This document shows, one piece after another, positions 1 to 64,000 of a stretch of DNA of 64,000 nucleotides. The stretch lies in NCBI RefSeq assembly GCF_030623445.1, contig NZ_CP130613.1, positions 1,178,001 through 1,242,000 on the forward strand. The letters are read 5' to 3'. Both the position numbers and the translations under genes were made by a program. The first letter of the stretch is position 1. Every line of letters starts with the position of its first letter. The DNA comes from Pseudogemmatithrix spongiicola. Lineage in GTDB: Bacteria; Gemmatimonadota; Gemmatimonadetes; Gemmatimonadales; Gemmatimonadaceae. The notes under the pieces were generated by a model that had not been told where the DNA came from, did not search any database, and saw only the letters and a program-made list of their open reading frames with translations.

Positions 1-1944
1 TTGGCGATCAGCACGCCGCTGCGTCTGCGCGTGCCGACGGCCAACGAAGCGCGCGCGGCGGCCGATGCCGCGGCGGACGCTGCAGTGGCCGCCGCGGATG
101 CCGCCGCGAAGGCGCAGGCCGAGCTCGCCGAGCGCACGGCGCTCGCGGCGCGCCAACGCGGGGACCGTGGCGCCGAGAGCTCGGTGAACGACCCGCGCGC
201 GGCGCAGCAGCAGCCGGGGCAAGCCCAGGGGCAGGCGCCCAACCCGGCGAGCGATCCGAACGCGCCGCGCGAAGCGCTCGGCTACGAGGGCGCGGAGCGG
301 GCGCGCGAGATCGCGCAGGAACAGCAGGCCCTGCGCGAGCAGGTGCAGCGCCTCGAAGATGCCGCGCGCAATCTCGAGGACCGCCTGCGCCAGGCCGGCG
401 CCTTGGATACGAACCTCCAGCGGCAGCTCGCCGAGGCGCAGCGCATGATGCGCGAGGCGATGACGCCCGAGATGCAGGCGGCGATGCAGCAACTCGAGAG
501 CGCGACGCAGCAGCTCGACGGCGCACGGACGCGGCAGTCGCTGCAGCAGCTGGCGCAGCAACAGCAGCGCATGCGCGAGCAGTTGGAGCGCAGCGCCGAG
601 ATGCTGCGGCGTGCGGCGCTCGAGGGGCAGATGCAGACGCTGGCCGACCGCGGCAACGAGCTCGCGCAACAGCAGCGGGCCATGGCCGACAGCGCCGCTG
701 CGCGGCCGCCCTCGCGCGACCAGGCGCAGCAGATGCAGCAGCAATCGCAGGACCTCGCGCGGCAGGCGCAGCAGCTCGCCGAGCGCTTGCAGCAGGCGCA
801 GGCCGAGGCGGGTGCGGAGCGCATGCAGCGGGCGGCGGATCAGGCGCAGCAGGCGGCGAACGCCATGCAGGACGCGGCGCAGCAGCAACAGGGACAGCAA
901 GGGCAGCAGGGTCAGCGCGCCGCGCAGGAGGCGGCGGAACGCGCCGCCGATGCCATGCAAGGCGCCGCGCGGGATCTCTCGCAGGCCCGCGAGCAGCAGG
1001 TCGGCGAGTGGAAGGCCGAGCTCACGAACGCGCTGGACCGCTCCGTGCAGGAGATGATGCAGCTGGCGCGCGAGCAGGATCAGTTGGCCCAGCAGGCGCG
1101 CGAGAACAACGCCGCGCCGGGGCTGCGCGGCCAGCAGTCGGCGCTGCAGCAAGGTGTGCAGACGGCGCAGGAGCGCCTGGCGGAAGAGTCGAAGAAGTCG
1201 GCGCTGGTCTCGCAGCGGTCGCAGGAGCTCATGCAGCGCGCGGAGCAGCGGGCGGCCGCGGCGGCGCGCGAAGCGGCGGCGGGGCGCGGCGGCCAGACGG
1301 AGCAGGCGATGCGCGAGGCGGCCGACGCGCTGCGGCAGGCGGCGGCACAGCTCACGCGTGACCGCGAGCGCGCAGGCAGCAGCGCGTCGGCGACGGGCGT
1401 GGCCGAGATGCTGCGGCAGATGCAGGAGCTCGCGCGGCAGCAGGGCGGCTTGAACGCGCAGATGCAGAGCATCATGCCGTCGATGCAGCAGCAGTCCGGG
1501 CAGCAGGGGCAGGCGGAGGCGGCACGGGCGCAGGCGCGGCAGATGGCGCGGGCGCAGCGCGAGGTGGCGCGGCAGCTCGACGAGATCAGCGACGCCGACC
1601 CGACCGGCAAGGCGCAGGAGCTCGCGCGCGAGGCGCGAGTGCTCGCCGCCGCGCTGGACCAAGGCGCCTTCGATCCCTCGACCAGGACGCGGCAGGAGCA
1701 GTTGCTGCGGCGCATGCTCGACGCGGGACGCTCGCTGGAGAATGACCAGCGGGATGAATCGTCGCGGCGCGAGGCGCGTGCGGCGCGGACCACGGAACGC
1801 GTGCGCGCCGAGGGCCCGAGCAGCGGTGCGGCGGCGGAGCGCTACCGCGTGCCGTCGTGGGATGAACTGCGCGGGCTGAGTCCGGAGGACCGGCGCATCG
1901 TCATCGAGTACTTCCGGCGCCTGAATGCGGAGCCGCGGCCGTGA
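1..1944 (+). CDS. DUF4175-like coiled-coil protein, 5'-truncated by the window edge
   Basis: The open frame runs from the first base, so the true start is probably outside the window and the TTG at position 1 should not be trusted. The 647 visible residues are almost entirely Gln, Ala, Arg and Glu in long heptad-like stretches (for example EQQALREQVQRLEDAARNLE), meaning very long coiled coils. The C-terminus ends in a short globular motif, VPSWDELRGLSPEDRRIVIEYFRRLN. This matches the C-terminal half of DUF4175-type proteins, which carry N-terminal membrane helices not visible here. Function is unknown; a membrane-anchored periplasmic role is family knowledge. The stop overlaps the start of the TPR gene, so the two are co-translated. 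The repetitive composition makes homology calls weak. Confidence 0.6.
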   Translation: MAISTPLRLRVPTANEARAAADAAADAAVAAADAAAKAQAELAERTALAARQRGDRGAESSVNDPRAAQQQPGQAQGQAPNPASDPNAPREALGYEGAERAREIAQEQQALREQVQRLEDAARNLEDRLRQAGALDTNLQRQLAEAQRMMREAMTPEMQAAMQQLESATQQLDGARTRQSLQQLAQQQQRMREQLERSAEMLRRAALEGQMQTLADRGNELAQQQRAMADSAAARPPSRDQAQQMQQQSQDLARQAQQLAERLQQAQAEAGAERMQRAADQAQQAANAMQDAAQQQQGQQGQQGQRAAQEAAERAADAMQGAARDLSQAREQQVGEWKAELTNALDRSVQEMMQLAREQDQLAQQARENNAAPGLRGQQSALQQGVQTAQERLAEESKKSALVSQRSQELMQRAEQRAAAAAREAAAGRGGQTEQAMREAADALRQAAAQLTRDRERAGSSASATGVAEMLRQMQELARQQGGLNAQMQSIMPSMQQQSGQQGQAEAARAQARQMARAQREVARQLDEISDADPTGKAQELAREARVLAAALDQGAFDPSTRTRQEQLLRRMLDAGRSLENDQRDESSRREARAARTTERVRAEGPSSGAAAERYRVPSWDELRGLSPEDRRIVIEYFRRLNAEPRP

Positions 1945-3683
1945 TGCGACGCGTGCTGGATCTCGTGCAGCCGTGCGTGACGATCGGTGCTGTGCTCGCG
2001 ATGGCGGCGCTGCCGGTCGCGGCGCAGTCGCGCCCGCTGGGGAACCCGACCGCACCGTTGATCGCACGCGCGATCGACCACGAGAATGGCGGCCGCTACG
2101 ACCAGGCGCGCGACGCGTGGCTCGAGGTGCTGCGTGCCGGCGCGGCGATTCCCGCGGTGCTCGGCCTCGAGCGCGTGTACACGATGACCAGCGATGAGGA
2201 CTTGCTCCTGCCGCTGCTCGATTCGTTGGTGCCGCTCACGCCCGCGGACGCGCAGCTGCGCGGCGCGCAGTTGCGCGTGCTGGTGGTGACTGGCCGCGAC
2301 TCCGCGGCGGCCGTGGCGTTCCAGCAGTGGCGCGACCTGCGTCCCCGCGAGGTGACGCCATACCGCGACTACGCGCGCATCCTGCTCTACAACAGCCGCC
2401 CGCAGTCGGCGGACTCGGTGCTGGCCGAAGCGGCCAGCGTGCTCAGCGGTACGCGGGAGCTCTTGCTCGAAGTCGCCCAGCTGCGCGCCGCACTCGGGCG
2501 ATGGGATGAAGCCGCCGTGGCGTGGCGCGAGACCATGCGCGATCAGGCGTACTATGAAGCGGGCGCGGTATTCTCGCTCTCGCAGGCGCCGCTGGACGCG
2601 CGGGACGCGGTGCGCGCCGGCCTGCGCGCCGAGTCGCCGCCGATGGGCGCGTACCAGACGCTGAGCCAACTCGAGCTCGGCTGGGGCGCGCCGCTCGCCG
2701 GCTGGCAGGTGATCAAGGACCTGCCGGTGTCCGATACGGTCGTGTACGTGTGGAATCAGTTTGCCGAAGAGGCGGAGCGCGTGCAGGCGTGGTCGGCGGC
2801 GCGCGATGCGCTGGTGGCGGTGCACGCGGCGCGGCGCAGTCGCGGGCTGCAGGACCGCGCGGTAGCCGAACGCGGCGCGACGGCAGCGCTCAAGGCGAAT
2901 GATGCCGAGACGGCGATTCGCCTGGCCCGCGCCGCCCGTGTGCCGACGGAGGCGCCACGCGCCGAGCTGATCGGCATCGAACTCGAAGCCTTGGCGCGTC
3001 TCGGGCGTGCGGCGGAGGCCGAGCGGGTGCTCGCCGATGCCGCCCCGCAACTCGGCGGCCAGGCGCGCGGGTTCGCGCGGAGCATCGCGTGGGCGTGGAT
3101 TCGCGCCGGTGACGTCGCGCGGGCGCGTGCGGTGCTCGCCGACGGCCCGCTGGATGCCGACGACGCGGTGAGTGGCTGGCTCGCGCTGTACGACGGCGAC
3201 TTGGTGACCGCACGACGCGCGCTGCGCTACGGCGATGTCGCGGCCACCGATGCCGTGGCAGCACTGTCGTTGCTCTCGCGCACGCGCGCGGAGCGCTCGC
3301 CGACGGTGGGGGCGGCCTTCTTGGCGTTGGCCCGGCAGGACTCGACGGCGGCCGTGGCGGCGATGCTGCGTGCGGCGGAGGAGCTGAGTGACGCGGCGCC
3401 GTTGCTGGTGACGATGGCGGCGCGCGTGGAGATGGCGCGCGGCGCCGACGCGCGGGCGATCCCGCTGTGGACCCGCGTGGTGACGGCGTACGCGCAGTCG
3501 CCGGAAGCGGCAGAGGCGCGTCTGGAGTGGGGGCGGGCGCTCAAGCGCCGCGGCGACGTGCGGGCGGCGCGCGAACAATTCGAGACGATGATCATCGATT
3601 ATCCGGGGTCCGCGCTGGTACCGCAGGCGCGGCGTGAGTTAGACGCGTTGCCGCCGACGCGGGCGGAGGAGTCGGCGTGCTGA
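1944..3683 (+). CDS. Exported tetratricopeptide-repeat protein
   Basis: About 579 residues. An N-terminal signal peptide (hydrophobic stretch about residues 12-28 ending in VAAQS) directs export. The rest is Ala/Arg-rich helical hairpins typical of TPR solenoids; the clearest are near residues 40-75 (NGGRYDQARDAWLEVLRAG) and 520-560 (GRALKRRGDVRAAREQFE). The latter resembles the C-terminal TPRs of outer-membrane assembly or YbgF-like proteins. No catalytic motif is seen. The ATG at 1944 shares its A with the upstream stop; a GTG at 1941 is an alternative start. It sits between the coiled-coil protein and the next exported protein with overlapping junctions, so it probably acts with them as an envelope scaffold. 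Confidence 0.7.
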   Translation: MRRVLDLVQPCVTIGAVLAMAALPVAAQSRPLGNPTAPLIARAIDHENGGRYDQARDAWLEVLRAGAAIPAVLGLERVYTMTSDEDLLLPLLDSLVPLTPADAQLRGAQLRVLVVTGRDSAAAVAFQQWRDLRPREVTPYRDYARILLYNSRPQSADSVLAEAASVLSGTRELLLEVAQLRAALGRWDEAAVAWRETMRDQAYYEAGAVFSLSQAPLDARDAVRAGLRAESPPMGAYQTLSQLELGWGAPLAGWQVIKDLPVSDTVVYVWNQFAEEAERVQAWSAARDALVAVHAARRSRGLQDRAVAERGATAALKANDAETAIRLARAARVPTEAPRAELIGIELEALARLGRAAEAERVLADAAPQLGGQARGFARSIAWAWIRAGDVARARAVLADGPLDADDAVSGWLALYDGDLVTARRALRYGDVAATDAVAALSLLSRTRAERSPTVGAAFLALARQDSTAAVAAMLRAAEELSDAAPLLVTMAARVEMARGADARAIPLWTRVVTAYAQSPEAAEARLEWGRALKRRGDVRAAREQFETMIIDYPGSALVPQARRELDALPPTRAEESAC

Positions 3684-4930
3684 ATCGACTGCTCGGGTTG
3701 GCCCTTTGCCTCGCGCTGCCGTTGCGCGCACAGCATCTGCTCGTGCCGATGGACGACGCGCAGTCGAACCACCTGAAGGCCTATGGGCTCACCTTCGGCG
3801 CGCTCACCGACGGCGTGCGCAGCGAGTGGCTGCTCAACTTCCGCGGCGGGAGCTTCCTGCTGCCGGACCTCCCGGGCCTGCGGCGCGCGGCGTTGCTCGC
3901 TGGCGTGGCCACGGAGCCCATCGACGATGCGCGCCTCGTGGACATCCGCCGGCAGATCGCCGATGGCAACATGGACGCCGTGCCGCTCGACAAGGCACCG
4001 CGCATCGCCGTGTACACGCCGCCGCAGTCCATGCCCTGGGACGACGCCGTCACGCTGGCGCTCACCTACGCAGGCATCCCGTACACCAACATCTTCGACG
4101 ACGACGTGCTGAGCACGGACCTGTCGCAGTTCGACTGGATCCACCTGCATCACGAGGACTTCACGGGGCAGCAGCACAAGCTCTACCTCGGCTTCCGCGA
4201 TGCGCCGTGGTTCCAGCAGGCCCGGGACCGCGACCTGCAGATGGCGCGTAAGCACAACCTGCCGGACGTGCCGACGCTCAAGAAGACCGTCGCCGACCGC
4301 CTGCGCGGCTTCGTGGACCGCGGCGGCTTCCTCTTCGCCATGTGCGGCGCGACGGAGACCATCGAGCTGGCGATCGCCGCGCTGAACGTGGACATCGCGG
4401 GGGGCAGCACCGACGGCACGCCGATGGACGCCGACGCCGACAGCAAGATGGCCTGGGACCGCACCTTCGCGACGGAGAACGCGCGGCTGGAGTTCGGCGC
4501 GGGCGTGAATGCGATGAGTGACATCGACGGGCACCAGGTGAACGTGCCGTCGCGGCGGCAGCCGCTGGGGACGTTCACGCTCTTCGGCTTCTCGGCCAAG
4601 TTCGATCCCGTGGCGACGATGCTGGTGCAGAACCACCGCAACGTGCTGCGCGACTACTACGGCGTTACGACCTCGTTCACGCGGCGCACGCTCAAGTCCA
4701 GCGTTACGGTGCTCGCGCACGAGGAGGGCGCACCATGGGTGAAGTACATCCACGGCGGCTACGGGCGCGGCTCGTTCACGTATCTGGGCGGGCATGATCC
4801 CGAGGATCCGCAGCACGCGATCGGGGCGCCGCCCACGGACCTCGCGCTGCATCCCAATTCGCCGGGCTATCGGCTGATCCTCAACAACGTGTTGTTCCCG
4901 GCTGCGCGGAAGCGGCCACTCAAGACGTGA
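3677..4930 (+). CDS. Exported protein of the family often labelled 'asparagine synthetase B'
   Basis: 417 residues with a signal peptide (residues 1-18, ending LRAQH). The mature protein starts with the family hallmark LLVPMDDAQSNHLKAYGL and contains a Rossmann-like or ThuA-like core: APRIAVYTPP (about 112-121), DWIHLHHEDFTG (about 153-164) and FLFAMCGATETIE (about 218-230). It lacks the N-terminal Cys nucleophile and the PP-loop ATP pyrophosphatase of true AsnB, so the common database label is probably wrong. The HHED segment and CGATE loop suggest a glutamine-amidotransferase-like or metal-binding fold; the substrate is unknown. The GTG start overlaps the upstream stop by 7 nt and the stop overlaps the downstream GTG start, consistent with an operon. 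Confidence 0.65.
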   Translation: MLNRLLGLALCLALPLRAQHLLVPMDDAQSNHLKAYGLTFGALTDGVRSEWLLNFRGGSFLLPDLPGLRRAALLAGVATEPIDDARLVDIRRQIADGNMDAVPLDKAPRIAVYTPPQSMPWDDAVTLALTYAGIPYTNIFDDDVLSTDLSQFDWIHLHHEDFTGQQHKLYLGFRDAPWFQQARDRDLQMARKHNLPDVPTLKKTVADRLRGFVDRGGFLFAMCGATETIELAIAALNVDIAGGSTDGTPMDADADSKMAWDRTFATENARLEFGAGVNAMSDIDGHQVNVPSRRQPLGTFTLFGFSAKFDPVATMLVQNHRNVLRDYYGVTTSFTRRTLKSSVTVLAHEEGAPWVKYIHGGYGRGSFTYLGGHDPEDPQHAIGAPPTDLALHPNSPGYRLILNNVLFPAARKRPLKT

Positions 4931-7425
4931 GCGGCGAGCCCGGGCGTCTCGCGCCCGGTGCTGCCGCGGCGATTCGTTCTGCCATCCGGCTCGCGGGCGG
5001 GCGCGAAGTCTGCTTCGTCTGCACGATCAACGACGCGGGCGTCGTGCAGACGGCGCGCGTGGCGGCCCGCGGTGACGTCTCCAGCGTGCTCGCGCTGCCG
5101 GGCTTCGCGAATCGCGGCGAGCTGCTGGTGCACAACCACCCCAGCGGCCTGCTGGAGCCCAGCGACGCGGATCTCGTGGTCGCGGCCAAGATGCACGACG
5201 ACGGCATCGGCTTCGCGATCGTCGACAATGACGCCGCGCGGCTCTACGTGGTGGTCGAGGTGCCGCGCCCCAAGGAGCCCGCGCATCTCGAACCCGGCGA
5301 CGTGGCGGGCGCGCTCGGGCCCGAGGGACCGATCGCCGCTAAGCTCGGGCGCTACGAAGACCGCCCCAGCCAGCGCGAGATGGCGCGGTTGATCGCACAG
5401 CTCTTCCAGCGCGGCGGCGTGGGGCTCATCGAGGCGGGCACGGGCGTCGGCAAGTCGCTGGGGTATCTCGTGCCGGCGCTGCGCTGGGCCGCTGCGAGCG
5501 GCGAGCGCACGGTCGTGAGCACCAACACCATCACGCTGCAGGAGCAGCTCTTCGGCAAGGACCTGCCGTTCCTGAAGGGCGCGCTGAAGGATCAGCAGGT
5601 GCGCTTCGCGCTGCTCAAGGGTTGGAAGAACTACCTCTGCCTGCTGCGGCTAGAGCAGGCGCGCGGGCAGGCGCAGGTGCTGTTCGAGGACGACGCCTCC
5701 GCCGAGCTCGGCATGCTCGAGGACTGGGCACAGAAGACACAGGACGGCTCGCTGGCCGACCTTCCCGTGGAACCGCGCCACGAGGTGTGGGACGAAGTCG
5801 CGGCTGAGGGCGATCTGTGCACGCGGCTCAAGTGCCCGCATTTCGAACAATGCTTCGTGTTCAAGGCACGTCGCGCCGCCGCGCAGGCGGACGTGGTGGT
5901 GGTGAACCATCACCTGCTGATGGCGGACATCGCCGTGCGCCGCGCGAGCGGACGCTGGGACGAAGCCGCGGTGCTGCCGGCCTACAAGCGCCTGGTGATC
6001 GACGAGGGCCATCACCTCGAGGACGCGGCGGCCGCGCACTTGGGGCAGCAGGTGTCGCGACGCGGCTTGGAGCGCCTGTTCTCGCGGCTCGAGCGCCGCG
6101 GCAAGGGATTGCTGCCGGCGCTCGAGAAGAAGCTCGCGTCGGGCAAGGACCTGTACTCGATTGCGAGCCTGGACCTGTTGCGGGCGCGGCTCGTGCCGTC
6201 GCTGCAAACGGCGCGCGAGAAGAGCGCACTGCTCTGCGACCTGCTCACCGAGTGGTTGAAGGGCCGCAACGAGAGCATGGTGCGGCTTACCGACCAGTTC
6301 GAAGAGGAGTCGGTCTGGCAGGCGGGGCTCACCGTCGCGCTCGATGACCTGCTGGCCGAAGTCGAGTTGCTCGGCGATGGCCTGCGCATGGTGCGCGAGC
6401 GCTTGGAGTCGGACGAGGCGAAAGCCGAGGAACTCGCGCCGCTGCTGAACGAAGTGCGCGGCGTGACGCGGCGCCTACAGACGGCGGGCGATGCCTTGCG
6501 CGCGGCGCTGCGGCCTGGACGCGAGGGGCAGCCACGCGTGCGCTGGCTCGAACTGCGGGGCGGGGAACGCAACGTGGGTGCGACGGCGGTGCCGCTGGAC
6601 CTCGCGCCGATCCTGCGTGAGGACCTGTTCCGCCGCGTGGAGACGGCGATCGTGACGAGTGCGACGCTCGCCGTCGGGGACGGCTTCGACTTCATCACGC
6701 GGCGGCTCGGGCTTGATGACGAGGAACTCGAGCCGGTGACGGCGTCGTTGGCCTCGCCGTTCGACTACCCGCGGCAGTCGATGCTGCTCATTCCCAGCGA
6801 CTTCCCGCCGCCGAACACCGACGGCGCGAACCACTTCAAGCGCACGATGGGCGCCGCGCAGGATCTCATCACCGCGGCGAAGGGCGGGGTGTTCGTGCTC
6901 TTCACCAGCCACCGCGACGTGCGTGAGGCGGCAACCGTCCTGCGCGCCGCGGGTGTCGAAGGACGATACCCGCTGCTCGTGCACGGGGAGGCCCCGCGCG
7001 ATGAGTTGCTGCGGCGCTTCCGTGAGCACGGCGACGCGGTGTTGCTGGGGACGGCGAGCTTCTGGGAAGGCGTGGACGTGCCGGGCCGCGCGCTGCGCGG
7101 GATGATCATCGCGAAGATCCCGTTCCGCGTGCCGACCGAGCCGATGACCGCCGCGCAGTGCGAGGCGATCGAGGCGGCGGGCGGCGATGCTTTCGCCGAG
7201 TACATGATCCCGCACGCGGCCCTGCGGCTCAAGCAAGGCTTCGGGCGGCTCATCCGGACGGCATCCGACCGCGGGGCGGTGATCATCTGCGATCCGCGGG
7301 TCGTCACGAAAGGCTACGGTCGGCGTCTCACGGAAGGGCTGCCCCCGGCCACGCGGCTGCAGGGCCCCTGGGCGGTGCTGCGCGATGAGTTGAACGCCTT
7401 CTACGAGACACATTCCCCCACCTAG
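4927..7425 (+). CDS. DinG/XPD-type Fe-S DNA helicase with N-terminal RadC-like JAMM domain
   Basis: 832 residues. Residues about 10-115 form a RadC/JAB-type domain with the metal motif HNHPSG at 69-74 and Asp82 (H-x-H-x10-D), plus an upstream Glu27. A superfamily 2 helicase of the DinG/XPD type follows: Walker A EAGTGVGKS (169-177), four Cys in the expected Fe-S positions (NYLC, then LC, KC and QC within about 300-315), Walker B VIDEGHH, and C-terminal motifs including SATLAVGDG, GTASFWEGVDVPG and QGFGRLIRT. These predict a 5'-3' ATP-dependent helicase acting on ssDNA overhangs, forks or R-loops. Fusing a predicted metal-dependent JAMM domain to it is unusual. The GTG start lies in a GTGA overlap with the previous gene. 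Confidence 0.88.
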   Translation: MSGEPGRLAPGAAAAIRSAIRLAGGREVCFVCTINDAGVVQTARVAARGDVSSVLALPGFANRGELLVHNHPSGLLEPSDADLVVAAKMHDDGIGFAIVDNDAARLYVVVEVPRPKEPAHLEPGDVAGALGPEGPIAAKLGRYEDRPSQREMARLIAQLFQRGGVGLIEAGTGVGKSLGYLVPALRWAAASGERTVVSTNTITLQEQLFGKDLPFLKGALKDQQVRFALLKGWKNYLCLLRLEQARGQAQVLFEDDASAELGMLEDWAQKTQDGSLADLPVEPRHEVWDEVAAEGDLCTRLKCPHFEQCFVFKARRAAAQADVVVVNHHLLMADIAVRRASGRWDEAAVLPAYKRLVIDEGHHLEDAAAAHLGQQVSRRGLERLFSRLERRGKGLLPALEKKLASGKDLYSIASLDLLRARLVPSLQTAREKSALLCDLLTEWLKGRNESMVRLTDQFEEESVWQAGLTVALDDLLAEVELLGDGLRMVRERLESDEAKAEELAPLLNEVRGVTRRLQTAGDALRAALRPGREGQPRVRWLELRGGERNVGATAVPLDLAPILREDLFRRVETAIVTSATLAVGDGFDFITRRLGLDDEELEPVTASLASPFDYPRQSMLLIPSDFPPPNTDGANHFKRTMGAAQDLITAAKGGVFVLFTSHRDVREAATVLRAAGVEGRYPLLVHGEAPRDELLRRFREHGDAVLLGTASFWEGVDVPGRALRGMIIAKIPFRVPTEPMTAAQCEAIEAAGGDAFAEYMIPHAALRLKQGFGRLIRTASDRGAVIICDPRVVTKGYGRRLTEGLPPATRLQGPWAVLRDELNAFYETHSPT

Positions 7426-7439
7426 CGGGGTAGATTGCG

Positions 7440-8057
7440 ATGATGACCCGACCCTCCAAGATCGTCTGCGCCGGACGCAACTACCGCGAGCATGCCAAGG
7501 AACTCGGCAACGAGGTCCCGACGGCCCCGCTCATCTTCCTCAAGCCGGCGTCGAGCGTCATCGACGGCGGTGCGGCCATCGTGCTGCCCAAGGACGCCGG
7601 GCGCGTGGACTTCGAGGGCGAGATCGGCGTGGTGATCGGCACGCGGCTCTCGCGCGCGACGCGCGAGCAGGCCGCCGCCGCGGTGCGCGGCATCGTCGCG
7701 GTGAACGACGTCTCGGCGCGCGACTGGCAGAAGGGCGATGGCCAGTGGTGGCGGGCGAAGGGGTCCGACACGTTCTGCCCGATCGGACCGGAGCGGCAGG
7801 GAACGGTGAACCTGCACGACCTCACCGTCGTGACGCGCGTGAATGGCGAGGAGTGCCAGCGCGGGGGCGCCAGCGAAATGGTGTTCCCGATCGATGAGCT
7901 GTTGAGCTACATCTCGCAGCGCATGACGCTCGAGCCCGGCGACGTGGTGGCGACGGGCACGCCGGCTGGCGTGAAGGCGCTCAAGGCCGGCGATGTGGTC
8001 GAGGTGGAAGTGCTGGGGTGGAGCAAGGTGTCGAATCCGGTGGTGGACGAGGCGTGA
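7440..8057 (+). CDS. Fumarylacetoacetate hydrolase (FAH) family protein
   Basis: 205 residues, the short FAHD1/YcgM-type size. Family motifs are GRNYREHAKELG (12-23), LKPASSV, the acidic metal ligands in VDFEGEIGVVIG (Glu59 and Glu61), NDVSARDWQ, KGSDTFCPIGP and the C-terminal GDVVATGTPAGV. These enzymes hydrolyse or decarboxylate acylpyruvate-type or oxaloacetate-like substrates with Mg2+ or Mn2+ in the cytoplasm; the substrate cannot be told here. It lies 14 nt after the helicase stop and overlaps the next gene by GTGA. Two adjacent ATGs are possible (7440 or 7443). Confidence 0.9.
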   Translation: MMTRPSKIVCAGRNYREHAKELGNEVPTAPLIFLKPASSVIDGGAAIVLPKDAGRVDFEGEIGVVIGTRLSRATREQAAAAVRGIVAVNDVSARDWQKGDGQWWRAKGSDTFCPIGPERQGTVNLHDLTVVTRVNGEECQRGGASEMVFPIDELLSYISQRMTLEPGDVVATGTPAGVKALKAGDVVEVEVLGWSKVSNPVVDEA

Positions 8058-8965
8058 CGAAGCGCCGCGGCATCCAGCTGCTGCCGACGCGGCGCTCGGG
8101 CGATGCCCGGGTGTCGGCGACTGCGCTGGTGCTGCAGGTGGTCTTGCTCGCCATCGTCGTGCCGTCGTTCCTGGTGCCGGTGGCCTACGACTGGCTGCGT
8201 GACGACTCGGGCCGCGCGATCGTGCCGGAGCAGATTCGGTTCGAGGTGGTGCTGCCGACGGGCGGCGAGCCGAACCGCGAGGCGCCGCGCGACGGCGGCG
8301 ATGGCCGGGCGGTGGATGAGACGCAGCCGCCGGAGCCGGCCGTGATCCCGCCGCTGGTCGCACCGTCTGGGGTGCCGAGCGGCGTGCCGTCTGCTCCCGC
8401 GGATGCGGCGCCGCGCAGCGGGGGCGGCTATGGCGACATCATCGGCGACGGCGGTCCGATTCGCGGCCTCCGGCCGACCTACACCGACCAGCGGCTCTGG
8501 GTGACGCCTGGCTCCGTGGTCGCCGCGCCGATCGTGCCGCTGAATCGCGCCGACACGCTCCGCCTGATGCTGGAGCGGGGCATCGAGGCCTATGTCGATG
8601 CCATGGGCGATGACGATCAAGGGCGCCGTCCGGGTGATTGGACGTTCAACCTCGGCGGCAAGAAGTGGGGCGTGGACCAAGGCATGATCCGCCTCGGCAA
8701 CTTCTCGCTGCCCACGCCGGTGCTGGCGTTGCTGCCGCTCAACAACGTGCAGGCAAATCCCATCGCCGCCGAGCGCGCGCGGCGCCTCGACGCGATGCGC
8801 AGCGAGATCGTGCAGCAGGCGGCGCGGCAGATGCGCGACGATGAGTTCGACCTCGCGGTGAAGGCGCTGCGCGAGCGTCGTGAGAAGGAGCGGCAGGCGA
8901 TGCGCGCCGCGCAGGACGCGCAGCGGAACGCGCCGCCGCAGCCCGCAGACCCCGCGCGGCCCTAG
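8054..8965 (+). CDS. Single-pass membrane protein of unknown function
   Basis: About 303 residues from the GTG that overlaps the FAH stop. The N-terminus MTKRRGIQLLPTRRSG is basic, followed by one hydrophobic segment (LVLQVVLLAIVVPSFLVPVA), then a Pro/Gly/Ala-rich linker and a folded part with the conserved-looking stretch GDWTFNLGGKKWGVDQGMIRLGNFSLP. The C-terminal 70 residues are a charged helix rich in Arg, Glu and Gln. The topology suggests an anchored periplasmic protein. No family is recognised. It ends 4 nt inside the convergent LexA-like gene, so the two stops overlap. Confidence 0.6.
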   Translation: MTKRRGIQLLPTRRSGDARVSATALVLQVVLLAIVVPSFLVPVAYDWLRDDSGRAIVPEQIRFEVVLPTGGEPNREAPRDGGDGRAVDETQPPEPAVIPPLVAPSGVPSGVPSAPADAAPRSGGGYGDIIGDGGPIRGLRPTYTDQRLWVTPGSVVAAPIVPLNRADTLRLMLERGIEAYVDAMGDDDQGRRPGDWTFNLGGKKWGVDQGMIRLGNFSLPTPVLALLPLNNVQANPIAAERARRLDAMRSEIVQQAARQMRDDEFDLAVKALRERREKERQAMRAAQDAQRNAPPQPADPARP

Positions 8966-9606
8966 CGCGCGTCGTCGCGGTCGGCGTCGTCTTCGCGCGA
9001 CGCGATGCTGCGCAGGACGAGACCGGCGGGGCCGAGGACCGTGAAATCCTCGCCGTCGTGCAGCTCGAGGTCGGGGACGCCGGGCGCGGGGGCCAGCAAC
9101 ACCAGCGTGCTGCCGCGGCGGATCATCAGGCGCACGAGTATGCGCGTCCCGCGGCGCACGACCACGGGCGCGTCGTCGCCGGCGCGTGCGGTGGGTGCCA
9201 CGAGGACCAGGTCACCCTCGCGAATCGCATGGCGTGGCGCGTCCTCGGCGTTGGTGCGCACGAAGAACGCATCGTCACTGGGCAGCAGCTGACGGTCGAG
9301 CGTGAAATGCTGTTCGGTGACCGGGCGTCCGTCGCCGCCGTATTGCACGAGCGGCACGGGCTGCGTGCCGACGCCGCCGGCGAAGCCTTCGAGCACCACA
9401 CCGCGCGAGCGGCCCGGGACACGCCGCACGTAGCCTTTCGCGGCGAGTGCGTCGAGCAGCGTCGTGACCGTGCGCGTGGAGGGAATGCGGAAGTGCCGCG
9501 CGATCTCGCGCACGCTCGGCTGGAACGTGTGCGTCGCGACGTGATCGATCAGGAAGTGCCAGACCTGCCGTTCGACCGGCGTGAGGGGCGCGCGAGGCCG
9601 GTCCAT
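8962..9606 (-). CDS. LexA-like repressor lacking the autoproteolysis residues
   Basis: 214 residues. The N-terminal winged helix (LTPVERQVWHFLIDHVATH...PSVREIARHFRI, about 8-75) is that of LexA. The C-terminal half (about 83-200) follows the S24 peptidase fold: VPLVQYGGDGRP, FFVRTNAEDAPRHAIREGD and VVVRRGTRILVRLM. On alignment with E. coli LexA by eye, the catalytic Ser is Asp122, the catalytic Lys is Arg159, and the Ala-Gly cleavage pair is Asp-Gly. It should therefore bind DNA but not self-cleave in the normal SOS manner. It follows gltX by 25 nt on the same strand and is probably co-transcribed with it. It may respond to a ligand instead of RecA. Confidence 0.78.
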   Translation of the reverse strand: MDRPRAPLTPVERQVWHFLIDHVATHTFQPSVREIARHFRIPSTRTVTTLLDALAAKGYVRRVPGRSRGVVLEGFAGGVGTQPVPLVQYGGDGRPVTEQHFTLDRQLLPSDDAFFVRTNAEDAPRHAIREGDLVLVAPTARAGDDAPVVVRRGTRILVRLMIRRGSTLVLLAPAPGVPDLELHDGEDFTVLGPAGLVLRSIASREDDADRDDAR

Positions 9607-9631
9607 CGTGACGTCTGCGCGCGACGGGCGC

Positions 9632-11089
9632 TCAGGCGCCCGTGCGCATCCCCTGCAGGTGGGTCACGGCACGGGTGACGCGGGCGAGCGTGCGCTCGCG
9701 CCCGAGCAGCGCCATCACTTCGAAGATGCCGGGCGATGCCGCCGAGCCCACGAGCGCGACGCGCAGTGGCTGCAGCAGCTTGCCGGCGCCGACGCCCTTG
9801 GCCTCGGCGAGCTGGCGCATCGCCGGCTCCATCGTGGCTTCGTCGAACGGCTCCAATGAACGCAGCGTCTCGCCGCAGGCCTCGAGCAGCGCCTGTGCGG
9901 CGGCGGGGTCCTTCCACTGCTTGGCGACGGCGTCCGCCTCGTAGGCGAAATCGTCGGTGAAGTAGGGCGTAGACTGGGCGACGAGTTCGTCCGTCAGACG
10001 CGCGCGCACGCGCAGCAACTCGAGCAGCTTGTGATACCAGGCGGTGTTGGCGTCGAGCCACGCGTCCGTCGTGAGGCCGGCCGCCACGAGCGGGCCGCGC
10101 AGCAGCGCCGCCGCCTCGGCGATCGGCATCTTCGCGAGGTGCTGGCCGTTCATCCACTCGAGCTTGGCCGGGTCGAACACCGCGGCTTTCTTGAGCAGGC
10201 CATCGGCGCTGAAGCCCTCGATGAGCTGCTCGAGCGTCATCACTTCGTCGAAGTCGCCGCCGGGCGACCAGCCGAGCAGCGCGAGGAAGTTGACCATTGC
10301 CTGCGGCAGGATGCCCTTGTGCTGGTAGTCGCCGACGGCGGTGGCGCCGTGGCGCTTGGAGAGCTTCTTGCCGTCCGTGCCGTGGATCATCGGCAGGTGC
10401 GCGAACTGCGGCAGCGGCGCGCCGAGGGCCTGGTAGAGCAGGATCTGCTTCGGCGTGTTCGAGATGTGGTCGTCGCCGCGCATCACGAGCGTGATGCGCA
10501 TCGCGATGTCGTCGGAGACCACGGCGTGGTTGTAGATCGGCGTGGCGTCCGAGCGGAGGATGACGAAGTCGTCGATGTCCTTGTTCGGGAAGCTGATGCG
10601 GCCGTGGACGAGATCTTCCCAAGCAGTGTCGCCGTCAGGCACGCGGAAGCGCAGCACGAAGGGCGTGCCGGCGGCGACGCGGCGCGCGATTTCGTCCTGC
10701 GGGAGCTTGTCGCAGCGGCGGTCGTAGGCGAAGGCACCGCCCGCCGCCTCGGCAGCGGCGCGGCGCTGGGCGATCTCTTCGGTGGTGCAGAAGCAGCGAT
10801 AGACCTTGCCCGCGTCGAGCAGCTTCTGCGCGTCCGCGCGATGCCGTTCGAGGTTTGCGCCTTGGAAGACGACCTCTTCGTCCCAGTCGAGGCCCAGCCA
10901 GCGCATGCCCTCGAAGATGGCGCGCGTGGAGTCGTCGGTGGAGCGGGCCTTGTCCGTATCCTCGACGCGCAGCAAGAACTGGCCGCCGAGCTTGCGGGCG
11001 AGGAGCCAATTGAAGAGCGCGGTGCGGGCGCCGCCGACATGCAGATAGCCGGTGGGGCTGGGGGCGAAGCGGAGGCGGGGCGCAGACAA
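9632..11089 (-). CDS. gltX: Glutamyl-tRNA synthetase
   Basis: 485 residues, normal length for bacterial GluRS. The class I signature appears as FAPSPTGYLHVGGART (8-23), where HVGG replaces HIGH. The second catalytic motif KLSKR is at 242-246, preceded by the substrate region RGDDHISNTPKQ. The C-terminal helical anticodon-binding domain fills about 320-485. The enzyme charges tRNA-Glu in the cytoplasm; whether it also charges tRNA-Gln is undetermined. It lies downstream of tRNA-Ser(GCT) and upstream of the LexA-like gene on the same strand. Confidence 0.97.
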   Translation of the reverse strand: MSAPRLRFAPSPTGYLHVGGARTALFNWLLARKLGGQFLLRVEDTDKARSTDDSTRAIFEGMRWLGLDWDEEVVFQGANLERHRADAQKLLDAGKVYRCFCTTEEIAQRRAAAEAAGGAFAYDRRCDKLPQDEIARRVAAGTPFVLRFRVPDGDTAWEDLVHGRISFPNKDIDDFVILRSDATPIYNHAVVSDDIAMRITLVMRGDDHISNTPKQILLYQALGAPLPQFAHLPMIHGTDGKKLSKRHGATAVGDYQHKGILPQAMVNFLALLGWSPGGDFDEVMTLEQLIEGFSADGLLKKAAVFDPAKLEWMNGQHLAKMPIAEAAALLRGPLVAAGLTTDAWLDANTAWYHKLLELLRVRARLTDELVAQSTPYFTDDFAYEADAVAKQWKDPAAAQALLEACGETLRSLEPFDEATMEPAMRQLAEAKGVGAGKLLQPLRVALVGSAASPGIFEVMALLGRERTLARVTRAVTHLQGMRTGA

Positions 11090-11173
11090 GGGCGAGGCGG
11101 GCTGGGTGAACGGGCATCCGGCGAAAACGAAGCCGGCCCGCCCGGAAATGCCTCTCCGAACGGGCCGCGCTCA

Positions 11174-11264
11174 CGGAGACGGAGGGATTCGAACCCTCGA
11201 TACGGGTTTAACCCCGTATAACGGTTTAGCAAACCGCCGCCTTCAGCCTCTCGGCCACGTCTCC
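11174..11264 (-). tRNA. tRNA-Ser(GCT)
   Basis: 91 nt including the discriminator G. The acceptor arms GGAGACG and CGTCTCC pair fully. The anticodon arm reads CGGTTTGCTAAACCG with anticodon GCT. The long variable arm, TACGGGGTTAAACCCCGTA, is typical of serine tRNAs. The T-arm contains GGTTCGAATCC. The 3' CCA is not encoded. It lies upstream of gltX on the same strand. Confidence 0.97.
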
Positions 11265-11395
11265 TTTCGGGATGTCCCGAAGTCACGTAATCTCGCCCGC
11301 TGACGAGGGTGAATCAAGCGCAGGCGCGGGTGGATTCGCGCGGCTAGCGGAACTGCCGTGGGCCCGGAGGGCGCGGTGCGGGCGGCTCCAGCTGC

Positions 11396-11974
11396 TTAGG
11401 CGCGCGCACCGTGCCGGCTCACCTGCTCGCGCATCGCCGCGACGATCTCCGCATAACGCGCGCCGAACATCGCCGGCTCGAGCAAGAGCGGCGTGCCCGC
11501 CTCTGCCTCGCGGAACTTGAAGAGCGGCGACATCACGCGCGGGAAGCGCGCGATATACGCGTCCGGATCCCTCAGCACGAGCGCCACGGCCGGCATCTGA
11601 CGCGGCCCGCCGCGGCCTGTGGGCGATCCGATGACGGTGGTCTCGCGGATCTCGGCGATCTCCGACCACTTGAAGCGCCCGAGTTCGACGCCGGCGGGGT
11701 TGAGGTACAGGCCCTCGCCGTCCATCGCGAAGATCACCGGATTCTTGATGATCCGGTACAGCAGCACGAAGAACATGAACACGCCGATGGCCGCGAAGAA
11801 GCCAAAGGCCAGCTTCATGCCGAGCGGCGTCTCGACGGGCGTCGAGAAAGCGTCGCCGCCAGTGTCGAAGCCACCGCCGACCAAGACCTGGTAGAACACG
11901 GCCAGCAGGATGACGTCGCCGACCAGGAAGGGGACGTGGACCCAGCGGGGGGCCCGGAGCTCGATGCGGGTCAC
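11396..11974 (-). CDS. Small membrane protein resembling the STM3941 / PH-like family
   Basis: 192 residues from the GTG at 11974 (VTRIELRAPRWVHVP). Two hydrophobic segments, VPFLVGDVILLAVFYQVLVG and KLAFGFFAAIGVFMFFVLLY, are followed by a beta-rich cytoplasmic part, IFAMDGEGLYLNPAGVELGRFKWSEIAEI. The pattern of two helices followed by an 'internal rule' strand and a W-x-E/D-I motif fits STM3941-type PH-like membrane proteins. Function is unknown. A longer open frame continues upstream through tRNA-Ser(TGA) but is spurious. Family assignment is tentative. Confidence 0.6.
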   Translation of the reverse strand: MTRIELRAPRWVHVPFLVGDVILLAVFYQVLVGGGFDTGGDAFSTPVETPLGMKLAFGFFAAIGVFMFFVLLYRIIKNPVIFAMDGEGLYLNPAGVELGRFKWSEIAEIRETTVIGSPTGRGGPRQMPAVALVLRDPDAYIARFPRVMSPLFKFREAEAGTPLLLEPAMFGARYAEIVAAMREQVSRHGARA

Positions 11975-12012
11975 GCGATCCTGACGGTCTGGGGCGGGGG
12001 GCCGAACGGGAG

Positions 12013-12095
12013 CGGAGGGTACAGGATTCGAACCTGTAAGTCCTTGCGGACGGCGGTTTTCAAGACCGCTGCAATAGCCATTCTGCCAACCCTCC
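12013..12095 (-). tRNA. tRNA-Ser(TGA), integration target of the adjacent element
   Basis: 83 nt including discriminator G. GGAGGGT pairs with ACCCTCC. The anticodon stem-loop GCGGTCTTGAAAACCGC gives anticodon TGA. A variable arm GTCCGCAAGGAC and a T-arm ACAGGTTCGAATCCTGT are present. The 5' half (12060-12095) is identical to a second copy at 24372-24407, so the present gene is a chimera: its 3' half is chromosomal and its 5' half and upstream DNA come from the integrated element. The CCA is not encoded. Confidence 0.96.
12060..12095. repeat. attL: 36-bp direct repeat, 5' half of tRNA-Ser(TGA)
   Basis: Identical base for base to 24372-24407. It covers the tRNA 5' end through the anticodon loop. 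The boundary at 12060 lies at the anticodon, so strand exchange was probably in or near the anticodon loop, a known tyrosine-integrase target position. Confidence 0.92.
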
Positions 12096-12097
12096 AA

Positions 12098-12131
12098 GCG
12101 ATTACGAAGCAACACTTTACCGCGTAATCGC
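12098..12131. repeat. 9-bp inverted repeat just inside attL
   Basis: GCGATTACG at 12098-12106 and CGTAATCGC at 12123-12131, separated by 16 bp. On the minus strand these arms contain a weak promoter-like pair for the tRNA (TTACGC, 17 bp, TAATCG). It could be an integrase or excisionase site, a substitute tRNA promoter, or both. Confidence 0.5.
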
Positions 12132-12150
12132 GAGTGTCGTGCGCGCGGGT

Positions 12151-12171
12151 CACCGGGGACAAATCCGGGGG
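12151..12171. repeat. Candidate arm-type integrase site, left end
   Basis: CACCGGGGACAAATCCGGGG at 12151-12170 closely matches the repeated GGGGAC units near the right end of the element (24212-24250). Similar short direct repeats at both ends of an integrated element are typical of arm sites bound by the N-terminal domain of tyrosine integrases. No binding evidence is available. Confidence 0.45.
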
Positions 12172-12260
12172 CGGAACGCCGTGGCGATCCGGGGCCCGCT
12201 CGCACTGGCTTCATCCTATATGGGTGTGTGCCCGGCGGCTACCCTCGGCGGGGTGCTGCC

Positions 12261-12806
12261 ATGAACGCCGCGACCATCATCGACGATCCTGAACTCGATG
12301 GCGACCGCGACCCGCAGTCGGCGCTCACGCTGGTGGAGGCGGAGTCGCTCGGGTACGTCTCGCACGACCAGCTGCGGACGTTGCATCAGTGTCTCGGGAC
12401 GCCGGAGCGCGAGGCGCAGCGCACGCGGATCCTGGAGATCGCGCAGGCGCGATACAACCTTGAACGGCGCCGCTGGCCGGTGTGCGCCATTGGTCCGCTG
12501 CTGCCGGGTCCGCATGGGCTCCTGATCCCGGTGGAGATCCGCGGCCTTGCGAAGGCGACCCGGGTCCGGGAACAGCTCGAGACGACGGAACAGCTGCGCC
12601 CGCTCGCGCGCCACGAGCGCCAGGCGTTGCGCGCGCTCAAGCGGAACGGCGTGCGTCGGGTCGGCAATGATAGCGCGGATACCGCGGCGCTCGAGCGGGC
12701 GCGCTTGAAGCGCCTGTCGAAAGCGGCGAAGCGGGCACGCGCCGCGCAGGCCGGGATGGCGCGCGCGCGGGCGCGACAGGCCTCGGCGCAGGAGGGCGCA
12801 TGCTGA
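12261..12806 (+). CDS. Hypothetical element-encoded protein
   Basis: 181 residues from the ATG at 12261; GTG 12228 in the same frame is an alternative. The first 100 residues are mixed charged sequence with SLGYVSHDQLRTLHQ and a hydrophobic patch VCAIGPLLPGPHGLLIPVEI. The last 60 are a very basic helix (RLKRLSKAAKRARAAQAGMARARARQ) suited to nucleic-acid binding. No family is recognised. It is the first gene inside attL and overlaps the next gene by 7 nt, so it heads a four-gene run. Confidence 0.6.
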   Translation: MNAATIIDDPELDGDRDPQSALTLVEAESLGYVSHDQLRTLHQCLGTPEREAQRTRILEIAQARYNLERRRWPVCAIGPLLPGPHGLLIPVEIRGLAKATRVREQLETTEQLRPLARHERQALRALKRNGVRRVGNDSADTAALERARLKRLSKAAKRARAAQAGMARARARQASAQEGAC

Positions 12807-13072
12807 CGACGCTCCTGCAGGAGCTCGGCCGCGTGCCGTGGTGGACGCTGCTGCTGGTGCTCAACCTCATCGCCGGGCTGCTCGCGGCGTTCACCCAGGT
12901 GCCGGCGATGAACCACCGCCGCGCCGTCGTCCGGTGGAGCGGCTATGCGCTCGGGATGATCGTGTGCGCGATGGTGGGCATGTTCGTGCTGCTCGCCTAC
13001 GGCGTGATGGTGCAGCTCGAGTCGATGGCGTTCCGCGCGACCGTGGGTGCGCCGCGGCGTAGGATCCATTGA
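12800..13072 (+). CDS. Small two-helix membrane protein (holin-like topology)
   Basis: 90 residues with a good GGAGGG ribosome-binding site 4 nt before the ATG. Two hydrophobic segments, WWTLLLVLNLIAGLLAAF (about 14-31) and YALGMIVCAMVGMFVLLAYGVM (about 49-70), are separated by a short basic loop. Size, topology and position in a phage-like element are compatible with a holin or an accessory lysis protein, but no family motif proves this. Its stop overlaps the next start (TGATG). Confidence 0.6.
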   Translation: MLTTLLQELGRVPWWTLLLVLNLIAGLLAAFTQVPAMNHRRAVVRWSGYALGMIVCAMVGMFVLLAYGVMVQLESMAFRATVGAPRRRIH

Positions 13073-13347
13073 TGCGCGCACACGGCTGGAGGATCGCCGG
13101 GTTGCTCGTCGCCCTTGCGTGCGTGGTCGGGGTCGTGCACGTCGAGGGGCCACTGGCGCTCGTCGCCGCGATCGCCGCGGTCATCGCGGTTGCGCACGGC
13201 CAGGTCCTCGCGCAGGCCCTGCTCGACTCGCTCAATCCGCGGACGGACTCGGAAGCGAAGTATCTGCGCCGCGTGGGGCGCGACATCCTCGAACGGCAGC
13301 GTCAGCAGGCGGTGCAGGATGCGGCACGCGCGGAGCGCCGCGCATGA
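13072..13347 (+). CDS. Small membrane protein with charged C-terminal helix
   Basis: 91 residues. A hydrophobic N-terminal half (IAGLLVALACVVGVVHVEG and ALVAAIAAVIAVAHG) gives one long or two short membrane helices. The remaining 45 residues are a charged helix, LNPRTDSEAKYLRRVGRDILERQRQQ. It may be a spanin-like or accessory lysis protein, but there is no specific evidence. Starts and stops overlap on both sides, so it is translated with its neighbours. Confidence 0.55.
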   Translation: MRAHGWRIAGLLVALACVVGVVHVEGPLALVAAIAAVIAVAHGQVLAQALLDSLNPRTDSEAKYLRRVGRDILERQRQQAVQDAARAERRA

Positions 13348-13739
13348 CCGGGATCCCGCGCCCCATCGTCCAGACGGAGCGGGCGTGCGTGCTCTGCGGC
13401 ACGGCGCTCGTGATCACCTTCGATGCGCTCAACCGCCCGCGGCATCGGTGCCCGACGTGCCATGGCACGGTGACGACGCCGATCGACGCGGGCACGGTCG
13501 AACGCGTCGCGACGCCGACGCCCGCGTTGGCGAAGTTGGCGCCGAGCCGACAGCAGCTGCAGCGGCTCGTGCTGACCGCGCTGCCGGTGTTCGCGCCCGG
13601 TGTGTCGCGACCCGCCGCGGCCGCACGGCATTGCGATCGCTGCGGCACGGCGCTGCCGCGGCAGCACGGACGGGGACGGCCGCGCGTGCGCTGCGCCGAT
13701 CGGGACGCGTGCGCCGGGCGCACGCGGGGGGCGGCGTGA
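13344..13739 (+). CDS. Double zinc-ribbon hypothetical protein
   Basis: 131 residues from the ATG at 13344, which overlaps the upstream stop. Two Cys clusters, CVLCG paired with CPTC in the first 45 residues and CDRCG paired with RCADRDAC near the C-terminus, look like two separate zinc ribbons joined by a Pro/Ala-rich linker. Such proteins often bind nucleic acid or act as small phage regulators; the role is unknown here. It follows the two membrane proteins without a gap. Confidence 0.6.
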   Translation: MTGIPRPIVQTERACVLCGTALVITFDALNRPRHRCPTCHGTVTTPIDAGTVERVATPTPALAKLAPSRQQLQRLVLTALPVFAPGVSRPAAAARHCDRCGTALPRQHGRGRPRVRCADRDACAGRTRGAA

Positions 13740-14096
13740 CGGGGCGCGCTGCGGTGCGGATCCTCAACGGCGCGCAGGGCCGCGGTATCGCGCGCGCGCT
13801 GGCGGCGGTGACGGCGGGTGTCCTCGCGGACGCACCGCCGATCGCGGCCGACCAAGTCGCATCACCGACGTGCCGGCGGGCCCTGCGCCTACTCGTCTTG
13901 GAACGAAGCACCGCTGTTCCCTGTCGGAGCACGCAAGGCGTACGACTCGACCGTCGCTCGCGTGACGGACGAGGTCCGGACCGGGTCGGTTGGCAAGAGC
14001 ATCAGCCTGCTCTTGCCGCTGCAGATCGAGGGCGTGGCGAATGAATACACGTTCAAGTTCTCGGTCGACTCAGTGTCGGTCCGCCGCGTTCCATAG
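13736..14096 (+). pseudogene. Remnant gene, two reading frames
   Basis: A frame opening with GTG at 13736 (overlapping the zinc-ribbon stop) gives plausible sequence for about 45 codons (VTGRAAVRILNGAQGRGIAR). It then becomes an Arg/Ser-rich out-of-frame reading. Another frame continues with natural-looking protein (WNEAPLFPVGARKAYDSTVA, then LLLPLQIEGVANEYTFKF) to a stop at 14096. This suggests a frameshift or a deletion junction near 13,860-13,880 that fused the start of one gene to the end of another. Neither part is recognised. An intact 102-residue protein ending at 14044 is the alternative reading. Confidence 0.45.
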
Positions 14097-14141
14097 TCGC
14101 GTGCGACACCGTCGCATTCCGCCGATGTTCCAATCCCGTCG

Positions 14142-14832
14142 ATGATGCAGAATTTTCACGTAGCGGCCGACACTCTCCTCAGCTGGGGCGCGCTGATGCG
14201 CCCGACCAATCCGGCCGAGTTCTGGGAGATGGCCGGGGCCGTTCTCACGCTCGCGGTGCTGGTGGTCACGGGCTTCGGCCTCAAGGCTATCGCGGTGGCG
14301 AAGCAAGACATTCGCTCCGGGCGGAGCGTGAAACCAAGTCGCGCGCAATCGATCTGTGACGTGAGATGCGCGAAGTGCTCTTCCCGATGCACGGCGTGTG
14401 GCTTGCGCGGCTCCGCGTCGCGAACATCGAGCTCTTCATCAAGGACGCTACGCACGTCACGTTCGATGAGACGGAGTCGAAGTCGAAGTTGAAGGACGCG
14501 ACCGCGTGGGTGGGCGCGTTGCCACCGGAACTGAAGCATGAGGCGACCGCCCTAATGAACACGCTTGAATGCTGGGCGATGTGCTTCACGCACGGCCTGG
14601 CGGACGCGAAGGTATCTGAGACGCCGTGCGCCCCCGCCTATTGCCAGATGGTCGTCTCGCTGTACCCCTGCACCCTGTATCACCGACACCTCAGCCCGAC
14701 TATCGGCCCGTATCGCACCTCGTAAACTTGTTTGAGAGTTGGTACGCGCCGAAGACGCAGGCCACGCTCCTCGCCCAGCTCGAACGGGCCAAGAAGCTCG
14801 CAACGCTGCCGGACCCAATCGGAACGAAATAG
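14142..14832 (+). pseudogene. Broken gene for a membrane-anchored hypothetical protein
   Basis: Protein-like sequence passes through all three frames. MMQNFHVAADTLLSWGALMR and a membrane helix (GAVLTLAVLVVTGFGLKAIAV) start at 14142. After a shift near 14,310 the sequence continues as ERETKSRAIDL, is broken by TGA at 14357, then goes on as REMREVLFPMHGVWLARLRV until about 14,620. After a third shift it ends LVNLFESWYAPKTQATLLAQ to 14832. At least two frameshifts and one nonsense codon are needed, so it is not functional. Joined, it would be about 225 residues; the family is unknown. Confidence 0.7.
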
Positions 14833-14922
14833 CCGGCTGGCGCGCATAATCACCAGAGGTCGCTCGCCCTCTCCACAACGAGGTACCTATCAAGACGATC
14901 GGATTCTAAGGCGCCCTGCGCT

Positions 14923-14957
14923 GCCGACGGGCCCCGCCAATAGCGGGGCCCGTCGGC
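14923..14957. terminator. Perfect 15-bp GC-rich hairpin
   Basis: GCCGACGGGCCCCGC at 14923-14937 and its exact reverse complement at 14943-14957, with a 5-nt loop CAATA, followed on the plus strand by GTTTCTGG. It lies 90 nt after the broken gene and is a probable intrinsic terminator, though the T-tract is short. It could also be a leftover terminal structure of an element. Confidence 0.65.
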
Positions 14958-15036
14958 GTTTCTGGTCGTGCTGAGTAACGACTCCCCGCGCCGGCGGGCC
15001 AGATCTTCCTGCGCGCAACCACGGGTCGGCGACCCC

Positions 15037-15068
15037 AAGTCGTATAAGCTGTTGTAATACAACGACTT
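15037..15068. promoter_or_regulatory. Nested inverted repeats in an AT-richer spacer
   Basis: AAGTCGT (15037-15043) pairs with ACGACTT (15062-15068), and inside it GTTGTA-A-TACAAC (15051-15063) forms a second dyad. The 395-bp stretch 14833-15226 contains no supported gene; it holds the 15-bp hairpin, this nested dyad and the 15150-15163 palindrome. It is a likely control region for the pair that starts at 15227. Confidence 0.4.
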
Positions 15069-15149
15069 GAGGGTTTGGATAACCGACCAATGTTCATGCA
15101 CTGGTTTGCGGCCCCCCCCAAGTGCGCGGAAACCTAAGTGCGAGGCTTC

Positions 15150-15163
15150 GTTGCCATGGCAAC
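15150..15163. promoter_or_regulatory. 14-bp perfect palindrome, candidate operator
   Basis: GTTGCCATGGCAAC is a perfect dyad 63 bp before the start of the small protein at 15227. Palindromes at this distance from a small-protein/nuclease pair are common autoregulatory operators of toxin-antitoxin loci, but the DNA-binding protein is not identified. Confidence 0.45.
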
Positions 15164-15226
15164 AGATTGATTGCAGCGGCGGAACCGCTCGGCAGCATGC
15201 TGGGGGACCCAGGCAGGAGAACGAGG

Positions 15227-15436
15227 ATGCCGACGCCGGTCCCACCCCAGGAGTTGAAACACGAGACGGCGCCGGTGAGCGTCCGCCGGTTCCATTATCC
15301 GCTGACGTCGCGGCCGCGGGACGTCGCACTCTATTCGCTTGTGCGCGACGCCGTCGGCACGACCCGCCTACGCTGGGATGGCGTTCGGCCGCTCCACCGG
15401 ATCCCGGCCGAGCATGCTGCGACGTTGCGAGGATGA
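15227..15436 (+). CDS. Small protein upstream of the PIN-like gene, possible antitoxin
   Basis: 69 residues. The ATG at 15227 was chosen because AGGAGAACGAGG precedes it. Its sequence, ELKHETAPVSVRRFHYPLTS then RPRDVALYSLVRDAVGTTRL, has no recognised DNA-binding motif. The stop is 18 nt before the start of the PIN-like gene. Gene order (small first, nuclease second), spacing and a palindrome upstream fit a type II toxin-antitoxin layout. The assignment is inference only. Confidence 0.5.
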   Translation: MPTPVPPQELKHETAPVSVRRFHYPLTSRPRDVALYSLVRDAVGTTRLRWDGVRPLHRIPAEHAATLRG

Positions 15437-15454
15437 GCACGGATGGAGGAAGTG

Positions 15455-16372
15455 ATGAAGGCTGACTCGAAGGAGGACCTCCGCGCGCCGCGGCGCCCCG
15501 CCCTCGGCTACGCGTTCCTCGACAACAGCGCGCTGTGGCAGCTGCGGCGCGCGGAGATTCGTGACCGCCTCTGGGAGCGCCTCGAGTACCGCGGCATGAC
15601 GTTGATGCTGACCGAACTCAACGTCCTGCAGGCCTTGGCCGCTGGCCCGGTGCGCGGTCGCGAGCTGTTGGAGATCCTCACCGGCGTCGCGCGGAGCCAG
15701 TGGGTCCTGCCTGCACCAGACGCATTCCTGCGCGACGCCATCACGCAGGTGACATCGGCGACGATCTCGCTGTCGGCTGAGCTGTTCGAGCTCCGGCGCG
15801 CAGACGCTATCGAAGACTTCGAAGCCGAAGCCCGGCGCGCCAAGGCGTGGACGGCGCGCGCCGACGCCGCCTACCGGGATCACCTGCGGCAACACCAGGC
15901 AAGCATCCGTCAGGGACTGAGAGCGCGGGGCGTGCGGCCGACGATCGACCTGCTCCCCGCCTTCAACGCGGACTGGCCATCGATGCGCAACTACGGCGAG
16001 CTGCGGCAGCACCTCTGGACGCTCCTCGGTTTCGCCGGCGATGCACCCGACGCGCTGGAGCAGCGCCTGCCGCCGCTGCGCATCGAGCTCGCGGCCCAGG
16101 GCGTCGGACTCTTCGAGCATGCAATTGCATACGACGCCGGCAAGCCGACCGAGCGCACCGACTTGCTGCAGCTGTGCTATCTCGGCATGTCGCAGTACGC
16201 GCTGCTCGTGACGAACGACCACGGCCAACAGCGCGCAGCGAATACGATCCTCCAGTTACCGGGCTTCGAAGGGATGGCGCTCTCGCTCGACCAGCTGCTC
16301 GCTCCCACCGGCGACAAGTTACCTAGGCCATCACAGCAAGGCGCCCAAGGTGCGCGTGATGGCGAGCTATAG
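15455..16372 (+). CDS. PIN-like nuclease-domain protein with a long insertion
   Basis: 305 residues from the ATG at 15455, which has GGAGGA 4 nt upstream; ATG 15443 lacks a site. The N-terminal GYAFLDNSALWQL (Asp23) and LTELNVLQAL (Glu54), and the C-terminal TDLLQLCYLGMSQ (Asp236) with LLVTNDHGQQRAAN (Asp255), match the spaced acidic residues and the 'TND' strand of PIN nucleases. About 150 mainly helical residues separate the two halves, longer than in VapC. A metal-dependent RNase toxin is the best guess. It forms a unit with the 69-residue protein and ends 15 bp from a convergent gene. Confidence 0.6.
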   Translation: MKADSKEDLRAPRRPALGYAFLDNSALWQLRRAEIRDRLWERLEYRGMTLMLTELNVLQALAAGPVRGRELLEILTGVARSQWVLPAPDAFLRDAITQVTSATISLSAELFELRRADAIEDFEAEARRAKAWTARADAAYRDHLRQHQASIRQGLRARGVRPTIDLLPAFNADWPSMRNYGELRQHLWTLLGFAGDAPDALEQRLPPLRIELAAQGVGLFEHAIAYDAGKPTERTDLLQLCYLGMSQYALLVTNDHGQQRAANTILQLPGFEGMALSLDQLLAPTGDKLPRPSQQGAQGARDGEL

Positions 16373-16387
16373 CACTCCCGGCGCCCC

Positions 16388-17536
16388 CTACGACGCAGAT
16401 ACTGGTAGCGGCGCCCAGTCGCATTCGTCGAGTTGCAGCTCGAACTTGCGGACCTCGAGCGTCGGCCGTGCGGATGCGCCGACCACGTGGCCGACGCCGG
16501 CGATGGTTTCGCCGACGCTGATGAACTGCGGGTTCTCGCTCCAGTCAGTTGGCAGCTCGATGTCCGCGCAGGCACGGCGCGCAGAAAGGTCTACCACGGT
16601 AACGTAGGCGTGCATCGTTGCCTCAATCGCAACGCGCGTCGGATCGGAAATCCCTCCAGGCGGTGCGATCCACTCCTTGTGCACGAACGCTAGCCAACCG
16701 TTCCGTAGCACTTCGATGGAGATGAGCGCCGGCATCAGCGTCGAGCGCCCAGAGGTATTGGCCACGGGTCGCAGGGCCGCGTCGAGATCCACGGGGATGG
16801 CTCGGCGCGTACGACGAGGCACCACGAAAGAGAATTGCGGTGCAAGCGCCGAGTCAAACACGGAGACAACGTCACTCCACAGCACTGCGGTCACGACATG
16901 GGTCGCGGAGACGCCGACGACCGATCGAGGGAAGGACGCGATGCCGAGCTGGTGCCGAAGCAATGAATCCGGAAGCGGCAACGCGGGCCGTAGTGTGCGC
17001 GAGCCGGGCTCAAGAATGCCGACCGTGGTGAAGGAATCGGGGGATAGCGAGGCCACGATGAGCCTCGACCCGACCGGCCCCAGAGACGAGACAGACCCGA
17101 GGCCGTTCGCGTGCCAGAGGAACTGGCCGTCAGATTGCCGGAACACCGAAACGCGCCGGTTCGTCAGGTCCGTGACCACGAGCGAGTCACGGCCCCACAC
17201 GCTCATTGCAGTTGGCCCGCGGAACTCGCCGGGACCGTCGCCGCTGCGCCCGAACACGCGAAGGAGCGCGCCGTCAGATGCGAACTCCAGCACGCGACGC
17301 TGCACTTGGTCGGTAACAAACGTCCGCCCATCCGGTGCCATATACGCTCGTGAGACTCGAGCAACGTAGATCGTGTCGGACTCAAGCAGCGTGTCCACCG
17401 CGGCGACCCGCGCAACCGGCCGCGCAGTTTCGGGGTCAACGTCTGTCTGGCTACAGGCCGCTGCTGACAGGACGGCCAGCAGACATTGCGTCGCGGCTCG
17501 CAAGGGAATCCACACAGCGGAAGCGGACATTCTCAT
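16388..17536 (-). CDS. Six-bladed beta-propeller (NHL-like) lipoprotein
   Basis: 382 residues from the ATG at 17536. The signal peptide ends in a lipobox LSAAAC (Cys28). The mature part has repeating blade strands, clearest in AYMAPDGRTFVTDQVQRRVL then EFASDGALLRVFGRSGDGPG, DSLVVTDLTNRRVSVF and later VVSVFDSALAPQ, as in NHL or 6-bladed propeller families. It is probably anchored in the envelope and binds a ligand or peptide; no catalytic site is seen. Its start lies inside the end of the preceding lipoprotein gene (86-bp overlap), so the two are coupled. It ends near the convergent PIN-like gene. Confidence 0.72.
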   Translation of the reverse strand: MRMSASAVWIPLRAATQCLLAVLSAAACSQTDVDPETARPVARVAAVDTLLESDTIYVARVSRAYMAPDGRTFVTDQVQRRVLEFASDGALLRVFGRSGDGPGEFRGPTAMSVWGRDSLVVTDLTNRRVSVFRQSDGQFLWHANGLGSVSSLGPVGSRLIVASLSPDSFTTVGILEPGSRTLRPALPLPDSLLRHQLGIASFPRSVVGVSATHVVTAVLWSDVVSVFDSALAPQFSFVVPRRTRRAIPVDLDAALRPVANTSGRSTLMPALISIEVLRNGWLAFVHKEWIAPPGGISDPTRVAIEATMHAYVTVVDLSARRACADIELPTDWSENPQFISVGETIAGVGHVVGASARPTLEVRKFELQLDECDWAPLPVSAS

Positions 17537-17999
17537 AGGCTCGCTTGATGAGGGAGTACGTGCTGATAGGGTCTGCGGCTGAGTCCGATGCTGCAATGAC
17601 CCCGTTCTCGTAGAGCAGCAGCCGCACGCCGCTCGGCGTCTCGCGCGGCCATGGGCGCGGAAGCACGCCGTCGATTGGCAGGCGCATAGGAGCCGCCGCG
17701 CGTTCCTCGCGGACGGACGGCAACCGTCTCCATCGGAATGCCATAGCTGCCGGGGCGCAAGCGCGGAGTTCATCGAACTGCGGCGGCGGTGCCCCGCAAC
17801 CGAAGCACGTGCCCGGTTCAAGGACAACAACAACCAGCGACGGCGGCGCCGGTTCAGGCAAGTGGAGATCGGCGAACGCGGGGAGGTCCGACCCTTTGCT
17901 GCATCCGGCAACGAGAACGACGGCGCAGGTACAGCCAAGCGGACCGAGTGCGCGGAGTAGCCGCGTGACCTGAGTCGGGAACAAGGACAACACTTGCAT
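17451..17999 (-). CDS. Thioredoxin-like lipoprotein with a CxxC motif
   Basis: 182 residues. The signal sequence ends in LVAGC (lipobox Cys33). After SLVVVVLEPG comes CFGC (Cys65 and Cys68) followed by APPPQFDELRA, the strand, redox motif and helix order of thioredoxin-like folds. Later RLLLYENGVIAASDSA resembles the C-terminal hairpin. It may reduce or isomerise disulfides, and its neighbour encodes a Cys-rich exported peptide. The downstream propeller gene starts within it. Fold assignment is moderate; the redox role is inferred. Confidence 0.55.
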   Translation of the reverse strand: MQVLSLFPTQVTRLLRALGPLGCTCAVVLVAGCSKGSDLPAFADLHLPEPAPPSLVVVVLEPGTCFGCGAPPPQFDELRACAPAAMAFRWRRLPSVREERAAAPMRLPIDGVLPRPWPRETPSGVRLLLYENGVIAASDSAADPISTYSLIKRAYENVRFRCVDSLASRDAMSAGRPVSSGL

Positions 18000-18060
18000 A
18001 TAACGGATAAGGGGCGCCGTTTGCGACGAGGGTCTTAGGCGACCCTCGTCGCGGCACGGC

Positions 18061-18249
18061 CTACATCTGGATGATGATGGGTGAGTTGATGACGCAGTTG
18101 CAGACGTTCAGAATGCAACCCTCACAAAAGTCGCCCGGAATCACCTGCAGGGCGTTCGGAGGCGGCAACGGGATCTGCGCCTCTGCCTTGCTCGCCGGCG
18201 CTGGCAAGAACAGGCTGACTGCGAACAGCATGTAGAGCGACTTCTTCAT
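18061..18249 (-). CDS. Small exported Cys-rich peptide precursor
   Basis: 62 residues, with a strong GGAGG site six bases before the ATG at 18249. Residues 1-24 are a clear Sec signal peptide (MKKSLYMLFAVSLFLPAPAS then KAEA). The remaining 38 residues contain Cys42, Cys45, Cys50 and Cys52 in FCEGCILNVCNC and a hydrophobic tail VINSPIIIQM. It begins a minus-strand cassette followed by the CxxC lipoprotein and the beta-propeller lipoprotein. It could be a secreted peptide handled by those two proteins. Similarity to the small leader peptides found beside propeller genes in Bacteroidota is only in layout. Confidence 0.65.
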   Translation of the reverse strand: MKKSLYMLFAVSLFLPAPASKAEAQIPLPPPNALQVIPGDFCEGCILNVCNCVINSPIIIQM

Positions 18250-18389
18250 GTAACCCTCCTGAGAAGATGAAACTCTCGTCGGCGCGAGCGAATCTCCGCC
18301 GACGCGACACGATTGGACGCGGAACCGCACCTGTCAAATCGTGCTAGGTCAATACCGCAGACAACCGTCATCGGAGCGTCACCGGGCGG

Positions 18390-18395
18390 CCTAGG
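18390..18395. repeat. IS481 target-site duplication, left copy
   Basis: CCTAGG, repeated directly at 19430-19435 on the other side of the insertion sequence. The hexamer is itself palindromic, so one or two bases on either side could also be counted in the duplication or the inverted repeat. Confidence 0.8.
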
Positions 18396-19429
18396 TGTCG
18401 GTTCTAAGGACGTTGTTCACGCTGCATGAGGAAGTGGAGCAGCGGGGGGACGCGGCCGAGCGACCGGTGCGGCCGTTCGACGTTGTAGCAATCTAGGAAG
18501 TCGGGTAGCGCCGCGTTGCGGTGGCGGGAGCTGCGGTAGGGCTTCTTGTAGGCCCAGCGGCGGAGCGCGGTCTGGATGAAGCGCTCCGCCTTGCCGTTCG
18601 TCTGCGGGCGGTAGGGCTTGGTGCGCAGGTGCCGGATCCCGTGCGCGGCGAGCATCGCCTGCACAGCGTGGCTGGTGTAGGCCTTCGCGTTGTCGGTCAT
18701 CACGCCGTGGACCGGTATGCCCAACTGTGCAAACCAGCGGTGCGCCGCGTCGAGGAAGCGCGCGCACGCCGCCGCGTCCTGCGTCGGCAGCAGCGCCGCG
18801 TACGCGAGGCGCGTCGCGTCGTCGACCGCGACGTGCAGGTGGTCCTGGCCGAGCCCCCGACGGCGGCCGACCTTCGAGCGGTTGCCGTGCGCGCGGTGGC
18901 CCGCCGCGACGAAGCGGTCGAGCGCCTTCGTGTCGACGTGCAGGAGCTCGCCCGGCGTCTCGCGCTCGTAGCGCGGCCCGCCGGTTGCGCCGGGCCCCTT
19001 CAGCCGGCCTTGGCCCGCGCGCGTCAGGATCCGGCCGACCGTCGAGACCGCGAGCCCGAGTCGCTCCGCGATCTCGGGACCCGTCAGGCGCTTCGCCCGG
19101 AGCCGGAGGATTCGCTCGATCTGCGCGGGCTGCGTCGCGCGCGGCGAGCGCCGCGGCCGCGACGAGCGATCGGCCAGCGCAGCCCAGCCGCCGGCCGCGA
19201 AGCGCCGCAGCCACTTGTACGCCGTGCTCGTGCTGATGTGGAGGGCGGCGGCGACGGCGCGCACCGGTTCGCCGTCGAGGACCACCCGGCGAACGAGCTC
19301 GGCTCGCCCCCAGGCGGTCAATCGCGCATTGTTGTGGATGTTCACTGAGGCCTCTGGCTGAAGGTTGGGTGGCTCGCACCTCCAGCTTCCTCAGTTATGC
19401 CTCAGTGAACAACCTCCTTAGAACCGACA
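18396..19429. mobile_element. IS481-family insertion sequence, complete
   Basis: 1,034 bp bounded by terminal inverted repeats beginning TGTCGGTTCTAAGGA and ending GTTGTTCAC (one mismatch in about 25 bp). It is flanked by the direct repeat CCTAGG at 18390-18395 and 19430-19435. It contains one intact transposase gene. The uninterrupted frame and near-perfect ends suggest a recent insertion. It sits between the exported-peptide cassette and the KTSC operon, and upstream of the peptide gene, whose promoter region it may have changed. Confidence 0.93.
18404..19345 (-). CDS. IS481-family DDE transposase
   Basis: 313 residues. An N-terminal helix-turn-helix region (AVAAALHISTSTAYKWLRRF, about 30-50) and a second one (LTGPEIAERLGLAVSTVGRI) precede an rve-type RNase H-like catalytic core. 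The core has HVDTKAL (first Asp), VMTDNAKAY (second Asp) and NGKAERFIQT (Glu). The full DDE triad is present and the frame is intact, so it is probably active. The stop codon lies inside the left terminal inverted repeat. Confidence 0.95.
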   Translation of the reverse strand: MNIHNNARLTAWGRAELVRRVVLDGEPVRAVAAALHISTSTAYKWLRRFAAGGWAALADRSSRPRRSPRATQPAQIERILRLRAKRLTGPEIAERLGLAVSTVGRILTRAGQGRLKGPGATGGPRYERETPGELLHVDTKALDRFVAAGHRAHGNRSKVGRRRGLGQDHLHVAVDDATRLAYAALLPTQDAAACARFLDAAHRWFAQLGIPVHGVMTDNAKAYTSHAVQAMLAAHGIRHLRTKPYRPQTNGKAERFIQTALRRWAYKKPYRSSRHRNAALPDFLDCYNVERPHRSLGRVPPLLHFLMQREQRP

Positions 19430-19500
19430 CCTAGGCCACTCGCTTGCGCGCGTGCGTGGGTAGCCGCATTGTGGTGCGACGGATTACCCGAGGCTAAGCA

Positions 19501-19911
19501 ATGCTTCTCGCGTTTCCTCGCACGCTCGGCGTCGCCCTACTCCTTGGCCTCTCCGTCGTCGCCGCGCGCGACTTAGAGGCCCAGCGCCGCTGCGTGAAGG
19601 GCAAGCCCTGCGGCAACACGTGCATCGCGCAGAACAGGACCTGCAGGGTCGGGACGCCCCCGGCGAACCCGACGCCACCGTCGACCTCACGTCCTGCGCC
19701 GGCGGCACCGCCGGCGAGCACTGAGGGCGAGGCCAGGGCGTCGGTGCCAGCGACGAGTGGCCCGTGGGTCGCCTCGCGGCGCGGCTCCACCTACTACCGG
19801 AATGGCTGCAGCGGCGGGAACTCACTCGCCGCCCAGAACCGGATCTACTTCAGGACCGAGGAGGAAGCCCAGGCCGCGGGCTACCGACGGTCCTCACAGC
19901 GAGGGTGCTGA
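19501..19911 (+). CDS. Exported Cys-rich protein with Ada-type metal-binding-like tail
   Basis: 136 residues. A signal peptide (MLLAFPRTLGVALLLGLSVV, cleaved about 27) precedes a compact Cys cluster RCVKGKPCGNTCIAQNRTC (Cys31, 37, 41, 48). A Pro/Ala/Thr-rich linker follows. The C-terminal region, STYYRNGCSGGNSLAAQNRI then YFRTEEEAQAAGYRRS, has the layout of the Ada/MTTM metal-binding module. It is the first of three genes joined by overlapping stops and starts. Function is unknown; a secreted metal- or DNA-binding role is possible. Confidence 0.6.
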   Translation: MLLAFPRTLGVALLLGLSVVAARDLEAQRRCVKGKPCGNTCIAQNRTCRVGTPPANPTPPSTSRPAPAAPPASTEGEARASVPATSGPWVASRRGSTYYRNGCSGGNSLAAQNRIYFRTEEEAQAAGYRRSSQRGC

Positions 19912-20144
19912 TGGCGATGGTCCGCTACATCGATCGAGACGGGGACTCGGGGATTCTCGCCTACGAGCTCGGGCCCCACTGGATCCACGTGCAGTTCAAG
20001 GATGGCTCCGTGTACGAGTACACGGACGTCAGCGCCGGCGTGGCGCAGCTGGCGACGATGAAGCGACTGGCCCAGAGCGGCGATGGGCTCAATCGCTTCA
20101 TCAACCTGTACGTGAAGAAGGGCTACTCGCGGAAGGTGCGGTGA
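19911..20144 (+). CDS. KTSC-domain small protein
   Basis: 77 residues. The beta-strand pattern YIDRDGDSGILAYELGPHWI then HVQFKDGSVYEYTDV, ending in a helix with NRFINLYVKKGYSRKV, is the KTSC fold, in which short proteins carry a C-terminal K-x-S-x motif; here the last residues are KKGYSRKVR. KTSC domains occur alone or fused to RNA- or phage-related proteins; their role is not settled. The ATG shares its A with the upstream stop and the stop overlaps the next GTG. Confidence 0.75.
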   Translation: MAMVRYIDRDGDSGILAYELGPHWIHVQFKDGSVYEYTDVSAGVAQLATMKRLAQSGDGLNRFINLYVKKGYSRKVR

Positions 20145-20803
20145 CAGATTCGACCGCAGTTGCGCTCCAGCGCCTTGGAGACTCGCTGCAGATCGTGCTG
20201 TTAGAACGCAGCGTGTTATCAGCTGGCTTGTCAGCGAGTTGGACGGGTGTCGTCGTCGGCCTTCTGGGCGTGCTCTTTGCGGTACTCGCGATTATCACCG
20301 CCTTTGCGTTGTATCGACAGACCAAGGACTTCCACGCTCGTGCCGAGGCGATGGTCGCTGAGTACCGGAATATGGTCGAGCAGGCGTCGGAGGATGCGCG
20401 GCTTTCGGTTGCCACCGCGCTCGACAGCCTCAAGGCGGAGGCGGCAACGGTCACGAAGCGACTCGAAGAGACCAGCAGCAGCCAAGCTGCACAGCGGACA
20501 GAGCTCGAAGACCGACAGCGGCAGATTGAGCAACGGCGTAAGCAACTCGAGGAGCGTGAGGCAGCTCTCGACGCTGCCAGTAGAGCGCGAGCAATCGAGT
20601 TCAACGTTCAGGTGCCGTGGCACGTGAGCAACGCCCGTTCGGCGGCCGCGCTGTCGCAGAAAAGGAACTGGCTGAGCGTCGTTCCTCGAGTCTGTCCCAA
20701 CTGCGGATGGGTTGAGCAGGGTGCTGGCAATCACCCGGTTTCAGTCAAACCAAAGAATTCATGTCCAGACTGCGGCTACGAGTTCTCGAGGCCTGTGCTT
20801 TGA
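20141..20803 (+). CDS. Membrane-anchored coiled-coil protein with C-terminal zinc ribbon
   Basis: 220 residues from the GTG overlapping the KTSC stop. One membrane helix (TGVVVGLLGVLFAVLAIITA, about 33-53) is followed by a coiled coil of about 100 residues (ELEDRQRQIEQRRKQLEERE). The C-terminal zinc ribbon pairs CPNCG with CPDCGYEF. The topology suggests a cytoplasmic sensor tethered to the inner membrane. No family is recognised. It ends the three-gene unit; downstream is an AT-rich stretch with the palindromic operator. Confidence 0.6.
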   Translation: MTDSTAVALQRLGDSLQIVLLERSVLSAGLSASWTGVVVGLLGVLFAVLAIITAFALYRQTKDFHARAEAMVAEYRNMVEQASEDARLSVATALDSLKAEAATVTKRLEETSSSQAAQRTELEDRQRQIEQRRKQLEEREAALDAASRARAIEFNVQVPWHVSNARSAAALSQKRNWLSVVPRVCPNCGWVEQGAGNHPVSVKPKNSCPDCGYEFSRPVL

Positions 20804-20909
20804 CAAACCCGGAACAGCCTTTAACCAAACAAATGCCGAAGGCACAACTCATAGCAAATTCACGACTTAGACTTACGAATATCTCTTGGCGATAGTTGTG
20901 TAGTTGATT

Positions 20910-20931
20910 TTTTACCGCACGTGCGGTAAAA
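20910..20931. promoter_or_regulatory. Perfect 22-bp palindrome, candidate operator
   Basis: TTTTACCGCACGTGCGGTAA and the two final A bases form an unbroken dyad of 11+11 bp. It lies in an AT-rich intergenic stretch 50 bp before the start at 20982. The gene after next encodes an HTH-ImmA protein, the obvious candidate ligand. A role as terminator of the upstream operon is less likely because there is no loop and no following T-run. Confidence 0.65.
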
Positions 20932-20981
20932 TTATGCCCACACGAGTTCACTTCCGGGCATGCGACGCATGAGAGGATGAG

Positions 20982-21641
20982 ATGCAGGAGATCGCACAAC
21001 TTTATCGCGAAGAAGACGCAGACGAACAGTTGCTCCGGATCTTTGGGGTTGACTCCCAGCCGTTCCTAAACGCAGTCGCAAGCGGCTGGCTGCAATGGGC
21101 GAACCGATCTGAGTTCGACGCCCCATCGTTCCCCGGGTCCCTATTGTGGGGCCACACGGTGCGTGCTGAACGCACTCAACTCTCCGAGCGCCGCTGGACC
21201 TGCGACTCCACGGACAACTTTCCGACCTGCATAACTCCAGACGGGAAGATGGCGATTGTTGTCGAGACTGGAGACGAGGAGACGGGAAAGGTGGTGCCTG
21301 GGCGCCGGCCTCGCACGAAGAGCCAGAAAGGCCCACGTACGATGCAGATGGTGAGAGACAACTCTCAACTGCTTCAAGGCGATCTCTTCAGCGCATTCGC
21401 GATGCGCCCGCGCTTGGTGGGTGAAGGACCGCTCCTTTGGGTCCATCTCATCCACCAGCACGGCGGCTTCGTCTACCACGAGATTTCGCTTCCCACGGTG
21501 GCCGACTCCGACAGTCGAATCACCGGCTGGAAGTGTCGGATCATCCTGCCTACGTACCGTAGCGGCAGCGCTCTCTCGAAGCTGACGGCACCGACGCCTG
21601 CTCCCGACATCCAGGTTCAGGTAAAGCGCCGTGCAGGTTGA
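20982..21641 (+). CDS. Unknown partner protein of the HTH-ImmA regulator
   Basis: 219 residues, start at ATG 20982. No signal peptide or membrane helix. It has mixed alpha/beta sequence with conserved-looking blocks LRIFGVDSQPFLNAVASGWL, KMAIVVETGDEETGKVVPGR, SAFAMRPRLVGEGPLLWVHL and ITGWKCRIILPTY. It is not recognised. It overlaps the following HTH-metallopeptidase gene by 11 nt. This suggests a two-gene regulatory or toxin-like module in which the metallopeptidase may act on, or be controlled by, this protein. Base composition is lower in GC than the chromosome outside the element, so recent transfer is likely. Confidence 0.6.
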   Translation: MQEIAQLYREEDADEQLLRIFGVDSQPFLNAVASGWLQWANRSEFDAPSFPGSLLWGHTVRAERTQLSERRWTCDSTDNFPTCITPDGKMAIVVETGDEETGKVVPGRRPRTKSQKGPRTMQMVRDNSQLLQGDLFSAFAMRPRLVGEGPLLWVHLIHQHGGFVYHEISLPTVADSDSRITGWKCRIILPTYRSGSALSKLTAPTPAPDIQVQVKRRAG

Positions 21642-22746
21642 GAGTCGGGCGTTCGAACCAGCACGCCTGCTGCTTGCAAGGCGCCGGAGAGGCCTCAAGC
21701 GCAGCCAGCTCGCAGTATTGGCGGGCCTAAAGCCCCGAACGTTGGCTGCATACGAACTGAGTGAGCGCGAGCCGTCTGACGATGCTCTTGCTCGCCTTCA
21801 GAACGCTCTCGGATTTCCGAGAGAGTTCTTCTTCCGAGGCGCGATTCCTCAGCTCCGCGAAGATGGTGTGGCATTCCGCGCCCTATCCAAGATGACTGCG
21901 CCCCAGAGAGAGAAGGCGCTCGCCGCAGGCGAGCTAGCGTCGGAACTGCTCGAGTGGGCGAAGTCGAGATTTGACCTACCTGCTCCTAACGTTCCCGACT
22001 TGCGCCTTGAGAAGGATCCAGAGACGGCTGCGCTCGCCTTGAGGGCTGCTTGGGGTATGGGAGACAGACCGATCCCGAATCTCATCAAGCTGCTAGAGGC
22101 GCATGGCGTGCGCGTGTTCTCGCTGGTAGAGCATGACCGCGCCCTCGACGGATTCTCATTCTGGCGCGCCGGCGAGCCGTTCATTTTCCTGAACACGCTC
22201 AAGTCCGCGGAGAGGTGTCGATTCGACGCGGCCCACGAACTCGGCCATCTAGTGCTGCATCGCCACGGCGGCGGCGTCGGACCGAACGCGGAGCGCGAGG
22301 CGATGGAGTTTGCGTCGTCTTTTCTCATGCCAAGCTCGAGCGTACGTTCTCACGTAACCGGACCCGTCTCCATCACAGAGCTTCTGCAGGTGAAGCAGTG
22401 GTGGGGAGTTTCGCTCGCTGCTCTCGTGAAGCGCCTCCACGACGTCAAGATCATTAACAACTGGGTCTATCGGGAAACGTTTATGCAGCTCCAAGGCCTC
22501 GGATATCGGGACAACGAGCCGAATGGCATTGTTCGTGAGCACTCGCTGATCTGGCCTCAGATATTCGATGAGATGCGAAAGGAAGGCAGCACACGCGCTG
22601 ACGTCGCCCGACTGCTTGGATGGCCGGTTGAAGAGCTGCAGTCTCTCGTGTTTCAGCTCGTGATCTCGGGACTGTCCGGGGGCAACGCTACTGCGCCGCA
22701 GAATTCAAACAGCGACGCGCGATCGGCGCTGAGCATCCTTCACTGA
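21631..22746 (+). CDS. XRE helix-turn-helix / ImmA-IrrE metallopeptidase fusion
   Basis: 371 residues. The N-terminal XRE DNA-binding domain is LLLARRRRGLKRSQLAVLAG then LKPRTLAAYE (about 13-65). The M78 (ImmA/IrrE) peptidase domain has FLNTLKSAERCRFDAAHELG, with the zinc motif HELGH at 202-206, and the third-ligand helix AEREAMEFASSFLMP (about 220-234). A 130-residue C-terminal extension follows. Proteins with this architecture repress mobile-element or stress genes and cleave a partner regulator. The GTG start overlaps the unknown partner gene. The 22-bp palindrome upstream is the candidate operator. Confidence 0.88.
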   Translation: MQVESRAFEPARLLLARRRRGLKRSQLAVLAGLKPRTLAAYELSEREPSDDALARLQNALGFPREFFFRGAIPQLREDGVAFRALSKMTAPQREKALAAGELASELLEWAKSRFDLPAPNVPDLRLEKDPETAALALRAAWGMGDRPIPNLIKLLEAHGVRVFSLVEHDRALDGFSFWRAGEPFIFLNTLKSAERCRFDAAHELGHLVLHRHGGGVGPNAEREAMEFASSFLMPSSSVRSHVTGPVSITELLQVKQWWGVSLAALVKRLHDVKIINNWVYRETFMQLQGLGYRDNEPNGIVREHSLIWPQIFDEMRKEGSTRADVARLLGWPVEELQSLVFQLVISGLSGGNATAPQNSNSDARSALSILH

Positions 22747-22755
22747 CGAGGATTC

Positions 22756-23353
22756 TCAACTGCAGGCCGTTGCTCCTGCGACCATTCCCAAGACGGCAAC
22801 TGCGGCCGCCCCCGCGGGTCCCGCCGCAACCGCTCCGGCGGCCGCGCCTCTGGCGACGGGACCCGCGTAGCACACGCCGGTGAGCGCGACGCGCCACCAG
22901 CATCGGCGCCCGCGCGCGAGCTGCGTGTCCTGCACGTCGACGAGCGCGCGCGCCGTGCCGAGGACCACCGGCGCGTAGGTCACCGTGAGATCGAGCCCGC
23001 GGATCCGCGCCGCCGCCGTCTGCCGCTCGATCGCCGCGAGCCGGAGCTGCTCCTCCGCGCGCCGCGCGAGCTCCTCGAGCGCGACTGCCATCGCCAGGCT
23101 GTCCCGCCGCACCGCCGCCCGTGCCTCCGCGATCGCGCGGCGCAGCTTCCGCGGCCGCACGCCGCATCGAGTCGAGCCGGGCATCCTTCTCCGCGAGCTC
23201 AACGCGCAGCGAGTCGTTCAGGACCTGCAGCCGGGCCCGGTCGTCCGGATCCGTCGCGCGCACGATCCAGCGCGCGCCGGCGATAACCGAAACGATAACA
23301 AGCGCGGAGGCCGCGACCTGGAGCAGCGGGCCGACCCACGTCCGCCAGCTCAT
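22756..23353 (-). pseudogene. Frameshifted membrane-anchored coiled-coil protein (spanin-like)
   Basis: The start ATG at 23353 overlaps the endolysin stop. The first frame gives MSWRTWVGPLLQVAASALVI then VSVIAGARWIV, a membrane anchor, and ARLQVLNDSLRVELAEKDAR, a coiled coil. Near 23,160-23,175 the protein-like sequence moves to another frame: KLRRAIAEARAAVRRDSLAM, then LTVTYAPVVLGTARA and an Ala/Gly-rich end GAAAVAVLGMVAGATACS. Joined it would be about 198 residues, anchored, coiled and following an endolysin, the usual layout of an inner-membrane spanin or tail-end lysis protein. A sequencing error or programmed frameshift cannot be excluded. Confidence 0.55.
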
Positions 23354-23895
23354 GCGGCCACCTGCGTTCCCGGCGCGATGTCCGCGCCGTACCGTGCCCA
23401 GACGGCCGCGAGGTCTCCGCGCGCGTAGTCCGTGCGGTCCGCCACCCGCGGCGCGATCGAACAGCGCGCCCACTGGTAGTGCGGCACGTCCGGCAGCGTC
23501 GGCCAGTCGCCACCCCAGGCGAGGCCGTGGGGCGTGACGATCGCCGCGACATCCTGCCACCACTGCTCGGGCGCCCCCCAATGTAGCTTTGGGTGGATGA
23601 AGTCCACGGCGAGGCCGTAGCCGTGCCAGCTGCGCAAGGCGCTCGAGGCCTTCGTGACGATGCGTTCGGGCGGGCGCACCTCGCGGCCCTGCGCGTACAA
23701 CCATTCCTGGCGCGCGCGCGAGCGGGAGGTCTCGAAGCGCAAAACCAGCAACCCGGACTCGCGGCACGCGGCTTCCGCGGCCACGATCGCGGCTGCCATG
23801 GCCGGCGCGAGCCGCGTCAGCGAGCGGTCGGCTGGAATCGGCCGCCAGACGCGCGGCGCCGCGACCGCGGCACGTGCGGCAGCTGGCGCGGTCAT
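23350..23895 (-). CDS. M15-type peptidoglycan peptidase (phage endolysin-like)
   Basis: 181 residues from the ATG at 23895. The zinc-peptidase signature SWHGYGLAVDF (Ser89, His91, Asp98) and the later DVPHYQW (His139) match the M15 D-Ala-D-Ala carboxypeptidase / L-Ala-D-Glu endopeptidase group. The preceding LLVLRFETSRSRARQEWLYA is the typical substrate-binding strand-helix. No signal peptide, so release would need a holin, as for phage endolysins. Its start overlaps the stop of a truncated upstream gene and its stop overlaps the spanin-like gene, which is a typical lysis-cassette arrangement. Confidence 0.82.
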   Translation of the reverse strand: MTAPAAARAAVAAPRVWRPIPADRSLTRLAPAMAAAIVAAEAACRESGLLVLRFETSRSRARQEWLYAQGREVRPPERIVTKASSALRSWHGYGLAVDFIHPKLHWGAPEQWWQDVAAIVTPHGLAWGGDWPTLPDVPHYQWARCSIAPRVADRTDYARGDLAAVWARYGADIAPGTQVAA

Positions 23896-24003
23896 CCGTC
23901 GTCGCTCCGGTCCACGAGCGTCTCGCGGTCCGCCGGCGTGTCCGGGATCGCCGGCGCGCGGATCCCCTTCACCGCGGTGCCGATGTGCGGGGCGAGCAGC
24001 TTC
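23892..24003 (-). pseudogene. C-terminal fragment of an upstream phage gene
   Basis: In the minus frame ending at the TGA that overlaps the endolysin start, the last about 36 codons read KLLAPHIGTAVKGIRAPAIP then DTPADRETLVDRSDDG, plausible protein. Upstream of about 24,003 the frame becomes the antisense of the integrase. The fragment is probably what remains of the gene that preceded the endolysin before a deletion joined it to the integrase tail. Evidence is limited to sequence character and the perfect stop/start overlap. Confidence 0.4.
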
Positions 24004-24004
24004 G

Positions 24005-24190
24005 CGGATCCACGACCTCCGCCATTGCGCGGGGCAGTGGGCCAGCGATGCGGGCGAGAGCGACCGGGCGATCGGCCAGCTGCTGCGGCACAGCGACCCG
24101 CGCATGACCGCGCGCTACACGAAGCAGAAGGATGCCCACGCGGCGAGCGCCGCGGTGGGGCGTGTACTCCAGCAAGCGAGGGGGGCGTGA
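24005..24190 (+). pseudogene. Tyrosine integrase, C-terminal remnant
   Basis: 61 codons, RIHDLRHCAGQWASDAGESD through RAIGQLLRHSDPRMTARYTK. It contains HDLRH (box II Arg), LRHSDP (the conserved His) and the catalytic Tyr in TARYT, exactly the end of a XerC/phage integrase catalytic domain. The preceding 250-300 residues, including the first catalytic Arg, are absent. It lies 181 bp from attR in the orientation expected for an element integrase. The missing part explains why the element should now be immobile. Confidence 0.85.
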
Positions 24191-24211
24191 TGCGACCACG
24201 AGCAACACCAC

Positions 24212-24250
24212 TGGGGACCCCGGGGACTACGCCGGGGACGAATCCGGGGA
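24212..24250. repeat. Four GGGGAC direct repeats, candidate arm-type sites, right end
   Basis: GGGGAC occurs at 24212, 24221, 24233 and 24245, at 9-12 bp spacing. The unit CCGGGGACGAATCCGGGGAC strongly resembles CACCGGGGACAAATCCGGGG at 12151-12170. The 318-bp stretch 24191-24507 has no gene; it contains these repeats, attR and the native tRNA promoter. Confidence 0.5.
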
Positions 24251-24371
24251 CGATGCTGCAGGGTTCGGCGTCGATTCGGGGCGATGCGGCATTGACCATC
24301 GCCGGACTCGGCGTGATGCCGCATGGAGTTACGGCATCGGTGCGCGGTGGCGTGGCTGGCGCTGCAGAGTC

Positions 24372-24407
24372 TCAAGACCGCTGCAATAGCCATTCTGCCA
24401 ACCCTCC
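24372..24407. repeat. attR: 36-bp tRNA-Ser 5'-half fragment
   Basis: Exact copy of 12060-12095. On the minus strand it is the first 36 nt of tRNA-Ser(TGA), cut off at the anticodon and running into element DNA. It keeps the native upstream region (24408 onward), so a short useless transcript may still be made. Confidence 0.92.
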
Positions 24408-24419
24408 GGGGGGCGCCGG

Positions 24420-24449
24420 AAGATACTGCCGCCAACCGTTACAGCGGAA
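24420..24449 (-). promoter_or_regulatory. Probable native promoter of tRNA-Ser(TGA), now separated from the full gene
   Basis: On the minus strand TTCCGC, 18 bp, TATCTT, with 12 nt from the -10 to the tRNA fragment's first base. The same TATCTT hexamer sits at the corresponding place before tRNA-Met at 49320. Only hexamer matching supports this. Confidence 0.4.
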
Positions 24450-24507
24450 CCGAACGGGAATCCGTAGCATAGGTCTCAAACAGCTTCCAACCACCGCACG
24501 GGTCCCC

Positions 24508-24864
24508 ATGGACACCCAACCGCCGCCTCGCACCTCCCAGCCGACCCTGGACGCCATCCGGGCCACCGGCGGCGACGAGTTGGTGCGCGAGCTCTACGGC
24601 ACGTTCAGCGACTTCGCGGCGGCGCAGGTCGCGTGGCTGGATCGCCTCGCCGCCGCAGACGCCTTCGACGGACTGCATGAGGGTGCCCGCGTGCTGCGCA
24701 TCAGCGCGCGGCAGGTCGGCGTGCTCGAAGCCGTCGAAGCCTGCGAGCGCTTGGAAGCCGCGGCGCTGGCGCAGGACCGCGGCCGCGTCAGCGCCTCACT
24801 CGACGCCCTGCACGACGAGTTGGCCGCGGCGCGTCCCTGGGTGGACGCGCTCGCGGCCGGCTGA
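24508..24864 (+). CDS. Hpt-like four-helix protein without the phospho-histidine
   Basis: 118 residues. The pattern LDAIRATGGDELVRELYGTF, an alanine-rich helix, then ARVLRISARQVGVLEAVEAC and the closing helices LEAAALAQDRGRVSASLDAL match the histidine phosphotransfer (Hpt) domain. In the position of the H-x-L-K-G-S motif the sequence reads R-V-L-R-I-S (Arg61, no His), so phosphotransfer is not expected. It could be a structural or inhibitory relative. It is the first chromosomal gene right of attR and converges on the DUF2723 gene with 4 bp between stops. Confidence 0.65.
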   Translation: MDTQPPPRTSQPTLDAIRATGGDELVRELYGTFSDFAAAQVAWLDRLAAADAFDGLHEGARVLRISARQVGVLEAVEACERLEAAALAQDRGRVSASLDALHDELAAARPWVDALAAG

Positions 24865-24868
24865 GCCC

Positions 24869-27136
24869 TTACGGGTTCCGCGGCGCGGTCGGCGGGAGCG
24901 GGATCGCCTGCTGGGCATCGTTGCCCGGACGCGGCGTGTCAGGCCCCGGCAGGCTCGCCAGCAACTCGCGGAAGCCCATCGTCTCGGCGACCGCGCGCAC
25001 GCTGCGGAAGATCGAATCCGCCGCGACGACGTTGCCGCTGCGCTGCAGCGCCTCACCCGTGATGATGCCGGTGTTTACGACGAGGCCTGGAATGCCGATC
25101 GACGGCATGTCGGTCCACGGCGTGCGGTTGGCCAGTGAGGCCGGCGCCTTGAACTCGCGCCACAACGCGACCGAGCGCTGGACGTCCACCCAGCCTTCGC
25201 CCGGGACCTGCACGAAGCCGTCCGTCGGCTGGATGCGACGCGGCCGCAGCTTGCGCGTGTGGCCCTGCATGACGACGTAGTCGCCCAAGCCCAGCTGCTG
25301 CGGCAGGTTGCCCGCCGTGCGGCTGAAGTGGATCGCGCGCGTGTCGTTGTCGAGGATCATGCGCAGCACGAGGATGTCCGCGCGCTGCAGCACCTGCGGC
25401 TGGATGTCGGCGACGATCTCGCCCTTCTGGAAGCGCTGCGGGGTGCGGATCTCTTGGTACAGCGGCAGGCCATCCGCCTCCTGGTACGTCATCTTGAGCG
25501 CAGGACCGTCAGGCTTCGTCCACTGCTGGCCGCGGAAGGCCTCCGGGCCCGACTCGGCGTCGTAGTCGAACACCTCGCGCCGGATCATCTGGCGCGTATA
25601 CCACTCCGTGTTGAGCAGCGACGTGTTGGCCACCGTCACATCCTTGCGGATGCCGAGCACTTCCTGCGCGTACCAGAGCGGGAACGTGTCGTTGTCGCCG
25701 ACCGTCACGAGGATGCCGTAGGGCTCCACCGAGTTCAGCATGTCGATCGCGACGTCGGCGGTGTCCGTCTGGCCGGCGCGGGAGGCACTGGTCCAGTTGG
25801 CGACGAGCGGAATGAACGCGATGAGCAGGATCGGCGCCCCGAGCGCCCAACCCTTCGAGGTCGGGAGATCATAGCTCTCCTTGCCGACCGTCACGCGCTC
25901 GCGGCCGATGACGACGGCAATGCTCTCCCACACGTACACGAGGCCCAGCGCGGCCCACACGGACCACGCCGAGAAGCTCCAGAGATAGAAGTAGTCTCGG
26001 TCGCGCACTTCGCGATCGACCATGTCGCCAAGCTCCGGCGCCTGCGAGGCGCCGTACTTGAAGTTCAGGTAGTAGATGAGGCCGATCGTCAGCGTGAGCA
26101 TCAGCGGCCCGAAGAACGCGAAGCTTCGAGGGTCGCGCCGGTAGTGCACCCAGCCGCCGAGGATGCCGAGCAGCAGGAAAATCGCGGCCAAGCTGCCCTG
26201 GAGGCCCGGACGCTCACCCTGCGCATCGCGGATCCACTGCCACTTGAAATACAGCCACCACATGCCGACCTGCGCCGTGAACGGCGCCATGCGCTCCGTG
26301 ACCGGGGGCTTGGCGTACTGCCCGCGGTTGAAGTTGTACATGAAGGCTTCGTAGGTGCCCTTCGAGAGCGTGCAGTCGAGGCGGAGGCCGTCGCGGCAGG
26401 CGGTCGGGTCGCCCTCGTTGATCGGCGGATTATGCGCCGCGCGGATCGGCTGCGTGGCGAAGGGCGTCGCGCCGAGGATGCCGACGGCGACGCAGGTCAC
26501 CAGCAGCTTCCAGTTCGTGATGATCGACGGCTTGCGCAGCAGCACCGCGATGCCGGCGGCCGGCAGCACGAGCATGCCGGCCATGTGGTTCGCGTAGCCC
26601 AGACCGCAGAGGTACGCGACCATGATGAGCAGCTTGTTCGCCCCCGGGGCATCGGGCTCGTCGCACCAGCGCACGATCAACCACGCACTGATGGCCATGC
26701 CGACCAGCGAGACGGTGTACACCTTCTCGTTGACCACCGAGTTGCTCCACACCGTGAACGCCGTCGCGCCGATCAGCACGGCCAGCGCGCCGCCGGCGAT
26801 GCGCTGCCAGCGCTTCTCGAACCAGCCCACGAGCACGCGCTCGGTGATGAGGAACCACATCCCTGCCGAGACCGCCGAGGAGAGCGCCGCGAGCAGGTTG
26901 ATGCGCATCGCCACGTTCGGCGCGATCGGCAGGATGCTGAACACGCGGCCAATCAGGACGAAGAACGGATTCCCCGGCGGGTGCGGCAGCCCCATCGTGT
27001 ACGCGGCCGCGATGTACTCGCTCGTGTCCCACATCGCCGTCTCGGGGGCGAGCGTGACGAGATAGAGCAGGAACGTCAGCCCCGCTGCGATGGCGGCGGC
27101 GAAGTAGCTGGGGCGGTAGTCGAGGTCGGAGCTCAT
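24869..27136 (-). CDS. DUF2723 multi-pass membrane protein
   Basis: 755 residues from the ATG at 27136 (MSSDLDYRPSYFAAAIAAGL). About 12 membrane helices fill the first 480 residues. The hallmark LAPETAMWDTSEYIAAAYTM then GLPHPPGNPFFVLIGR (about 30-65) is the acidic first loop of DUF2723, a GT-C-like fold related to protein O-mannosyltransferases. The C-terminal 250 residues are periplasmic, with a YGILVTVGDNDTFPLWYAQE segment. It probably transfers sugar from a lipid carrier to envelope proteins or glycans; the substrate is unknown. It follows purH by 89 bp and may be co-transcribed. Confidence 0.85.
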   Translation of the reverse strand: MSSDLDYRPSYFAAAIAAGLTFLLYLVTLAPETAMWDTSEYIAAAYTMGLPHPPGNPFFVLIGRVFSILPIAPNVAMRINLLAALSSAVSAGMWFLITERVLVGWFEKRWQRIAGGALAVLIGATAFTVWSNSVVNEKVYTVSLVGMAISAWLIVRWCDEPDAPGANKLLIMVAYLCGLGYANHMAGMLVLPAAGIAVLLRKPSIITNWKLLVTCVAVGILGATPFATQPIRAAHNPPINEGDPTACRDGLRLDCTLSKGTYEAFMYNFNRGQYAKPPVTERMAPFTAQVGMWWLYFKWQWIRDAQGERPGLQGSLAAIFLLLGILGGWVHYRRDPRSFAFFGPLMLTLTIGLIYYLNFKYGASQAPELGDMVDREVRDRDYFYLWSFSAWSVWAALGLVYVWESIAVVIGRERVTVGKESYDLPTSKGWALGAPILLIAFIPLVANWTSASRAGQTDTADVAIDMLNSVEPYGILVTVGDNDTFPLWYAQEVLGIRKDVTVANTSLLNTEWYTRQMIRREVFDYDAESGPEAFRGQQWTKPDGPALKMTYQEADGLPLYQEIRTPQRFQKGEIVADIQPQVLQRADILVLRMILDNDTRAIHFSRTAGNLPQQLGLGDYVVMQGHTRKLRPRRIQPTDGFVQVPGEGWVDVQRSVALWREFKAPASLANRTPWTDMPSIGIPGLVVNTGIITGEALQRSGNVVAADSIFRSVRAVAETMGFRELLASLPGPDTPRPGNDAQQAIPLPPTAPRNP

Positions 27137-27225
27137 GGGACGGGCTTGGGGGAAAACGAAAGCTGGGCGCTGGAGCCGTAGGGCGGAAGCCTCGCGGCCG
27201 CCGCCCTTGGCCATTGGTCACCGAT

Positions 27226-28758
27226 CTAGTGCCGGAACGTTCGCTGCCCGGTGAACACCATCGCGATGCCGTGCTCATCGGCGGCGGCGATGACCTCATC
27301 GTCCCGCACCGATCCCCCAGGCTGCACGATGGCGCGTACCCCGGCCTGCGCCGCTTGGTCCACGCCGTCGCGGAAGGGGAAGAACGCATCGCTGCCGAGG
27401 GCGGCGCCGTTGGGATCATGGTTGGCGGCCCGGGCCTTGTGCACGGCGAGGAACGCCGCGTCCACGCGGCTCATCTGACCCGCGCCGATGCCGATGGTCG
27501 CGCCGTCGCGCGCGAGCACGATGGCGTTCGACTTCACGCTCGCGACGGCCCGCCAGGCGAACAGCAGGTCCTTGGACTCGGCGCTGGTCGGCGCGCGCTT
27601 GGTCACGAGGCGCCAGTTGTGGTCGTCGAGCACCGACGGCGCCCGCTCCTGCACGAGGATGCCGCCGCGCACGCCCTTCACGTCGAGCGCGGTGCCCGTG
27701 CTGCGGGCGGCGCCCTCGAGCACGCGCAGGTTCTTCTTGGCCCCGAGGATCTGCAACGCCTCCGCAGAGAACGCCGGAGCGATCAGGCACTCAACGAAGA
27801 GCGAGGCAATCGCTTGCGCGGCCGCTTCATCCACCGGAACGCTGAACGCGATGACGCTCCCGAAGGCCGAGACGGGATCGCAGGCCAAGGCCTTCTGGTA
27901 GGCCTCGAGCGCCGTCTTGCCCGTCGCGAGCCCGCAGGGCGTGGTGTGCTTGATGATGGCGCAGGCGACTTCCTCGCCGAACGGGTCGATGGCGAGCATG
28001 GCGCCTTCGAGGTCGAGCAGGTTGTTGAAGCTCAGCTCCTTGCCGCCGTGCTGCTTGAGGGCCGCGAGGCCGCGGCCTCGCTCCTCCGAATAGAACGCGG
28101 CGGCCTGTCCCGGATTCTCGCCATAGCGCAGCGTCTGCACGCGCTCGTAGCCCAAGGCGAGCCGCTCGGGGAAGCGCTCCCCGCGCTGCGAGGCGAACCA
28201 GCCACTGATCGCGGCGTCGTAGCTCGCCGTATGCGCGTACACCTTCTCGGCCAGGTCGCGGCGCAGCTCCAGCGCGTCGCCACCGTTCGCGATGGCCGCG
28301 AGGACTCGCGTGTAGTCGGCGGGATCCACGACGACCGTCACGCTGGCGAAGTTCTTCGCCGCCGAGCGCAGCATCGATGGGCCGCCGATGTCGATCTGCT
28401 CGATCACCTCCTCCGGCGCCAGGCCCGGCTTGGCCGCCGTCTCGCGGAACGGATACAGATTCACGCAGACGAGGTCGATCGGGGCGATCCCATGCTCGGC
28501 GATCGCCGCCATGTGCTCCGGCAGGTCGCGGCGCGCGAGCAGTCCGCCGTGCACCACGGGGTGCAGCGTCTTCACGCGCCCATCGAGCATCTCGGGGAAG
28601 TGCGTGATCTCGCTGATGTCGCGCACGGGCAGCTGCGCGGCCCGCAGCGCCTTCGCGGTGCCACCGGTGGAGACCAGCGCATAGCCGCCCTCGACGAGGC
28701 CACGGGCGAAGTCGACGAGGCCAGTCTTGTCGGAGACGGAAAGCAGGGCAACAGGCAT
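27226..28758 (-). CDS. purH: Bifunctional AICAR formyltransferase / IMP cyclohydrolase
   Basis: 510 residues, normal length. The N-terminal IMP cyclohydrolase (MGS-like) domain has [26 protein letters not shown] and [19 protein letters not shown]. The C-terminal AICAR transformylase domain contains [13 protein letters not shown], the KHTTPCGLA catalytic region and the final [13 protein letters not shown]. It carries out the last two steps of purine synthesis, from AICAR to IMP, using 10-formyl-THF. The start overlaps the stop of purN by one base, so the two formyltransferases of the pathway are coupled. Longer upstream extensions run antisense through purN and are rejected. Confidence 0.97.
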
Positions 28759-29405
28759 TACGGCAACTCGCGGTCGAAGTCGATATCCGGGACGCCATGC
28801 ACGCGGCCGTCGGGCCCAAGCGTGAGGGATCCGCTGGTCAAGAGATGGATGCTCCAGGGATACAGCTTGTGCTCGGCGGCGAGCACGCGGGCGCCGAGTG
28901 ACTCCGGCGTGTCGGTGCTGCGCACGGGCACGGGCCACTGCGCGACGATGGCCCCTTCGTCATAGTGCTCAGAGACGAAGTGCACGGTCGGGCCGCTGAC
29001 GCGCGCGCCCGCGGCGAGCACCGCCGCGTGCACGCGCGCGCCGTACATGCCGGGGCCGCCGAACGCCGGCAGCAACGCCGGGTGCACGTTGAGCATGCGG
29101 CCGTGGAAGCGGCGTACGACGTCGGGCGGGATGAGCTGGAGATAGCCGGCGAGCGCGATGTGCGTGATCGCGTGCTCGCGCAGTAGCCTATCGAGGGTGG
29201 CGCCTTCGTCCTTGGGTAGGTGGACCGCCGGGATCGTCCACCCGCGGGCGCGCTCGAGCGCGCCCGCGGCGCGGCGGTCGGACACCACGAGTGCCAGGTC
29301 GGCGCTCGCCGCTGCGCCACGTGCGACGAGGTCGTCGCGGATGGCCTGCAGGTTGCTGCCGCTGCCCGAGGCAAGGACGGCGAGGCGGGCGCGTGGGGTC
29401 GTCAC
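28758..29405 (-). CDS. purN: Phosphoribosylglycinamide formyltransferase
   Basis: 215 residues from a GTG. Motifs: LAVLASGSGSNLQAI (8-22, phosphate-binding GSGSN), LAGYLQLIP, NVHPALLPAFGGPGMYG with catalytic Asn and His, and HYDEGAIVAQWPV containing the catalytic Asp region. It converts GAR to formyl-GAR with 10-formyl-THF in purine synthesis. It sits between a gmhB-like gene and purH; glyA, which feeds the one-carbon pool, is elsewhere in the window. Confidence 0.96.
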   Translation of the reverse strand: MTTPRARLAVLASGSGSNLQAIRDDLVARGAAASADLALVVSDRRAAGALERARGWTIPAVHLPKDEGATLDRLLREHAITHIALAGYLQLIPPDVVRRFHGRMLNVHPALLPAFGGPGMYGARVHAAVLAAGARVSGPTVHFVSEHYDEGAIVAQWPVPVRSTDTPESLGARVLAAEHKLYPWSIHLLTSGSLTLGPDGRVHGVPDIDFDRELP

Positions 29406-29414
29406 GGGCGCAAC

Positions 29415-29972
29415 TTAGCTCGCCTCGGCGTCGAGGACGAGCGCGACGGCGTCGTGCAGTGATCGGGCGACGGTCGCCTCGCGCTCCGCACGCGAGATCT
29501 CGTCGGACGGCGTATCCACGCCCGGCACGAGAATGCCGCGGCCGCCGAGCGCGAGGGCTGGCGCGACGTCGCGAAAGCGATCGCCGATGAACAGCGAGCG
29601 GTTGACGTCGAGGGCGAGGTCGCTCGCGGCGCGGCGATGCAGCAGGGTGCCGGGCTTGCGGCACTCACAGGGGCCGCTGCGCGCGGGTTCGTGCGGGCAG
29701 TGATAGCTGCCGTCGAGCGTGACCCCTTCCTCCGCGAGCAGCGCATCGAGGCGGTCGCGCACGGCCGCGTAGTCCTGCTCCGTCAGCAAGCCGCGCGCGA
29801 TGCCCGACTGGTTCGTGATCACGACCAACGCATAGCCGGCACGCCGCAGGCGTGCGAGCGGTGCCGCAATGTTGGGCAGCAGCCGCACGAGCGCCGGATC
29901 GCGCAGGTAGTGCGCATCGTGGATCAAGGTGCCGTCGCGGTCGAGGAACGCGGCGGGGCGCAGCGCGGTCAC
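29415..29972 (-). CDS. gmhB: HAD phosphatase, D,D-heptose 1,7-bisphosphate phosphatase-like
   Basis: 185 residues from the GTG at 29972 that overlaps the upstream stop (GTGA). HAD motif I FLDRDGTLI (about 9-17), motif II VVITNQSGIARG, and the zinc-binding loop CPHEPARSGPCECRKPG are diagnostic of GmhB/HisB-N phosphatases. A motif IV-like FIGDRFRDV follows. The probable role is removal of the 7-phosphate (or 1-phosphate) in ADP-heptose or GDP-heptose synthesis for LPS core or glycans. Exact substrate anomer is undetermined. Confidence 0.87.
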   Translation of the reverse strand: MTALRPAAFLDRDGTLIHDAHYLRDPALVRLLPNIAAPLARLRRAGYALVVITNQSGIARGLLTEQDYAAVRDRLDALLAEEGVTLDGSYHCPHEPARSGPCECRKPGTLLHRRAASDLALDVNRSLFIGDRFRDVAPALALGGRGILVPGVDTPSDEISRAEREATVARSLHDAVALVLDAEAS

Positions 29973-31366
29973 GGGCGGCGCGGCGGCGCGCCGCGGGCGG
30001 TGGTGTCGCGGGCGGTGCTGTCGGCGGGGGCGCGATCGCGCGCGGGGCTCGGACGCGGCGGCGGCGGAGGCTGCACGCGCAACTCCCGCTCCGTGTTCAC
30101 GCTGCGGCCGTTCAGGCCACGGGCGTCGCGAATGCGGAAGCGGTACAGGCCCGGCGCCAGCGGTGCGGCCAGCGGAGCCGTCCACTGCGTGACCGGCACG
30201 ACGCGCTTGAAGACGGGGCGGACGATGCTGTCCGCGGCGACCGAATCGGCGGCGACGGAGTCGCGCGTGACGGTATCCCGCGGCTCGGGCCGGGTGTTCT
30301 CGACGCGCACGGTGTCGGGCGGGCGCGGCGCAGGCACCGCGATCTCGCCGCGCGTCGGCGCGCTGTCGGCGGCGGCAGCGGTGGAATCGGCGGCGCGGGC
30401 CACGGAGTCTCGCGCGGTGGAGTCGCGCGCGGCCGAGCGCATGCGTGCGAGTGAGTCGTAGACCGCGCTGGGCACGAAGGGGCCGCCAAGCGGGATCACC
30501 GCGGAATCAGCGCCCACGAGCTCGGCGCTCCGGCCATCCCAGTCCGCGACGATGCCGCGGTCGAGCCGGATGCGGATGGCGGTCGAGTCGATCCACTCCA
30601 CCTGTTCGAGGCGCGGCGGGAGCGTGTCGCGGCCGTAGGCATACAGTTCCAGTGTCGCCGTATCCGAGAGCGCGACGCGCGCGACGTCGGAGATCTCGCG
30701 GAAGGAGATCCTGCGGTCGTTGTTGGCGTCCACCCACGCGCGCACCTCGTAGAGCCCCGACGTCAGCTCGCGCACGCGAAAGCGGCCCAATGAATCCGTG
30801 CGCGCGCTCCAGCGGAACAGCGTATCGGCCTGCCGGAAGAGATCGACGCGCGCGTTCGCCGCCGGTCGGCCCGTGGTCCAGTCGAAGAGTACGCCGGACA
30901 CTTCACCGGTCGGGATTGCCGCGCCGGTGGAGAACACGAAGCTGAACGGTTCGGTAATGCGGTTGCCGCGCAGGTCGGCGAGGCCCGGCAAGAGCGTCAC
31001 GCGGTAGGCCGTGTTGGGCCGGAAGCCGCCGCGCGGGCGCAGCTCGAGGGCCTCGCGGCGCCACACGACTTCGTCGCGGCCGTCGCTAGGCGACAGCACG
31101 AGCAATCCAGCCAGGCCGCCAGCCGCCCCCCCTGCCGCCGCGCCTCCGGGCGCGGCGGTCGGCGCGCTGCGTTCGCTCACGACCTCGTCGAACTGCAGCA
31201 CGACGGCCGGTACCCGCACACGCACCGCATTCGAGTCCGGCAGGATGCGCTGCAGCACCGGCAGCTCAGCGTCCGGCGGACCGCCCGGCGGCATGCCCTG
31301 CGAGGCGCAGCCCCCGATGCCGGCGGCAACGGTGGCGGCGACCAGCAGCGCCAGCCGACGCCGCAT
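29969..31366 (-). CDS. Ig-like domain lipoprotein
   Basis: 465 residues from ATG 31366. The lipobox GIGGC (Cys19) ends the signal peptide, followed by ASQGMPPGGPPD. A Big_5-type domain (about 30-150) has VVLQFDEVVSERS, LELRPRGGFRPNTAYRVTLL and PFSFVFSTG. A carboxypeptidase-regulatory-like beta domain (GRPAANARVDLFRQADTL, ELTSGLYEVRAWVDANNDRR) comes next. The rest is low-complexity Asp/Ser/Ala (ARDSTARDSVARAADSTA) and a Pro-rich tail. This is a surface or periplasmic structural protein; the partner is unknown. It shares ATGA with valS upstream and GTGA with gmhB downstream. Confidence 0.78.
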   Translation of the reverse strand: MRRRLALLVAATVAAGIGGCASQGMPPGGPPDAELPVLQRILPDSNAVRVRVPAVVLQFDEVVSERSAPTAAPGGAAAGGAAGGLAGLLVLSPSDGRDEVVWRREALELRPRGGFRPNTAYRVTLLPGLADLRGNRITEPFSFVFSTGAAIPTGEVSGVLFDWTTGRPAANARVDLFRQADTLFRWSARTDSLGRFRVRELTSGLYEVRAWVDANNDRRISFREISDVARVALSDTATLELYAYGRDTLPPRLEQVEWIDSTAIRIRLDRGIVADWDGRSAELVGADSAVIPLGGPFVPSAVYDSLARMRSAARDSTARDSVARAADSTAAAADSAPTRGEIAVPAPRPPDTVRVENTRPEPRDTVTRDSVAADSVAADSIVRPVFKRVVPVTQWTAPLAAPLAPGLYRFRIRDARGLNGRSVNTERELRVQPPPPPRPSPARDRAPADSTARDTTARGAPPRRP

Positions 31367-34131
31367 CAGGCGCCCAGCTCCGCGAGCTTCTGCGTCATCT
31401 GGGCGACGCGATCCGCCCACTCGCGCTCCTTTGCGCGTTCAGCCTCGACCACCGCCGGCGGCGCCTTGGCCGTGAACTTCTCGTTGCTCAGGCGGCCGCG
31501 GAGTGCCTCCAACTGCTTGCTGAGGTTCTCGATCTCGCCGCTGAGGCGCGCACGCTCCTTGCCGAGGTCCACCATGCCGGCGAGCGGCAACGTGAGTTCA
31601 AGCTTGCTGGCGAGCACGGCGTGTGCCGCGGCGCCGGTGGGCGGGGCATCGGCGGAGACCTCGCAGCGCGCGAGGCGCTGCAGCAGCACGGCGCTGTCCG
31701 TGAGCGCCGCGAAGGCTTCGGCGCTCGCGCCGCCGCGCGCGACGAAGGCCTTGATCGGCGCGCCCGGCTGCACGCCGTACTCGCTGCGCAGGCCGCGGAT
31801 GGCATCGATGGCTTCGCGCACGGCGTCGAAGGCCACGCCGGCGTCGGCACCGGCGCCACGCATGCTCGGCCACGCCGCCACGGCGATGAACGCGCCCGGC
31901 GTGCGCGACGGCAGGCGCTGCCAGAGCGCTTCCGTCACGAAGGGCATGATCGGGTGCAGGAGGCGCAGGCCTTGGTCGAACACATGCACCAGTACCCGGC
32001 GCGCGGTCTCGCGGTCCGCGCCGGGCTGGGCGAGCCGCGGCTTCACGGCTTCCACGTACCAGTCGGCGAGCTCGTTCCACACGAAGCGGCGCGCCGCCTC
32101 GGCGTAGGCGTCCAAGCGCATGCCCTGCTGGCGCTGCTGCTCCGGCCAGTGGTCCGCGGCGGGACGCGCCGGGCCCAGCGCCGCGTCGCCCTCGGCGATG
32201 GCGGCGTCGAGGCGGCCGAGGATCCAGCGGTCTTCGAGGCGTAGGGTCGAGGCGTCGATGTCCTCGAAGCGGCCGATGGGTTCATCCCCCACCTGCAGCA
32301 GCAGGAAGCGCCCGATGTTCCAGAGCTTGGTGGCGAAGTTGCGGCCGGGCGCGAAGGACTTGTCGAGGTCATTCGGGTCGAGCATGACGTCCACGCCAAG
32401 GCCCATGCCTTGGATGAGCGTCCAGCGCAGCGCGTCGGCGCCGTAGCGGTCCACGACGTCGAGCGGATCGATGCCGTTGCCCAGCGACTTGCTCATCTTG
32501 CGATGCTGCATGTCGCGCACGGTGCCGTGCAGGTACACGGTGTGGAACGGCGGCTTTCCCTGGAAGGCGTAGCCGCTCATGATCATGCGCGCGACCCAGA
32601 AGAACAGGATCTCCGGCGCGGTGACGAGCACGTCGCTGGGGAAGAAGGCCTTGAGGTCCTTCGCGTTCTCATTCGGCCAGCCCATCGTGCTGATGGGCCA
32701 CAGCCAGGACGAGAACCACGTGTCGAACACGTCTTCGTCCTGCGCGACGATCGCGGCGCCGCACTGGCGGCACGCGGTGGGGTCCTCGCGGTACGCGTCG
32801 GCGTGGCCGTTGGCGCAGGTGAACACCGGCACGCGGTGCCCCCACCAGAGCTGCCGCGAGATGTTCCAGTCGCGGATGCCCTCGAGCCAGTTGATGTAGA
32901 CCTTCTCCCACTTCTCGGGGAGCAAGCGGATGGTGCCATCCTTCACCGCCTGCAGCGCGGGTGCGGCGAGCGGGGCCATCTTCACGAACCACTGATCGCT
33001 CAGCCGCGGCTCGACGACCGTCTCGCAGCGGTAGCACTTGCGGATCGAGTTGGCATGCTTTTCGATCTTCACGAGATGCCCGCTGGCTTCCAGCGCCTTC
33101 ACGATCTCCTTGCGCGCGGCGAAGCGATCCAAGCCCGCGTACGCTGCCGGCACGCGGCCCTGGGCCTCGGCGACTTCGCCCATCTTGCCGTGCATGTCGA
33201 TGACCACCGGCATGCCGAGCCCGTGGCGCTTGCCGACCTCGAAGTCGTTGGCGTCGTGGGCGGGCGTGATCTTGAGCGCGCCGGTGCCGAAGTCCTTCTC
33301 GACGTAGCTGTCGGCGATGACCGGCATGCGGATGCCCGTCACGGGCAGGAGCACATCCTTGCCCACGAAGGCGGCGTAGCGCTCGTCGTCGGGGTGCACG
33401 GCGATAGCCACGTCGGCGAGTATGGTCTCGGGCCGCGTGGTCGCGATCGTGATGCCGTTGGACGGATCGTCGGCGAAGGCGTAGCGCACGTGGTGCAGCG
33501 CGCCTTCGGAGTCGTGGAACTCCGCTTCCTCATCGGAGAGGGAGGTGAGGCAGCGCGGGCACCAGTGGATGACGCGATGGCCGCGGTAGACCAGGCCCTG
33601 CTCGTACAGCCGCACGAAGGCTTCGCGCACGGCCCGCGAGCGGTCGGGGTCGAACGTGTACGCCGTGCGCGAGAAGTCGGCGGAGGCGCCGATGTTGCGC
33701 AGCTGCTTCAGGATGATGCCGCCCGTCTCCTCCACGAACTGCTCGGTGCGCTTCACGAAGGCGTCGCGTCCCAGGTCGAAGCGCGTCTTGCCGTCCTTGG
33801 CGAGCAGCTTCTCCACGACGTTCTGCGTAGCGATGCCGGCGTGGTCGGTGCCGGGGAGCCAGAGCGCCTCGTCGCCGGCCATGCGGCGCCAGCGGATGAG
33901 CACGTCCTGCACGGTGTTGTTGAGCCCGTGGCCCACGTGCAGCACCGCCGTCACGTTGGGCGGCGGGATGAGCACGGTGAACGGATCGCGGTCGCCGCCC
34001 AGGCGCGTGGTGCGGCCGGCGTCGGCGCGGAACAGGCCGGCCTCGTCCCAGGCGCGGCTCAGCGCAGGTTCGGTGGCGGCGAAATCGAAGTGGGTCGGGA
34101 ACTCGGCAGACTGGTCGGGCGTCTCGGGCAT
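31366..34131 (-). CDS. valS: Valyl-tRNA synthetase
   Basis: 921 residues. The class I signature is PPPNVTAVLHVGHGLNNTVQ (HVGH at 65-68). KMSKSLGNGIDPLD is near residue 543. The editing (CP1) domain lies between, and zinc-ribbon-like Cys groups (HWCPRCLTSLSD; TACRQCGAA) are present. The C-terminal coiled coil (about 855-921: LGKERARLSGEIENLSKQLE) is the ValRS tRNA-binding arm. It charges tRNA-Val in the cytoplasm. It appears to start the minus-strand unit continuing to the lipoprotein gene. Confidence 0.97.
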   Translation of the reverse strand: MPETPDQSAEFPTHFDFAATEPALSRAWDEAGLFRADAGRTTRLGGDRDPFTVLIPPPNVTAVLHVGHGLNNTVQDVLIRWRRMAGDEALWLPGTDHAGIATQNVVEKLLAKDGKTRFDLGRDAFVKRTEQFVEETGGIILKQLRNIGASADFSRTAYTFDPDRSRAVREAFVRLYEQGLVYRGHRVIHWCPRCLTSLSDEEAEFHDSEGALHHVRYAFADDPSNGITIATTRPETILADVAIAVHPDDERYAAFVGKDVLLPVTGIRMPVIADSYVEKDFGTGALKITPAHDANDFEVGKRHGLGMPVVIDMHGKMGEVAEAQGRVPAAYAGLDRFAARKEIVKALEASGHLVKIEKHANSIRKCYRCETVVEPRLSDQWFVKMAPLAAPALQAVKDGTIRLLPEKWEKVYINWLEGIRDWNISRQLWWGHRVPVFTCANGHADAYREDPTACRQCGAAIVAQDEDVFDTWFSSWLWPISTMGWPNENAKDLKAFFPSDVLVTAPEILFFWVARMIMSGYAFQGKPPFHTVYLHGTVRDMQHRKMSKSLGNGIDPLDVVDRYGADALRWTLIQGMGLGVDVMLDPNDLDKSFAPGRNFATKLWNIGRFLLLQVGDEPIGRFEDIDASTLRLEDRWILGRLDAAIAEGDAALGPARPAADHWPEQQRQQGMRLDAYAEAARRFVWNELADWYVEAVKPRLAQPGADRETARRVLVHVFDQGLRLLHPIMPFVTEALWQRLPSRTPGAFIAVAAWPSMRGAGADAGVAFDAVREAIDAIRGLRSEYGVQPGAPIKAFVARGGASAEAFAALTDSAVLLQRLARCEVSADAPPTGAAAHAVLASKLELTLPLAGMVDLGKERARLSGEIENLSKQLEALRGRLSNEKFTAKAPPAVVEAERAKEREWADRVAQMTQKLAELGA

Positions 34132-34177
34132 CTATAAAAGATAGTCCGAGCCCGAACGGCGCCCAACGGCGCGCCAA

Positions 34178-34765
34178 TCAGCGCCGCGGGCGAACCTGCA
34201 GCTGCTGCCGCACCCGCGTGACCCCGGGGACGCCGCGGGCCAGGGTGACCGCGTGCGCGACTTCGCGCGCCGCCCGGACGCGGCCGTACAGGATTACGTC
34301 GCCGTCGTCGTCCGCCTCGATCTCGATGGCCCGCTCGGCCAGGATCGGGTCGTTGCTGAACGCCTCGAGCACGCGCTCGCCGATCCGGTCCTCGTCGCCC
34401 TCGTCGAGCTCGTCGTCGGGGAAGTCGTCGCCGAAATCCTCGTCGAGCGGATCCTCGGCCTCGGCGTACTCGTCGGCGTCCTCGTAATCATCGTGCGCCG
34501 CGTCGGCCGGCACGGGTCGCGCGGCCCGCCGCTCGTCCCACTGGTCCTTGAGTTCGAGCGCGAGGTCCACCACGGGGCCCCACTGCTTGCCGGCGAAGGA
34601 CGCGAGGCCGCGCAGGCGGCGGCCCAAGCCGCGGAGGGAGGGTCTGCGCCCGCTGTACTTCTCGGACACGAGCACGCCGGCGGTGACGCCGATGGCCGCA
34701 CCGGCCAGCAGCCAGAGCAGCCAACGATCGCCCTTGGATTCGGCTTCGACTTCGATCACGCGCAT
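34178..34765 (-). CDS. Membrane-anchored BON-domain protein
   Basis: 195 residues. One membrane helix (WLLWLLAGAAIGVTAGVLVS, about 15-34) of the YtxH type is followed by a basic stretch and a very acidic linker (about 90-125, mostly Asp and Glu). A C-terminal BON domain (RIGERVLEAFSNDPILAERA then GDVILYGRVRAAREVAHAVT) ends in VTRVRQQLQVRP. BON domains bind phospholipid or peptidoglycan in the envelope or stress proteins. It lies 47 bp before valS on the same strand and is divergent from the small gene at 34826; the 60-bp gap must hold both promoters. Confidence 0.8.
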   Translation of the reverse strand: MRVIEVEAESKGDRWLLWLLAGAAIGVTAGVLVSEKYSGRRPSLRGLGRRLRGLASFAGKQWGPVVDLALELKDQWDERRAARPVPADAAHDDYEDADEYAEAEDPLDEDFGDDFPDDELDEGDEDRIGERVLEAFSNDPILAERAIEIEADDDGDVILYGRVRAAREVAHAVTLARGVPGVTRVRQQLQVRPRR

Positions 34766-34825
34766 GGCGGAACACCGGAGAGTGAATGCGTGGCGATGGT
34801 TCTATGCCCCGGCTAAGTTGCACTC

Positions 34826-34990
34826 ATGCACACACCACCGTCCACTCCCGCCGTCTCCCGGGCGCCGGCGCTGTCTTGGCGCGCGATTCTCCTTTGGCTG
34901 GCCTTCGCCGCGACGTTGGTGACGGGGTTGGTCTTGGCGGTGCGGTTCGGCGGCGGCGTGCCGGCGCTGATCGATGGGGGCCTGCGATGA
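34826..34990 (+). CDS. 54-residue single-helix membrane protein
   Basis: MHTPPSTPAVSRAPALSWRA, then one membrane helix ILLWLAFAATLVTGLVLAVR, then FGGGVPALIDGGLR. The stop TGA overlaps the thrS start (ATGA), and the frame is open and compositionally protein-like, which supports translation ahead of thrS. It could be a coupling or leader ORF for thrS or a small membrane protein in its own right. No family is recognised and no strong ribosome-binding site is seen (a weak GGCTAAG lies upstream). Confidence 0.55.
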   Translation: MHTPPSTPAVSRAPALSWRAILLWLAFAATLVTGLVLAVRFGGGVPALIDGGLR

Positions 34991-36966
34991 GTGCCGTGGG
35001 GGAGATGCTCGTCCTCACGCTGCCGGACGGCAAGACCCGCGAGGTCGCGCCGGGGACGCTGGGCCGCGAGGTCGTCGCGAGCATCGGGCCCGGCCTGCTG
35101 AAGGCGGCGATCGCCATCGCCATCGACGGCGAGGTGCAGGACCTGATGACGCCCATCCGCAAGGGCGGTGCGTTCGTCGTCATCACCGAGAAGGATCCGC
35201 GCGCCCTCGACGTGCTGCGGCACTCCGGCGCGCACATCCTCGCGACCGCGGTGCGTCGTCTGCGCCCCGAGGCCAAGATCGGCTTCGGTCCCGCCATCGA
35301 CGACGGCTTCTACTACGACTTCGAGGTCGCGAAGCCGTTCACGCCCGACGACCTCGCGGCCTTCGAGGCCGAGATGCACAAGGTGATCGCCGAGAAGTAC
35401 GCCTTCGTGCGCGCCGAGGTGACGCAGGACGAGGCCCGGAAGGTCTTCGCGGACGATCCCCTCAAGCTCGAGCGCCTCGACGACTTCACCGACCCCTCGG
35501 AAGTCATCTCGACGTACACGGACGGGCCGTTCACGGACCTGTGCCGCGGTCCGCACGTCCCGGACACCTCGTACCTCAAGCACTTCAAGCTGCTGAGCGC
35601 GGCCGGTGCCTATTGGCGCGGCGACGAGAAGCGGCAGATGCTCCAGCGCATCTACGCGACGGCGTTCTTCAAGAAGGACGAGCTCGAGAAGCACCTGCAC
35701 AACCTCGAGGAGGCCAAGAAACGCGACCACCGCGTCCTCGGCCGCCAGCTCGACCTCTTCCAGTTCTTCCCGCAGGCGCCGGGCGCCGCGTTCTGGACGC
35801 CCAAGGGCACGACGCTCTACAACACGCTCGAGGCCTTTGTGCGGGAGCGCCAGCGCGAGGACTTCCTCGAGGTCAAGACGCCGCTGCTCTACACCAAGAA
35901 GCTCTGGGAGCAGTCGGGGCACTGGGGCAAGTACCGCGAGAACATGTTCCTCGTGCACGACAAGGAAGCCGCCGAGGCGGGTGCGACGCCCGACGAAGCG
36001 CTGTCGATGTCGCTGAAGCCGATGAACTGCCCGTCGCACCACCTGTACTTCGGCGCGAGCAAGCATTCGTACCGCGAGCTCCCCAAGCGCTACGTGACCT
36101 TCGACGTGCTGCACCGCAACGAGCTGTCGGGCGCGCTCTCGGGCCTCACCCGCGTGCGGCAGTTCTCGCAGGACGACTGCCACGTGTACCTGCGCGAGGA
36201 CCAGATCGCGAGCGAGGTGCAGTTCCTGCTCGACTTCATCCTCGGGCACTACGAGACCTTCGGGCTCACGGCCACGCTCAAGTTCGCGACGCGGCCGGAG
36301 CAGCGCATCGGATCGGACGACCTGTGGGACCGCGCCGAGGCGGGCTTGAAGGCCGCGCTGGAGAACTCCGGGCGTCCGTATGAGCTCAAGGAAGGCGACG
36401 GTGCCTTCTATGGCCCCAAGATCGACTTCGACGTCACGGATTCGATTGGCCGCGCCTGGCAGTTGGGCACCATCCAGCTCGACTACAACGCGCCGGAGCG
36501 GTTCGACCTGTCGTACACGGGCGAGGACAATGCGGCCCACCGACCGGTGGTCATCCACCGCGCGGTCTGCGGCAGCTTCGAGCGCTTCATCGCCATTCTC
36601 ATCGAGCACTTCGCCGGTGCCTTCCCGGTGTGGCTCGCGCCCGAGCAGGTGCGCGTGCTGCCGATCTCCGACGAGGTCGCGGGGTATGCAGAAGAGGTGA
36701 CGGCGAAACTCAAGGCCGCCGGCATCCGTGCTGTCTGCGACACCCGCAGCGACACGCTCAACTATCGGATCCGGGACGGCGAGCTCATGAAGGTTCCGTA
36801 CATGGCGGTCTGCGGCAAGCGCGAGGCGGAGGCGGGGCAGGTGGCCATCCGCGTGCGCGGCGCCGGCAAGAAGCAGGAGATCGTCAGCGTCGCCGACTTC
36901 CAGGCGCGACTGCTCGACGAGATCCGCACGCGCGCGCTCACGCCGTCGAGCGCGGGCGAGGCCTGA
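34987..36966 (+). CDS. thrS: Threonyl-tRNA synthetase
   Basis: 659 residues from ATG 34987. TGS domain (1-65: LVLTLPDGKTREVAPGT), then the editing domain with HSGAH (His79, His83), then the class II core: motif 2 region LKPMNCPSHHLYF with its zinc Cys, RNELSGALSGLTRVRQFSQD, and motif 3 VCGSFERFIAILIEHF. The C-terminal HGTP anticodon domain has QVRVLPISDEV. It charges tRNA-Thr and edits Ser. No T-box or operator-like leader structure was recognised. It overlaps the small gene upstream and the exported-protein gene downstream. Confidence 0.97.
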   Translation: MSAVGEMLVLTLPDGKTREVAPGTLGREVVASIGPGLLKAAIAIAIDGEVQDLMTPIRKGGAFVVITEKDPRALDVLRHSGAHILATAVRRLRPEAKIGFGPAIDDGFYYDFEVAKPFTPDDLAAFEAEMHKVIAEKYAFVRAEVTQDEARKVFADDPLKLERLDDFTDPSEVISTYTDGPFTDLCRGPHVPDTSYLKHFKLLSAAGAYWRGDEKRQMLQRIYATAFFKKDELEKHLHNLEEAKKRDHRVLGRQLDLFQFFPQAPGAAFWTPKGTTLYNTLEAFVRERQREDFLEVKTPLLYTKKLWEQSGHWGKYRENMFLVHDKEAAEAGATPDEALSMSLKPMNCPSHHLYFGASKHSYRELPKRYVTFDVLHRNELSGALSGLTRVRQFSQDDCHVYLREDQIASEVQFLLDFILGHYETFGLTATLKFATRPEQRIGSDDLWDRAEAGLKAALENSGRPYELKEGDGAFYGPKIDFDVTDSIGRAWQLGTIQLDYNAPERFDLSYTGEDNAAHRPVVIHRAVCGSFERFIAILIEHFAGAFPVWLAPEQVRVLPISDEVAGYAEEVTAKLKAAGIRAVCDTRSDTLNYRIRDGELMKVPYMAVCGKREAEAGQVAIRVRGAGKKQEIVSVADFQARLLDEIRTRALTPSSAGEA

Positions 36967-37457
36967 TGCGCGCACTCGCGCTGGCCCTGCTGGTCGCGAC
37001 GGCCTCGTCGCTCGAGGCCCAGCGTGCGCGCCCGCCGCTGAATGCGGGGCGCGTGGCCGGCGAGTTGGCCGTCGGAACGTACGCCGGCATCGGCGGCTTC
37101 CTCGTCGGCCGCTTTGTCGGTGAACGGATGGCCGACATCCTCGGCGCCGAACGCGACGCGACGATGCGCGCCGTGGGGCTCACGAGCGGGGTCGCGGTCG
37201 CGGGACTGGCGACCGCCGGGTCCGTGTACGGCATCGGCAACATCGGGGACCAGACCGGCGACTTCAGCGCCACCTATCTCGGCACCGGCGTCGGGTTTGC
37301 CGCTGGTTGGGCCTTGTCCAGGGCGCTGCTCGGACCGTCCGAGCGTCCGCGCGAGGGCATGAGCACGGCGGCGCGCTGGGCGACCGCCAACGTGATCGCG
37401 TTGCTGCCGAGCATCGGCGCGACGGTGGGCTTCAACTCCTCACGGCGCTACAAGTAG
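36966..37457 (+). CDS. Exported glycine-zipper-rich protein of unknown function
   Basis: 163 residues. The signal peptide MRALALALLVATASSLEAQR is cleaved at about 19. The mature part has Gly-spaced hydrophobic stretches (ELAVGTYAGIGGFLVGRFVG, GLTSGVAVAGLATAGSVYGI and YLGTGVGFAAGWALSRALLG) that would form glycine-zipper membrane helices. It is probably an outer- or inner-membrane protein. The ATG shares its A with the thrS stop. No family is recognised. Confidence 0.6.
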   Translation: MRALALALLVATASSLEAQRARPPLNAGRVAGELAVGTYAGIGGFLVGRFVGERMADILGAERDATMRAVGLTSGVAVAGLATAGSVYGIGNIGDQTGDFSATYLGTGVGFAAGWALSRALLGPSERPREGMSTAARWATANVIALLPSIGATVGFNSSRRYK

Positions 37458-37494
37458 TCGCTGCATGGGGCCCCATCCCGGTTAGATTTCCGGG

Positions 37495-38709
37495 ATGACT
37501 TCTCCTGACCGCACCCCCGTCATCGTCGGCGCCGCGCGTACGCCGATCGGCCGCTTCCTGGGCGGCCTCGCGCCCCTCACCGCGCCGGAACTCGGGGCCC
37601 TCGCCATTCGCGAAGCCGTGAAGCGCGCCGGCATCGACGCCTCGCGAATCGGCGAGGTCATCATGGGCAACGTGCTGCAGGGCGGGGTGGGGCAAGCCCC
37701 CGCGCGGCAGGCCATGATCAAGGCGGGGATTCCCGGCACGGTGCCGGCGGTGACGATCAACAAGGTCTGCGGCTCCGGCCTGCAGGCGGTGATGCAGGCG
37801 GCGCAGGCCATCCGCGCCGGCGACGAGCAGCTCTTGGTCGCGGGCGGCATGGAATCGATGAGCAACGCGCCGCACCTCGTGCGCGGCATGCGCAACGGCG
37901 TGAAGTTCGGCGCCCAGACCATGCAGGACCTGCTCATCACCGACGGGCTCTGGTGCTCGTTCTACGATCGCCACATGGGCGGCCACGCCGAGTACACGGC
38001 GAAGAAGGCCGGCATCACGCGGGCGCGGCAGGACCAGTTCGCGCTGGAGTCGCACCAGAAGGCCGTGGCGGCCATCGAGGCGGGCCGGTTCAAGGCGGAG
38101 ATCGTGCCGGTGGAGATCGCCGGCAAGAAGCCGGTGGTGATTGATACGGACGAGTCGCCGCGCAAGGACACCTCGCTCGACGCGCTGGCTAAGCTGAAGC
38201 CGGCGTTCCCGAAGGACGCGCCGAAGGACATGAAGCCGGAGGAGCTCACCGTCACGGCCGGCAACGCGCCGGGCCTGAACGACGGCGCGGCCGCGGTGGT
38301 GGTGGCCAGCGAGGCGTACGCGAAGGCACACGGGCTGCCGATCCTCGCGCGCATCACGGGCTACGCGTCGGGCGGCGGCGATCCGCAGGATCTGTTCTTC
38401 GCGCCGATTGTCGCGGTGCAGAACCTGATGGCGAAGACGGGCGCGAAGATCTCCGACTACGACCTCATCGAGGCGAACGAGGCCTTTGCGTCGCAGTCGC
38501 TGGCGGACGGCGATGGGCTCGGCTGGGACTGGAACCGCGTGAACGTCAACGGCGGTGCGATTGCGCTGGGCCATCCGATCGGCGCGAGCGGCGCGCGGGT
38601 GCTCGTGACGCTGCTGCATGCGCTCGAGGCGCAGGGCAAGCGGACGGGCATGGCGACGCTGTGCTTGGGCGGCGGCAACGCCGTCGCGCTCTCGGTGGAG
38701 AAGGTCTGA
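37495..38709 (+). CDS. Acetyl-CoA C-acetyltransferase (thiolase)
   Basis: 404 residues. The acylated nucleophile Cys92 lies in [15 protein letters not shown], His360 in [12 protein letters not shown], and the second active-site Cys390 in [12 protein letters not shown] typical thiolase II (AtoB/PhaA) length and layout. It condenses two acetyl-CoA, or cleaves acetoacetyl-CoA. The two following genes encode 3-hydroxyacyl-CoA and acyl-CoA dehydrogenases, one base and three bases apart, so this is a compact short-chain acyl-CoA pathway; direction (butyrate breakdown or synthesis) is not decided by sequence. Confidence 0.95.
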
Positions 38710-38710
38710 G

Positions 38711-39571
38711 ATGGCGACGGCTGCGGAGAAGTTCGCCGTCATCGGCGCGGGCCAGATGGGCAACGGCATCGCCCACGTCTGCGCGACCAGCGGCTTTGAC
38801 GTGGTGCTGATCGATGTCTCGGCCGACGCGCTCGCGAAGGGCAAGGCGACGATCGAGAAGAACTTGGACCGCCAAGTGAAGAAGGGCGCGCTCGACGCCG
38901 AGGCGGCCAGGGCGGCGATGGCGCGGATCCAGACCAGCACGTCGCTCGACGCGGTGAAGGACGCGACGATCTGCGTCGAAGCGGCCACCGAGCGGAAGGA
39001 CCTCAAGTTCCAGATCTTCCGCGACCTGGATCACCTCGCGCCCGCCGCTGCGATCCTCGCGACGAACACCAGCTCGATCTCCATCACGGAGATCGCCGCG
39101 GTGACGAAGCGCCCGGAGCTGGTCATCGGCATGCACTTCATGAACCCGGTGCCGGTGATGCAACTCGTCGAGGTGATTCGCGGTCTCGCGACCTCCGACG
39201 CGACCAACACGAAGACCATCGAGCTCTCGAAGGCGTTGGGCAAGATTCCCGTCGAGGCCAACGACTTCCCGGGCTTCATTGCGAACCGCATCCTCATGCC
39301 GATGATCAACGAAGCCTGCTACGCCGTGATGGAAGGCGTCGGCACGCCGGAGGCGGTGGATCAGGTGATGAAGCTCGGCATGAACCATCCGATGGGTCCG
39401 CTGACGCTCGCCGACTTCATCGGCCTCGACACCTGCGTGGCGATCCTCGAGGTGTTGCACGAGGGCCTCGGCGACCCGAAGTACCGGCCCTGCCCGCTGC
39501 TCAAGAAGTACGTCGCGGCCGGCTGGTATGGTCGCAAGAGCGGCCGTGGCTTCTACACCTACGCGAGCTGA
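38711..39571 (+). CDS. 3-hydroxybutyryl-CoA dehydrogenase
   Basis: 286 residues. NAD-binding [16 protein letters not shown] (GxGxxG at 12-17), catalytic His142 in [17 protein letters not shown], and the C-terminal dimer domain with [16 protein letters not shown] and [17 protein letters not shown]. The family interconverts 3-hydroxybutyryl-CoA and acetoacetyl-CoA with NAD(P). It starts one base after the thiolase stop and ends 3 bases before the acyl-CoA dehydrogenase, so the three are one operon. Confidence 0.95.
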
Positions 39572-39574
39572 CGC

Positions 39575-40765
39575 ATGACGACGTGGACCGGAACGCCGCT
39601 GAGCTACCAGGGCATCGTGGCGATGACTGAGGAACAGCAGGCGATCGTCGAGACGGCGAAGGCCTTTGCCGCCGAGCACGTGCGGCCTTTCGCCGCGCAG
39701 TGGGACCGCGATGCGCACTTCGAACCGTCGCTGGTCGGCAAGCTCGGGGAGCTCGGCTTCCTCGGCATGCTGCTCCCCGAGGAGTTCGGCGGGCTCGGCC
39801 TCGACGCGAAGAGCTACCTGCTCGCGCTCGAGGAGATCGCCGCGGCTGACGCGAGCGTGGCGGTGATGATGTCGGTGCACAACTCGCTGCCGACACAGAT
39901 GTTGAACACGCACGGCACGCCCGAGCAGAAGCGGCGCTTCCTCACGCCGCTGGCCAAGGGCGAGCTGCTGGGCGCGTTTGCGCTGTCCGAGGCCGACGCC
40001 GGGTCCGACGCTTCGGCGATCCGCTGCCAGGCCGTGCGCGATGGCAATGACTGGATCGTGAACGGCTCAAAGGCCTGGATCACCAGCGGCACGCATGCCG
40101 GCGTCATCATCGCGATGATCCGCACCGATACTCCGGAAGCGCGGCGGAAGTCCAAGGGCATCTCGGCGTTCATCCTGACCCCGGACCTGCCCGGCTTCCA
40201 CGTGGGCAAGAAGGAAGACAAGATGGGCATGCGGGCGTCGCCGACGGTGACGTTGACCTTCGACAACATGCGCGTGCCCGCCGACCGCATGCTGGGCGCC
40301 GAGGGCATGGGCTTCATCTACGCGATGCAGTCGTTGGTGCACGGGAGGCTCGGCATCGCCGCGCAGGCGATCGGCATCGCGCGCGCGGCCTTCGAGGCCG
40401 CCGTGGCCTACGCCAACGAGCGCAAGCAGTTCGGCACGCCCATCGCGGAGTTCCAGGGCGTGCAGTTCAAGCTCGCCGACATGGCGACGCGGATCACCGC
40501 GGCGCGCGCGATGTTGCACGAGACCGCGACGGCGAAGGACGCGGGGGCGGAGGTCGACGCGCAGGCCTCGATGTGCAAGCTGTTCGCCTCCGAGACGGCG
40601 ATGTGGGTGACCACGCAGGCCATCCAGATCTTCGGGGGCTATGGATACGTGAAGGAGTATCCGGTGGAGAAGTATTTCCGGGATGCGAAGGTCACGGAGA
40701 TATATGAGGGGACGTCGGAAGTGCAGCGGATCGTGATTGGCAGGGCGGTGTCAGCGGGGGCGTGA
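39575..40765 (+). CDS. Short-chain acyl-CoA dehydrogenase
   Basis: 396 residues. FAD- and substrate-binding segments are GAFALSEADAGSDASAI, WIVNGSKAWITSG and RKQFGTPIAEFQGVQFKLAD. The catalytic base Glu378 is in TEIYEGTSEVQRIVIG, the position used by short- and medium-chain enzymes. It oxidises acyl-CoA (probably butyryl-CoA) to the 2-enoyl-CoA and passes electrons to ETF. No enoyl-CoA hydratase gene is found next to it, so the pathway is completed elsewhere. Confidence 0.94.
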   Translation: MTTWTGTPLSYQGIVAMTEEQQAIVETAKAFAAEHVRPFAAQWDRDAHFEPSLVGKLGELGFLGMLLPEEFGGLGLDAKSYLLALEEIAAADASVAVMMSVHNSLPTQMLNTHGTPEQKRRFLTPLAKGELLGAFALSEADAGSDASAIRCQAVRDGNDWIVNGSKAWITSGTHAGVIIAMIRTDTPEARRKSKGISAFILTPDLPGFHVGKKEDKMGMRASPTVTLTFDNMRVPADRMLGAEGMGFIYAMQSLVHGRLGIAAQAIGIARAAFEAAVAYANERKQFGTPIAEFQGVQFKLADMATRITAARAMLHETATAKDAGAEVDAQASMCKLFASETAMWVTTQAIQIFGGYGYVKEYPVEKYFRDAKVTEIYEGTSEVQRIVIGRAVSAGA

Positions 40766-40776
40766 ACGACGCAACA

Positions 40777-40895
40777 GCAGATGTGAGATGTAAGATGTGA
40801 GATGTAAGTGGGTGACCGACTCTCAGCTCTTATCTCGCCTTTGCCGTTTGCAGTGGCAGCAGTCTTACATCTCATATCTCACATCTTACATCTGC
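40777..40895. repeat. Inverted repeat built from AGATGTR heptamers
   Basis: The 32-bp left arm at 40777-40808 (GCAGATGTGAGATGTAAGAT onward) pairs with the right arm 40864-40895 with three mismatches; each arm is about four tandem heptamers of the type AGATGTG or AGATGTA. The 55-bp loop has no gene. The right arm ends 4 nt before the ATG of the dehydrogenase at 40900, where no Shine-Dalgarno is visible. It may be a miniature inverted-repeat element or an RNA hairpin acting on expression. Confidence 0.85.
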
Positions 40896-40899
40896 ATTT

Positions 40900-41976
40900 A
40901 TGAAGATTTTCGATACGATCGCGAAGCTCGGCCATGAGCAACTGGTGCTGTGCGCCGAAGAATCCGCCGGCTACCGCGGCATCATCGCCATCCACGACAC
41001 CACCCTCGGCCCCGCGCTCGGCGGCACGCGCTTCTGGAACTACGCGTCCGACGAGGAGGCGATCATCGACGCGTTGCGCCTCGCGCGCGGCATGACCTAC
41101 AAGAACGCGGTCGCCGGCCTCAACCTCGGCGGCGGCAAGTCGGTCATCATCGGCGACAACCGCACGACGAACCGCGAGATGATCTTCCGCGCCCACGGGC
41201 GCTTCGTGGAGTCGCTCGGCGGCCGCTACGTGACGGCCGAGGACGTGGGCACGAGCACCAGCGACATGGATTTCGTGCACATGGAGACGGAGTATGTCGC
41301 CGGCCTCGCCAACAAGTCGGGCGACCCGTCGCCGGTGACGGCGCGCGGCGTGTTCCGGTCCATCGAGGCCTCGGCCAAGCAGCGCTGGGGCTCGTCCTCG
41401 CTCGAGGGCAAGACGGTGCTGGTGCAGGGCCTCGGCAACGTCGGCACGTACCTGTGCCGTGAGCTGCATGCGGTGGGCGCGAAGCTCATCGTGACGGATA
41501 TCCGTCCGGAGCGCGTGAAGAAGATCGTCGAGGAGTTCGGCGCCAAGGCCGTGGAGGGCGATGCCATCTACGCCGAGAAGGCCGACATCTTCGCGCCCTG
41601 CGCGCTCGGCGCGATCATCAACGATGAGACGGTGCCGAAGCTCAAGGTCGAGATCGTCTGCGGCGGCGCGAACAACCAGCTGCTCGAGCCGGAGAAGCAC
41701 GGCGAGGCGCTGGAGAAGCGCGGCATCTTCTACACGCCGGACTTCGTGGCGAACGCCGGTGGCGTGATCAACGTGTACGGCGAAGTGGCCGGTTGGTCGC
41801 GCGAGCGCGCGCTGCGCAAGGCCGACGAGATCTACGACACGGTGCTCGGCGTCTACAAGATCGCCAAGGACCACGGCATGCTGACGTATCTCGCGGCGGA
41901 CAAGCTCGCCGAGCAGCGCATCGCGGCCGTGCACGGCATGATGCGCACCTGGCCGCAGTGGCCGCGGAAGAGCTGA
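40900..41976 (+). CDS. Leu/Val/Phe/Glu-type amino-acid dehydrogenase
   Basis: 358 residues, the size of leucine dehydrogenase. The N-terminal catalytic part has GPALGGTRFWNY, YKNAVAGLNLGGGKSVI with catalytic Lys68 and Lys80, and DVGTSTSDMDFV. The Rossmann part has VLVQGLGNVGTYL and VCGGANNQL. It deaminates a branched-chain or aromatic amino acid with NAD; leucine or valine is most likely. It is the first gene of a seven-gene unit to plsC. The translation start follows directly on the inverted repeat and has no obvious ribosome-binding site. Confidence 0.9.
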   Translation: MKIFDTIAKLGHEQLVLCAEESAGYRGIIAIHDTTLGPALGGTRFWNYASDEEAIIDALRLARGMTYKNAVAGLNLGGGKSVIIGDNRTTNREMIFRAHGRFVESLGGRYVTAEDVGTSTSDMDFVHMETEYVAGLANKSGDPSPVTARGVFRSIEASAKQRWGSSSLEGKTVLVQGLGNVGTYLCRELHAVGAKLIVTDIRPERVKKIVEEFGAKAVEGDAIYAEKADIFAPCALGAIINDETVPKLKVEIVCGGANNQLLEPEKHGEALEKRGIFYTPDFVANAGGVINVYGEVAGWSRERALRKADEIYDTVLGVYKIAKDHGMLTYLAADKLAEQRIAAVHGMMRTWPQWPRKS

Positions 41977-41979
41977 GGC

Positions 41980-42441
41980 ATGGCTGAGCGCATCCCGATC
42001 GCCTCGGACCACGCAGGGTACGAGCTCAAGCAGCACCTGAGCCGTGCGTTGCGGGAGCTCGGGTATGAGGTGGAGGACCTCGGCACGAACTCGCCGGCCT
42101 CCACGGATTACCCGGACTACGCGCACCCGCTCGCCGAGAAGGTGGAGAGCGGCGAAGTGAAGCGCGGCGTGCTGCTCTGCGGCACGGGGCTCGGGATGAG
42201 CTACGCGGCGAACCGCCACCCCGGCGTGCGCGCCGCGGTGGCCTGGGCGCCGGAGATCGCCGCGCTCGCGCGGCAGCACAACGATGCGAATGTCCTCGTC
42301 CTGCCCGCGCGCTTCGTGAGCGAGGAGGATGGGGTGCAGATCCTGAAGACTTGGTTGGAGACGCCGTTCGAGGGCGGACGCCACCAGAAGCGCGTGGACA
42401 AGATCGAGGCCTCGGGCCACGAACACTCGGGGGACAAGTGA
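41980..42441 (+). CDS. rpiB: Ribose-5-phosphate isomerase B
   Basis: 153 residues. [16 protein letters not shown] (Asp10, His11), [12 protein letters not shown] and [16 protein letters not shown] with the catalytic Cys67, then the [12 protein letters not shown] block. It interconverts ribose-5-P and ribulose-5-P in the pentose phosphate pathway. It overlaps the glyA start (GTGA); the rpiB-glyA pairing is common in bacteria. Confidence 0.95.
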
Positions 42442-43715
42442 AGCCGGGCTGGAATACCTGGGACCGTCGCCTGCCGGGGCAGCAGTTGCTCGGCACCGAC
42501 CCGGAGATCGCCGCGCTCATCGCCGAGGAGACCAAGCGGCAGAGCAATCACCTGGAGCTGATTGCCAGCGAGAACTTCGTGTCGCCGGCGGTGCTTGAGG
42601 CGATGGGGTCTTCGCTGACGAACAAGTACGCCGAAGGCCTGCCGGGCAAGCGGTACTACGGTGGCTGCGAAGTGGTGGACAAGGTGGAGCAGCTGGCGAT
42701 CGATCGCGCCAAGCAGCTGTTCGGCGCCGACCACGCCAACGTGCAGCCGCACTCCGGTGCGACGGCGAACGCGGCGGTGTATCTCGCGTTCCTCAAGCCC
42801 GGCGATACGGTGCTGGGCCTCGACCTCTCGCAGGGCGGGCACCTCACGCACGGCTCGCCGGTGAACTTCTCGGGCCTCAACTACCGCGCCGTGCACTATG
42901 GCGTGGATGACAACGGGCTCATCGACTACGCGCGCATGCGCGAGATCGCGCGCAAGGAGAAGCCGAAGCTGATCATCGCCGGCTACTCCGCGTATTCGCG
43001 TGTGCTGGATTACCAGCAGTTCGCCGATGCCGCGAAGGAAGTGGGCGCGATCTTCATGGTGGACATGGCCCACTTCGCCGGCCTCGCGGCGGCGGGGGTG
43101 TATCCGAACCCCGTACCATTCGCCGACGTCGTCACGACCACGACGCACAAGACGCTGCGCGGGCCGCGTGGCGGCCTCATCCTCTGCAAGGCCGAGCACG
43201 CGAAGGCCGTCGACAAGGCGATGTTCCCCGGCACGCAGGGCGGACCGCTGGAGCATGTGATTGCGGCGAAGGCCGTCGCTTTCCTCGAGGCGCTGCGTCC
43301 GGAGTTCAAGGATTACTGCGTGCAGGTGGTCAAGAACGCGCAGGCAATGGCGGCGCAGCTGGTGCTGCATGGCGTGCACGTAGTGTCGGGCGGCACGGAC
43401 AATCATCTGATGCTGTGCGACCTGCGCACGAAGGGCGCGACGCTCACGGGCAAGCTGGCGGAGAACGCGCTCGACAAGGCTGGCATCACGGTGAACAAGA
43501 ACACCGTGCCGAAGGAGACGCAGTCGCCGTTCGTGACCAGCGGCATCCGCATCGGCACGCCGGCGGTGACGACCCGCGGCATGCGCGAGCCGGAGATGGT
43601 GCGCATCGCGGGGTTGATCGACCGCGTGCTCTCGGCGCCGGAAGACGGCGCCGTGCTCGAGGCCGTGAAGCGCGAGGTGCATGCGATGACGGCCGAGTTC
43701 CCGCTGTATCTCTGA
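42438..43715 (+). CDS. glyA: Serine hydroxymethyltransferase
   Basis: 425 residues from GTG 42438. PLP Lys238 is in [16 protein letters not shown]. Other motifs are [48 protein letters not shown] and [13 protein letters not shown]. It converts serine and THF to glycine and 5,10-methylene-THF, supplying one-carbon units, for example for purN and purH in this window. It overlaps rpiB upstream. Confidence 0.97.
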
Positions 43716-43721
43716 GTGCCG

Positions 43722-44108
43722 ATGCCCGAACTCGCGTTCCGTGACGGGGTCTTCGACCGGATTCGCCTCCGCGAGTCGCGGTACGACGAGCGCGCGTATC
43801 TGTTCGTGCTCGCGGCGCTCGAGCTCGTGCAGCAGAAGCTGCCCGAGCGTCGGCACCTGACGGGGCGCGAGCTGGCGCACGGCTGCCGCGAGTTGGCGTT
43901 GATGCGCTACGGCGTGTTGGCGCGCACGGTGCTGGAGCACTGGGGCATGCGGACGACGGCGGACATCGGGGAAGTCGTGTTCGCGCTCGTGGACACCGGC
44001 CTGCTGATGAGCCAGCCGCAGGACACCAAGGACGAGTTCGCCGACGTGTTCGACTTCCACGAGGCGTTCGATCGCGCCTATCCGTGGACGACCCCGGCCG
44101 ACGCCTGA
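43722..44108 (+). CDS. Minf_1886 family (TIGR04138-like) protein
   Basis: 128 residues from ATG 43722 (a GTG at 43716 is also in frame). RESRYDERAYLFVLAALELV, HLTGRELAHGCRELALMRYG, LARTVLEHWGMRTTADIGEV and VFALVDTGLLMSQPQDTKDE match a small conserved family first noted in Planctomycetes and Verrucomicrobia and also present in Gemmatimonadota. Function is unknown. It ends with a helical FDFHEAFDRAYPW. It lies between glyA and nnr in a dense operon. Confidence 0.85.
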   Translation: MPELAFRDGVFDRIRLRESRYDERAYLFVLAALELVQQKLPERRHLTGRELAHGCRELALMRYGVLARTVLEHWGMRTTADIGEVVFALVDTGLLMSQPQDTKDEFADVFDFHEAFDRAYPWTTPADA

Positions 44109-44118
44109 GCCGAGCCGC

Positions 44119-45669
44119 GTGAGCACCGCCGTGATGCCGGTACGCGTGACGACGGCTGCGCAGGCGGCGGCACGCGATGCGGCGGCCATCGCCGCCGGAA
44201 CGCCGAGCTACTCCCTGATGCACCGCGCGGGCACGAGCGCCGCGCACGCGATTCTCGCGCACGTCGCCGAGGTCCGTAGCGCCGGTGCCGTGGTCTTCTG
44301 CGGGGGCGGCAACAACGGTGGGGACGGGTGGGTGGTCGCCGGGGAACTCGCGCGCGCGGGCTGTCCGGTGAGCGTGGTCGAGGTGGCGGCGCCGTCGACG
44401 GACGACGCGACGCGCGCCAAGGCCGAGGCGCTCCCGGCCCTGGCGGGGCATGCCGAGCCGCGGCACCCGGCGGTGGTCGTCGACGCGTTGCTCGGCACGG
44501 GTGCGACCGGCGCGCTCCGCGACGCACTGCTGCCGCACGTCGACGCGATCGCGGCGACGCGCGCGGCGGGTGCGACCGTGGTCGCGCTGGATCTGCCGAG
44601 TGGTATCGACGCGACGACCGGTGCGGGTGGACGCTGCGTGCGCGCCGACATCACGCTGGCCTTCGGCACCCTCAAGCGCGGCCATCTGCTCCGGCGCGAC
44701 GAGTGCGGCGCGATTGTCTGCCTCGACATCGGCCTCGGACCGCACGCCGCCCTTGATGATGGGGCGCCGACGCTCGTGGATGCCGCGTACGTGCGCGACG
44801 CAGTGCCGCCCATTCCCGCCGATGCGCACAAGGGTGTGCGACGCCGACTCGGCATCGTCGGCGGCGGCGAGGGCATGGCGGGCGCGCCGATGCTCGCCGC
44901 CCGCGGTGCGATGCGCTCGGGCGTCGGCATGGTGCAGCTCTTGGTGGCGCCCAGCAACGTGCCCGTCGTGCAGGCCGCGCTCCCCGAGACGATGGCGGGG
45001 CGCTGGCCGGTCACCGCCGAGGACCAGGATCGCGTCCTGCACTGGACGCATTGCCTGCTGCTCGGCCCTGGACTCGGCCGGACGGCGATGACGCGCGCGC
45101 TGGTCGAACGCCTGCTCGTGGAGTGGAAGGGCCCTGTGGTGCTCGACGCGGATGCACTCAACGTGTTCGAGGGCGAGCCGCGCATGCTCGGGAGCTTGCT
45201 GGGGGCGCGGCCGGCGATCGTCACGCCGCACCCGGTCGAGGCGGCGCGCCTGTTGCGGCGCGACGGTGCGAGCGTGAGCGCGGAGCGGTTCGCCGTCGGC
45301 GCCGAACTCGCGAAGCAGCTCGGGGCGACGGTCATCCTCAAGGGTGTGCCGACGGTGATCAGCGCGCCCGATGGTCGCGTTGCGGTGAGCGCGAGCGGCA
45401 GCCCGGCGCTGGGTACCGCGGGCAGTGGCGATGTGCTCGCGGGCATCGTCGCAACGTTGCTGGCGCAAACGGGCGATCCGTTCGCCTCCGCGTGCTCCGC
45501 CGCGTGGGTGCATGGGCGTGCCGGCGAGATTGCCGTGTCGGAAGGCTCGGTGCGCGGCACCTCGCTGGAGGACATCGTCGAGGCGCTGCGGCGTGCGTGG
45601 CGGCTGGACGAGCCCGCGCATCACGCGGCCGTGCTCACGACCTTGCCGGCCGTCGGCTCGGTGCGATGA
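44119..45669 (+). CDS. nnr: Bifunctional NAD(P)HX epimerase / dehydratase
   Basis: 516 residues from a GTG. The N-terminal YjeF epimerase domain has VVFCGGGNNGGDGWVVA (about 58-74) and VVDALLGTGATG. The C-terminal ADP/ATP-dependent dehydratase has RRLGIVGGGEGMAGAPMLAA, LLLGPGLGRT, VLDADALN and GTAGSGDVLAGIVATLLA. It repairs hydrated NADH or NADPH by epimerising and dehydrating NAD(P)HX. Its stop overlaps the thiL start (ATGA). Confidence 0.95.
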   Translation: MSTAVMPVRVTTAAQAAARDAAAIAAGTPSYSLMHRAGTSAAHAILAHVAEVRSAGAVVFCGGGNNGGDGWVVAGELARAGCPVSVVEVAAPSTDDATRAKAEALPALAGHAEPRHPAVVVDALLGTGATGALRDALLPHVDAIAATRAAGATVVALDLPSGIDATTGAGGRCVRADITLAFGTLKRGHLLRRDECGAIVCLDIGLGPHAALDDGAPTLVDAAYVRDAVPPIPADAHKGVRRRLGIVGGGEGMAGAPMLAARGAMRSGVGMVQLLVAPSNVPVVQAALPETMAGRWPVTAEDQDRVLHWTHCLLLGPGLGRTAMTRALVERLLVEWKGPVVLDADALNVFEGEPRMLGSLLGARPAIVTPHPVEAARLLRRDGASVSAERFAVGAELAKQLGATVILKGVPTVISAPDGRVAVSASGSPALGTAGSGDVLAGIVATLLAQTGDPFASACSAAWVHGRAGEIAVSEGSVRGTSLEDIVEALRRAWRLDEPAHHAAVLTTLPAVGSVR

Positions 45670-46619
45670 ACGACCATCTCGCGATGGGTCCGGGCCGCGA
45701 GTTCGATGCGGTGCGCGCGCTGCTCGCGCAGTGGGGCCCCGCGGCGCGCGGGGTCGGCGACGATGCCGCCGTGCTCGATGTGCCCGTCGGCGAGAAGCTG
45801 GTCGTCAGCACGGACTCGACGGTGGAGGAGGTGCATTTTCGCCGTGCCTGGCTCAGTGCCGAGGAGATCGGTTGGCGCGCGACGCAGGCCGCGCTGAGCG
45901 ATCTCGCGGCGATGGGGGCGGCGCCGCTCGGCGTGCTGCTCGCGTTGACGGTGCCGCGGGATTGGCGTGCGGCGCTCCCCGAACTGGCGGCAGGCATCGG
46001 CGCGGCGACGGGCGCCGCGGGCGCGCCCATCGTCGGCGGCGACGTGACGGACGGCGACCGACTCGCGCTGGCCATCACGGTGCTCGGGCATGCGCGACGC
46101 CCGCTCTCACGGGCGGGAGCGCGACCGGGCGATGTGCTGTATGTGACCGGTGTGCTCGGTGGCCCGGGGGCTGCGCTCGACGCGTGGATGGCGGGCCGTG
46201 AGCCGGGAGATGTCGCGCGCGCGCGATTCGCGCGACCGGAGGCGCGTATCGCGGCCGGTCAGTGGCTCGCTGCGCACGGTGCGACCGCCGCACTGGATCT
46301 CTCGGACGGGCTGGCCGGCGATGTGGCGCACCTCGCCGCGGCGAGCGGCGTGGCCTGTGTGCTGGAGCTCGATGCCGTCCCGTGTCTCGCCGGCGTACGC
46401 GTGGACGCGGCGCTGCAGAGTGGGGAGGAGTATGAGTTGCTGGTCGCAGCGCCCGCCATGGACGCCGCGGCCTTCGCGGCCGCGCATGCAGGGCTGCGGC
46501 TGACGGCCGTCGGTCGTGTCGAGGCGCTCTCGCCCGTCGGCGCGGCGGGCGCGGTCCGCGCCGAACGCGGCGGCGCGCCGGTCGCGCTGCCGCGCGCCCA
46601 CGACCACTTCGCGCGATGA
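45666..46619 (+). CDS. thiL: Thiamine-monophosphate kinase
   Basis: 317 residues. The PurM/ThiL fold is shown by VGDDAAVLDVP, VVSTDSTVEEVHFRR, the Ala-rich helix with SDLAAMGAAPLGVLLALTVP, PIVGGDVTDGDRLALAITVL, and the C-terminal LDLSDGLAGDVAHLA and SGEEYELLV. It phosphorylates thiamine phosphate to TPP, the ligand of the riboswitch at 53905. It overlaps nnr and is followed by plsC after 19 bp. Confidence 0.95.
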   Translation: MNDHLAMGPGREFDAVRALLAQWGPAARGVGDDAAVLDVPVGEKLVVSTDSTVEEVHFRRAWLSAEEIGWRATQAALSDLAAMGAAPLGVLLALTVPRDWRAALPELAAGIGAATGAAGAPIVGGDVTDGDRLALAITVLGHARRPLSRAGARPGDVLYVTGVLGGPGAALDAWMAGREPGDVARARFARPEARIAAGQWLAAHGATAALDLSDGLAGDVAHLAAASGVACVLELDAVPCLAGVRVDAALQSGEEYELLVAAPAMDAAAFAAAHAGLRLTAVGRVEALSPVGAAGAVRAERGGAPVALPRAHDHFAR

Positions 46620-46638
46620 GCGCGCCGGGTTCTCCCGC

Positions 46639-48716
<2,078 letters not shown>

Positions 48717-48733
48717 GCGGACGCGACGCGCCC

Positions 48734-49075
48734 ATGGCCGCTCGCAAACGCGCCAGTACCGCAGCCGGTGGTTCGCCCGCGCCGCGCACGCCCGGATGGA
48801 TCGCCATCCGCGTCGGGCTCGGCGCGTTGGCGCTCGGGGTCATCAGCTTCGCGGTGCAGGGCGGGGAGTACGGCACGCTGGACCTGCTGGACCAGAAGCA
48901 GCGCCTCGCCAGCGCGCGGGCCGAGGTGGATTCGTTGCAGCGGCGTGTGGATTCGCTGCGCGCGTACAAGCGACTCGTCGAGACGGACCCGGCGACCCAG
49001 GAGCGAATCGCGCGCGAGGAGTTCGGCATGGTGAAGCCGGGCGAGGTGCTCTACCGGTTCGCCGAGCCGCAGTAG
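48734..49075 (+). CDS. FtsB/DivIC-type septum formation initiator
   Basis: 113 residues. A short basic cytoplasmic tail, one membrane helix (AIRVGLGALALGVISFAVQG), then a coiled coil (LLDQKQRLASARAEVDSLQR) and the typical end QERIAREEFGMVKPGEVLYRF. FtsB-type proteins join FtsL and FtsQ in the divisome. Its position right after eno supports the assignment. Confidence 0.88.
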   Translation: MAARKRASTAAGGSPAPRTPGWIAIRVGLGALALGVISFAVQGGEYGTLDLLDQKQRLASARAEVDSLQRRVDSLRAYKRLVETDPATQERIAREEFGMVKPGEVLYRFAEPQ

Positions 49076-49107
49076 CGGTCGGTAGGGCGTTCAGAATGGG
49101 ACGCACC

Positions 49108-49136
49108 TTGAAATCCGGCCCGTTGCCGACTACTCT
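49108..49136 (+). promoter_or_regulatory. Sigma70-type promoter of the initiator tRNA
   Basis: TTGAAA at 49108-49113, 17-bp spacer, TACTCT at 49131-49136, 11 bp before the first tRNA base. Good -35 and spacing; the -10 is moderate. Confidence 0.65.
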
Positions 49137-49147
49137 TCCTTCACTAC

Positions 49148-49221
<74 letters not shown>

Positions 49222-49232
49222 TGGCAGGATCC

Positions 49233-49258
49233 GAGGCACCCTCCCTGGAGGGTGCCTC
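49233..49258. terminator. Terminator of the initiator tRNA
   Basis: GAGGCACCCTCC and its exact reverse complement, 12 bp, with a 2-nt formal gap (in practice a 4-nt loop), followed by GCTGTTTCT. It is 11 bp after the tRNA. Confidence 0.8.
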
Positions 49259-49272
49259 GCTGTTTCTGGCTC

Positions 49273-49302
49273 TTGGAACGAGGGGTCGGAGGCTGTTATC
49301 TT
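49273..49302 (+). promoter_or_regulatory. Promoter of tRNA-Met
   Basis: TTGGAA at 49273-49278, then an 18-bp spacer to TATCTT at 49297-49302 (or 17 bp to TTATCT), 17 bp before the tRNA. Confidence 0.55.
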
Positions 49303-49319
49303 GCAAAGCTTCGGAACAT

Positions 49320-49393
49320 GGCTGGGTAGCTCAGCTGGTTAGAGCACGGCACTCATAATGCCGGGGTCGCGGGTTCGAGTCCCGCCCCAGCTA
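49320..49393 (+). tRNA. Elongator tRNA-Met(CAT)
   Basis: 74 nt. GGCTGGG pairs with CCCAGCT (G1:T72 wobble), D-arm AGCTCAGCTGGTTAGAGC, anticodon arm CGGCACTCATAATGCCG with anticodon CAT, T-arm GCGGGTTCGAGTCCCGC. The anticodon-arm ACTCATAAT is like elongator Met. A tRNA-Ile with lysidine-modified CAT is a less likely alternative. No CCA is encoded. Confidence 0.92.
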
Positions 49394-49397
49394 TCAC

Positions 49398-49436
49398 AGA
49401 GTCCCCCGGTGGCCGTATCGGCTGCCGGGGGACTCT
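49398..49436. terminator. Terminator of tRNA-Met
   Basis: AGAGTCCCCCGG and its exact reverse complement, 12 bp, around a 15-nt loop containing a small inner dyad, followed by GCTTCTC. Confidence 0.8.
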
Positions 49437-49543
49437 GCTTCTCGCCGTGAACCCGGATTCCTCTGCGACGTTCACGGCGATGTCAGCGGCGCGTTGCGCT
49501 TACCTTTCCGGGGTTGTCCTCCGTACGCCCCGTACTCCTGTCC

Positions 49544-51493
49544 GTGACCGACCCGAGCAACCACGCCACTGCCCGCCGCTTCTGGCGAGACCCCGTCGGC
49601 GTCCTCCTGGGACGCCTCGGCCTCGCCGTCGCCGTGTACACCGCGATCCGCCTCACGTTCTTCCTCGACCACCGCGGCGTCTTCGCGCAGGCGTCGGCGG
49701 GGGATGTCGCCGGGGCCTTCCTGCACGGCCTGCGCTTCGATCTCTCGGCGATTGCGTACACGAACATCCCGTTCATCCTGCTGTCGCTGGCGCCCGCCGC
49801 GTGGCTCGCGCGGCGCTGGTACCAGTGGATGCTGCGCGGCTTGTTCGTGGTGGCGAACGGTGCGGCGACGATCGTCATGGTGGGCGACGTGGGCTACTAT
49901 CCGTTCACCGGCACGCGCGTCACGATGGATGTCTTCGCACTGACCGGGGAAGCGACGGCGCAGGCGGACCAGTTGTTCGTGAACTTCGCAGGACTCACGC
50001 TGATCGGCGTGGGATTGCTCGCGGCCCTGCTGGTGTTCTATCCGCGCCCGGCGGTTGAGGCACCGGCACCCGTGCCGCGCTGGCGACGCATCGCCACGTC
50101 GTTCGCGGTGATCTTCGCTACGGTGGTTGCCGCGCGCGGTGGATTCCAGAAGAAGCCGCTGAACCCGATTCATGCCTTCGAAGGCGGCAGCCACGAGATC
50201 GGCGTGCTCACGCTCAACTCGGCGTTCACGCTGCTGCAATCTCCCCGCGACCGCGCGCTCGAGCCCGTGGCGTACTTCGAGAGCGCCGCAGCGGTGGACT
50301 CGCTGCTCCCGCTGGCCTACGGCCTGACCGACGCCGCTGCAGCGCCGCGGAAGCAGAACATCGTGCTGCTGATCCTCGAGAGCTACGCCACGGAGTTCTG
50401 GGGCGGCAGCGACCGCGAGCATCCGGAGCTGACGCCGTTCCTCGACTCCCTCAAGCAGCACGGGACGTTCTACACCGAGAGCTTCGCCAACGGGCGGCGC
50501 TCGATGGACGCGTTGCCAAGCATCTTGTTGGGGATGCCGCTGTACCGCGGGCAGAGCATCGCGGTGAGTCGCTACCAGAGCAATCAGTGGGTCGGGCTCG
50601 GCCATTTCCTCGGGGAGGCGGGCTACCACACGGCCTTCTTCCACGGGGCGGTGAAGGGCACGATGTACTTCGACGCGATCGCCGCGCTGTCGGGCATCGA
50701 GGATTTCTATCCGCTCGAGCGTTTCCCCGAGGAGGTGCAGCAGGAGGCCTTCGACGGCCACTGGGGGCTCTTCGACGAGGAAGCGCTGCAGTTCGCGGTC
50801 CGGCACGTGGGCACGTTCCGTGAGCCCTGGTTCGCGACGATGTTCACGATCAGCACGCACCACCCGTACCGCCTGCCGCCCAAGTACGCGGACTCGCTGC
50901 CGAAGGGGTCGCGGGAGATCCACGCCAGCGTGGCGTACACCGACTTGGCGGTGCGCCGCTTCTTCGAGGTGGCGCGCACGCAGCCGTGGTTCGAGAACAC
51001 GCTGTTCGTGATCACGGGCGACCACACGCCGCCGTCACGCTCGGCGCGCTACGACACGCCGCTCGGCCGCTACATGGTGCCCACGCTGCTGTACCATCCG
51101 GGCGGCACGCTGCCGCCGCTGGACACGGCGCGCGTGGTGCAGCACGTCGATCTCTTCCCGACCATCCTCGACTACGCCGGCGTGCATCCGGAGCGCGTGC
51201 CGCGCTTCGGCCACTCGCTGTTCGCGGCGCAGGAGGGCGAGGCGGTGCTGACGACGGACGAGGTGTACTGGCTCGTGAGGCGCGACGGCGTGCTCGAGCG
51301 GCGGCCGGATGGAAGTGAGCGGATGCTGGCCTACCGGCGCGAGCGCACGGGCGAGGAGGGCGCCGGCGTTGCGAGCGATCGCCAGGCCGAGGCGTCGCGG
51401 CGGCTGCTGGCGTACGTGCAGCACTACACGATGTCGTTGATCAACAACTCGTTCTACCGCGACGGCGTGCGTCGCACCGCGACCGATGACTGA
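49544..51493 (+). CDS. LTA-synthase-family sulfatase-like membrane protein
   Basis: About 649 residues from GTG 49544; TTG 49514 would add 10. Four or five N-terminal membrane helices (to about residue 190) are followed by a periplasmic alkaline-phosphatase/sulfatase fold. The start of that fold is NIVLLILESYATEFWGG (metal Glu), then a probable nucleophile Ser in FANGRRSMDALPSIL (Thr in most LtaS), FTISTHHPYRLP and the metal pair in VITGDHTPPSR. The family transfers phosphoglycerol or phosphoethanolamine to glycans or lipids; here a phospho-modification of envelope glycans is likely. It overlaps the next gene by 8 nt. Confidence 0.88.
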   Translation: MTDPSNHATARRFWRDPVGVLLGRLGLAVAVYTAIRLTFFLDHRGVFAQASAGDVAGAFLHGLRFDLSAIAYTNIPFILLSLAPAAWLARRWYQWMLRGLFVVANGAATIVMVGDVGYYPFTGTRVTMDVFALTGEATAQADQLFVNFAGLTLIGVGLLAALLVFYPRPAVEAPAPVPRWRRIATSFAVIFATVVAARGGFQKKPLNPIHAFEGGSHEIGVLTLNSAFTLLQSPRDRALEPVAYFESAAAVDSLLPLAYGLTDAAAAPRKQNIVLLILESYATEFWGGSDREHPELTPFLDSLKQHGTFYTESFANGRRSMDALPSILLGMPLYRGQSIAVSRYQSNQWVGLGHFLGEAGYHTAFFHGAVKGTMYFDAIAALSGIEDFYPLERFPEEVQQEAFDGHWGLFDEEALQFAVRHVGTFREPWFATMFTISTHHPYRLPPKYADSLPKGSREIHASVAYTDLAVRRFFEVARTQPWFENTLFVITGDHTPPSRSARYDTPLGRYMVPTLLYHPGGTLPPLDTARVVQHVDLFPTILDYAGVHPERVPRFGHSLFAAQEGEAVLTTDEVYWLVRRDGVLERRPDGSERMLAYRRERTGEEGAGVASDRQAEASRRLLAYVQHYTMSLINNSFYRDGVRRTATDD

Positions 51494-52823
51494 CGGCGGC
51501 GCATCGATGCGCCGCTGGTTCTGGGGCCTGACGCTCGCCGTGCTGGTCACGCGGGTCGCGGCGATCCTCGTGCTGCGCACGTACCTCGGGGATGCGGGCA
51601 CATACGAGCACGATGAGATCGCGCGCGGGCTCGTCGAGGGCCGCGGGTTCACGTTCCGGTTCTTCGCGGACGTTCCGCACCCCTCCGGCCACCAGGCGCC
51701 GGCGCTGCCGTTCCTGCTGGCGCTCGGATACTGGACGTTCGGCGCGGGGGCACCCGCGGGCATCGCGATGGCGCAGGTGGTGCTGGCGCTCCTCGTCACC
51801 GCGGGCGCGATGGCGCTGGGCCGGATCGCGTGGCAGTGGTGGGGGCTGCGCGGCATGCAGCTGGCGATGGGTGCCTTCCTGCTGTACCCGGCGTTCGCGT
51901 ACATGCCGACGCGCGTGCAGACGGTGAACTGGACCGTCGCATTCCTGTTGCTGTTGCTGGCTGGATTCGTGGCGATGTCGGAGCGGCGTGGCGGTGCGGG
52001 GGTGGCGCTGGGCACCGGTGTCGCCGCCGGACTTGGCGCGCTCGGCGAGCCGACGCTGGCGGCACCGTTCGGGCTGTGCTGGCTCGCGCTGGTGTGGATG
52101 CGCCGCGATCGCCTGCCCCTGGCGGTGATGGTTGCCGTGGGCTTCTGGGTGGTGGTCCTGCCGTGGTCGCTGCGGAACCAGCGCGTGCTCGGGCAGTTCG
52201 GACCGAAGAGTTCGTTCGCGTATGTCGCGTGGCAGGGCAATCACATCGGCGCCTCCGGTACGGACAAGCGACCGGTGGCGGATTCGACGGCGCGAGCGCT
52301 TGCGTGGCGCATCGGGGGCCCCGACCTGGAGGCGCAGCTCGCCGCCGCGCGCGCGCAAGCGGTGACGGTGGATGCCGACATGACCGCGGCGGACAGCGCG
52401 GCCGTGCGCGCACTCCCCGATGAGCGGGCGCGGATGCAGTGGTTCAGCCAGCGCCTGCGCGCAGACCTCGCGGCGGATCCGATGGCGTACCTCCGGGTCT
52501 CGGCGACGCGGGCGCGGATGCTGCTGTGGTTTGACGAGACGAATCCGCGGGCCTTCGTGGCCGCGTACCGCGTGCCCTACGTGCTGCTGCTCGCCATTGC
52601 CCTGGGCGGGCTGTTGCGGTGGCGCCGGTCATGGCGTCCGGGGTATGTGATGTGGTGGGCCGCCGTCGCCGGACTCTCGGCGGTGTACGTGCTCGTGATC
52701 ATGTCGGCGCGCTTCCGCCTGCCGCTCGAAGCCCTGTTCGTCCTTCCGGCCGCCGGGTTCCTCCTCCAGCTTACAGCATGGCGATCCTCCGCAACCCGCT
52801 CCACGACGAACAAGCCAACCTAG
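51486..52823 (+). CDS. GT39/PMT-like membrane glycosyltransferase
   Basis: 445 residues, about 10 membrane helices. The first periplasmic loop has YLGDAGTYEHDEIARGLVEG, with Asp and Glu residues where GT-C enzymes have their catalytic acid, and PHPSGHQAPALPFLLAL. A periplasmic insertion (about 255-330) precedes the last helices. It probably moves a sugar from polyprenyl-phosphate to an envelope acceptor, as in ArnT-like proteins; the substrate is unknown. Its last 46 bp overlap the start of the AI-2E-family gene, and the upstream neighbour is also an envelope-modifying enzyme. Confidence 0.75.
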   Translation: MTDGGASMRRWFWGLTLAVLVTRVAAILVLRTYLGDAGTYEHDEIARGLVEGRGFTFRFFADVPHPSGHQAPALPFLLALGYWTFGAGAPAGIAMAQVVLALLVTAGAMALGRIAWQWWGLRGMQLAMGAFLLYPAFAYMPTRVQTVNWTVAFLLLLLAGFVAMSERRGGAGVALGTGVAAGLGALGEPTLAAPFGLCWLALVWMRRDRLPLAVMVAVGFWVVVLPWSLRNQRVLGQFGPKSSFAYVAWQGNHIGASGTDKRPVADSTARALAWRIGGPDLEAQLAAARAQAVTVDADMTAADSAAVRALPDERARMQWFSQRLRADLAADPMAYLRVSATRARMLLWFDETNPRAFVAAYRVPYVLLLAIALGGLLRWRRSWRPGYVMWWAAVAGLSAVYVLVIMSARFRLPLEALFVLPAAGFLLQLTAWRSSATRSTTNKPT

Positions 52824-53869
52824 CCACCATCTCGCTGGTGGTGCTGGCGGCCGTCGCGATCGTGGCGGCGCTCGCCTTCACGCGGCCGGTGCTGGTGCCG
52901 TTGGTCGTGGCGCTGATCGTCTACTATCTCGTCTCGCCGGTCGCCGACTTCCTCGAACTCAAGCTGCGCTTCACGCGCTGGCTCTCGACGCTGGTGGTGA
53001 TGCTGCTCGTCGGGGCGGTGCTCTCGCTGCTCGGGCTGCTGTTCCTGACCTCGGCGCGCGGATTGCTGGGCTCGGCGGACGTGTACCAGGTGAAGCTGCT
53101 CGATGTGGTGACGACGGTGACCGAGTGGCTCGATGCGCGTGGCCTCACGCTGAGCCGCGACGCGATCGTGACGGCGGTCAGCGAGCTGCCGACGCAACGG
53201 GCGATGCAGGCGGGGGCCGGGCTGGCCGTGAGCCTGGTGCAGAACGGCACATTGGTGCTGCTCTTCGTGATCTTCCTGCTGCTCGGGCGCACGCGGCAGC
53301 TCATCAAGCATCCGGTGTTCCGGCAGATCGACCGCGACATCCGTCGGTATCTCGTCTTGAAGACGCTCATCTCGCTGGCGACCGGCGTGATGTTCTGGGT
53401 GATCCTCACGTCCTTCGGCATCGAACTGGCGCTGGTGTTCGGCGTCGTGACCTTCGTGCTGAACTTCATCCCGAGCATCGGGAGCATCGTGGCGACGCTG
53501 CTGCCGATCCCCGTGGCGCTGGTCCAGTACGAGACCCTGGGACCGGTCATCGCGCTCGTCGTCTTGATGACGCTCGTGCAGCTCATCATCGGCAACGGCA
53601 TCGATCCGCTGCTCATGGGCCAGAACCTCAACCTGAGCCCGGTGACGATCCTCGCGGCCCTCGTCTTCTGGGGCCTGATCTGGGGCGTGGTCGGCATGCT
53701 GCTCGCGGCGCCGCTCACGGCGATCCTGCGCATCATCCTCGCGCAGTTCGAGACGACGCGCCCGATGAGCGAACTCCTCGCCGGGCGATTGCCGGAAGGG
53801 GATGCGGGCATGACGGTCGAGCATCCGACGCCGCCACAGGCCCCGCAAGCGCCGCGCAACGCGGCCTAG
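52778..53869 (+). CDS. AI-2E-family (PF01594) membrane permease
   Basis: 363 residues from ATG 52778, which lies inside the preceding gene. Seven or eight membrane helices: LVVLAAVAIVAALAF, VLVPLVVALIVYYLVSPVAD, STLVVMLLVGAVLSLLGLLF, LVLLFVIFLLLG, LISLATGVMFWVILTSFGIE. The family signature NFIPSIGSIVATLLPIPVAL then GNGIDPLLMGQNLNLSPVTI confirms PF01594. Members export AI-2 or act as Na+/H+ antiporters; the substrate is not predictable. A Pro-rich cytoplasmic tail ends the protein. Confidence 0.9.
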   Translation: MAILRNPLHDEQANLATISLVVLAAVAIVAALAFTRPVLVPLVVALIVYYLVSPVADFLELKLRFTRWLSTLVVMLLVGAVLSLLGLLFLTSARGLLGSADVYQVKLLDVVTTVTEWLDARGLTLSRDAIVTAVSELPTQRAMQAGAGLAVSLVQNGTLVLLFVIFLLLGRTRQLIKHPVFRQIDRDIRRYLVLKTLISLATGVMFWVILTSFGIELALVFGVVTFVLNFIPSIGSIVATLLPIPVALVQYETLGPVIALVVLMTLVQLIIGNGIDPLLMGQNLNLSPVTILAALVFWGLIWGVVGMLLAAPLTAILRIILAQFETTRPMSELLAGRLPEGDAGMTVEHPTPPQAPQAPRNAA

Positions 53870-53904
53870 CGCGCGGCGCCAGGCGCGATTATTCCTTCGG
53901 CACA

Positions 53905-53987
53905 GCCGCCAGGGGTACTTCGCGTCCGCGAAGTTGAGAAACACTCTTGGAACCTGACCCGGTTTAGACCGGCGTAGGGAGTGCGGC
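53905..53987 (+). promoter_or_regulatory. TPP (THI-box) riboswitch
   Basis: The P1 pairing GCCGC (53905-53909) with GCGGC (53983-53987) encloses the aptamer: AGGGGTACTTCGCGTCCGCG, then GTTGAGAAACACTCTTGGAA, then CCTGACCCGGTTTAGACCGG and CGTAGGGAG. The T-GAGA, ACCTGA and CGTAGGGA blocks are the conserved core of thiamine pyrophosphate riboswitches. It controls the TonB-dependent receptor at 54119 through the terminator hairpin that follows. Confidence 0.95.
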
Positions 53988-54006
53988 GAGTGTCGTGACC
54001 GATTCC

Positions 54007-54040
54007 CGGCCATGCCACCCGCTCATCGGTGGCGTGGCCG
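54007..54040 (+). terminator. Expression-platform terminator of the TPP riboswitch
   Basis: CGGCCATGCCACC (54007-54019) pairs with GGTGGCGTGGCCG (54028-54040), 13 bp with one G-U pair, followed by TCGTGTTTCC. TPP binding probably favours this hairpin; without TPP an antiterminator would form. The T-tract is weak, so translational control is possible. Confidence 0.7.
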
Positions 54041-54118
54041 TCGTGTTTCCGCGACGCCCCATGCCCCGGTGAGGCCCAGCACTTCGGCGTTCTCTTTTTC
54101 ACTCCGAGGACTCCGCTG

Positions 54119-56173
54119 ATGTTCCGTTCCGCCGTTGTTCCCGCTGTCACCTTCCTGCTCGCCGCGCTGCCGCTCGGCGCGCAGCAGACGCCAGGCCGCG
54201 ATAGCAGCGCGGCACGCGATACGCTCGAGACTTTCGTCGTCCGCGCCGTCCGCGCCGGCGGTGCCGCGGCGACTTCGCAAACGCTGCTCGACCGCAAGAC
54301 CATCGAACGCAGTTACGTGGGTCAGGACGCGCCGCTCGCGTTGCTTGGCGCCACCGGCATCACCGCGGCGTCGGACGCGGGCACCTTCTCCGGCTACAGC
54401 TCGATCCGCCTGCGCGGCGTGGACCAGACGCGGCTCAGCATCTCGGTCGACGGCGTGCCGCTGAACGATCCGGAGGACCAGGTCCTCTACTTCTCGAACG
54501 TGCCGGACTTCATGAACTCGATGCACTCGGTGCGCGTGCAGCGCGGCGTGGGGTCGAGTGCGTTCGGCACCGCGGCCTTCGCCGGCTCGCTGGATTTCGA
54601 GTCGCTGCCGCTGCTGGCCACGCCGAAGTTCCGGGAGCTGCAGGTGACCGGCGGTTCGTGGGGGACGCGTCGCACGAGCCTCGAGGCCGCGTCGGGGCCG
54701 GTCGGTGCGGCAGGGCGCCTGGCGGCGTACGCGCGGCTCTCCGCGCAGGAGACCGACGGATTCCGCGAGCACTCCGGCAACCGCGCCGCGTCGGGCTTCG
54801 TCTCGCTCGGCTGGTTCGGCGATCGCGATGCGCTCAAGTTCACGGGCTTCGCCGGCCGCTCGCGCATGCAGCTCGCGTACTACGCGCCCAGCGAAGCCGA
54901 GCTGGCGGTGAATCCGCGCGCGAACCCGATGGGCGAGGACGAACGCGACAACTTCCGTCAGGAGATGCTGAGCCTGCAGTACACGCGGGTGCTGCGTCCG
55001 GGGCTCACGCTCACCACCACGGGCTACCGCAACAGCGCCGGCGGCTGGTACGACGTGAATGTCGGCGATCCGACGCTCTGGCGCTTCAATCTCGATCACG
55101 TGTGGTACGGTGCGCTGTCCACGCTGCAGTGGGCGGGCGAACGCAGCACGCTCACGGCGGGCGCGCACGTCAGCGACTACGCGCGCGATCACTTCCTCAA
55201 CGTGACGCCCGACTACCGCAGCAGGGTCTACGACAACACGGGCCACAAGCAGGAGCAGAGCGCGTTCGTGAAGGGCAGCATCACGCGCGGGCGCGTGGAT
55301 TGGCATGCCGACCTGCAGCTGCGTCGCGCAGCCTTCCGCTATGCCGCCAGCGCCGGCACAACGTTCGGCGAGCCCAGTGTGGACTGGCTGTTCGTGAATC
55401 CCAAGATCGGCGTCACGTGGCGGCTGCAGCCGTCGGTTGAACTCTTCGCCTCGCTGGGGCAGGCGAGCCGCGAGCCGACGCGCAGCGACATGTTCGCCGG
55501 TGCGGACGACCTCGACGATGCCGCGGCCGCCGAACTCCTGCCGCTAACGCGCGTGAAGCCGGAACGCCTCACCGATCTCGAGCTCGGTGCCCGGGCGCGC
55601 CGCGGGCGCCTCCAGGCCAGCGTCAACGCCTTCGCGATGCAGTTCCGCAACGAGATCGCCGCCATCGGCCAGGTCGCCGTGACAGGCAGCCAGATCCGGA
55701 AGAACGTGCCGCGCTCCTCACGCGTCGGCGTCGAGGCGGAACTGGGCTGGCAGGCGCACGAAACCCTGTTGCTCACGGGCAACGCGACGTGGATGCGGGC
55801 GCGCATCGCCGAGTATACGGACGAGGCCTCGGGTACGACGTTCCGTGACGTGCCGCCGGTGCTCACGCCGGCGCTGATCGCCAACGCGCAGGCCGCGTGG
55901 ACGCCGCGCCGCGACCTAGAGCTCTCGCTCAGTGCCAGGCACGTGGCGGAATCGCAGCTTGCCAACGACGGCAACGCGGCGCTCGTGACCCCGGCGTTCA
56001 CGCTCGCCGACCTCGGCGCCGCATATACGCTGCGCGGCACCACGCTGCGCCTGCAGGTGCAGAACCTGTTCGATGCCACCGCGTACGCCGCTGGTTACAC
56101 GGACGGCAGCGTCCGCTACTTCTTCCCGGTCGCGGCGCGGACGGTGATGGCGACGGTGTCCCTGCGCTTCTAG
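54119..56173 (+). CDS. TonB-dependent receptor, probable thiamine or thiamine-precursor transporter
   Basis: 684 residues. Signal peptide to about 22 (LPLGAQQ), then a plug domain: a degenerate TonB-box region TLETFVVRAVR, then SSIRLRGVDQTRLSISVDGV and VRVQRGVGSSAFGTAAFAGS. A 22-stranded beta-barrel follows and ends in a terminal aromatic VMATVSLRF. It imports a large or scarce substrate across the outer membrane using TonB energy. The upstream TPP riboswitch indicates that the substrate is thiamine, TPP or a precursor. No thiamine inner-membrane transporter is adjacent; thiL is at 45666. Confidence 0.9.
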   Translation: MFRSAVVPAVTFLLAALPLGAQQTPGRDSSAARDTLETFVVRAVRAGGAAATSQTLLDRKTIERSYVGQDAPLALLGATGITAASDAGTFSGYSSIRLRGVDQTRLSISVDGVPLNDPEDQVLYFSNVPDFMNSMHSVRVQRGVGSSAFGTAAFAGSLDFESLPLLATPKFRELQVTGGSWGTRRTSLEAASGPVGAAGRLAAYARLSAQETDGFREHSGNRAASGFVSLGWFGDRDALKFTGFAGRSRMQLAYYAPSEAELAVNPRANPMGEDERDNFRQEMLSLQYTRVLRPGLTLTTTGYRNSAGGWYDVNVGDPTLWRFNLDHVWYGALSTLQWAGERSTLTAGAHVSDYARDHFLNVTPDYRSRVYDNTGHKQEQSAFVKGSITRGRVDWHADLQLRRAAFRYAASAGTTFGEPSVDWLFVNPKIGVTWRLQPSVELFASLGQASREPTRSDMFAGADDLDDAAAAELLPLTRVKPERLTDLELGARARRGRLQASVNAFAMQFRNEIAAIGQVAVTGSQIRKNVPRSSRVGVEAELGWQAHETLLLTGNATWMRARIAEYTDEASGTTFRDVPPVLTPALIANAQAAWTPRRDLELSLSARHVAESQLANDGNAALVTPAFTLADLGAAYTLRGTTLRLQVQNLFDATAYAAGYTDGSVRYFFPVAARTVMATVSLRF

Positions 56174-56182
56174 GTTTGCAGC

Positions 56183-56668
56183 ATGACGCGACGCAGCCTG
56201 CAACAGGAACTCAAGCAGTCCAAGCCCTTTGATACGCCTGCGGACGAGGCCGTGGTGGCGCTCATGCGCACCGCGGCCCTCGTCCGCCGGGCCATCGCGC
56301 GGCGCGTCGAACCCTATGGGATCTCGCTCGCGCAGTACAACGTGCTGCGCATCCTGCGCGGGGCGGGGGACACGGGCTTGCCGACGCTGGCGGTGCGCGA
56401 CCGTCTCATCGAGGAAGCGCCGGGCATCACCCGCGTGATGGACAAACTCGAAGAAGCAGGACACGTCGCGCGGCGTCGCGCCCCAGGCGATCGGCGCGTC
56501 GTGCATTGCGTCATCACGGAGCAGGGCCTGCGCCTGCTCACGGCGATGGACACGCTCGTGAAGGAGACGGCGCGGTTGATCAGCGCCGGTCTTCCCGCGG
56601 AACGCGATCAGCAGGCGCTGATCGCGCTGCTGTCGGACGTCAGGGCCGGGCTGGACGAGACGCGCTGA
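56183..56668 (+). CDS. MarR-family transcriptional regulator
   Basis: 161 residues. The winged-helix core is ISLAQYNVLRILRGAGDTGL (about 49-68), the recognition helix LIEEAPGITRVMDKLEEAGH and the wing ARRRAPGDRRVVHCVITEQG. The DNA-binding 'PGDRR' is conserved. Ligand is unknown. It follows the receptor after 9 bp, so it may be co-transcribed and might regulate the same region. Its 3' end overlaps the convergent cyclophilin gene by 29 bp. Confidence 0.9.
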   Translation: MTRRSLQQELKQSKPFDTPADEAVVALMRTAALVRRAIARRVEPYGISLAQYNVLRILRGAGDTGLPTLAVRDRLIEEAPGITRVMDKLEEAGHVARRRAPGDRRVVHCVITEQGLRLLTAMDTLVKETARLISAGLPAERDQQALIALLSDVRAGLDETR

Positions 56669-58130
56669 CCTCGCGCATTACGTAGATCTCGTCGCCTTCC
56701 ATCACGGCGTCGACGGCATCCATACCCTCGACGACCACGCCGAACACCGTGTAGGCACCGACCAGGCGCGCATTGTCGCGCAGGTTGACGAACCACTGCA
56801 GGTCGCCGGTGGAGTGGCCGCGGGTGCTCATGCCCACCGTGCCACGCGGATGTGCCACGGTGCCGAGTTCGTCGACGATGAAGCGGCCGCTGCCGGAGTA
56901 CTCGTTGTCGTGCGGGCTACCGCCCTGGATGACGAAGTTGGGCTCCACGCGATGCCAGGCCGTGCCGTTGTAGCGGCCGGCGCGCACGTGGGCGAGCACG
57001 CGGGCCGCCTGAATCGGCGCGAGGTCGCCGCGCAGCTCGACGGTGAAGCCGTTGCCCCCATGCAACCGCGACATCGTCACTTCGACCAGTCGACGGTCGC
57101 CGAGCGCGAGTGCAACGACATCCCAGGGTAGGGAGTCGGGCCGACCGGGTTGCCAGGCTTCGCGTGGGGGCTGCCCGAGGACGGCACGCAGCGCGTTGCG
57201 GATGTCGCGCTCGGAGGCCCAGTTCCGCTCCACGCGGCGCGCGAGCTCGACGGACGCCGCGTGCGTGGCCGCCGTGTCCGTGGTGCCCTTCAGTGCTTCC
57301 GCGGCGGCGAGTGCGACCTGCGGGGTGCTGAAGCCGAGGAACCGCAGGTAGCGCTGATCGGCCGCATGCCCGACGACGGACGAGAGGCCGCGGATGGCCG
57401 CCTCCCTCACGTTGCCGTCGCGGTCGCCGGCGAGCGAGGTCAGGAGGCTCGAGTCGCGCAACACCGTCGCCGCTCGCGCGGCGGCACGCCGGAGTCCTGG
57501 CTGTGCGTGCCGGGAGAATCTCTCCGCGATCGGCCGCGCCTCCTCCGGGGCGACGCGCGACAACGTCACGACCGCATCCGCGGCGAGCTGCCACGACGGC
57601 GCCGGCGGACGGCGGTTGGCCACATTCGTCGAGCCCTCACGCGCGATGGCGACGAGTCGCGTCCGGAGCGCGTCGTGTCCGACACAGCTTGCGCGCATGC
57701 CGCCGAGCACGATGGCCCGCTGGCGCACCTGCGCGGCGGAGTCCGCGAGCGCGGCCAGTAGCGGATCGCAGGCGCCGTCGCGACCGCCGAGGGCGCGATA
57801 GCGGCCGGCCCACTCCGGTTCCGCCCAGGTCGGGAAGGGACGCGCGGCATCCGGCTGCCCGAGCGTGCTCCGAGCGGCGAAGGTCGAGTCCCGAAGGCGG
57901 GCGCGGGCGCGACGGGCGATGTGGGCGATGCGGGCGTCCGGGTGCGCTTCTCCGCGGGAGAGCGCGATGGCCGTCGAATCGCGGCGGTCTTCCGCGCTGA
58001 GTATTTCGTAGAGCAGCAAGGAGTCCGCCCGACTCAGTGCCGGCGTCGGTGCCTGGGCGTCGAGGAGGGCCGGAGCCGTGAGCAGGGCCAGGGCGGGAAC
58101 GAGCGCGGTCGCGAGCGGCGGGAGTCGCAT
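56640..58130 (-). CDS. Exported HEAT-repeat protein with cyclophilin-type peptidyl-prolyl isomerase domain
   Basis: 496 residues. The signal peptide ends at LLDAQAP (about 25). Residues about 50-330 are HEAT-like helical repeats (ADSAAQVRQRAIVLGGM, DGNVREAAIRGLSSVVGHA, STPQVALAAAEALKG). The C-terminal about 150 residues are a cyclophilin: FTVELRGDLAPIQAARVLAH, WHRVEPNFVIQGGSPHDNEY, GTVGMSTRGHSTGDLQWFVN and TVFGVVVEGMDAVDAV. This is a periplasmic folding catalyst with a scaffold. The canonical RG near QGGDP is changed to GGSP, so activity could be reduced. Confidence 0.85.
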   Translation of the reverse strand: MRLPPLATALVPALALLTAPALLDAQAPTPALSRADSLLLYEILSAEDRRDSTAIALSRGEAHPDARIAHIARRARARLRDSTFAARSTLGQPDAARPFPTWAEPEWAGRYRALGGRDGACDPLLAALADSAAQVRQRAIVLGGMRASCVGHDALRTRLVAIAREGSTNVANRRPPAPSWQLAADAVVTLSRVAPEEARPIAERFSRHAQPGLRRAAARAATVLRDSSLLTSLAGDRDGNVREAAIRGLSSVVGHAADQRYLRFLGFSTPQVALAAAEALKGTTDTAATHAASVELARRVERNWASERDIRNALRAVLGQPPREAWQPGRPDSLPWDVVALALGDRRLVEVTMSRLHGGNGFTVELRGDLAPIQAARVLAHVRAGRYNGTAWHRVEPNFVIQGGSPHDNEYSGSGRFIVDELGTVAHPRGTVGMSTRGHSTGDLQWFVNLRDNARLVGAYTVFGVVVEGMDAVDAVMEGDEIYVMREVSASRPARP

Positions 58131-58190
58131 GCGCTGATGCTACGCCTCCCGCGTGGCCGCGGAAACCCCCGGTCGGTAGAATTCCTTCCT

Positions 58191-58709
58191 ATGCTGCTGC
58201 TCAAGTTTCTCCAAACCATGTTCAAGGCGCTGAACTCGGACGGCACGCCCGGCCAGGTCGGCATGGGCATGGCGATCGGGCTCTGCTTCGGGCTCACGCC
58301 GCTGGTCTCCCTGCACAACCTGCTCGTGCTCGCCGTGGCGATGCTCACGACCGTGTCCTTTCCCGGCGTGTTCCTCGGGTGGGCGCTCGCGACGCCGCTG
58401 GGATTCGCGCTCGATCCGCTCTTCGACCGCATCGGCATGGCGCTGCTCTCGCAGGAGAGTCTCGCGCCGTTCTTCACCTGGGTGGTGAACACGCCGGTCG
58501 TCGCGCTGTCGCGTCTCAACAACACCATCGTCCTCGGCAGCCTCGTCAGCTGGATGGTGGTGTTGCTGCCGAGCTTCTTCCTGTTCCGCGTGTTGGTGGA
58601 TCGCTATCGCGCGCACGTGCTGGCCTACGTGCAGAAGTTCAAGATCGTGCAGGCAATCCAGGGCTCGAAGCTCTGGGACCTGTACCGCACGCTGTGGCCG
58701 TCCGCATGA
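58191..58709 (+). CDS. TIGR03546/DUF2062-like membrane protein
   Basis: 172 residues. MLLLKFLQTMFKALNSDGTP then GQVGMGMAIGLCFGLTPLVS is the family start; three or four membrane helices follow. The TIGR03546 family is known to be next to TIGR03545, which is the case here: its stop overlaps the next start (ATGA). Function is unknown; an envelope or lipid-transport role is suspected because of the AsmA-like partner. Confidence 0.85.
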   Translation: MLLLKFLQTMFKALNSDGTPGQVGMGMAIGLCFGLTPLVSLHNLLVLAVAMLTTVSFPGVFLGWALATPLGFALDPLFDRIGMALLSQESLAPFFTWVVNTPVVALSRLNNTIVLGSLVSWMVVLLPSFFLFRVLVDRYRAHVLAYVQKFKIVQAIQGSKLWDLYRTLWPSA

Positions 58710-60532
58710 GGTACATTCGCTGGAAGGCCCTGCTGCCCTTGAGCGTGCTGCTCGGGCTGATCGTCGTCTGGGGTGTGTTCTTCGCCGATTGGACGTTGAA
58801 GAAGCTCGTCGAGGCGGGCGGCACGGCGGCCGTCGGGGCCAAGGTGGAACTCGCCGATGCCAAGCTCGGCATTCTCGACGGCCACGTCACGCTCGAAGGC
58901 CTGCAGGTCACGAACCCCAACGCGCCGATGACCAACTTGGTCGAGGTCGAGGGCTTGGTCTTCGACGTCGGCATCCTGCCGGCGTTGGAAAAGAAGGTAG
59001 TGGTCGACACCGTGGCGGCGCGCGGCATCCGCTTCAACACGCCGCGGCAGGTGTCGGGCGCCCTGCCGCCGAAGGCTGCGGGCGAGGATGAGCCGGAGTC
59101 GTCGTCGCAGGTGATCGAGCGCTTCAAGAGCCAGATCAAGGTGCCGCCGCTAGAGCTCTCGACGCTCACCAAGTCGGTGGATGTCGGCGCGATCAGTGCC
59201 GACTCCCTGGCCACATTGCGCGCGGCACGCTACGTCGTGGCCTATGCAGACACGGCGCGCGACAAGCTGCTCGCCGACCTTCAGGCGGCGGATCCGAGGC
59301 CGACGCTCGACTCCGCCGAGGCGCTCGCGCGGCGCCTGCAGTCCGCGAACCTGCGGACGCTGGGGCTCGCCGGCGCGCGGCAGGCCGTCACCGACGTGCG
59401 GCGCACGCTGCGCGAACTCGGGCAGATCGACGATCGCCTGAAGGCCTTCGAAGCCGAGACGCGCGGCAACGCCGCCGGCCTGCAGGACAAGCTCGCGGCG
59501 ATTCCCGCGGCGAAGACGGCCGACTACGCCTACGCCCGCTCGTTGCTCAAGCTGCCGAGCTTCGAGGTGCCGAGCATCGGGCCACAGTTGTTCAGCGATC
59601 TCATCGCCGAGCAGATGGGCGGCGTGCTGTACTGGGTGGACCGCGCCGAGGCGTACATCCCGCCAGGCCTGCAGCGGCGCACGCAACCGGGGCCACCGCG
59701 CGTGCGCGCGTCTGGCACGGACGTGTTGTTCCCCAAGGAGAATGTGTATCCGCAGTTCCTGATGCGGCTCGCGCAGCTCTCGCTCACGCTGGGCGGCGAG
59801 GGCGCGAGTGCGGGCAACTACGCCGCGAAGATCGTCGGGCTCACCTCGCAGCCGGCGGTGTATGGCGCACCCACGACCTTCGCCGTGTCGCGGACGGAGG
59901 GGCAGCGGGGGCCGTCGGATATCCGCATCGACGGGTTCTTCGATCATCGCCGTGCGCCCGTGCGCGACACGCTGGCCGCGCGCTTCGCCGGCATCACGTT
60001 GCCGGATTTCCCGTTGGGCGGGCTCGGCGGTCAGGTGATCTTGGGCACGGGTATCTCGCAGCTGGCCCTCGAACGCAACGGCGAGGAGCTGCGCGGCCGC
60101 TGGCTGTGGCGTGCGCCGAAGGTTACTTGGCAGCGCGACTCGACCCGGGCGCGGCCGACCGACGCGCGCGCCGCGATGGTCGAGGATGCGTTGTGGCGTG
60201 CGCTCGCGCGCATCGACTCCGTGGAAATCGATGCACAGATTCGCGGCACGCTACGTGCCCCGACCCTCGCGGTGCGCACCAACATCGCCGAAGCGGTGTC
60301 GAACGCCCTCAAGGCCCAGCTGAATGAAGAAGTCCGGCGCGCCGAGCAGCAGGTGCGGGCACGCGTGGACGAGCTGGTGGACCGTCAGGTGGCCGAGGCG
60401 CGTGCGAAAGCCGACGAGGCGCGTGCTCAGGTGATGGCGCGGCTCGACGCAGAGCGGGCGCGGCTGGAGGCGCAGAAGGCGGCGCTCGAGGCCCGGCTGC
60501 GCGAGTTGACGCGGATTCCCGGCATCGGCTAG
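58706..60532 (+). CDS. TIGR03545-family AsmA-like protein
   Basis: 608 residues. MRYIRWKALLPLSVLLGLIV gives an N-terminal membrane anchor; the next part, TAAVGAKVELADAKLGILDG then HVTLEGLQVTNPNAP, is the AsmA/TIGR03545 start. A long periplasmic beta-rich domain fills the middle (about 330-520) and a coiled coil (about 535-605: AEARAKADEARAQVMARLDA) ends the protein. AsmA-like proteins bridge the periplasm and move phospholipid; that role is inferred. It is coupled to the TIGR03546 gene. Confidence 0.87.
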   Translation: MRYIRWKALLPLSVLLGLIVVWGVFFADWTLKKLVEAGGTAAVGAKVELADAKLGILDGHVTLEGLQVTNPNAPMTNLVEVEGLVFDVGILPALEKKVVVDTVAARGIRFNTPRQVSGALPPKAAGEDEPESSSQVIERFKSQIKVPPLELSTLTKSVDVGAISADSLATLRAARYVVAYADTARDKLLADLQAADPRPTLDSAEALARRLQSANLRTLGLAGARQAVTDVRRTLRELGQIDDRLKAFEAETRGNAAGLQDKLAAIPAAKTADYAYARSLLKLPSFEVPSIGPQLFSDLIAEQMGGVLYWVDRAEAYIPPGLQRRTQPGPPRVRASGTDVLFPKENVYPQFLMRLAQLSLTLGGEGASAGNYAAKIVGLTSQPAVYGAPTTFAVSRTEGQRGPSDIRIDGFFDHRRAPVRDTLAARFAGITLPDFPLGGLGGQVILGTGISQLALERNGEELRGRWLWRAPKVTWQRDSTRARPTDARAAMVEDALWRALARIDSVEIDAQIRGTLRAPTLAVRTNIAEAVSNALKAQLNEEVRRAEQQVRARVDELVDRQVAEARAKADEARAQVMARLDAERARLEAQKAALEARLRELTRIPGIG

Positions 60533-60570
60533 TTAGAGCGCAGTCCGTCGTCTCCAACGGGGAGGTCGTC

Positions 60571-61467
60571 ATGCTGTGGGCGCGAGCGATACTGGTGGCG
60601 GGTGTGATGGGCGCGATGGCGGCGCCGGCGCTGGACGCCCAGGCGCGACGACAGCCCCCGGCAGCCGCGGCGGCATCGGGCGTCAGCGGCACGTGGGAGA
60701 TGGCGACGCCGGCTGGCGGGACGGTCACCCTCGTGCTGACGCAGCAGGGGCAGCGCGTGACGGGCACCTTGAGCGGCAACGGCCTGCAGTTCGAAGTCGA
60801 GGCGCAGCTCGGCGACGACGGCGGGTTCTATGGAACGGCGCGCGGCCGCGACGGAACGCTGTTCATCGGCGGAGAAGTGGACGGGGCGCAGCTCGGACTC
60901 GCGCTAGCCGAGATGACGGCGGCGGGGGTGCCGGACATGCGGACGGCGCAGGAGCTGCGTATGTCGCGCGCGGGGGCCGCGGGGGCCGCGGGGGCCGCGG
61001 GGGCCGCGGGAGCGGCGGGGGCGGCAGCGGCCGCGCCGTCAGCGGGTGCTGGCGCCGCAGGGTCAGGCAACGCAGGTGGCGGCAACGCGGGTGCGGTTGG
61101 CGGGTCCACCTCGCTCGCCGCGACGCCGCAGGACCAGCAGATCGCGCAGCTGCTCGTGTCGAGCCCGTGGTGCTGGATGCAATACTCGCAGATCTCGGGC
61201 GCCACGACGACCGAGCGCGTCGTCTTCGGGCGCGACGGCCGCGTCTCGCAGGGAACCGGCCGCGAGGCGGCGTCGAACAACCAGTACGGCTCGTACTACG
61301 GTCGCAGCTCCGGCGGCCAACAGGGATACTGGCGCGTCGAGAACGGCAACCTGATGCTGTCCGAGGACGGTCGGCAGTACGGCGGCACGCCGCTGCAGAT
61401 CACGCGCAACAGCAACGGCTATCCGATCATCACGGCCAACGGCCGCGAATACAACCAGTGCAATTGA
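60571..61467 (+). CDS. Exported protein with Ala-Gly-Ala repeat region
   Basis: 298 residues, signal peptide to about 22 (APALDAQ). Residues 40-120 are a beta domain (GTWEMATPAGGTVTLVLTQQ, GLQFEVEAQLGDDGGFYGTA). A central GAA low-complexity run at about 134-155 is encoded by a tandem DNA repeat. The C-terminal part, LLVSSPWCWMQYSQISGATT then TERVVFGRDGRVSQGTG, is a lipocalin-like or META-like domain with two Cys. Unknown function. A GGGGAGG ribosome-binding site lies 8 nt before the ATG. Confidence 0.65.
   Translation: MLWARAILVAGVMGAMAAPALDAQARRQPPAAAAASGVSGTWEMATPAGGTVTLVLTQQGQRVTGTLSGNGLQFEVEAQLGDDGGFYGTARGRDGTLFIGGEVDGAQLGLALAEMTAAGVPDMRTAQELRMSRAGAAGAAGAAGAAGAAGAAAAAPSAGAGAAGSGNAGGGNAGAVGGSTSLAATPQDQQIAQLLVSSPWCWMQYSQISGATTTERVVFGRDGRVSQGTGREAASNNQYGSYYGRSSGGQQGYWRVENGNLMLSEDGRQYGGTPLQITRNSNGYPIITANGREYNQCN
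60972..61025 (+). repeat. 9-bp tandem repeat in coding sequence
   Basis: Four perfect copies of GGGGGCCGC (60972-61007) followed by two degenerate copies (GGGAGCGGC, GGGGGCGGC). It encodes (Gly-Ala-Ala)n inside the exported protein. Since the unit is 9 bp, copy-number change would keep the frame, so length variation between strains is likely. Confidence 0.85.
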
Positions 61468-61482
61468 GAGGGCTTCGCTAGG

Positions 61483-62409
61483 ATGGGTCTCGGACGTTCC
61501 ATGCTCCTCGCCGCGGCGCGGAGCGATGCGCTGAACCGCTTTGCCACGCGCAGCGCCGCCGTGCGCCGTGCGACGCGCGCCTTCATGCCGGGGGAGTCGA
61601 TGGACGACGGCCTCGCGGCGGGCGCGCGCATTGCGGCGACTGGCCGCCGGTTGCTCTATACGCGCCTCGGCGAGGCGCTCACGGACATCCGCGAGGCGGA
61701 TGCGGTGCGCGATCACTACCTCGGCTTGTTCGACGCCATCAAGGCGCGCGGGCTCGATGCCGAGGTCAGCGTGAAGCCCACGCAGCTGGGCTTCGACCAG
61801 TCGTTGGAGAAGTGCCGCGAGCACTGCCTCGTGCTCGCCCGAAAGGCGGAGGAGACCGGCTCGGCGCTGTGGCTGGATATGGAAGACTCGACGACGGTGG
61901 ACCGCACGATCGAGCTGTATCGGGCGATCCGCAGCGTGCATCGGCGCGCGGGCCTCGCCGTGCAGGCGTATCTCTACCGCACGCCGAAGGACGTCGAGGC
62001 GCTGATCGCCGTGACGCCGACGCTCCGGTTGGTGAAGGGCGCGTACGCAGAGCCGGCCAGTGTCGCCTTCCCGAAGAAGGCCGACACCGACCGCGCCTAC
62101 GAGGCGATCGCCGGGCAGATGCTCGAGGCCGCCGCGCGCGGTGCCTGCCTGCCGATCTTCGGCACGCACGATGTCCCGTTGCTGCGCCGCATCATCGCGA
62201 AAGCCCGCGCGCTCGGCGTGCAGCCGAGGCAGTACGAGATCCACATGCTCTACGGCATCCGCGACGGCGAACAGCAGCGGCTCCGCGCCGAAGGCGAGAC
62301 GATCGCGACGCTCATCTCCTACGGCGAGGCCTGGTACCGCTGGTACATGCGCCGGCTCGCGGAGCGGCCGGCGAACGTGGGCTTCGTCGTGCGCTCGATG
62401 TTCGGCTGA
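61483..62409 (+). CDS. Proline dehydrogenase
   Basis: 308 residues, the size of monofunctional PRODH. The TIM-barrel motifs are EVSVKPTQLGFD, LWLDMEDSTTVDRTIELY, VQAYLYRTPKD, LRLVKGAYAEP, and the FAD/substrate signature QYEIHMLYGIRDGEQQRL and YGEAWYRWYMRRLAERP (Arg pair binding proline carboxylate). It oxidises proline to pyrroline-5-carboxylate and passes electrons to quinone. The P5C dehydrogenase is not in the window. Confidence 0.95.
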   Translation: MGLGRSMLLAAARSDALNRFATRSAAVRRATRAFMPGESMDDGLAAGARIAATGRRLLYTRLGEALTDIREADAVRDHYLGLFDAIKARGLDAEVSVKPTQLGFDQSLEKCREHCLVLARKAEETGSALWLDMEDSTTVDRTIELYRAIRSVHRRAGLAVQAYLYRTPKDVEALIAVTPTLRLVKGAYAEPASVAFPKKADTDRAYEAIAGQMLEAAARGACLPIFGTHDVPLLRRIIAKARALGVQPRQYEIHMLYGIRDGEQQRLRAEGETIATLISYGEAWYRWYMRRLAERPANVGFVVRSMFG

Positions 62410-62424
62410 CGGCCGCGCGCGCCG

Positions 62425-62871
62425 CTACGGAAACACGAAGGTGCGATAGCTGAGCTTGCGGTCGGCGACGGCCTTCACGATGTCCGTCGTCGTGATGATG
62501 CCGACGAGTCGGCCATCCTCGACGACCGGCAGGCGGTGGATGCGCTCCGCCTGCATCAGCTCCGCCGCACGGCTGGCTGGCGTCTCCGGCGACACGGTCG
62601 TCAGCGGACCGCGCGTCATCGCTTCCTCGACGGTGTGATCATCGAGGATCCCGTGCTCCATCCCCCCACTCACGGCCTCTGGGTCGGCGGGGAGCGCCGC
62701 GATGAACTCGAGCAGGTCACGCGCACTGACCATGCCCAGGGGCTTCCCGGCATGGACGACCGGCGCGCCGCTCACGTGTTCGGTGGCGAGGATTTCCGCC
62801 GCCTCGCGGATGCTGGTGTTGGGCGCGAGCGTGAGCAGCTCGCGCGTCATGAGATCCTTGACCTTGAGCAT
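62425..62871 (-). CDS. CBS-domain pair protein
   Basis: 148 residues from ATG 62871, which has GGAGGAACG in front. Two CBS domains: KVKDLMTRELLTLAPNTSIR then VSGAPVVHAGKPLGMVSARD (about 3-60), and VEEAMTRGPLTTVSPETPAS then RIHRLPVVEDGRLVGIITTT (about 80-140). Stand-alone CBS pairs bind adenine nucleotides and act as energy sensors; the partner is unknown. It is divergent from the cytochrome gene and converges on the proline dehydrogenase. Confidence 0.9.
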   Translation of the reverse strand: MLKVKDLMTRELLTLAPNTSIREAAEILATEHVSGAPVVHAGKPLGMVSARDLLEFIAALPADPEAVSGGMEHGILDDHTVEEAMTRGPLTTVSPETPASRAAELMQAERIHRLPVVEDGRLVGIITTTDIVKAVADRKLSYRTFVFP

Positions 62872-63049
62872 CGTTCCTCCTGAGGGCCTGTGTCTCAAGG
62901 TGCGGCGGGGACCGCCGCGCGGACATCGGGCAGGGGCAGGACGTGCTGTAGGGGATTCTCCGCCGTGGTGCTTGCGCGGCGAGGTTGGAGGATATTACCG
63001 TATCGGAGTACGCTCTTGAGGCGTCCATCCCCCAGCCCGAGGATTCGGA

Positions 63050-64000
63050 ATGTCGCGGTCCCTCCCCGCCGTCCGTTCACCGCGTGGGCGCGCGCTTGCC
63101 GCCGTCACGCTCGTTGCGTCCCTCGCCGCCTGCGGCGGTGAGGCGCCGGCTCCCGCTGCGACCGCCGCCGGCGGATCCGCGGTCCAGTTCACGGAAGCCA
63201 ACTGGAAGCCGAAGACGGAAGCCGATATCCCCAACGACTCGATGGGCGCGTCCGTTCGCCGCGGGCTCTACCTGCTGCGCTTCACGCCGGAGTCGCTGCC
63301 CCAGTACGCCACCTCGGGGCTGCGTTGCACCTCCTGCCACCAGAACGACGGCTTGAAGCTCGAGGCCGCGCCGCTGACCGGCTCGCATGCGCGCTTCCCC
63401 AAGTACATGCCGCGCACGGGGACGACGATCACGCTGGCCGATCGCGTCAACTACTGCTTCACGCGCTCGCTGGCTGGCAACGTGTTGCCGGTGGACAGCC
63501 GCGAGATGACGGACCTGCTCGCGTACATGCAGTTCATCTCGCAGGACGTGCCCACTGGGTACAAGCTTGCCGGCCATGACGGCCTGATCTCGATGCCCGA
63601 TACGCTGGAGGGCGACGTGGCGCGCGGCCAGGCGCTCTACACCGAGAAGACCTGCGTGGCCTGCCACGGTGCGGACGGGGCGGGGATGGGCGTGCTGCCG
63701 CCGCTCTGGGGGGCGAGGTCGTATTCGATCGGCGCGTCGATGTCGCGCATCGAGCGCGCGGCGAGCTTCATCTACCACAACATGCCGCAGACGGCGCCCG
63801 GATCGCTGACGCACCAGGAGGCCTTCGATCTCGCGGCCTTCATCAACAGCAAGCCGCGTCCGGACTCGCCCTCGAAGGAGCTCGACTGGCCCTTGGGCGG
63901 TGTGCCGGCGGATGTGCCCTACGACACGCGCTCGGGGCACAAGGCGTATCGTCCGCCGCCGCTGCTTCCGCGCGCCACGCCGGAACGTGCCGTCGTCCCC
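63050..64000 (+). CDS. TsdA-like diheme cytochrome c lipoprotein, 3' end outside the window
   Basis: 317 codons are visible and no stop is reached. A lipobox LAAC (Cys28) follows a short signal peptide. The first heme site CTSCH is at 93-97 and the second CVACH at 202-206. Between them DRVNYCFTRSLAGNVLPVDS then REMTDLLAYMQFI matches thiosulfate dehydrogenase TsdA, in which a Cys at the place of Cys136 is an axial heme ligand. It may oxidise thiosulfate to tetrathionate or reduce tetrathionate in the periplasm. A tail of Pro-rich sequence begins at about 280. Confidence 0.8.
   Translation, partial: MSRSLPAVRSPRGRALAAVTLVASLAACGGEAPAPAATAAGGSAVQFTEANWKPKTEADIPNDSMGASVRRGLYLLRFTPESLPQYATSGLRCTSCHQNDGLKLEAAPLTGSHARFPKYMPRTGTTITLADRVNYCFTRSLAGNVLPVDSREMTDLLAYMQFISQDVPTGYKLAGHDGLISMPDTLEGDVARGQALYTEKTCVACHGADGAGMGVLPPLWGARSYSIGASMSRIERAASFIYHNMPQTAPGSLTHQEAFDLAAFINSKPRPDSPSKELDWPLGGVPADVPYDTRSGHKAYRPPPLLPRATPERAVVP

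Follow-up and report, generated by a model that had tools for sequence, protein, structure and literature searches.

A recurrent cassette of an exported four-Cys peptide, a thioredoxin-like lipoprotein, and a beta-propeller lipoprotein on mobile DNA of Gemmatimonadota

Genes and setting of the cassette

The window, i.e. the whole 64,000-nucleotide stretch of Pseudogemmatithrix spongiicola analyzed here, harbors on its minus strand (18249-16388) three genes transcribed in the order peptide, CxxC lipoprotein (hereafter redoxin), and propeller lipoprotein. The gene coordinates bear out a sequence-only reading of this DNA in which the three genes shared one orientation, the last two overlapping by 86 bp; the overlap codes for the entire signal peptide of the propeller as far as the lipobox Cys. 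A search of the region for a sigma-70-like promoter found none.

Table 1. Features of the cassette and its surroundings (positions in the window)
Feature	Position	Strand	Evidence or remark
Genomic island holding the cassette, 12.3 kb	12060..24407		36-bp perfect direct repeats at both ends
NHL-type six-bladed propeller lipoprotein, 382 aa	16388..17536	-	profile, AlphaFold, Foldseek
Redoxin 3' end overlapping propeller signal peptide	17451..17536	-	86 bp
CxxC thioredoxin-like lipoprotein (redoxin), 182 aa, lipobox VAGC, TCFGC	17451..17999	-	sequence and model
CFGC active-site-like motif (C65, C68)	17796..17807	-	sequence
Hairpin, 12-bp perfect stem, 6-nt loop, no U-run	18023..18052	-	between peptide stop and redoxin; z -6.1
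Precursor of the exported Cys-rich peptide, 62 aa with four Cys	18061..18249	-	Sec signal, AEA-Q cleavage site
Predicted mature peptide QIPLPPPNALQVIPGDFCEGCILNVCNCVINSPIIIQM	18064..18177	-	after cleavage between AEA and Q (cleavage site inferred)
Peptide Shine-Dalgarno AGGAGGG, near-perfect	18254..18260	-	sequence
IS481-family insertion element, transposase 18404-19345	18376..19449	-	inverted repeats at both ends

The first gene had been read as a 62-residue secreted precursor with four Cys, an assignment confirmed by its Sec signal, a cleavage site between AEA and Q, and its Shine-Dalgarno sequence. The Cys residues are spaced C-x2-C-x4-C-x-C, followed by -x4-PIIIQM. Scans of Pfam, NCBIfam, PHROGs, and PADLOC gave no match for the peptide. 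The NVEALA profile (PF14055), which as a positive control found its match in Bacteroides ihuae, matched neither the window peptide, nor five relatives scanned, nor anything in this genome. A pairwise search with the window peptide against 99 relatives returned only the peptide itself; it diverges too fast for pairwise search, and hence its relatives were reached through neighboring genes.

The redoxin, previously described as a thioredoxin-like lipoprotein, has a lipobox and a TCFGC motif and models as a ResA/TlpA/CcmG-like thioredoxin fold. Its AlphaFold model (pLDDT 77, with 27 homologs in the alignment) is matched in VIA by DsbE 3gl3 with Z 9.2 and by ResA with Z 9.0 over 117 and 115 residues, respectively, and by CcmG with Z 8.4; the three are among the top-ranked structures. 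Foldseek alone gives a weak match (E 0.02). A cis-Pro-like strand is present, the second Cys is invariant, and the CxxC motif lies at the start of helix 1 in 22 of 27 homologs, the first Cys being absent from the remaining five. Two of the loci lacking this first Cys (L120 and L137) nevertheless keep a peptide, which weakens the idea that its loss entails loss of the peptide and suggests that thiol chemistry may not be required everywhere. For the window redoxin, too, these four resources gave nothing, and six members of its family have no Pfam match, redoxin families included, at E values up to 1. Other genomes of the same genus that were searched yielded no convincing homolog; there was a single weak match (E 0.007), which the profile failed to confirm.

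The third gene had been assigned to an NHL-type propeller lipoprotein. The Pfam family DUF5128, '6-bladed beta-propeller', matches partially with 21.5 bits, just under its curated cut-off of 22.9, and the fold is supported by an AlphaFold model (pLDDT 89.8) whose top PDB match in Foldseek is Bacteroides BF0058 (4raa, E 2.5e-10), with TRIM/Brat NHL domains also retrieved. Cys323 and Cys372 are invariant in 50 propellers and probably form a disulfide. Full-length relatives of the window propeller share 26-30% identity with it.

The sequence-only reading had placed the cassette on mobile DNA, and the direct repeats together with the IS481-family element show that it does lie there. One copy of the repeat (12060-12095) is inside a tRNA-Ser gene and the other is at 24372-24407; 127 bp separate the end of the insertion element from the peptide start, which lies downstream of it. 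The island carries further cargo. Adjacent genes at 20982-22746 (+) match PADLOC RmrT (E 9e-42) and RmrA (E 4e-135), a toxin-antitoxin-like defense pair, and an endolysin-like gene (-) and an integrase C-terminal fragment (+) at 23350-24190, beside the right repeat, are remnants of a prophage or integrative element. Next to the insertion element, 19501-19911 (+) codes for an exported Cys-containing protein (RCVKGKPCGNTCI...) with no Pfam match. A small protein at 19764-20144 (+) matches the phage families phrog_17428 and phrog_24656.

Recurrence of the cassette in Gemmatimonadota

A contig scan with the window propeller alone retrieved no relative. The first matching trio was found in another genus (L051), where the gene order is that of the window and the redoxin and propeller genes overlap too. 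A set of 395 Gemmatimonadota genomes was then searched twice, once with a three-row redoxin profile and once with a five-row propeller profile. The redoxin profile has matches in 29 genomes, and all redoxin neighborhoods fetched except one, at a contig end, adjoin a propeller of the same subfamily. A contig scan with the five-row propeller alignment gave 80 named loci, few of which have a redoxin, and many propellers stand without peptide or redoxin.

Peptides were counted by a blind rule that ignores the redoxin: a frame of 45-140 aa with a signal-like N-terminus, on the same strand and within 900 bp of a strong propeller match, with the pattern C-x2/3-C-x3..12-C-x0/1-C, a spacing picked once the first examples were known. 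Of 30 propellers with a redoxin, 20 have such a peptide; of 40 redoxin-free propellers, 1 has it (Fisher p 3e-9), and this one adjoins a cassette; on the opposite strand, the control counts are 2/30 and 0/40. Inspection adds five loci (L045, L118, L119, L121, and L141), bringing the redoxin loci with a peptide to 25 of 30. A looser scan of the redoxin-free loci produced no further peptide that held up, and its only good candidate (L163) proved to have a redoxin by a better profile.

When 50 propellers are placed on a tree, the presence of the cassette shifts at least 14 times on supported branches. Across 14 independent contrasts, the blind peptide tracks the redoxin in an average of 8.7 and opposes it in none (sign test p about 0.004); with the inspected peptides included, the tally is 12.5 to 0. 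Near-identical propellers are found without redoxin and peptide, and two loci retain only a 3' scrap of the peptide, which indicates that the two genes are gained and lost jointly. The peptide as a companion of propellers in general is rejected: its usual companion is the redoxin. The original proposal of a peptide with envelope redox and binding partners of its own, on mobile DNA, holds at its core, as redoxin homologs usually come with the peptide; it is to be corrected in one point, as propellers lacking a redoxin lack the peptide apart from the one beside a cassette. Propeller and lipoprotein homologs consistently lacking the peptide, or a peptide frame that is not conserved, had been named as grounds against the proposal; what is found is a peptide at most redoxin loci, blind or inspected, with frame and Cys pattern conserved. 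The layout is repeated in many genomes and is thus more than chance. That the peptide frame or its position is accidental, for which the lack of pairwise homologs might speak, is contradicted by the blind enrichment, the tree contrasts, and a common four-Cys alignment, and is highly improbable.

In that alignment of 16 peptides the four Cys are kept nearly throughout and a P-[IV]-[IV]-[IV] tail is frequent; FCEGCILNVCNCVINSPIIIQM of the window is consistent with it. Among 26 listed peptides, 24 carry an even Cys count in the mature part and two carry five Cys, which favors disulfides, although relatedness among the peptides makes the counts less than independent. One group evolves fast with its Cys conserved (dN/dS about 0.4 to 1.3), and purifying selection acts on the close pair L126/L127 (0.18). 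At L123, two differing Cys peptides lie in tandem (4609-4797 and 4828-5031, -) in the interval between redoxin and propeller, with a strong hairpin behind the second. At L128, the frame CTYCGPLDGNVDCKCESPT, within 4990-5700 (-) upstream of the redoxin, has no in-frame signal and is either a peptide remnant or an assembly indel.

The peptide gene is often followed by a hairpin. Defined as a stem of at least 11 pairs and at most -34 kcal/mol within 70 nt of the peptide stop, a threshold chosen with the first examples already seen, it occurs at 7 of 14 loci outside those of the f5/f7 type (the window, L051, L117, L118, L122, L123, and L124); the corresponding rates are 14 in 355 for gene ends (p 2e-6) and 0.4% for random windows. 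The stem sequences vary from locus to locus, and the f5/f7-type loci are without the hairpin. Such a structure may raise peptide mRNA above lipoprotein mRNA or act as a terminator.

Near-identical cassettes, sharing 92-94% of their DNA sequence, are present in genomes of two families and in one Gammaproteobacteria MAG (L256), whose label is possibly due to misbinning. The 91 flanking proteins contain no family of more than three members, and a search of the flanks for an exporter, a protease, or a DsbD/MauE-like protein revealed no conserved further partner. With no common flanking family, no other fixed partner is seen, and the three genes appear self-sufficient.

Other peptide-propeller neighborhoods were observed. 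In the same genome as the window, exported Cys-rich proteins (L052 6069-6515, -; L056 4514-4726, +) adjoin propellers of a more distant type without a redoxin, possibly a second class of peptide-propeller pairs. A Cys-rich secreted peptide at L043 (10193-10366, -) lies immediately upstream of a lipoprotein (9083-10129); two further propellers are nearby, and no redoxin was found.

Candidate roles of the peptide and its partners

The leading and most economical explanation, to which we give about an even chance, is that the cassette is a mobile module of an exported, disulfide-folded peptide, a thiol-disulfide oxidoreductase devoted to it, and a propeller as its partner. The peptide would be exported by Sec and cleaved to about 38 residues, and would form disulfide bonds among its Cys. 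The redoxin, as the putative enzyme for which the peptide is the substrate, would act on the four Cys in the envelope by oxidation, isomerization, or reduction, and the propeller may bind, display, or capture the folded peptide. Propellers free of peptide and redoxin are widespread, and thus peptide binding is not a general propeller role. In peptide-first operons, the hairpin probably lifts peptide mRNA above lipoprotein mRNA, with a corresponding excess of peptide conceivable.

The arrangement also resembles that of methylamine dehydrogenase, in which the Cys-rich light chain MauA and the propeller heavy chain MauB are accompanied by MauD, a thioredoxin-like protein of maturation. In both, a small Cys-rich protein, a beta-propeller protein, and a thioredoxin-like protein occur together, and the peptide could by analogy be the small subunit, in fixed stoichiometry, of an envelope enzyme or complex built around the propeller. 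The matching trio of fold types, the adjacent or overlapping genes, and the tight coupling of redoxin, peptide, and propeller at f5/f7-type loci agree with a subunit. However, MauB is seven-bladed, MauA is much larger and carries tryptophylquinone, and the cassette has neither a conserved Trp nor recurrent enzyme genes; Trp is absent from the mature part in 7 of 26 peptides, that of the window and six others, which argues against a tryptophylquinone cofactor. The propeller often outlasts the loss of peptide and redoxin, and the hairpin suggests unequal amounts. A subunit role is rather unlikely, at perhaps one chance in several.

A bacteriocin-like antagonist, which the sequence-only reading had named as a possibility along with signaling, with one of the lipoproteins protecting the producer and the cassette serving as competition cargo of mobile DNA, is less probable again. 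The cassette is mobile, self-contained, and patchily distributed, the RmrT/RmrA pair shares its island, and fast evolution around conserved Cys in one peptide group is what antagonism might produce; the purifying selection on L126/L127 and the lack of an export system or a recognized immunity gene speak against it. In disulfide bacteriocin loci such as those of sublancin (BdbA/BdbB) and pediocin (PedC), accessory thiol-disulfide oxidoreductases are encoded, and there, as here, the gene of a small exported Cys peptide adjoins that of a dedicated thioredoxin-like protein. The likeness is one of layout. The cassette differs by Sec export, Gram-negative lipoproteins, and a propeller partner, and is without an ABC exporter, a glycosyltransferase, or a known immunity gene.

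ResA/CcmG-like proteins are frequently reductants, and a redoxin of this type might keep the peptide reduced as a metallochaperone-like carrier that hands metal to the propeller or elsewhere. The motif C-x2/3-C...C-x-C, whose four Cys can be aligned across peptides, could chelate metal. His is scarce in the peptides, though, their Cys spacing is variable, and the flanks hold no recurrent metal transport genes, so that a metal carrier is doubtful.

Relation to known systems and significance

Small exported peptides of the NVEALA type are encoded with DUF5128-type exported propellers in Bacteroidota, a layout to which the cassette is akin in its small exported peptide and exported propeller, the latter having its top PDB match in Bacteroides. 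It differs in its Cys pattern, in the lack of an NVEALA match in this genome, and in the redoxin, which was found in 0 of 148 Bacteroidota genomes by a search that had no positive control and hence shows little. In NHLRC2 and SOQ1, too, a Trx-like domain works together with a six-bladed NHL propeller, and in NHLRC2 a cleft is formed by the two (PMC6107167). There the two domains are fused, with a CCINC motif and no peptide; here they are separate lipoproteins with CFxC-type motifs. When assayed for insulin reduction, human NHLRC2 was inactive (PMC6107167), which counts against the disulfide-module explanation. Dedicated oxidoreductases for disulfide peptides and Trx-NHL fusions are thus already known; a literature search for the three-gene layout found nothing relevant.

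Two families are defined by this analysis, the four-Cys peptide and its redoxin; the members scanned match nothing in Pfam or NCBIfam, and both families are now tied to propeller lipoproteins that make up a large orphan family. The cassette also shows that exported peptides are carried by mobile DNA in a phylum that has received little study. To our knowledge, Sec-exported disulfide peptides are hardly studied in Gemmatimonadota. A broader and more tentative proposal, which we hold to be plausible but somewhat less likely than not, is that the cassettes represent a new, horizontally mobile class of such peptides in this phylum, diversifying around a fixed four-Cys frame, with a redoxin of their own for folding and the propeller as receptor, serving extracellular signaling or antagonism. 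If the peptide is the substrate of the redoxin, the cassette would offer a testable handle on the ligands of some propellers and a compact peptide-plus-oxidoreductase pair for studies of disulfide formation in the envelope.

Follow-up and report, generated by a model that had tools for sequence, protein, structure and literature searches.

The intergenic region in front of an amino-acid dehydrogenase gene of Pseudogemmatithrix spongiicola holds an inverted repeat that is built of heptamers and almost reaches the start codon, and the question arises whether this structure serves the expression of the gene behind it or has come there as a piece of mobile DNA. The window, i. e. the whole stretch of 64,000 nucleotides that was analysed, corresponds to positions 1178001-1242000 of the genome, which consists of a single contig of 3.26 Mb. 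The features of the region are the following (window coordinates; leader, arms and spacer as read from the sequence):

39575-40765, plus strand: upstream gene, acyl-CoA-dehydrogenase-like by reading
40773-40778, plus strand: outer leader AACAGC of the left arm (family consensus AACNGC)
40777-40808, plus strand: left arm, GC followed by AGATGTG AGATGTA AGATGTG AGATGTA and AG
40809-40863, no strand: spacer of 55 nt without an ORF
40864-40895, minus strand: right arm, inverted, GC followed by AGATGTA AGATGTG AGATATG AGATGTA and AG
40900-41976, plus strand: downstream gene, Glu/Leu/Phe/Val dehydrogenase (Pfam PF02812 and PF00208)

The original prediction had described two heptamer arms forming an inverted repeat, and this structure is real: in the window, there are six matches to AGATGTRAGATGTR with at most two mismatches versus a mean of 0.29 in 100 shuffled sequences, none of which reached six. 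The arms are 32 nt each, 91% complementary and 55 nt apart, and both consist of GC, four heptamers and AG, with the single variant unit AGATATG in the right arm. A further, older degenerate array may lie in the right inner part of the spacer, as judged by eye. The repeat sits between two protein genes rather than in a 23S rRNA gene: the upstream gene stops 13 nt 5' of the first heptamer, and the right arm does end 4 nt before the ATG of the dehydrogenase gene, as had been noted. As RNA, the segment 40766-40920 is predicted to fold with -59.4 kcal/mol (z -5.13), and none of 200 shuffled sequences folded equally well. It is also correct that no Shine-Dalgarno-like match precedes the ATG at 40900, yet none was found before the five other starts that were checked in the window either, and its absence thus says little about the dehydrogenase. 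A scan for promoters and terminators at the repeat found nothing, the Rfam covariance models gave no match at E<=1 between 40500 and 41100, and no target site duplication was recognisable at this copy.

The repeat family and its S23 gene in the genus

The repeat is not unique, as a count of its copies in the genome made clear. A three-heptamer pattern with at most one mismatch has 51 matches in the whole genome, whereas the reversed control has none, and a scan of the places with pattern matches located 36 arrays. These arrays share the AGATGTR unit and are scattered over the genome, some in inverted pairs and others as lone arms, and most of them follow closely on a stop codon: 26 of the 36 have the same-strand stop codon of an ORF of at least 70 codons within 60 nt upstream, and the AACNGC leader precedes the first heptamer in 26 arrays as well. 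When the unit number was not imposed, four units were counted in 27 of the 36 arrays and five in the other nine; the 36-array scan itself and the arm-pair scan of the related genome G006 impose four units and are not evidence for the unit number. In G006, where the heptamer is AGTYGTG, a strict pattern gave 38 arrays (29 with four units, seven with three and two with five). A lenient rule gave 44 arrays (12 with four units and 27 with five), and this five-unit majority arises because the trailer AGTGAAx passes the rule. At two loci of the same genome (L237 and L238), a further AACGGC leader with GATGCGG units behind it can be seen by eye between the outer AGTYGTG arms, as if elements had been nested with the youngest outermost. 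In P. spongiicola, a gene for a Mutator-type transposase (PF00872) lies between two inverted heptamer arms (L155:1895-3130, corresponding to G000:C1:1157394-1158629); this is apparently an insertion sequence that has inserted into a hairpin copy.

Between the arms of one inverted pair, at 1159851 and 1160397 of the genome, lies just one ORF, which encodes a 23S_rRNA_IVP or S23 protein (PF05635, E 8.1e-32). Such an ORF is absent from the 55-nt spacer of the window repeat. The full element comprises:

G000:C1:1159851-1160424: S23 ORF between arms of the form AACNGC-(AGATGTR)4-AG, located between ychF and hppA
1159952-1160266: the S23 ORF (PF05635) of this element

The window repeat thus shares three features with MITEs, i. 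e. terminal inverted repeats without an ORF, dispersed copies, and a coding element with the same ends. A second, divergent S23 gene at G000:C1:1890671-1890913 (L200) is flanked by inverted repeats of 75 nt that are built differently. PF05635 matches were found in 11 of the 17 genomes of the genus, and an S23 ORF is located between ychF and hppA in 11 of the 17. Most of these loci are flanked by inverted period-7 arrays, the heptamer of which varies (AGATGTR, AGATGGG, AGTYGTG, AGACKTG, AGACGGA, AGGMTGA and AGGTGTG).

The arm heptamer of an S23 gene is usually the abundant dispersed heptamer of the same genome. When four patterns derived from S23 arms were searched in all 17 genomes, 665 of the 810 matches were in the genomes that had supplied the respective pattern (74/93, 80/89, 328/343 and 183/285 for the individual patterns). 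Exceptions to this rule are G002 with 18 matches, G013 with 44, G003 with 28 and G006 with 15; G002 and G013 have arrays in assemblies that are 71% and 81% complete, respectively, and in which S23 was not found. At the ychF-hppA site, S23 identity correlates with arm similarity (Spearman 0.66, Mantel 0/2000; 11 genomes, 55 pairs), and a correlation of 0.51 is left if G007 is omitted (45 pairs). In contrast, the host gene does not track the arms: for ychF identity, the value is -0.22 (1840/2000, 11 genomes). The nearest host, G005, is 95% identical in ychF, yet its S23 protein is only 59% identical and its arms carry another heptamer. G008 and G001, with 84-85% identity in ychF and 72-75% in S23, have AGATGKG arms.

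S23 genes and heptamer arms in other bacteria

When four AGATGTR units were searched for without mismatches, at least 118 stretches from many phyla were returned. S23 was detected in 20 of 22 genomes to which such array loci belong, in 29 of 40 genomes of one cyanobacterial order, and, when a fragment of XCC0516 served as the query against the whole class, in 61 of 369 gammaproteobacteria. To score the flanks, an array was defined by at least 15 of 21 identities at lag 7 or 8 within 250 nt, on both sides of the S23 gene. By this definition, 94 of 144 S23 genes are flanked on both sides and 50 are not, whereas none of 138 control windows located 450-700 nt away qualified; other periods gave between zero and three cases per set. 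The flanked genes are 11 of 21 in the genus (controls 0/20), 23 of 29 in the cyanobacteria (0/26), 17 of 25 in the gammaproteobacteria (0/23) and 43 of 69 in a multi-phylum set (0/69) that is not neutral because AGATGTR arrays had led to its genomes. The draws of cyanobacteria and gammaproteobacteria are neutral apart from their centre genomes. The multi-phylum set started from 70 among the S23 matches listed, one of which was dropped because of short flanks; for the same reason four of 29 gammaproteobacterial loci were dropped, and L377 was left out since it is the same gene as L280. Control windows are missing for one of the 21 genus, three of the 29 cyanobacterial and two of the 25 gammaproteobacterial loci.

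Because the windows at 450-700 nt fall mainly in coding sequence, a second control was drawn from intergenic gaps at a distance of more than 300 nt from S23. Arrays were found in nine of 23 such gaps in cyanobacteria, one of seven in gammaproteobacteria and three of 20 at the multi-phylum loci, as compared to 51 of 58, 43 of 54 and 46 of 59 S23 flanks, respectively (Fisher p 4e-13 over all). In cyanobacteria, the base rate of intergenic arrays far from S23 is high, and this control is weaker there. The two arms of a gene belong together: in the 77 genes with arrays on either side, the left arm and the reverse-complemented right arm agree at 17.4 of 20 positions, as compared to 9.7 for the direct strand and 11.1 for the arm of another gene, and the arms are inverted in 70 of the 77. 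Four S23 genes (L268, L272, L285 and L289) are bordered by arrays of period 8 rather than 7, and the unit length itself can therefore change. Three S23 elements are located inside CRISPR-Cas operons, twice in the order cas6-S23-cas4 and once as cas10-S23-cmr3 (L369, L372 and L412); such insertions may explain the 23S_rRNA_IVP genes that are listed among cas genes in PMC3936711.

Filled and empty sites could be compared for eight full-length S23 elements, and a 5-bp duplication is present in two of them, with replacement, divergence or no clear repeat in the others. On plasmid C of Trichormus variabilis, a 428-bp element lies just after a TAA stop codon in flanks that are about 98% identical to the empty site on plasmid 2 of Nostoc linckia NIES-25; its arm reads AGAATTC AGAAGTC AGAATTC AGGAGTC AG, and GTAAT is repeated on both sides. 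The plasmids pNsp_a and pNsp_c of Nostoc ATCC 53789 each provide the empty site of the other: the pNsp_a element has exactly four units plus AG and a likely TTCTA repeat, and a clear flanking repeat was not seen for the pNsp_c element. In Azospirillum lipoferum 4B, the 23S rRNA copy of AZO_p2 carries an S23 gene where the AZO_p3 copy has a 19-nt hairpin, with flanks that are 100% identical; this S23 copy (L374) has heptamer arms and lies inside the 23S rRNA gene, with the Rfam LSU match running across it. The remaining pairs are filled and empty without a clear duplication, i. e. Picosynechococcus PCC 7003 versus 7002 (cas10-S23-cmr3), Nostoc C052 versus C057, Nostoc edaphicum versus Calothrix NIES-4105 (nrdB-S23-nrdA), and Aulosira versus Calothrix brevissima. 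The empty sites lack arrays, and we can therefore conclude that the arms and the ORF come together as a unit. On plasmid 2 of Aulosira laxa (L414), an S23 element has seemingly inserted into the 3' end of an ORF and brought its own stop codon. Finally, at places where relatives have an S23 gene, pNsp_c of Nostoc ATCC 53789 and pC052_E of Nostoc C052 (L410 and L411) hold arms whose S23 gene has been lost or has decayed. Such a loss turns a full element into a MITE-like copy.

Competing explanations and a possible mechanism

With a probability of roughly 0.7, we regard the inverted repeat of the window as an S23-less, MITE-like copy of a small S23 mobile element. That a small mobile repeat had landed in the leader was one of the two possibilities put forward in the original prediction; it gains support from the 51 genomic matches against none in the reversed control, from the sites in relatives that are empty or hold a different heptamer, and from the empty sites of full-length S23 versions elsewhere. 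The other possibility was that the hairpin regulates the ribosome-binding site or stands in for it, and this found no support. The dehydrogenase gene was located in 15 relatives. The gap in front of it holds a single period-7 stretch in G001 and, weaker, in G011, G009, G015 and G004, and G007 is ambiguous. An inverted heptamer pair is present in this gap in six of the relatives (G005, G006, G008, G010, G012 and G014; 0-2 of 200 shuffles as good), and such recurrence at one site, together with the strong fold, is what one would expect if the hairpin had been selected for translational or RNA-stability control of the dehydrogenase operon. However, the unit sequence varies among these relatives: it equals the arm of the genome's own S23 gene in G008, G010 and G014, differs from it in two of the six (G005 and G006), and in G012 no S23 match was found in the genome. 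Since the same site holds differing units, it has been occupied repeatedly, or the arms have been rewritten. Moreover, G003 and G013 have overlapping genes at this site and no element, and G016 has a plain gap of 49 nt. Nor are paired arms adapted to each other in G006, where they agree at 22.25 of 28 positions as compared to 22.23 +- 0.35 for shuffled pairs (2543 of 5000 shuffles as high); this test covers 16 pairs of one genome, and some arrays are possibly one unit out of register. Taken together with the silence of Rfam and the neighbouring genes that likewise lack a Shine-Dalgarno sequence, these observations make a selected control hairpin quite improbable, even if the hairpin of the window may still be cut or affect expression.

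The arms might also be simple heptanucleotide repeats that arose and spread by polymerase slippage or recombination, with S23 elements merely tending to insert into or beside them. Of 50 intergenic gaps at a distance from S23, 13 do contain arrays, and arrays of more than four units exist. But slippage does not lead one to expect that the two inverted arms around an S23 gene resemble one another much more closely than arms taken from different genes (17.4 against 11.1), that arrays are missing at empty sites, where arms and ORF arrive jointly, or that one unit recurs at unrelated sites of a genome behind a common AACNGC leader, and we consider this explanation unlikely, though less so than the control hairpin. 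The layout of extragenic inverted hairpin doublets and a partner gene at a fixed site that is flanked by the same repeat is also that of the REPIN/RAYT system as described in PMC3116915. There, the partner is a tyrosine transposase, whereas here it is S23, and the arms here are tandem heptamers. The Y1_Tnp domain (PF01797) was found in none of the 17 genomes of the genus versus five of 14 control genomes, and a RAYT encoded in this genome is refuted by the absence of PF01797. A REPIN that is moved by a RAYT transposase is thus hardly credible.

For the small S23 element that we favour, the full version is 0.4-0.6 kb long, with one S23 four-helix-bundle ORF between inverted arms that each consist of about four 7-nt units and AG. 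The arrays, their link to S23, the co-variation of S23 and arms, the filled and empty sites and the ORF loss in some copies can be read from the sequences, and from these we infer that S23 itself may be the mover. It is tempting to speculate that the arms are recognised by S23, acting by itself or together with host enzymes, and that S23 in this way moves both full and S23-less copies in trans. Genes for S23 and four-helix-bundle proteins are common and best known from 23S rRNA, and to our knowledge S23 has no known catalytic role. Among 32 S23 sequences with 23-75% identity to the P. spongiicola protein, Q38, R41, N49, E52, G53, S72 and E75 are invariant. An AlphaFold2 model of the protein (pLDDT 96.9) best matches 2gsc and 2rld, which are relatives of S23 in the PDB. 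It also resembles the fold of Avd of the diversity-generating retroelements, with TM scores of 0.70 by query for Avd (4dwl, E 0.12) and 0.69 for the RNP of these retroelements (8ub7, E 0.74), neither E-value being significant. Sequence identity between Avd and S23 is 8-12%, and the S23 element is without a reverse transcriptase; the Avd-like fold might nevertheless hint at a nucleic-acid or reverse-transcription step. If transcribed, the arms of the window would form a duplex of roughly 32 bp between two cistrons, and this duplex would probably be cut by RNase III, by analogy with the 23S intervening sequence (IVS) of Coxiella. Given insertion and RNase III cutting, an effect on the downstream gene would thus be a side effect of the insertion.

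Relation to known repeats and rRNA insertions

In the accessible passages of PMC4990558, the IVS of Coxiella burnetii 23S rRNA is described as a selfish element of about 430 nt with an S23p ORF between terminal inverted repeats (28-bp stem) and tandem GACAGAT heptamers before the ORF; earlier proposals of IVS mobility are cited, and RNase III cutting is reported. The IVS are like the S23 elements in their S23 ORF, inverted terminal arms and heptamers, and the Azospirillum copy lies inside LSU rRNA. The IVS are known from rRNA genes, whereas the S23 elements here lie between protein genes and have many S23-less copies per genome. Those passages of PMC4990558 draw no link between IVS and dispersed heptamers. 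The portions of PMC4692102 that we had describe arrays of GGGAATC in Xanthomonas and GGGGA(C/T)T in Nostoc, mostly of four units and near stop codons, with 70 and 75 convergent inverted pairs; they offer a G-quadruplex explanation and leave the role open, and "four helix" and "23S" each have 0 mentions in them.

An XCC0516-like S23 (L393) has arms of the GGGAATC type, like the Xanthomonas repeats, and a cyanobacterial S23 (L313) has GGGGACT/GGGGATT arms, like the Nostoc repeats. AGATGTR is unlike the GGGAATC type: its units contain no G-tract by which a G-quadruplex would be recognised, yet mostly four units are kept. The heptamer arrays seen here resemble the cyanobacterial STRR repeats reportedly described by Mazel in 1990. 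According to the parts of PMC4679880 at hand, TAACTGA arrays are intergenic and patchily distributed in Beggiatoaceae, Cyanobacteria and Bacteroidetes, with no transfer mechanism evident. They are intergenic heptamer arrays like those of AGATGTR and are read there as translational signals; S23 is mentioned in none of these parts under the terms searched. In the literature searched, with subscription journals thinly covered, no title or opening of an abstract connected S23 genes with dispersed arrays of heptamers.

That arms of one kind surround S23 in many bacterial groups links several repeat families of unexplained origin. We regard it as an evenly balanced proposition that the S23/23S-rRNA-IVP proteins are the movers of very small elements across the bacteria that have no known transposase and end in tandem heptamers or octamers, that the unit changes with the protein, that S23-less copies spread by the dozen between genes, and that the heptamers of Xanthomonas and Nostoc and the 23S rRNA IVS would be branches of this family. 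So far, no origin has been available for the heptamer repeats of Xanthomonas, Nostoc and the Beggiatoaceae, and the rule of four units has been attributed to a G-quadruplex. The physical and evolutionary link between S23 and the arrays makes both questions testable, as it provides substrates for S23 and a partner gene for the repeats. At about 430 bp, with a single ORF of 120 residues and a duplication of 5 bp, such an element would rank with the smallest mobile elements that carry a gene of their own.
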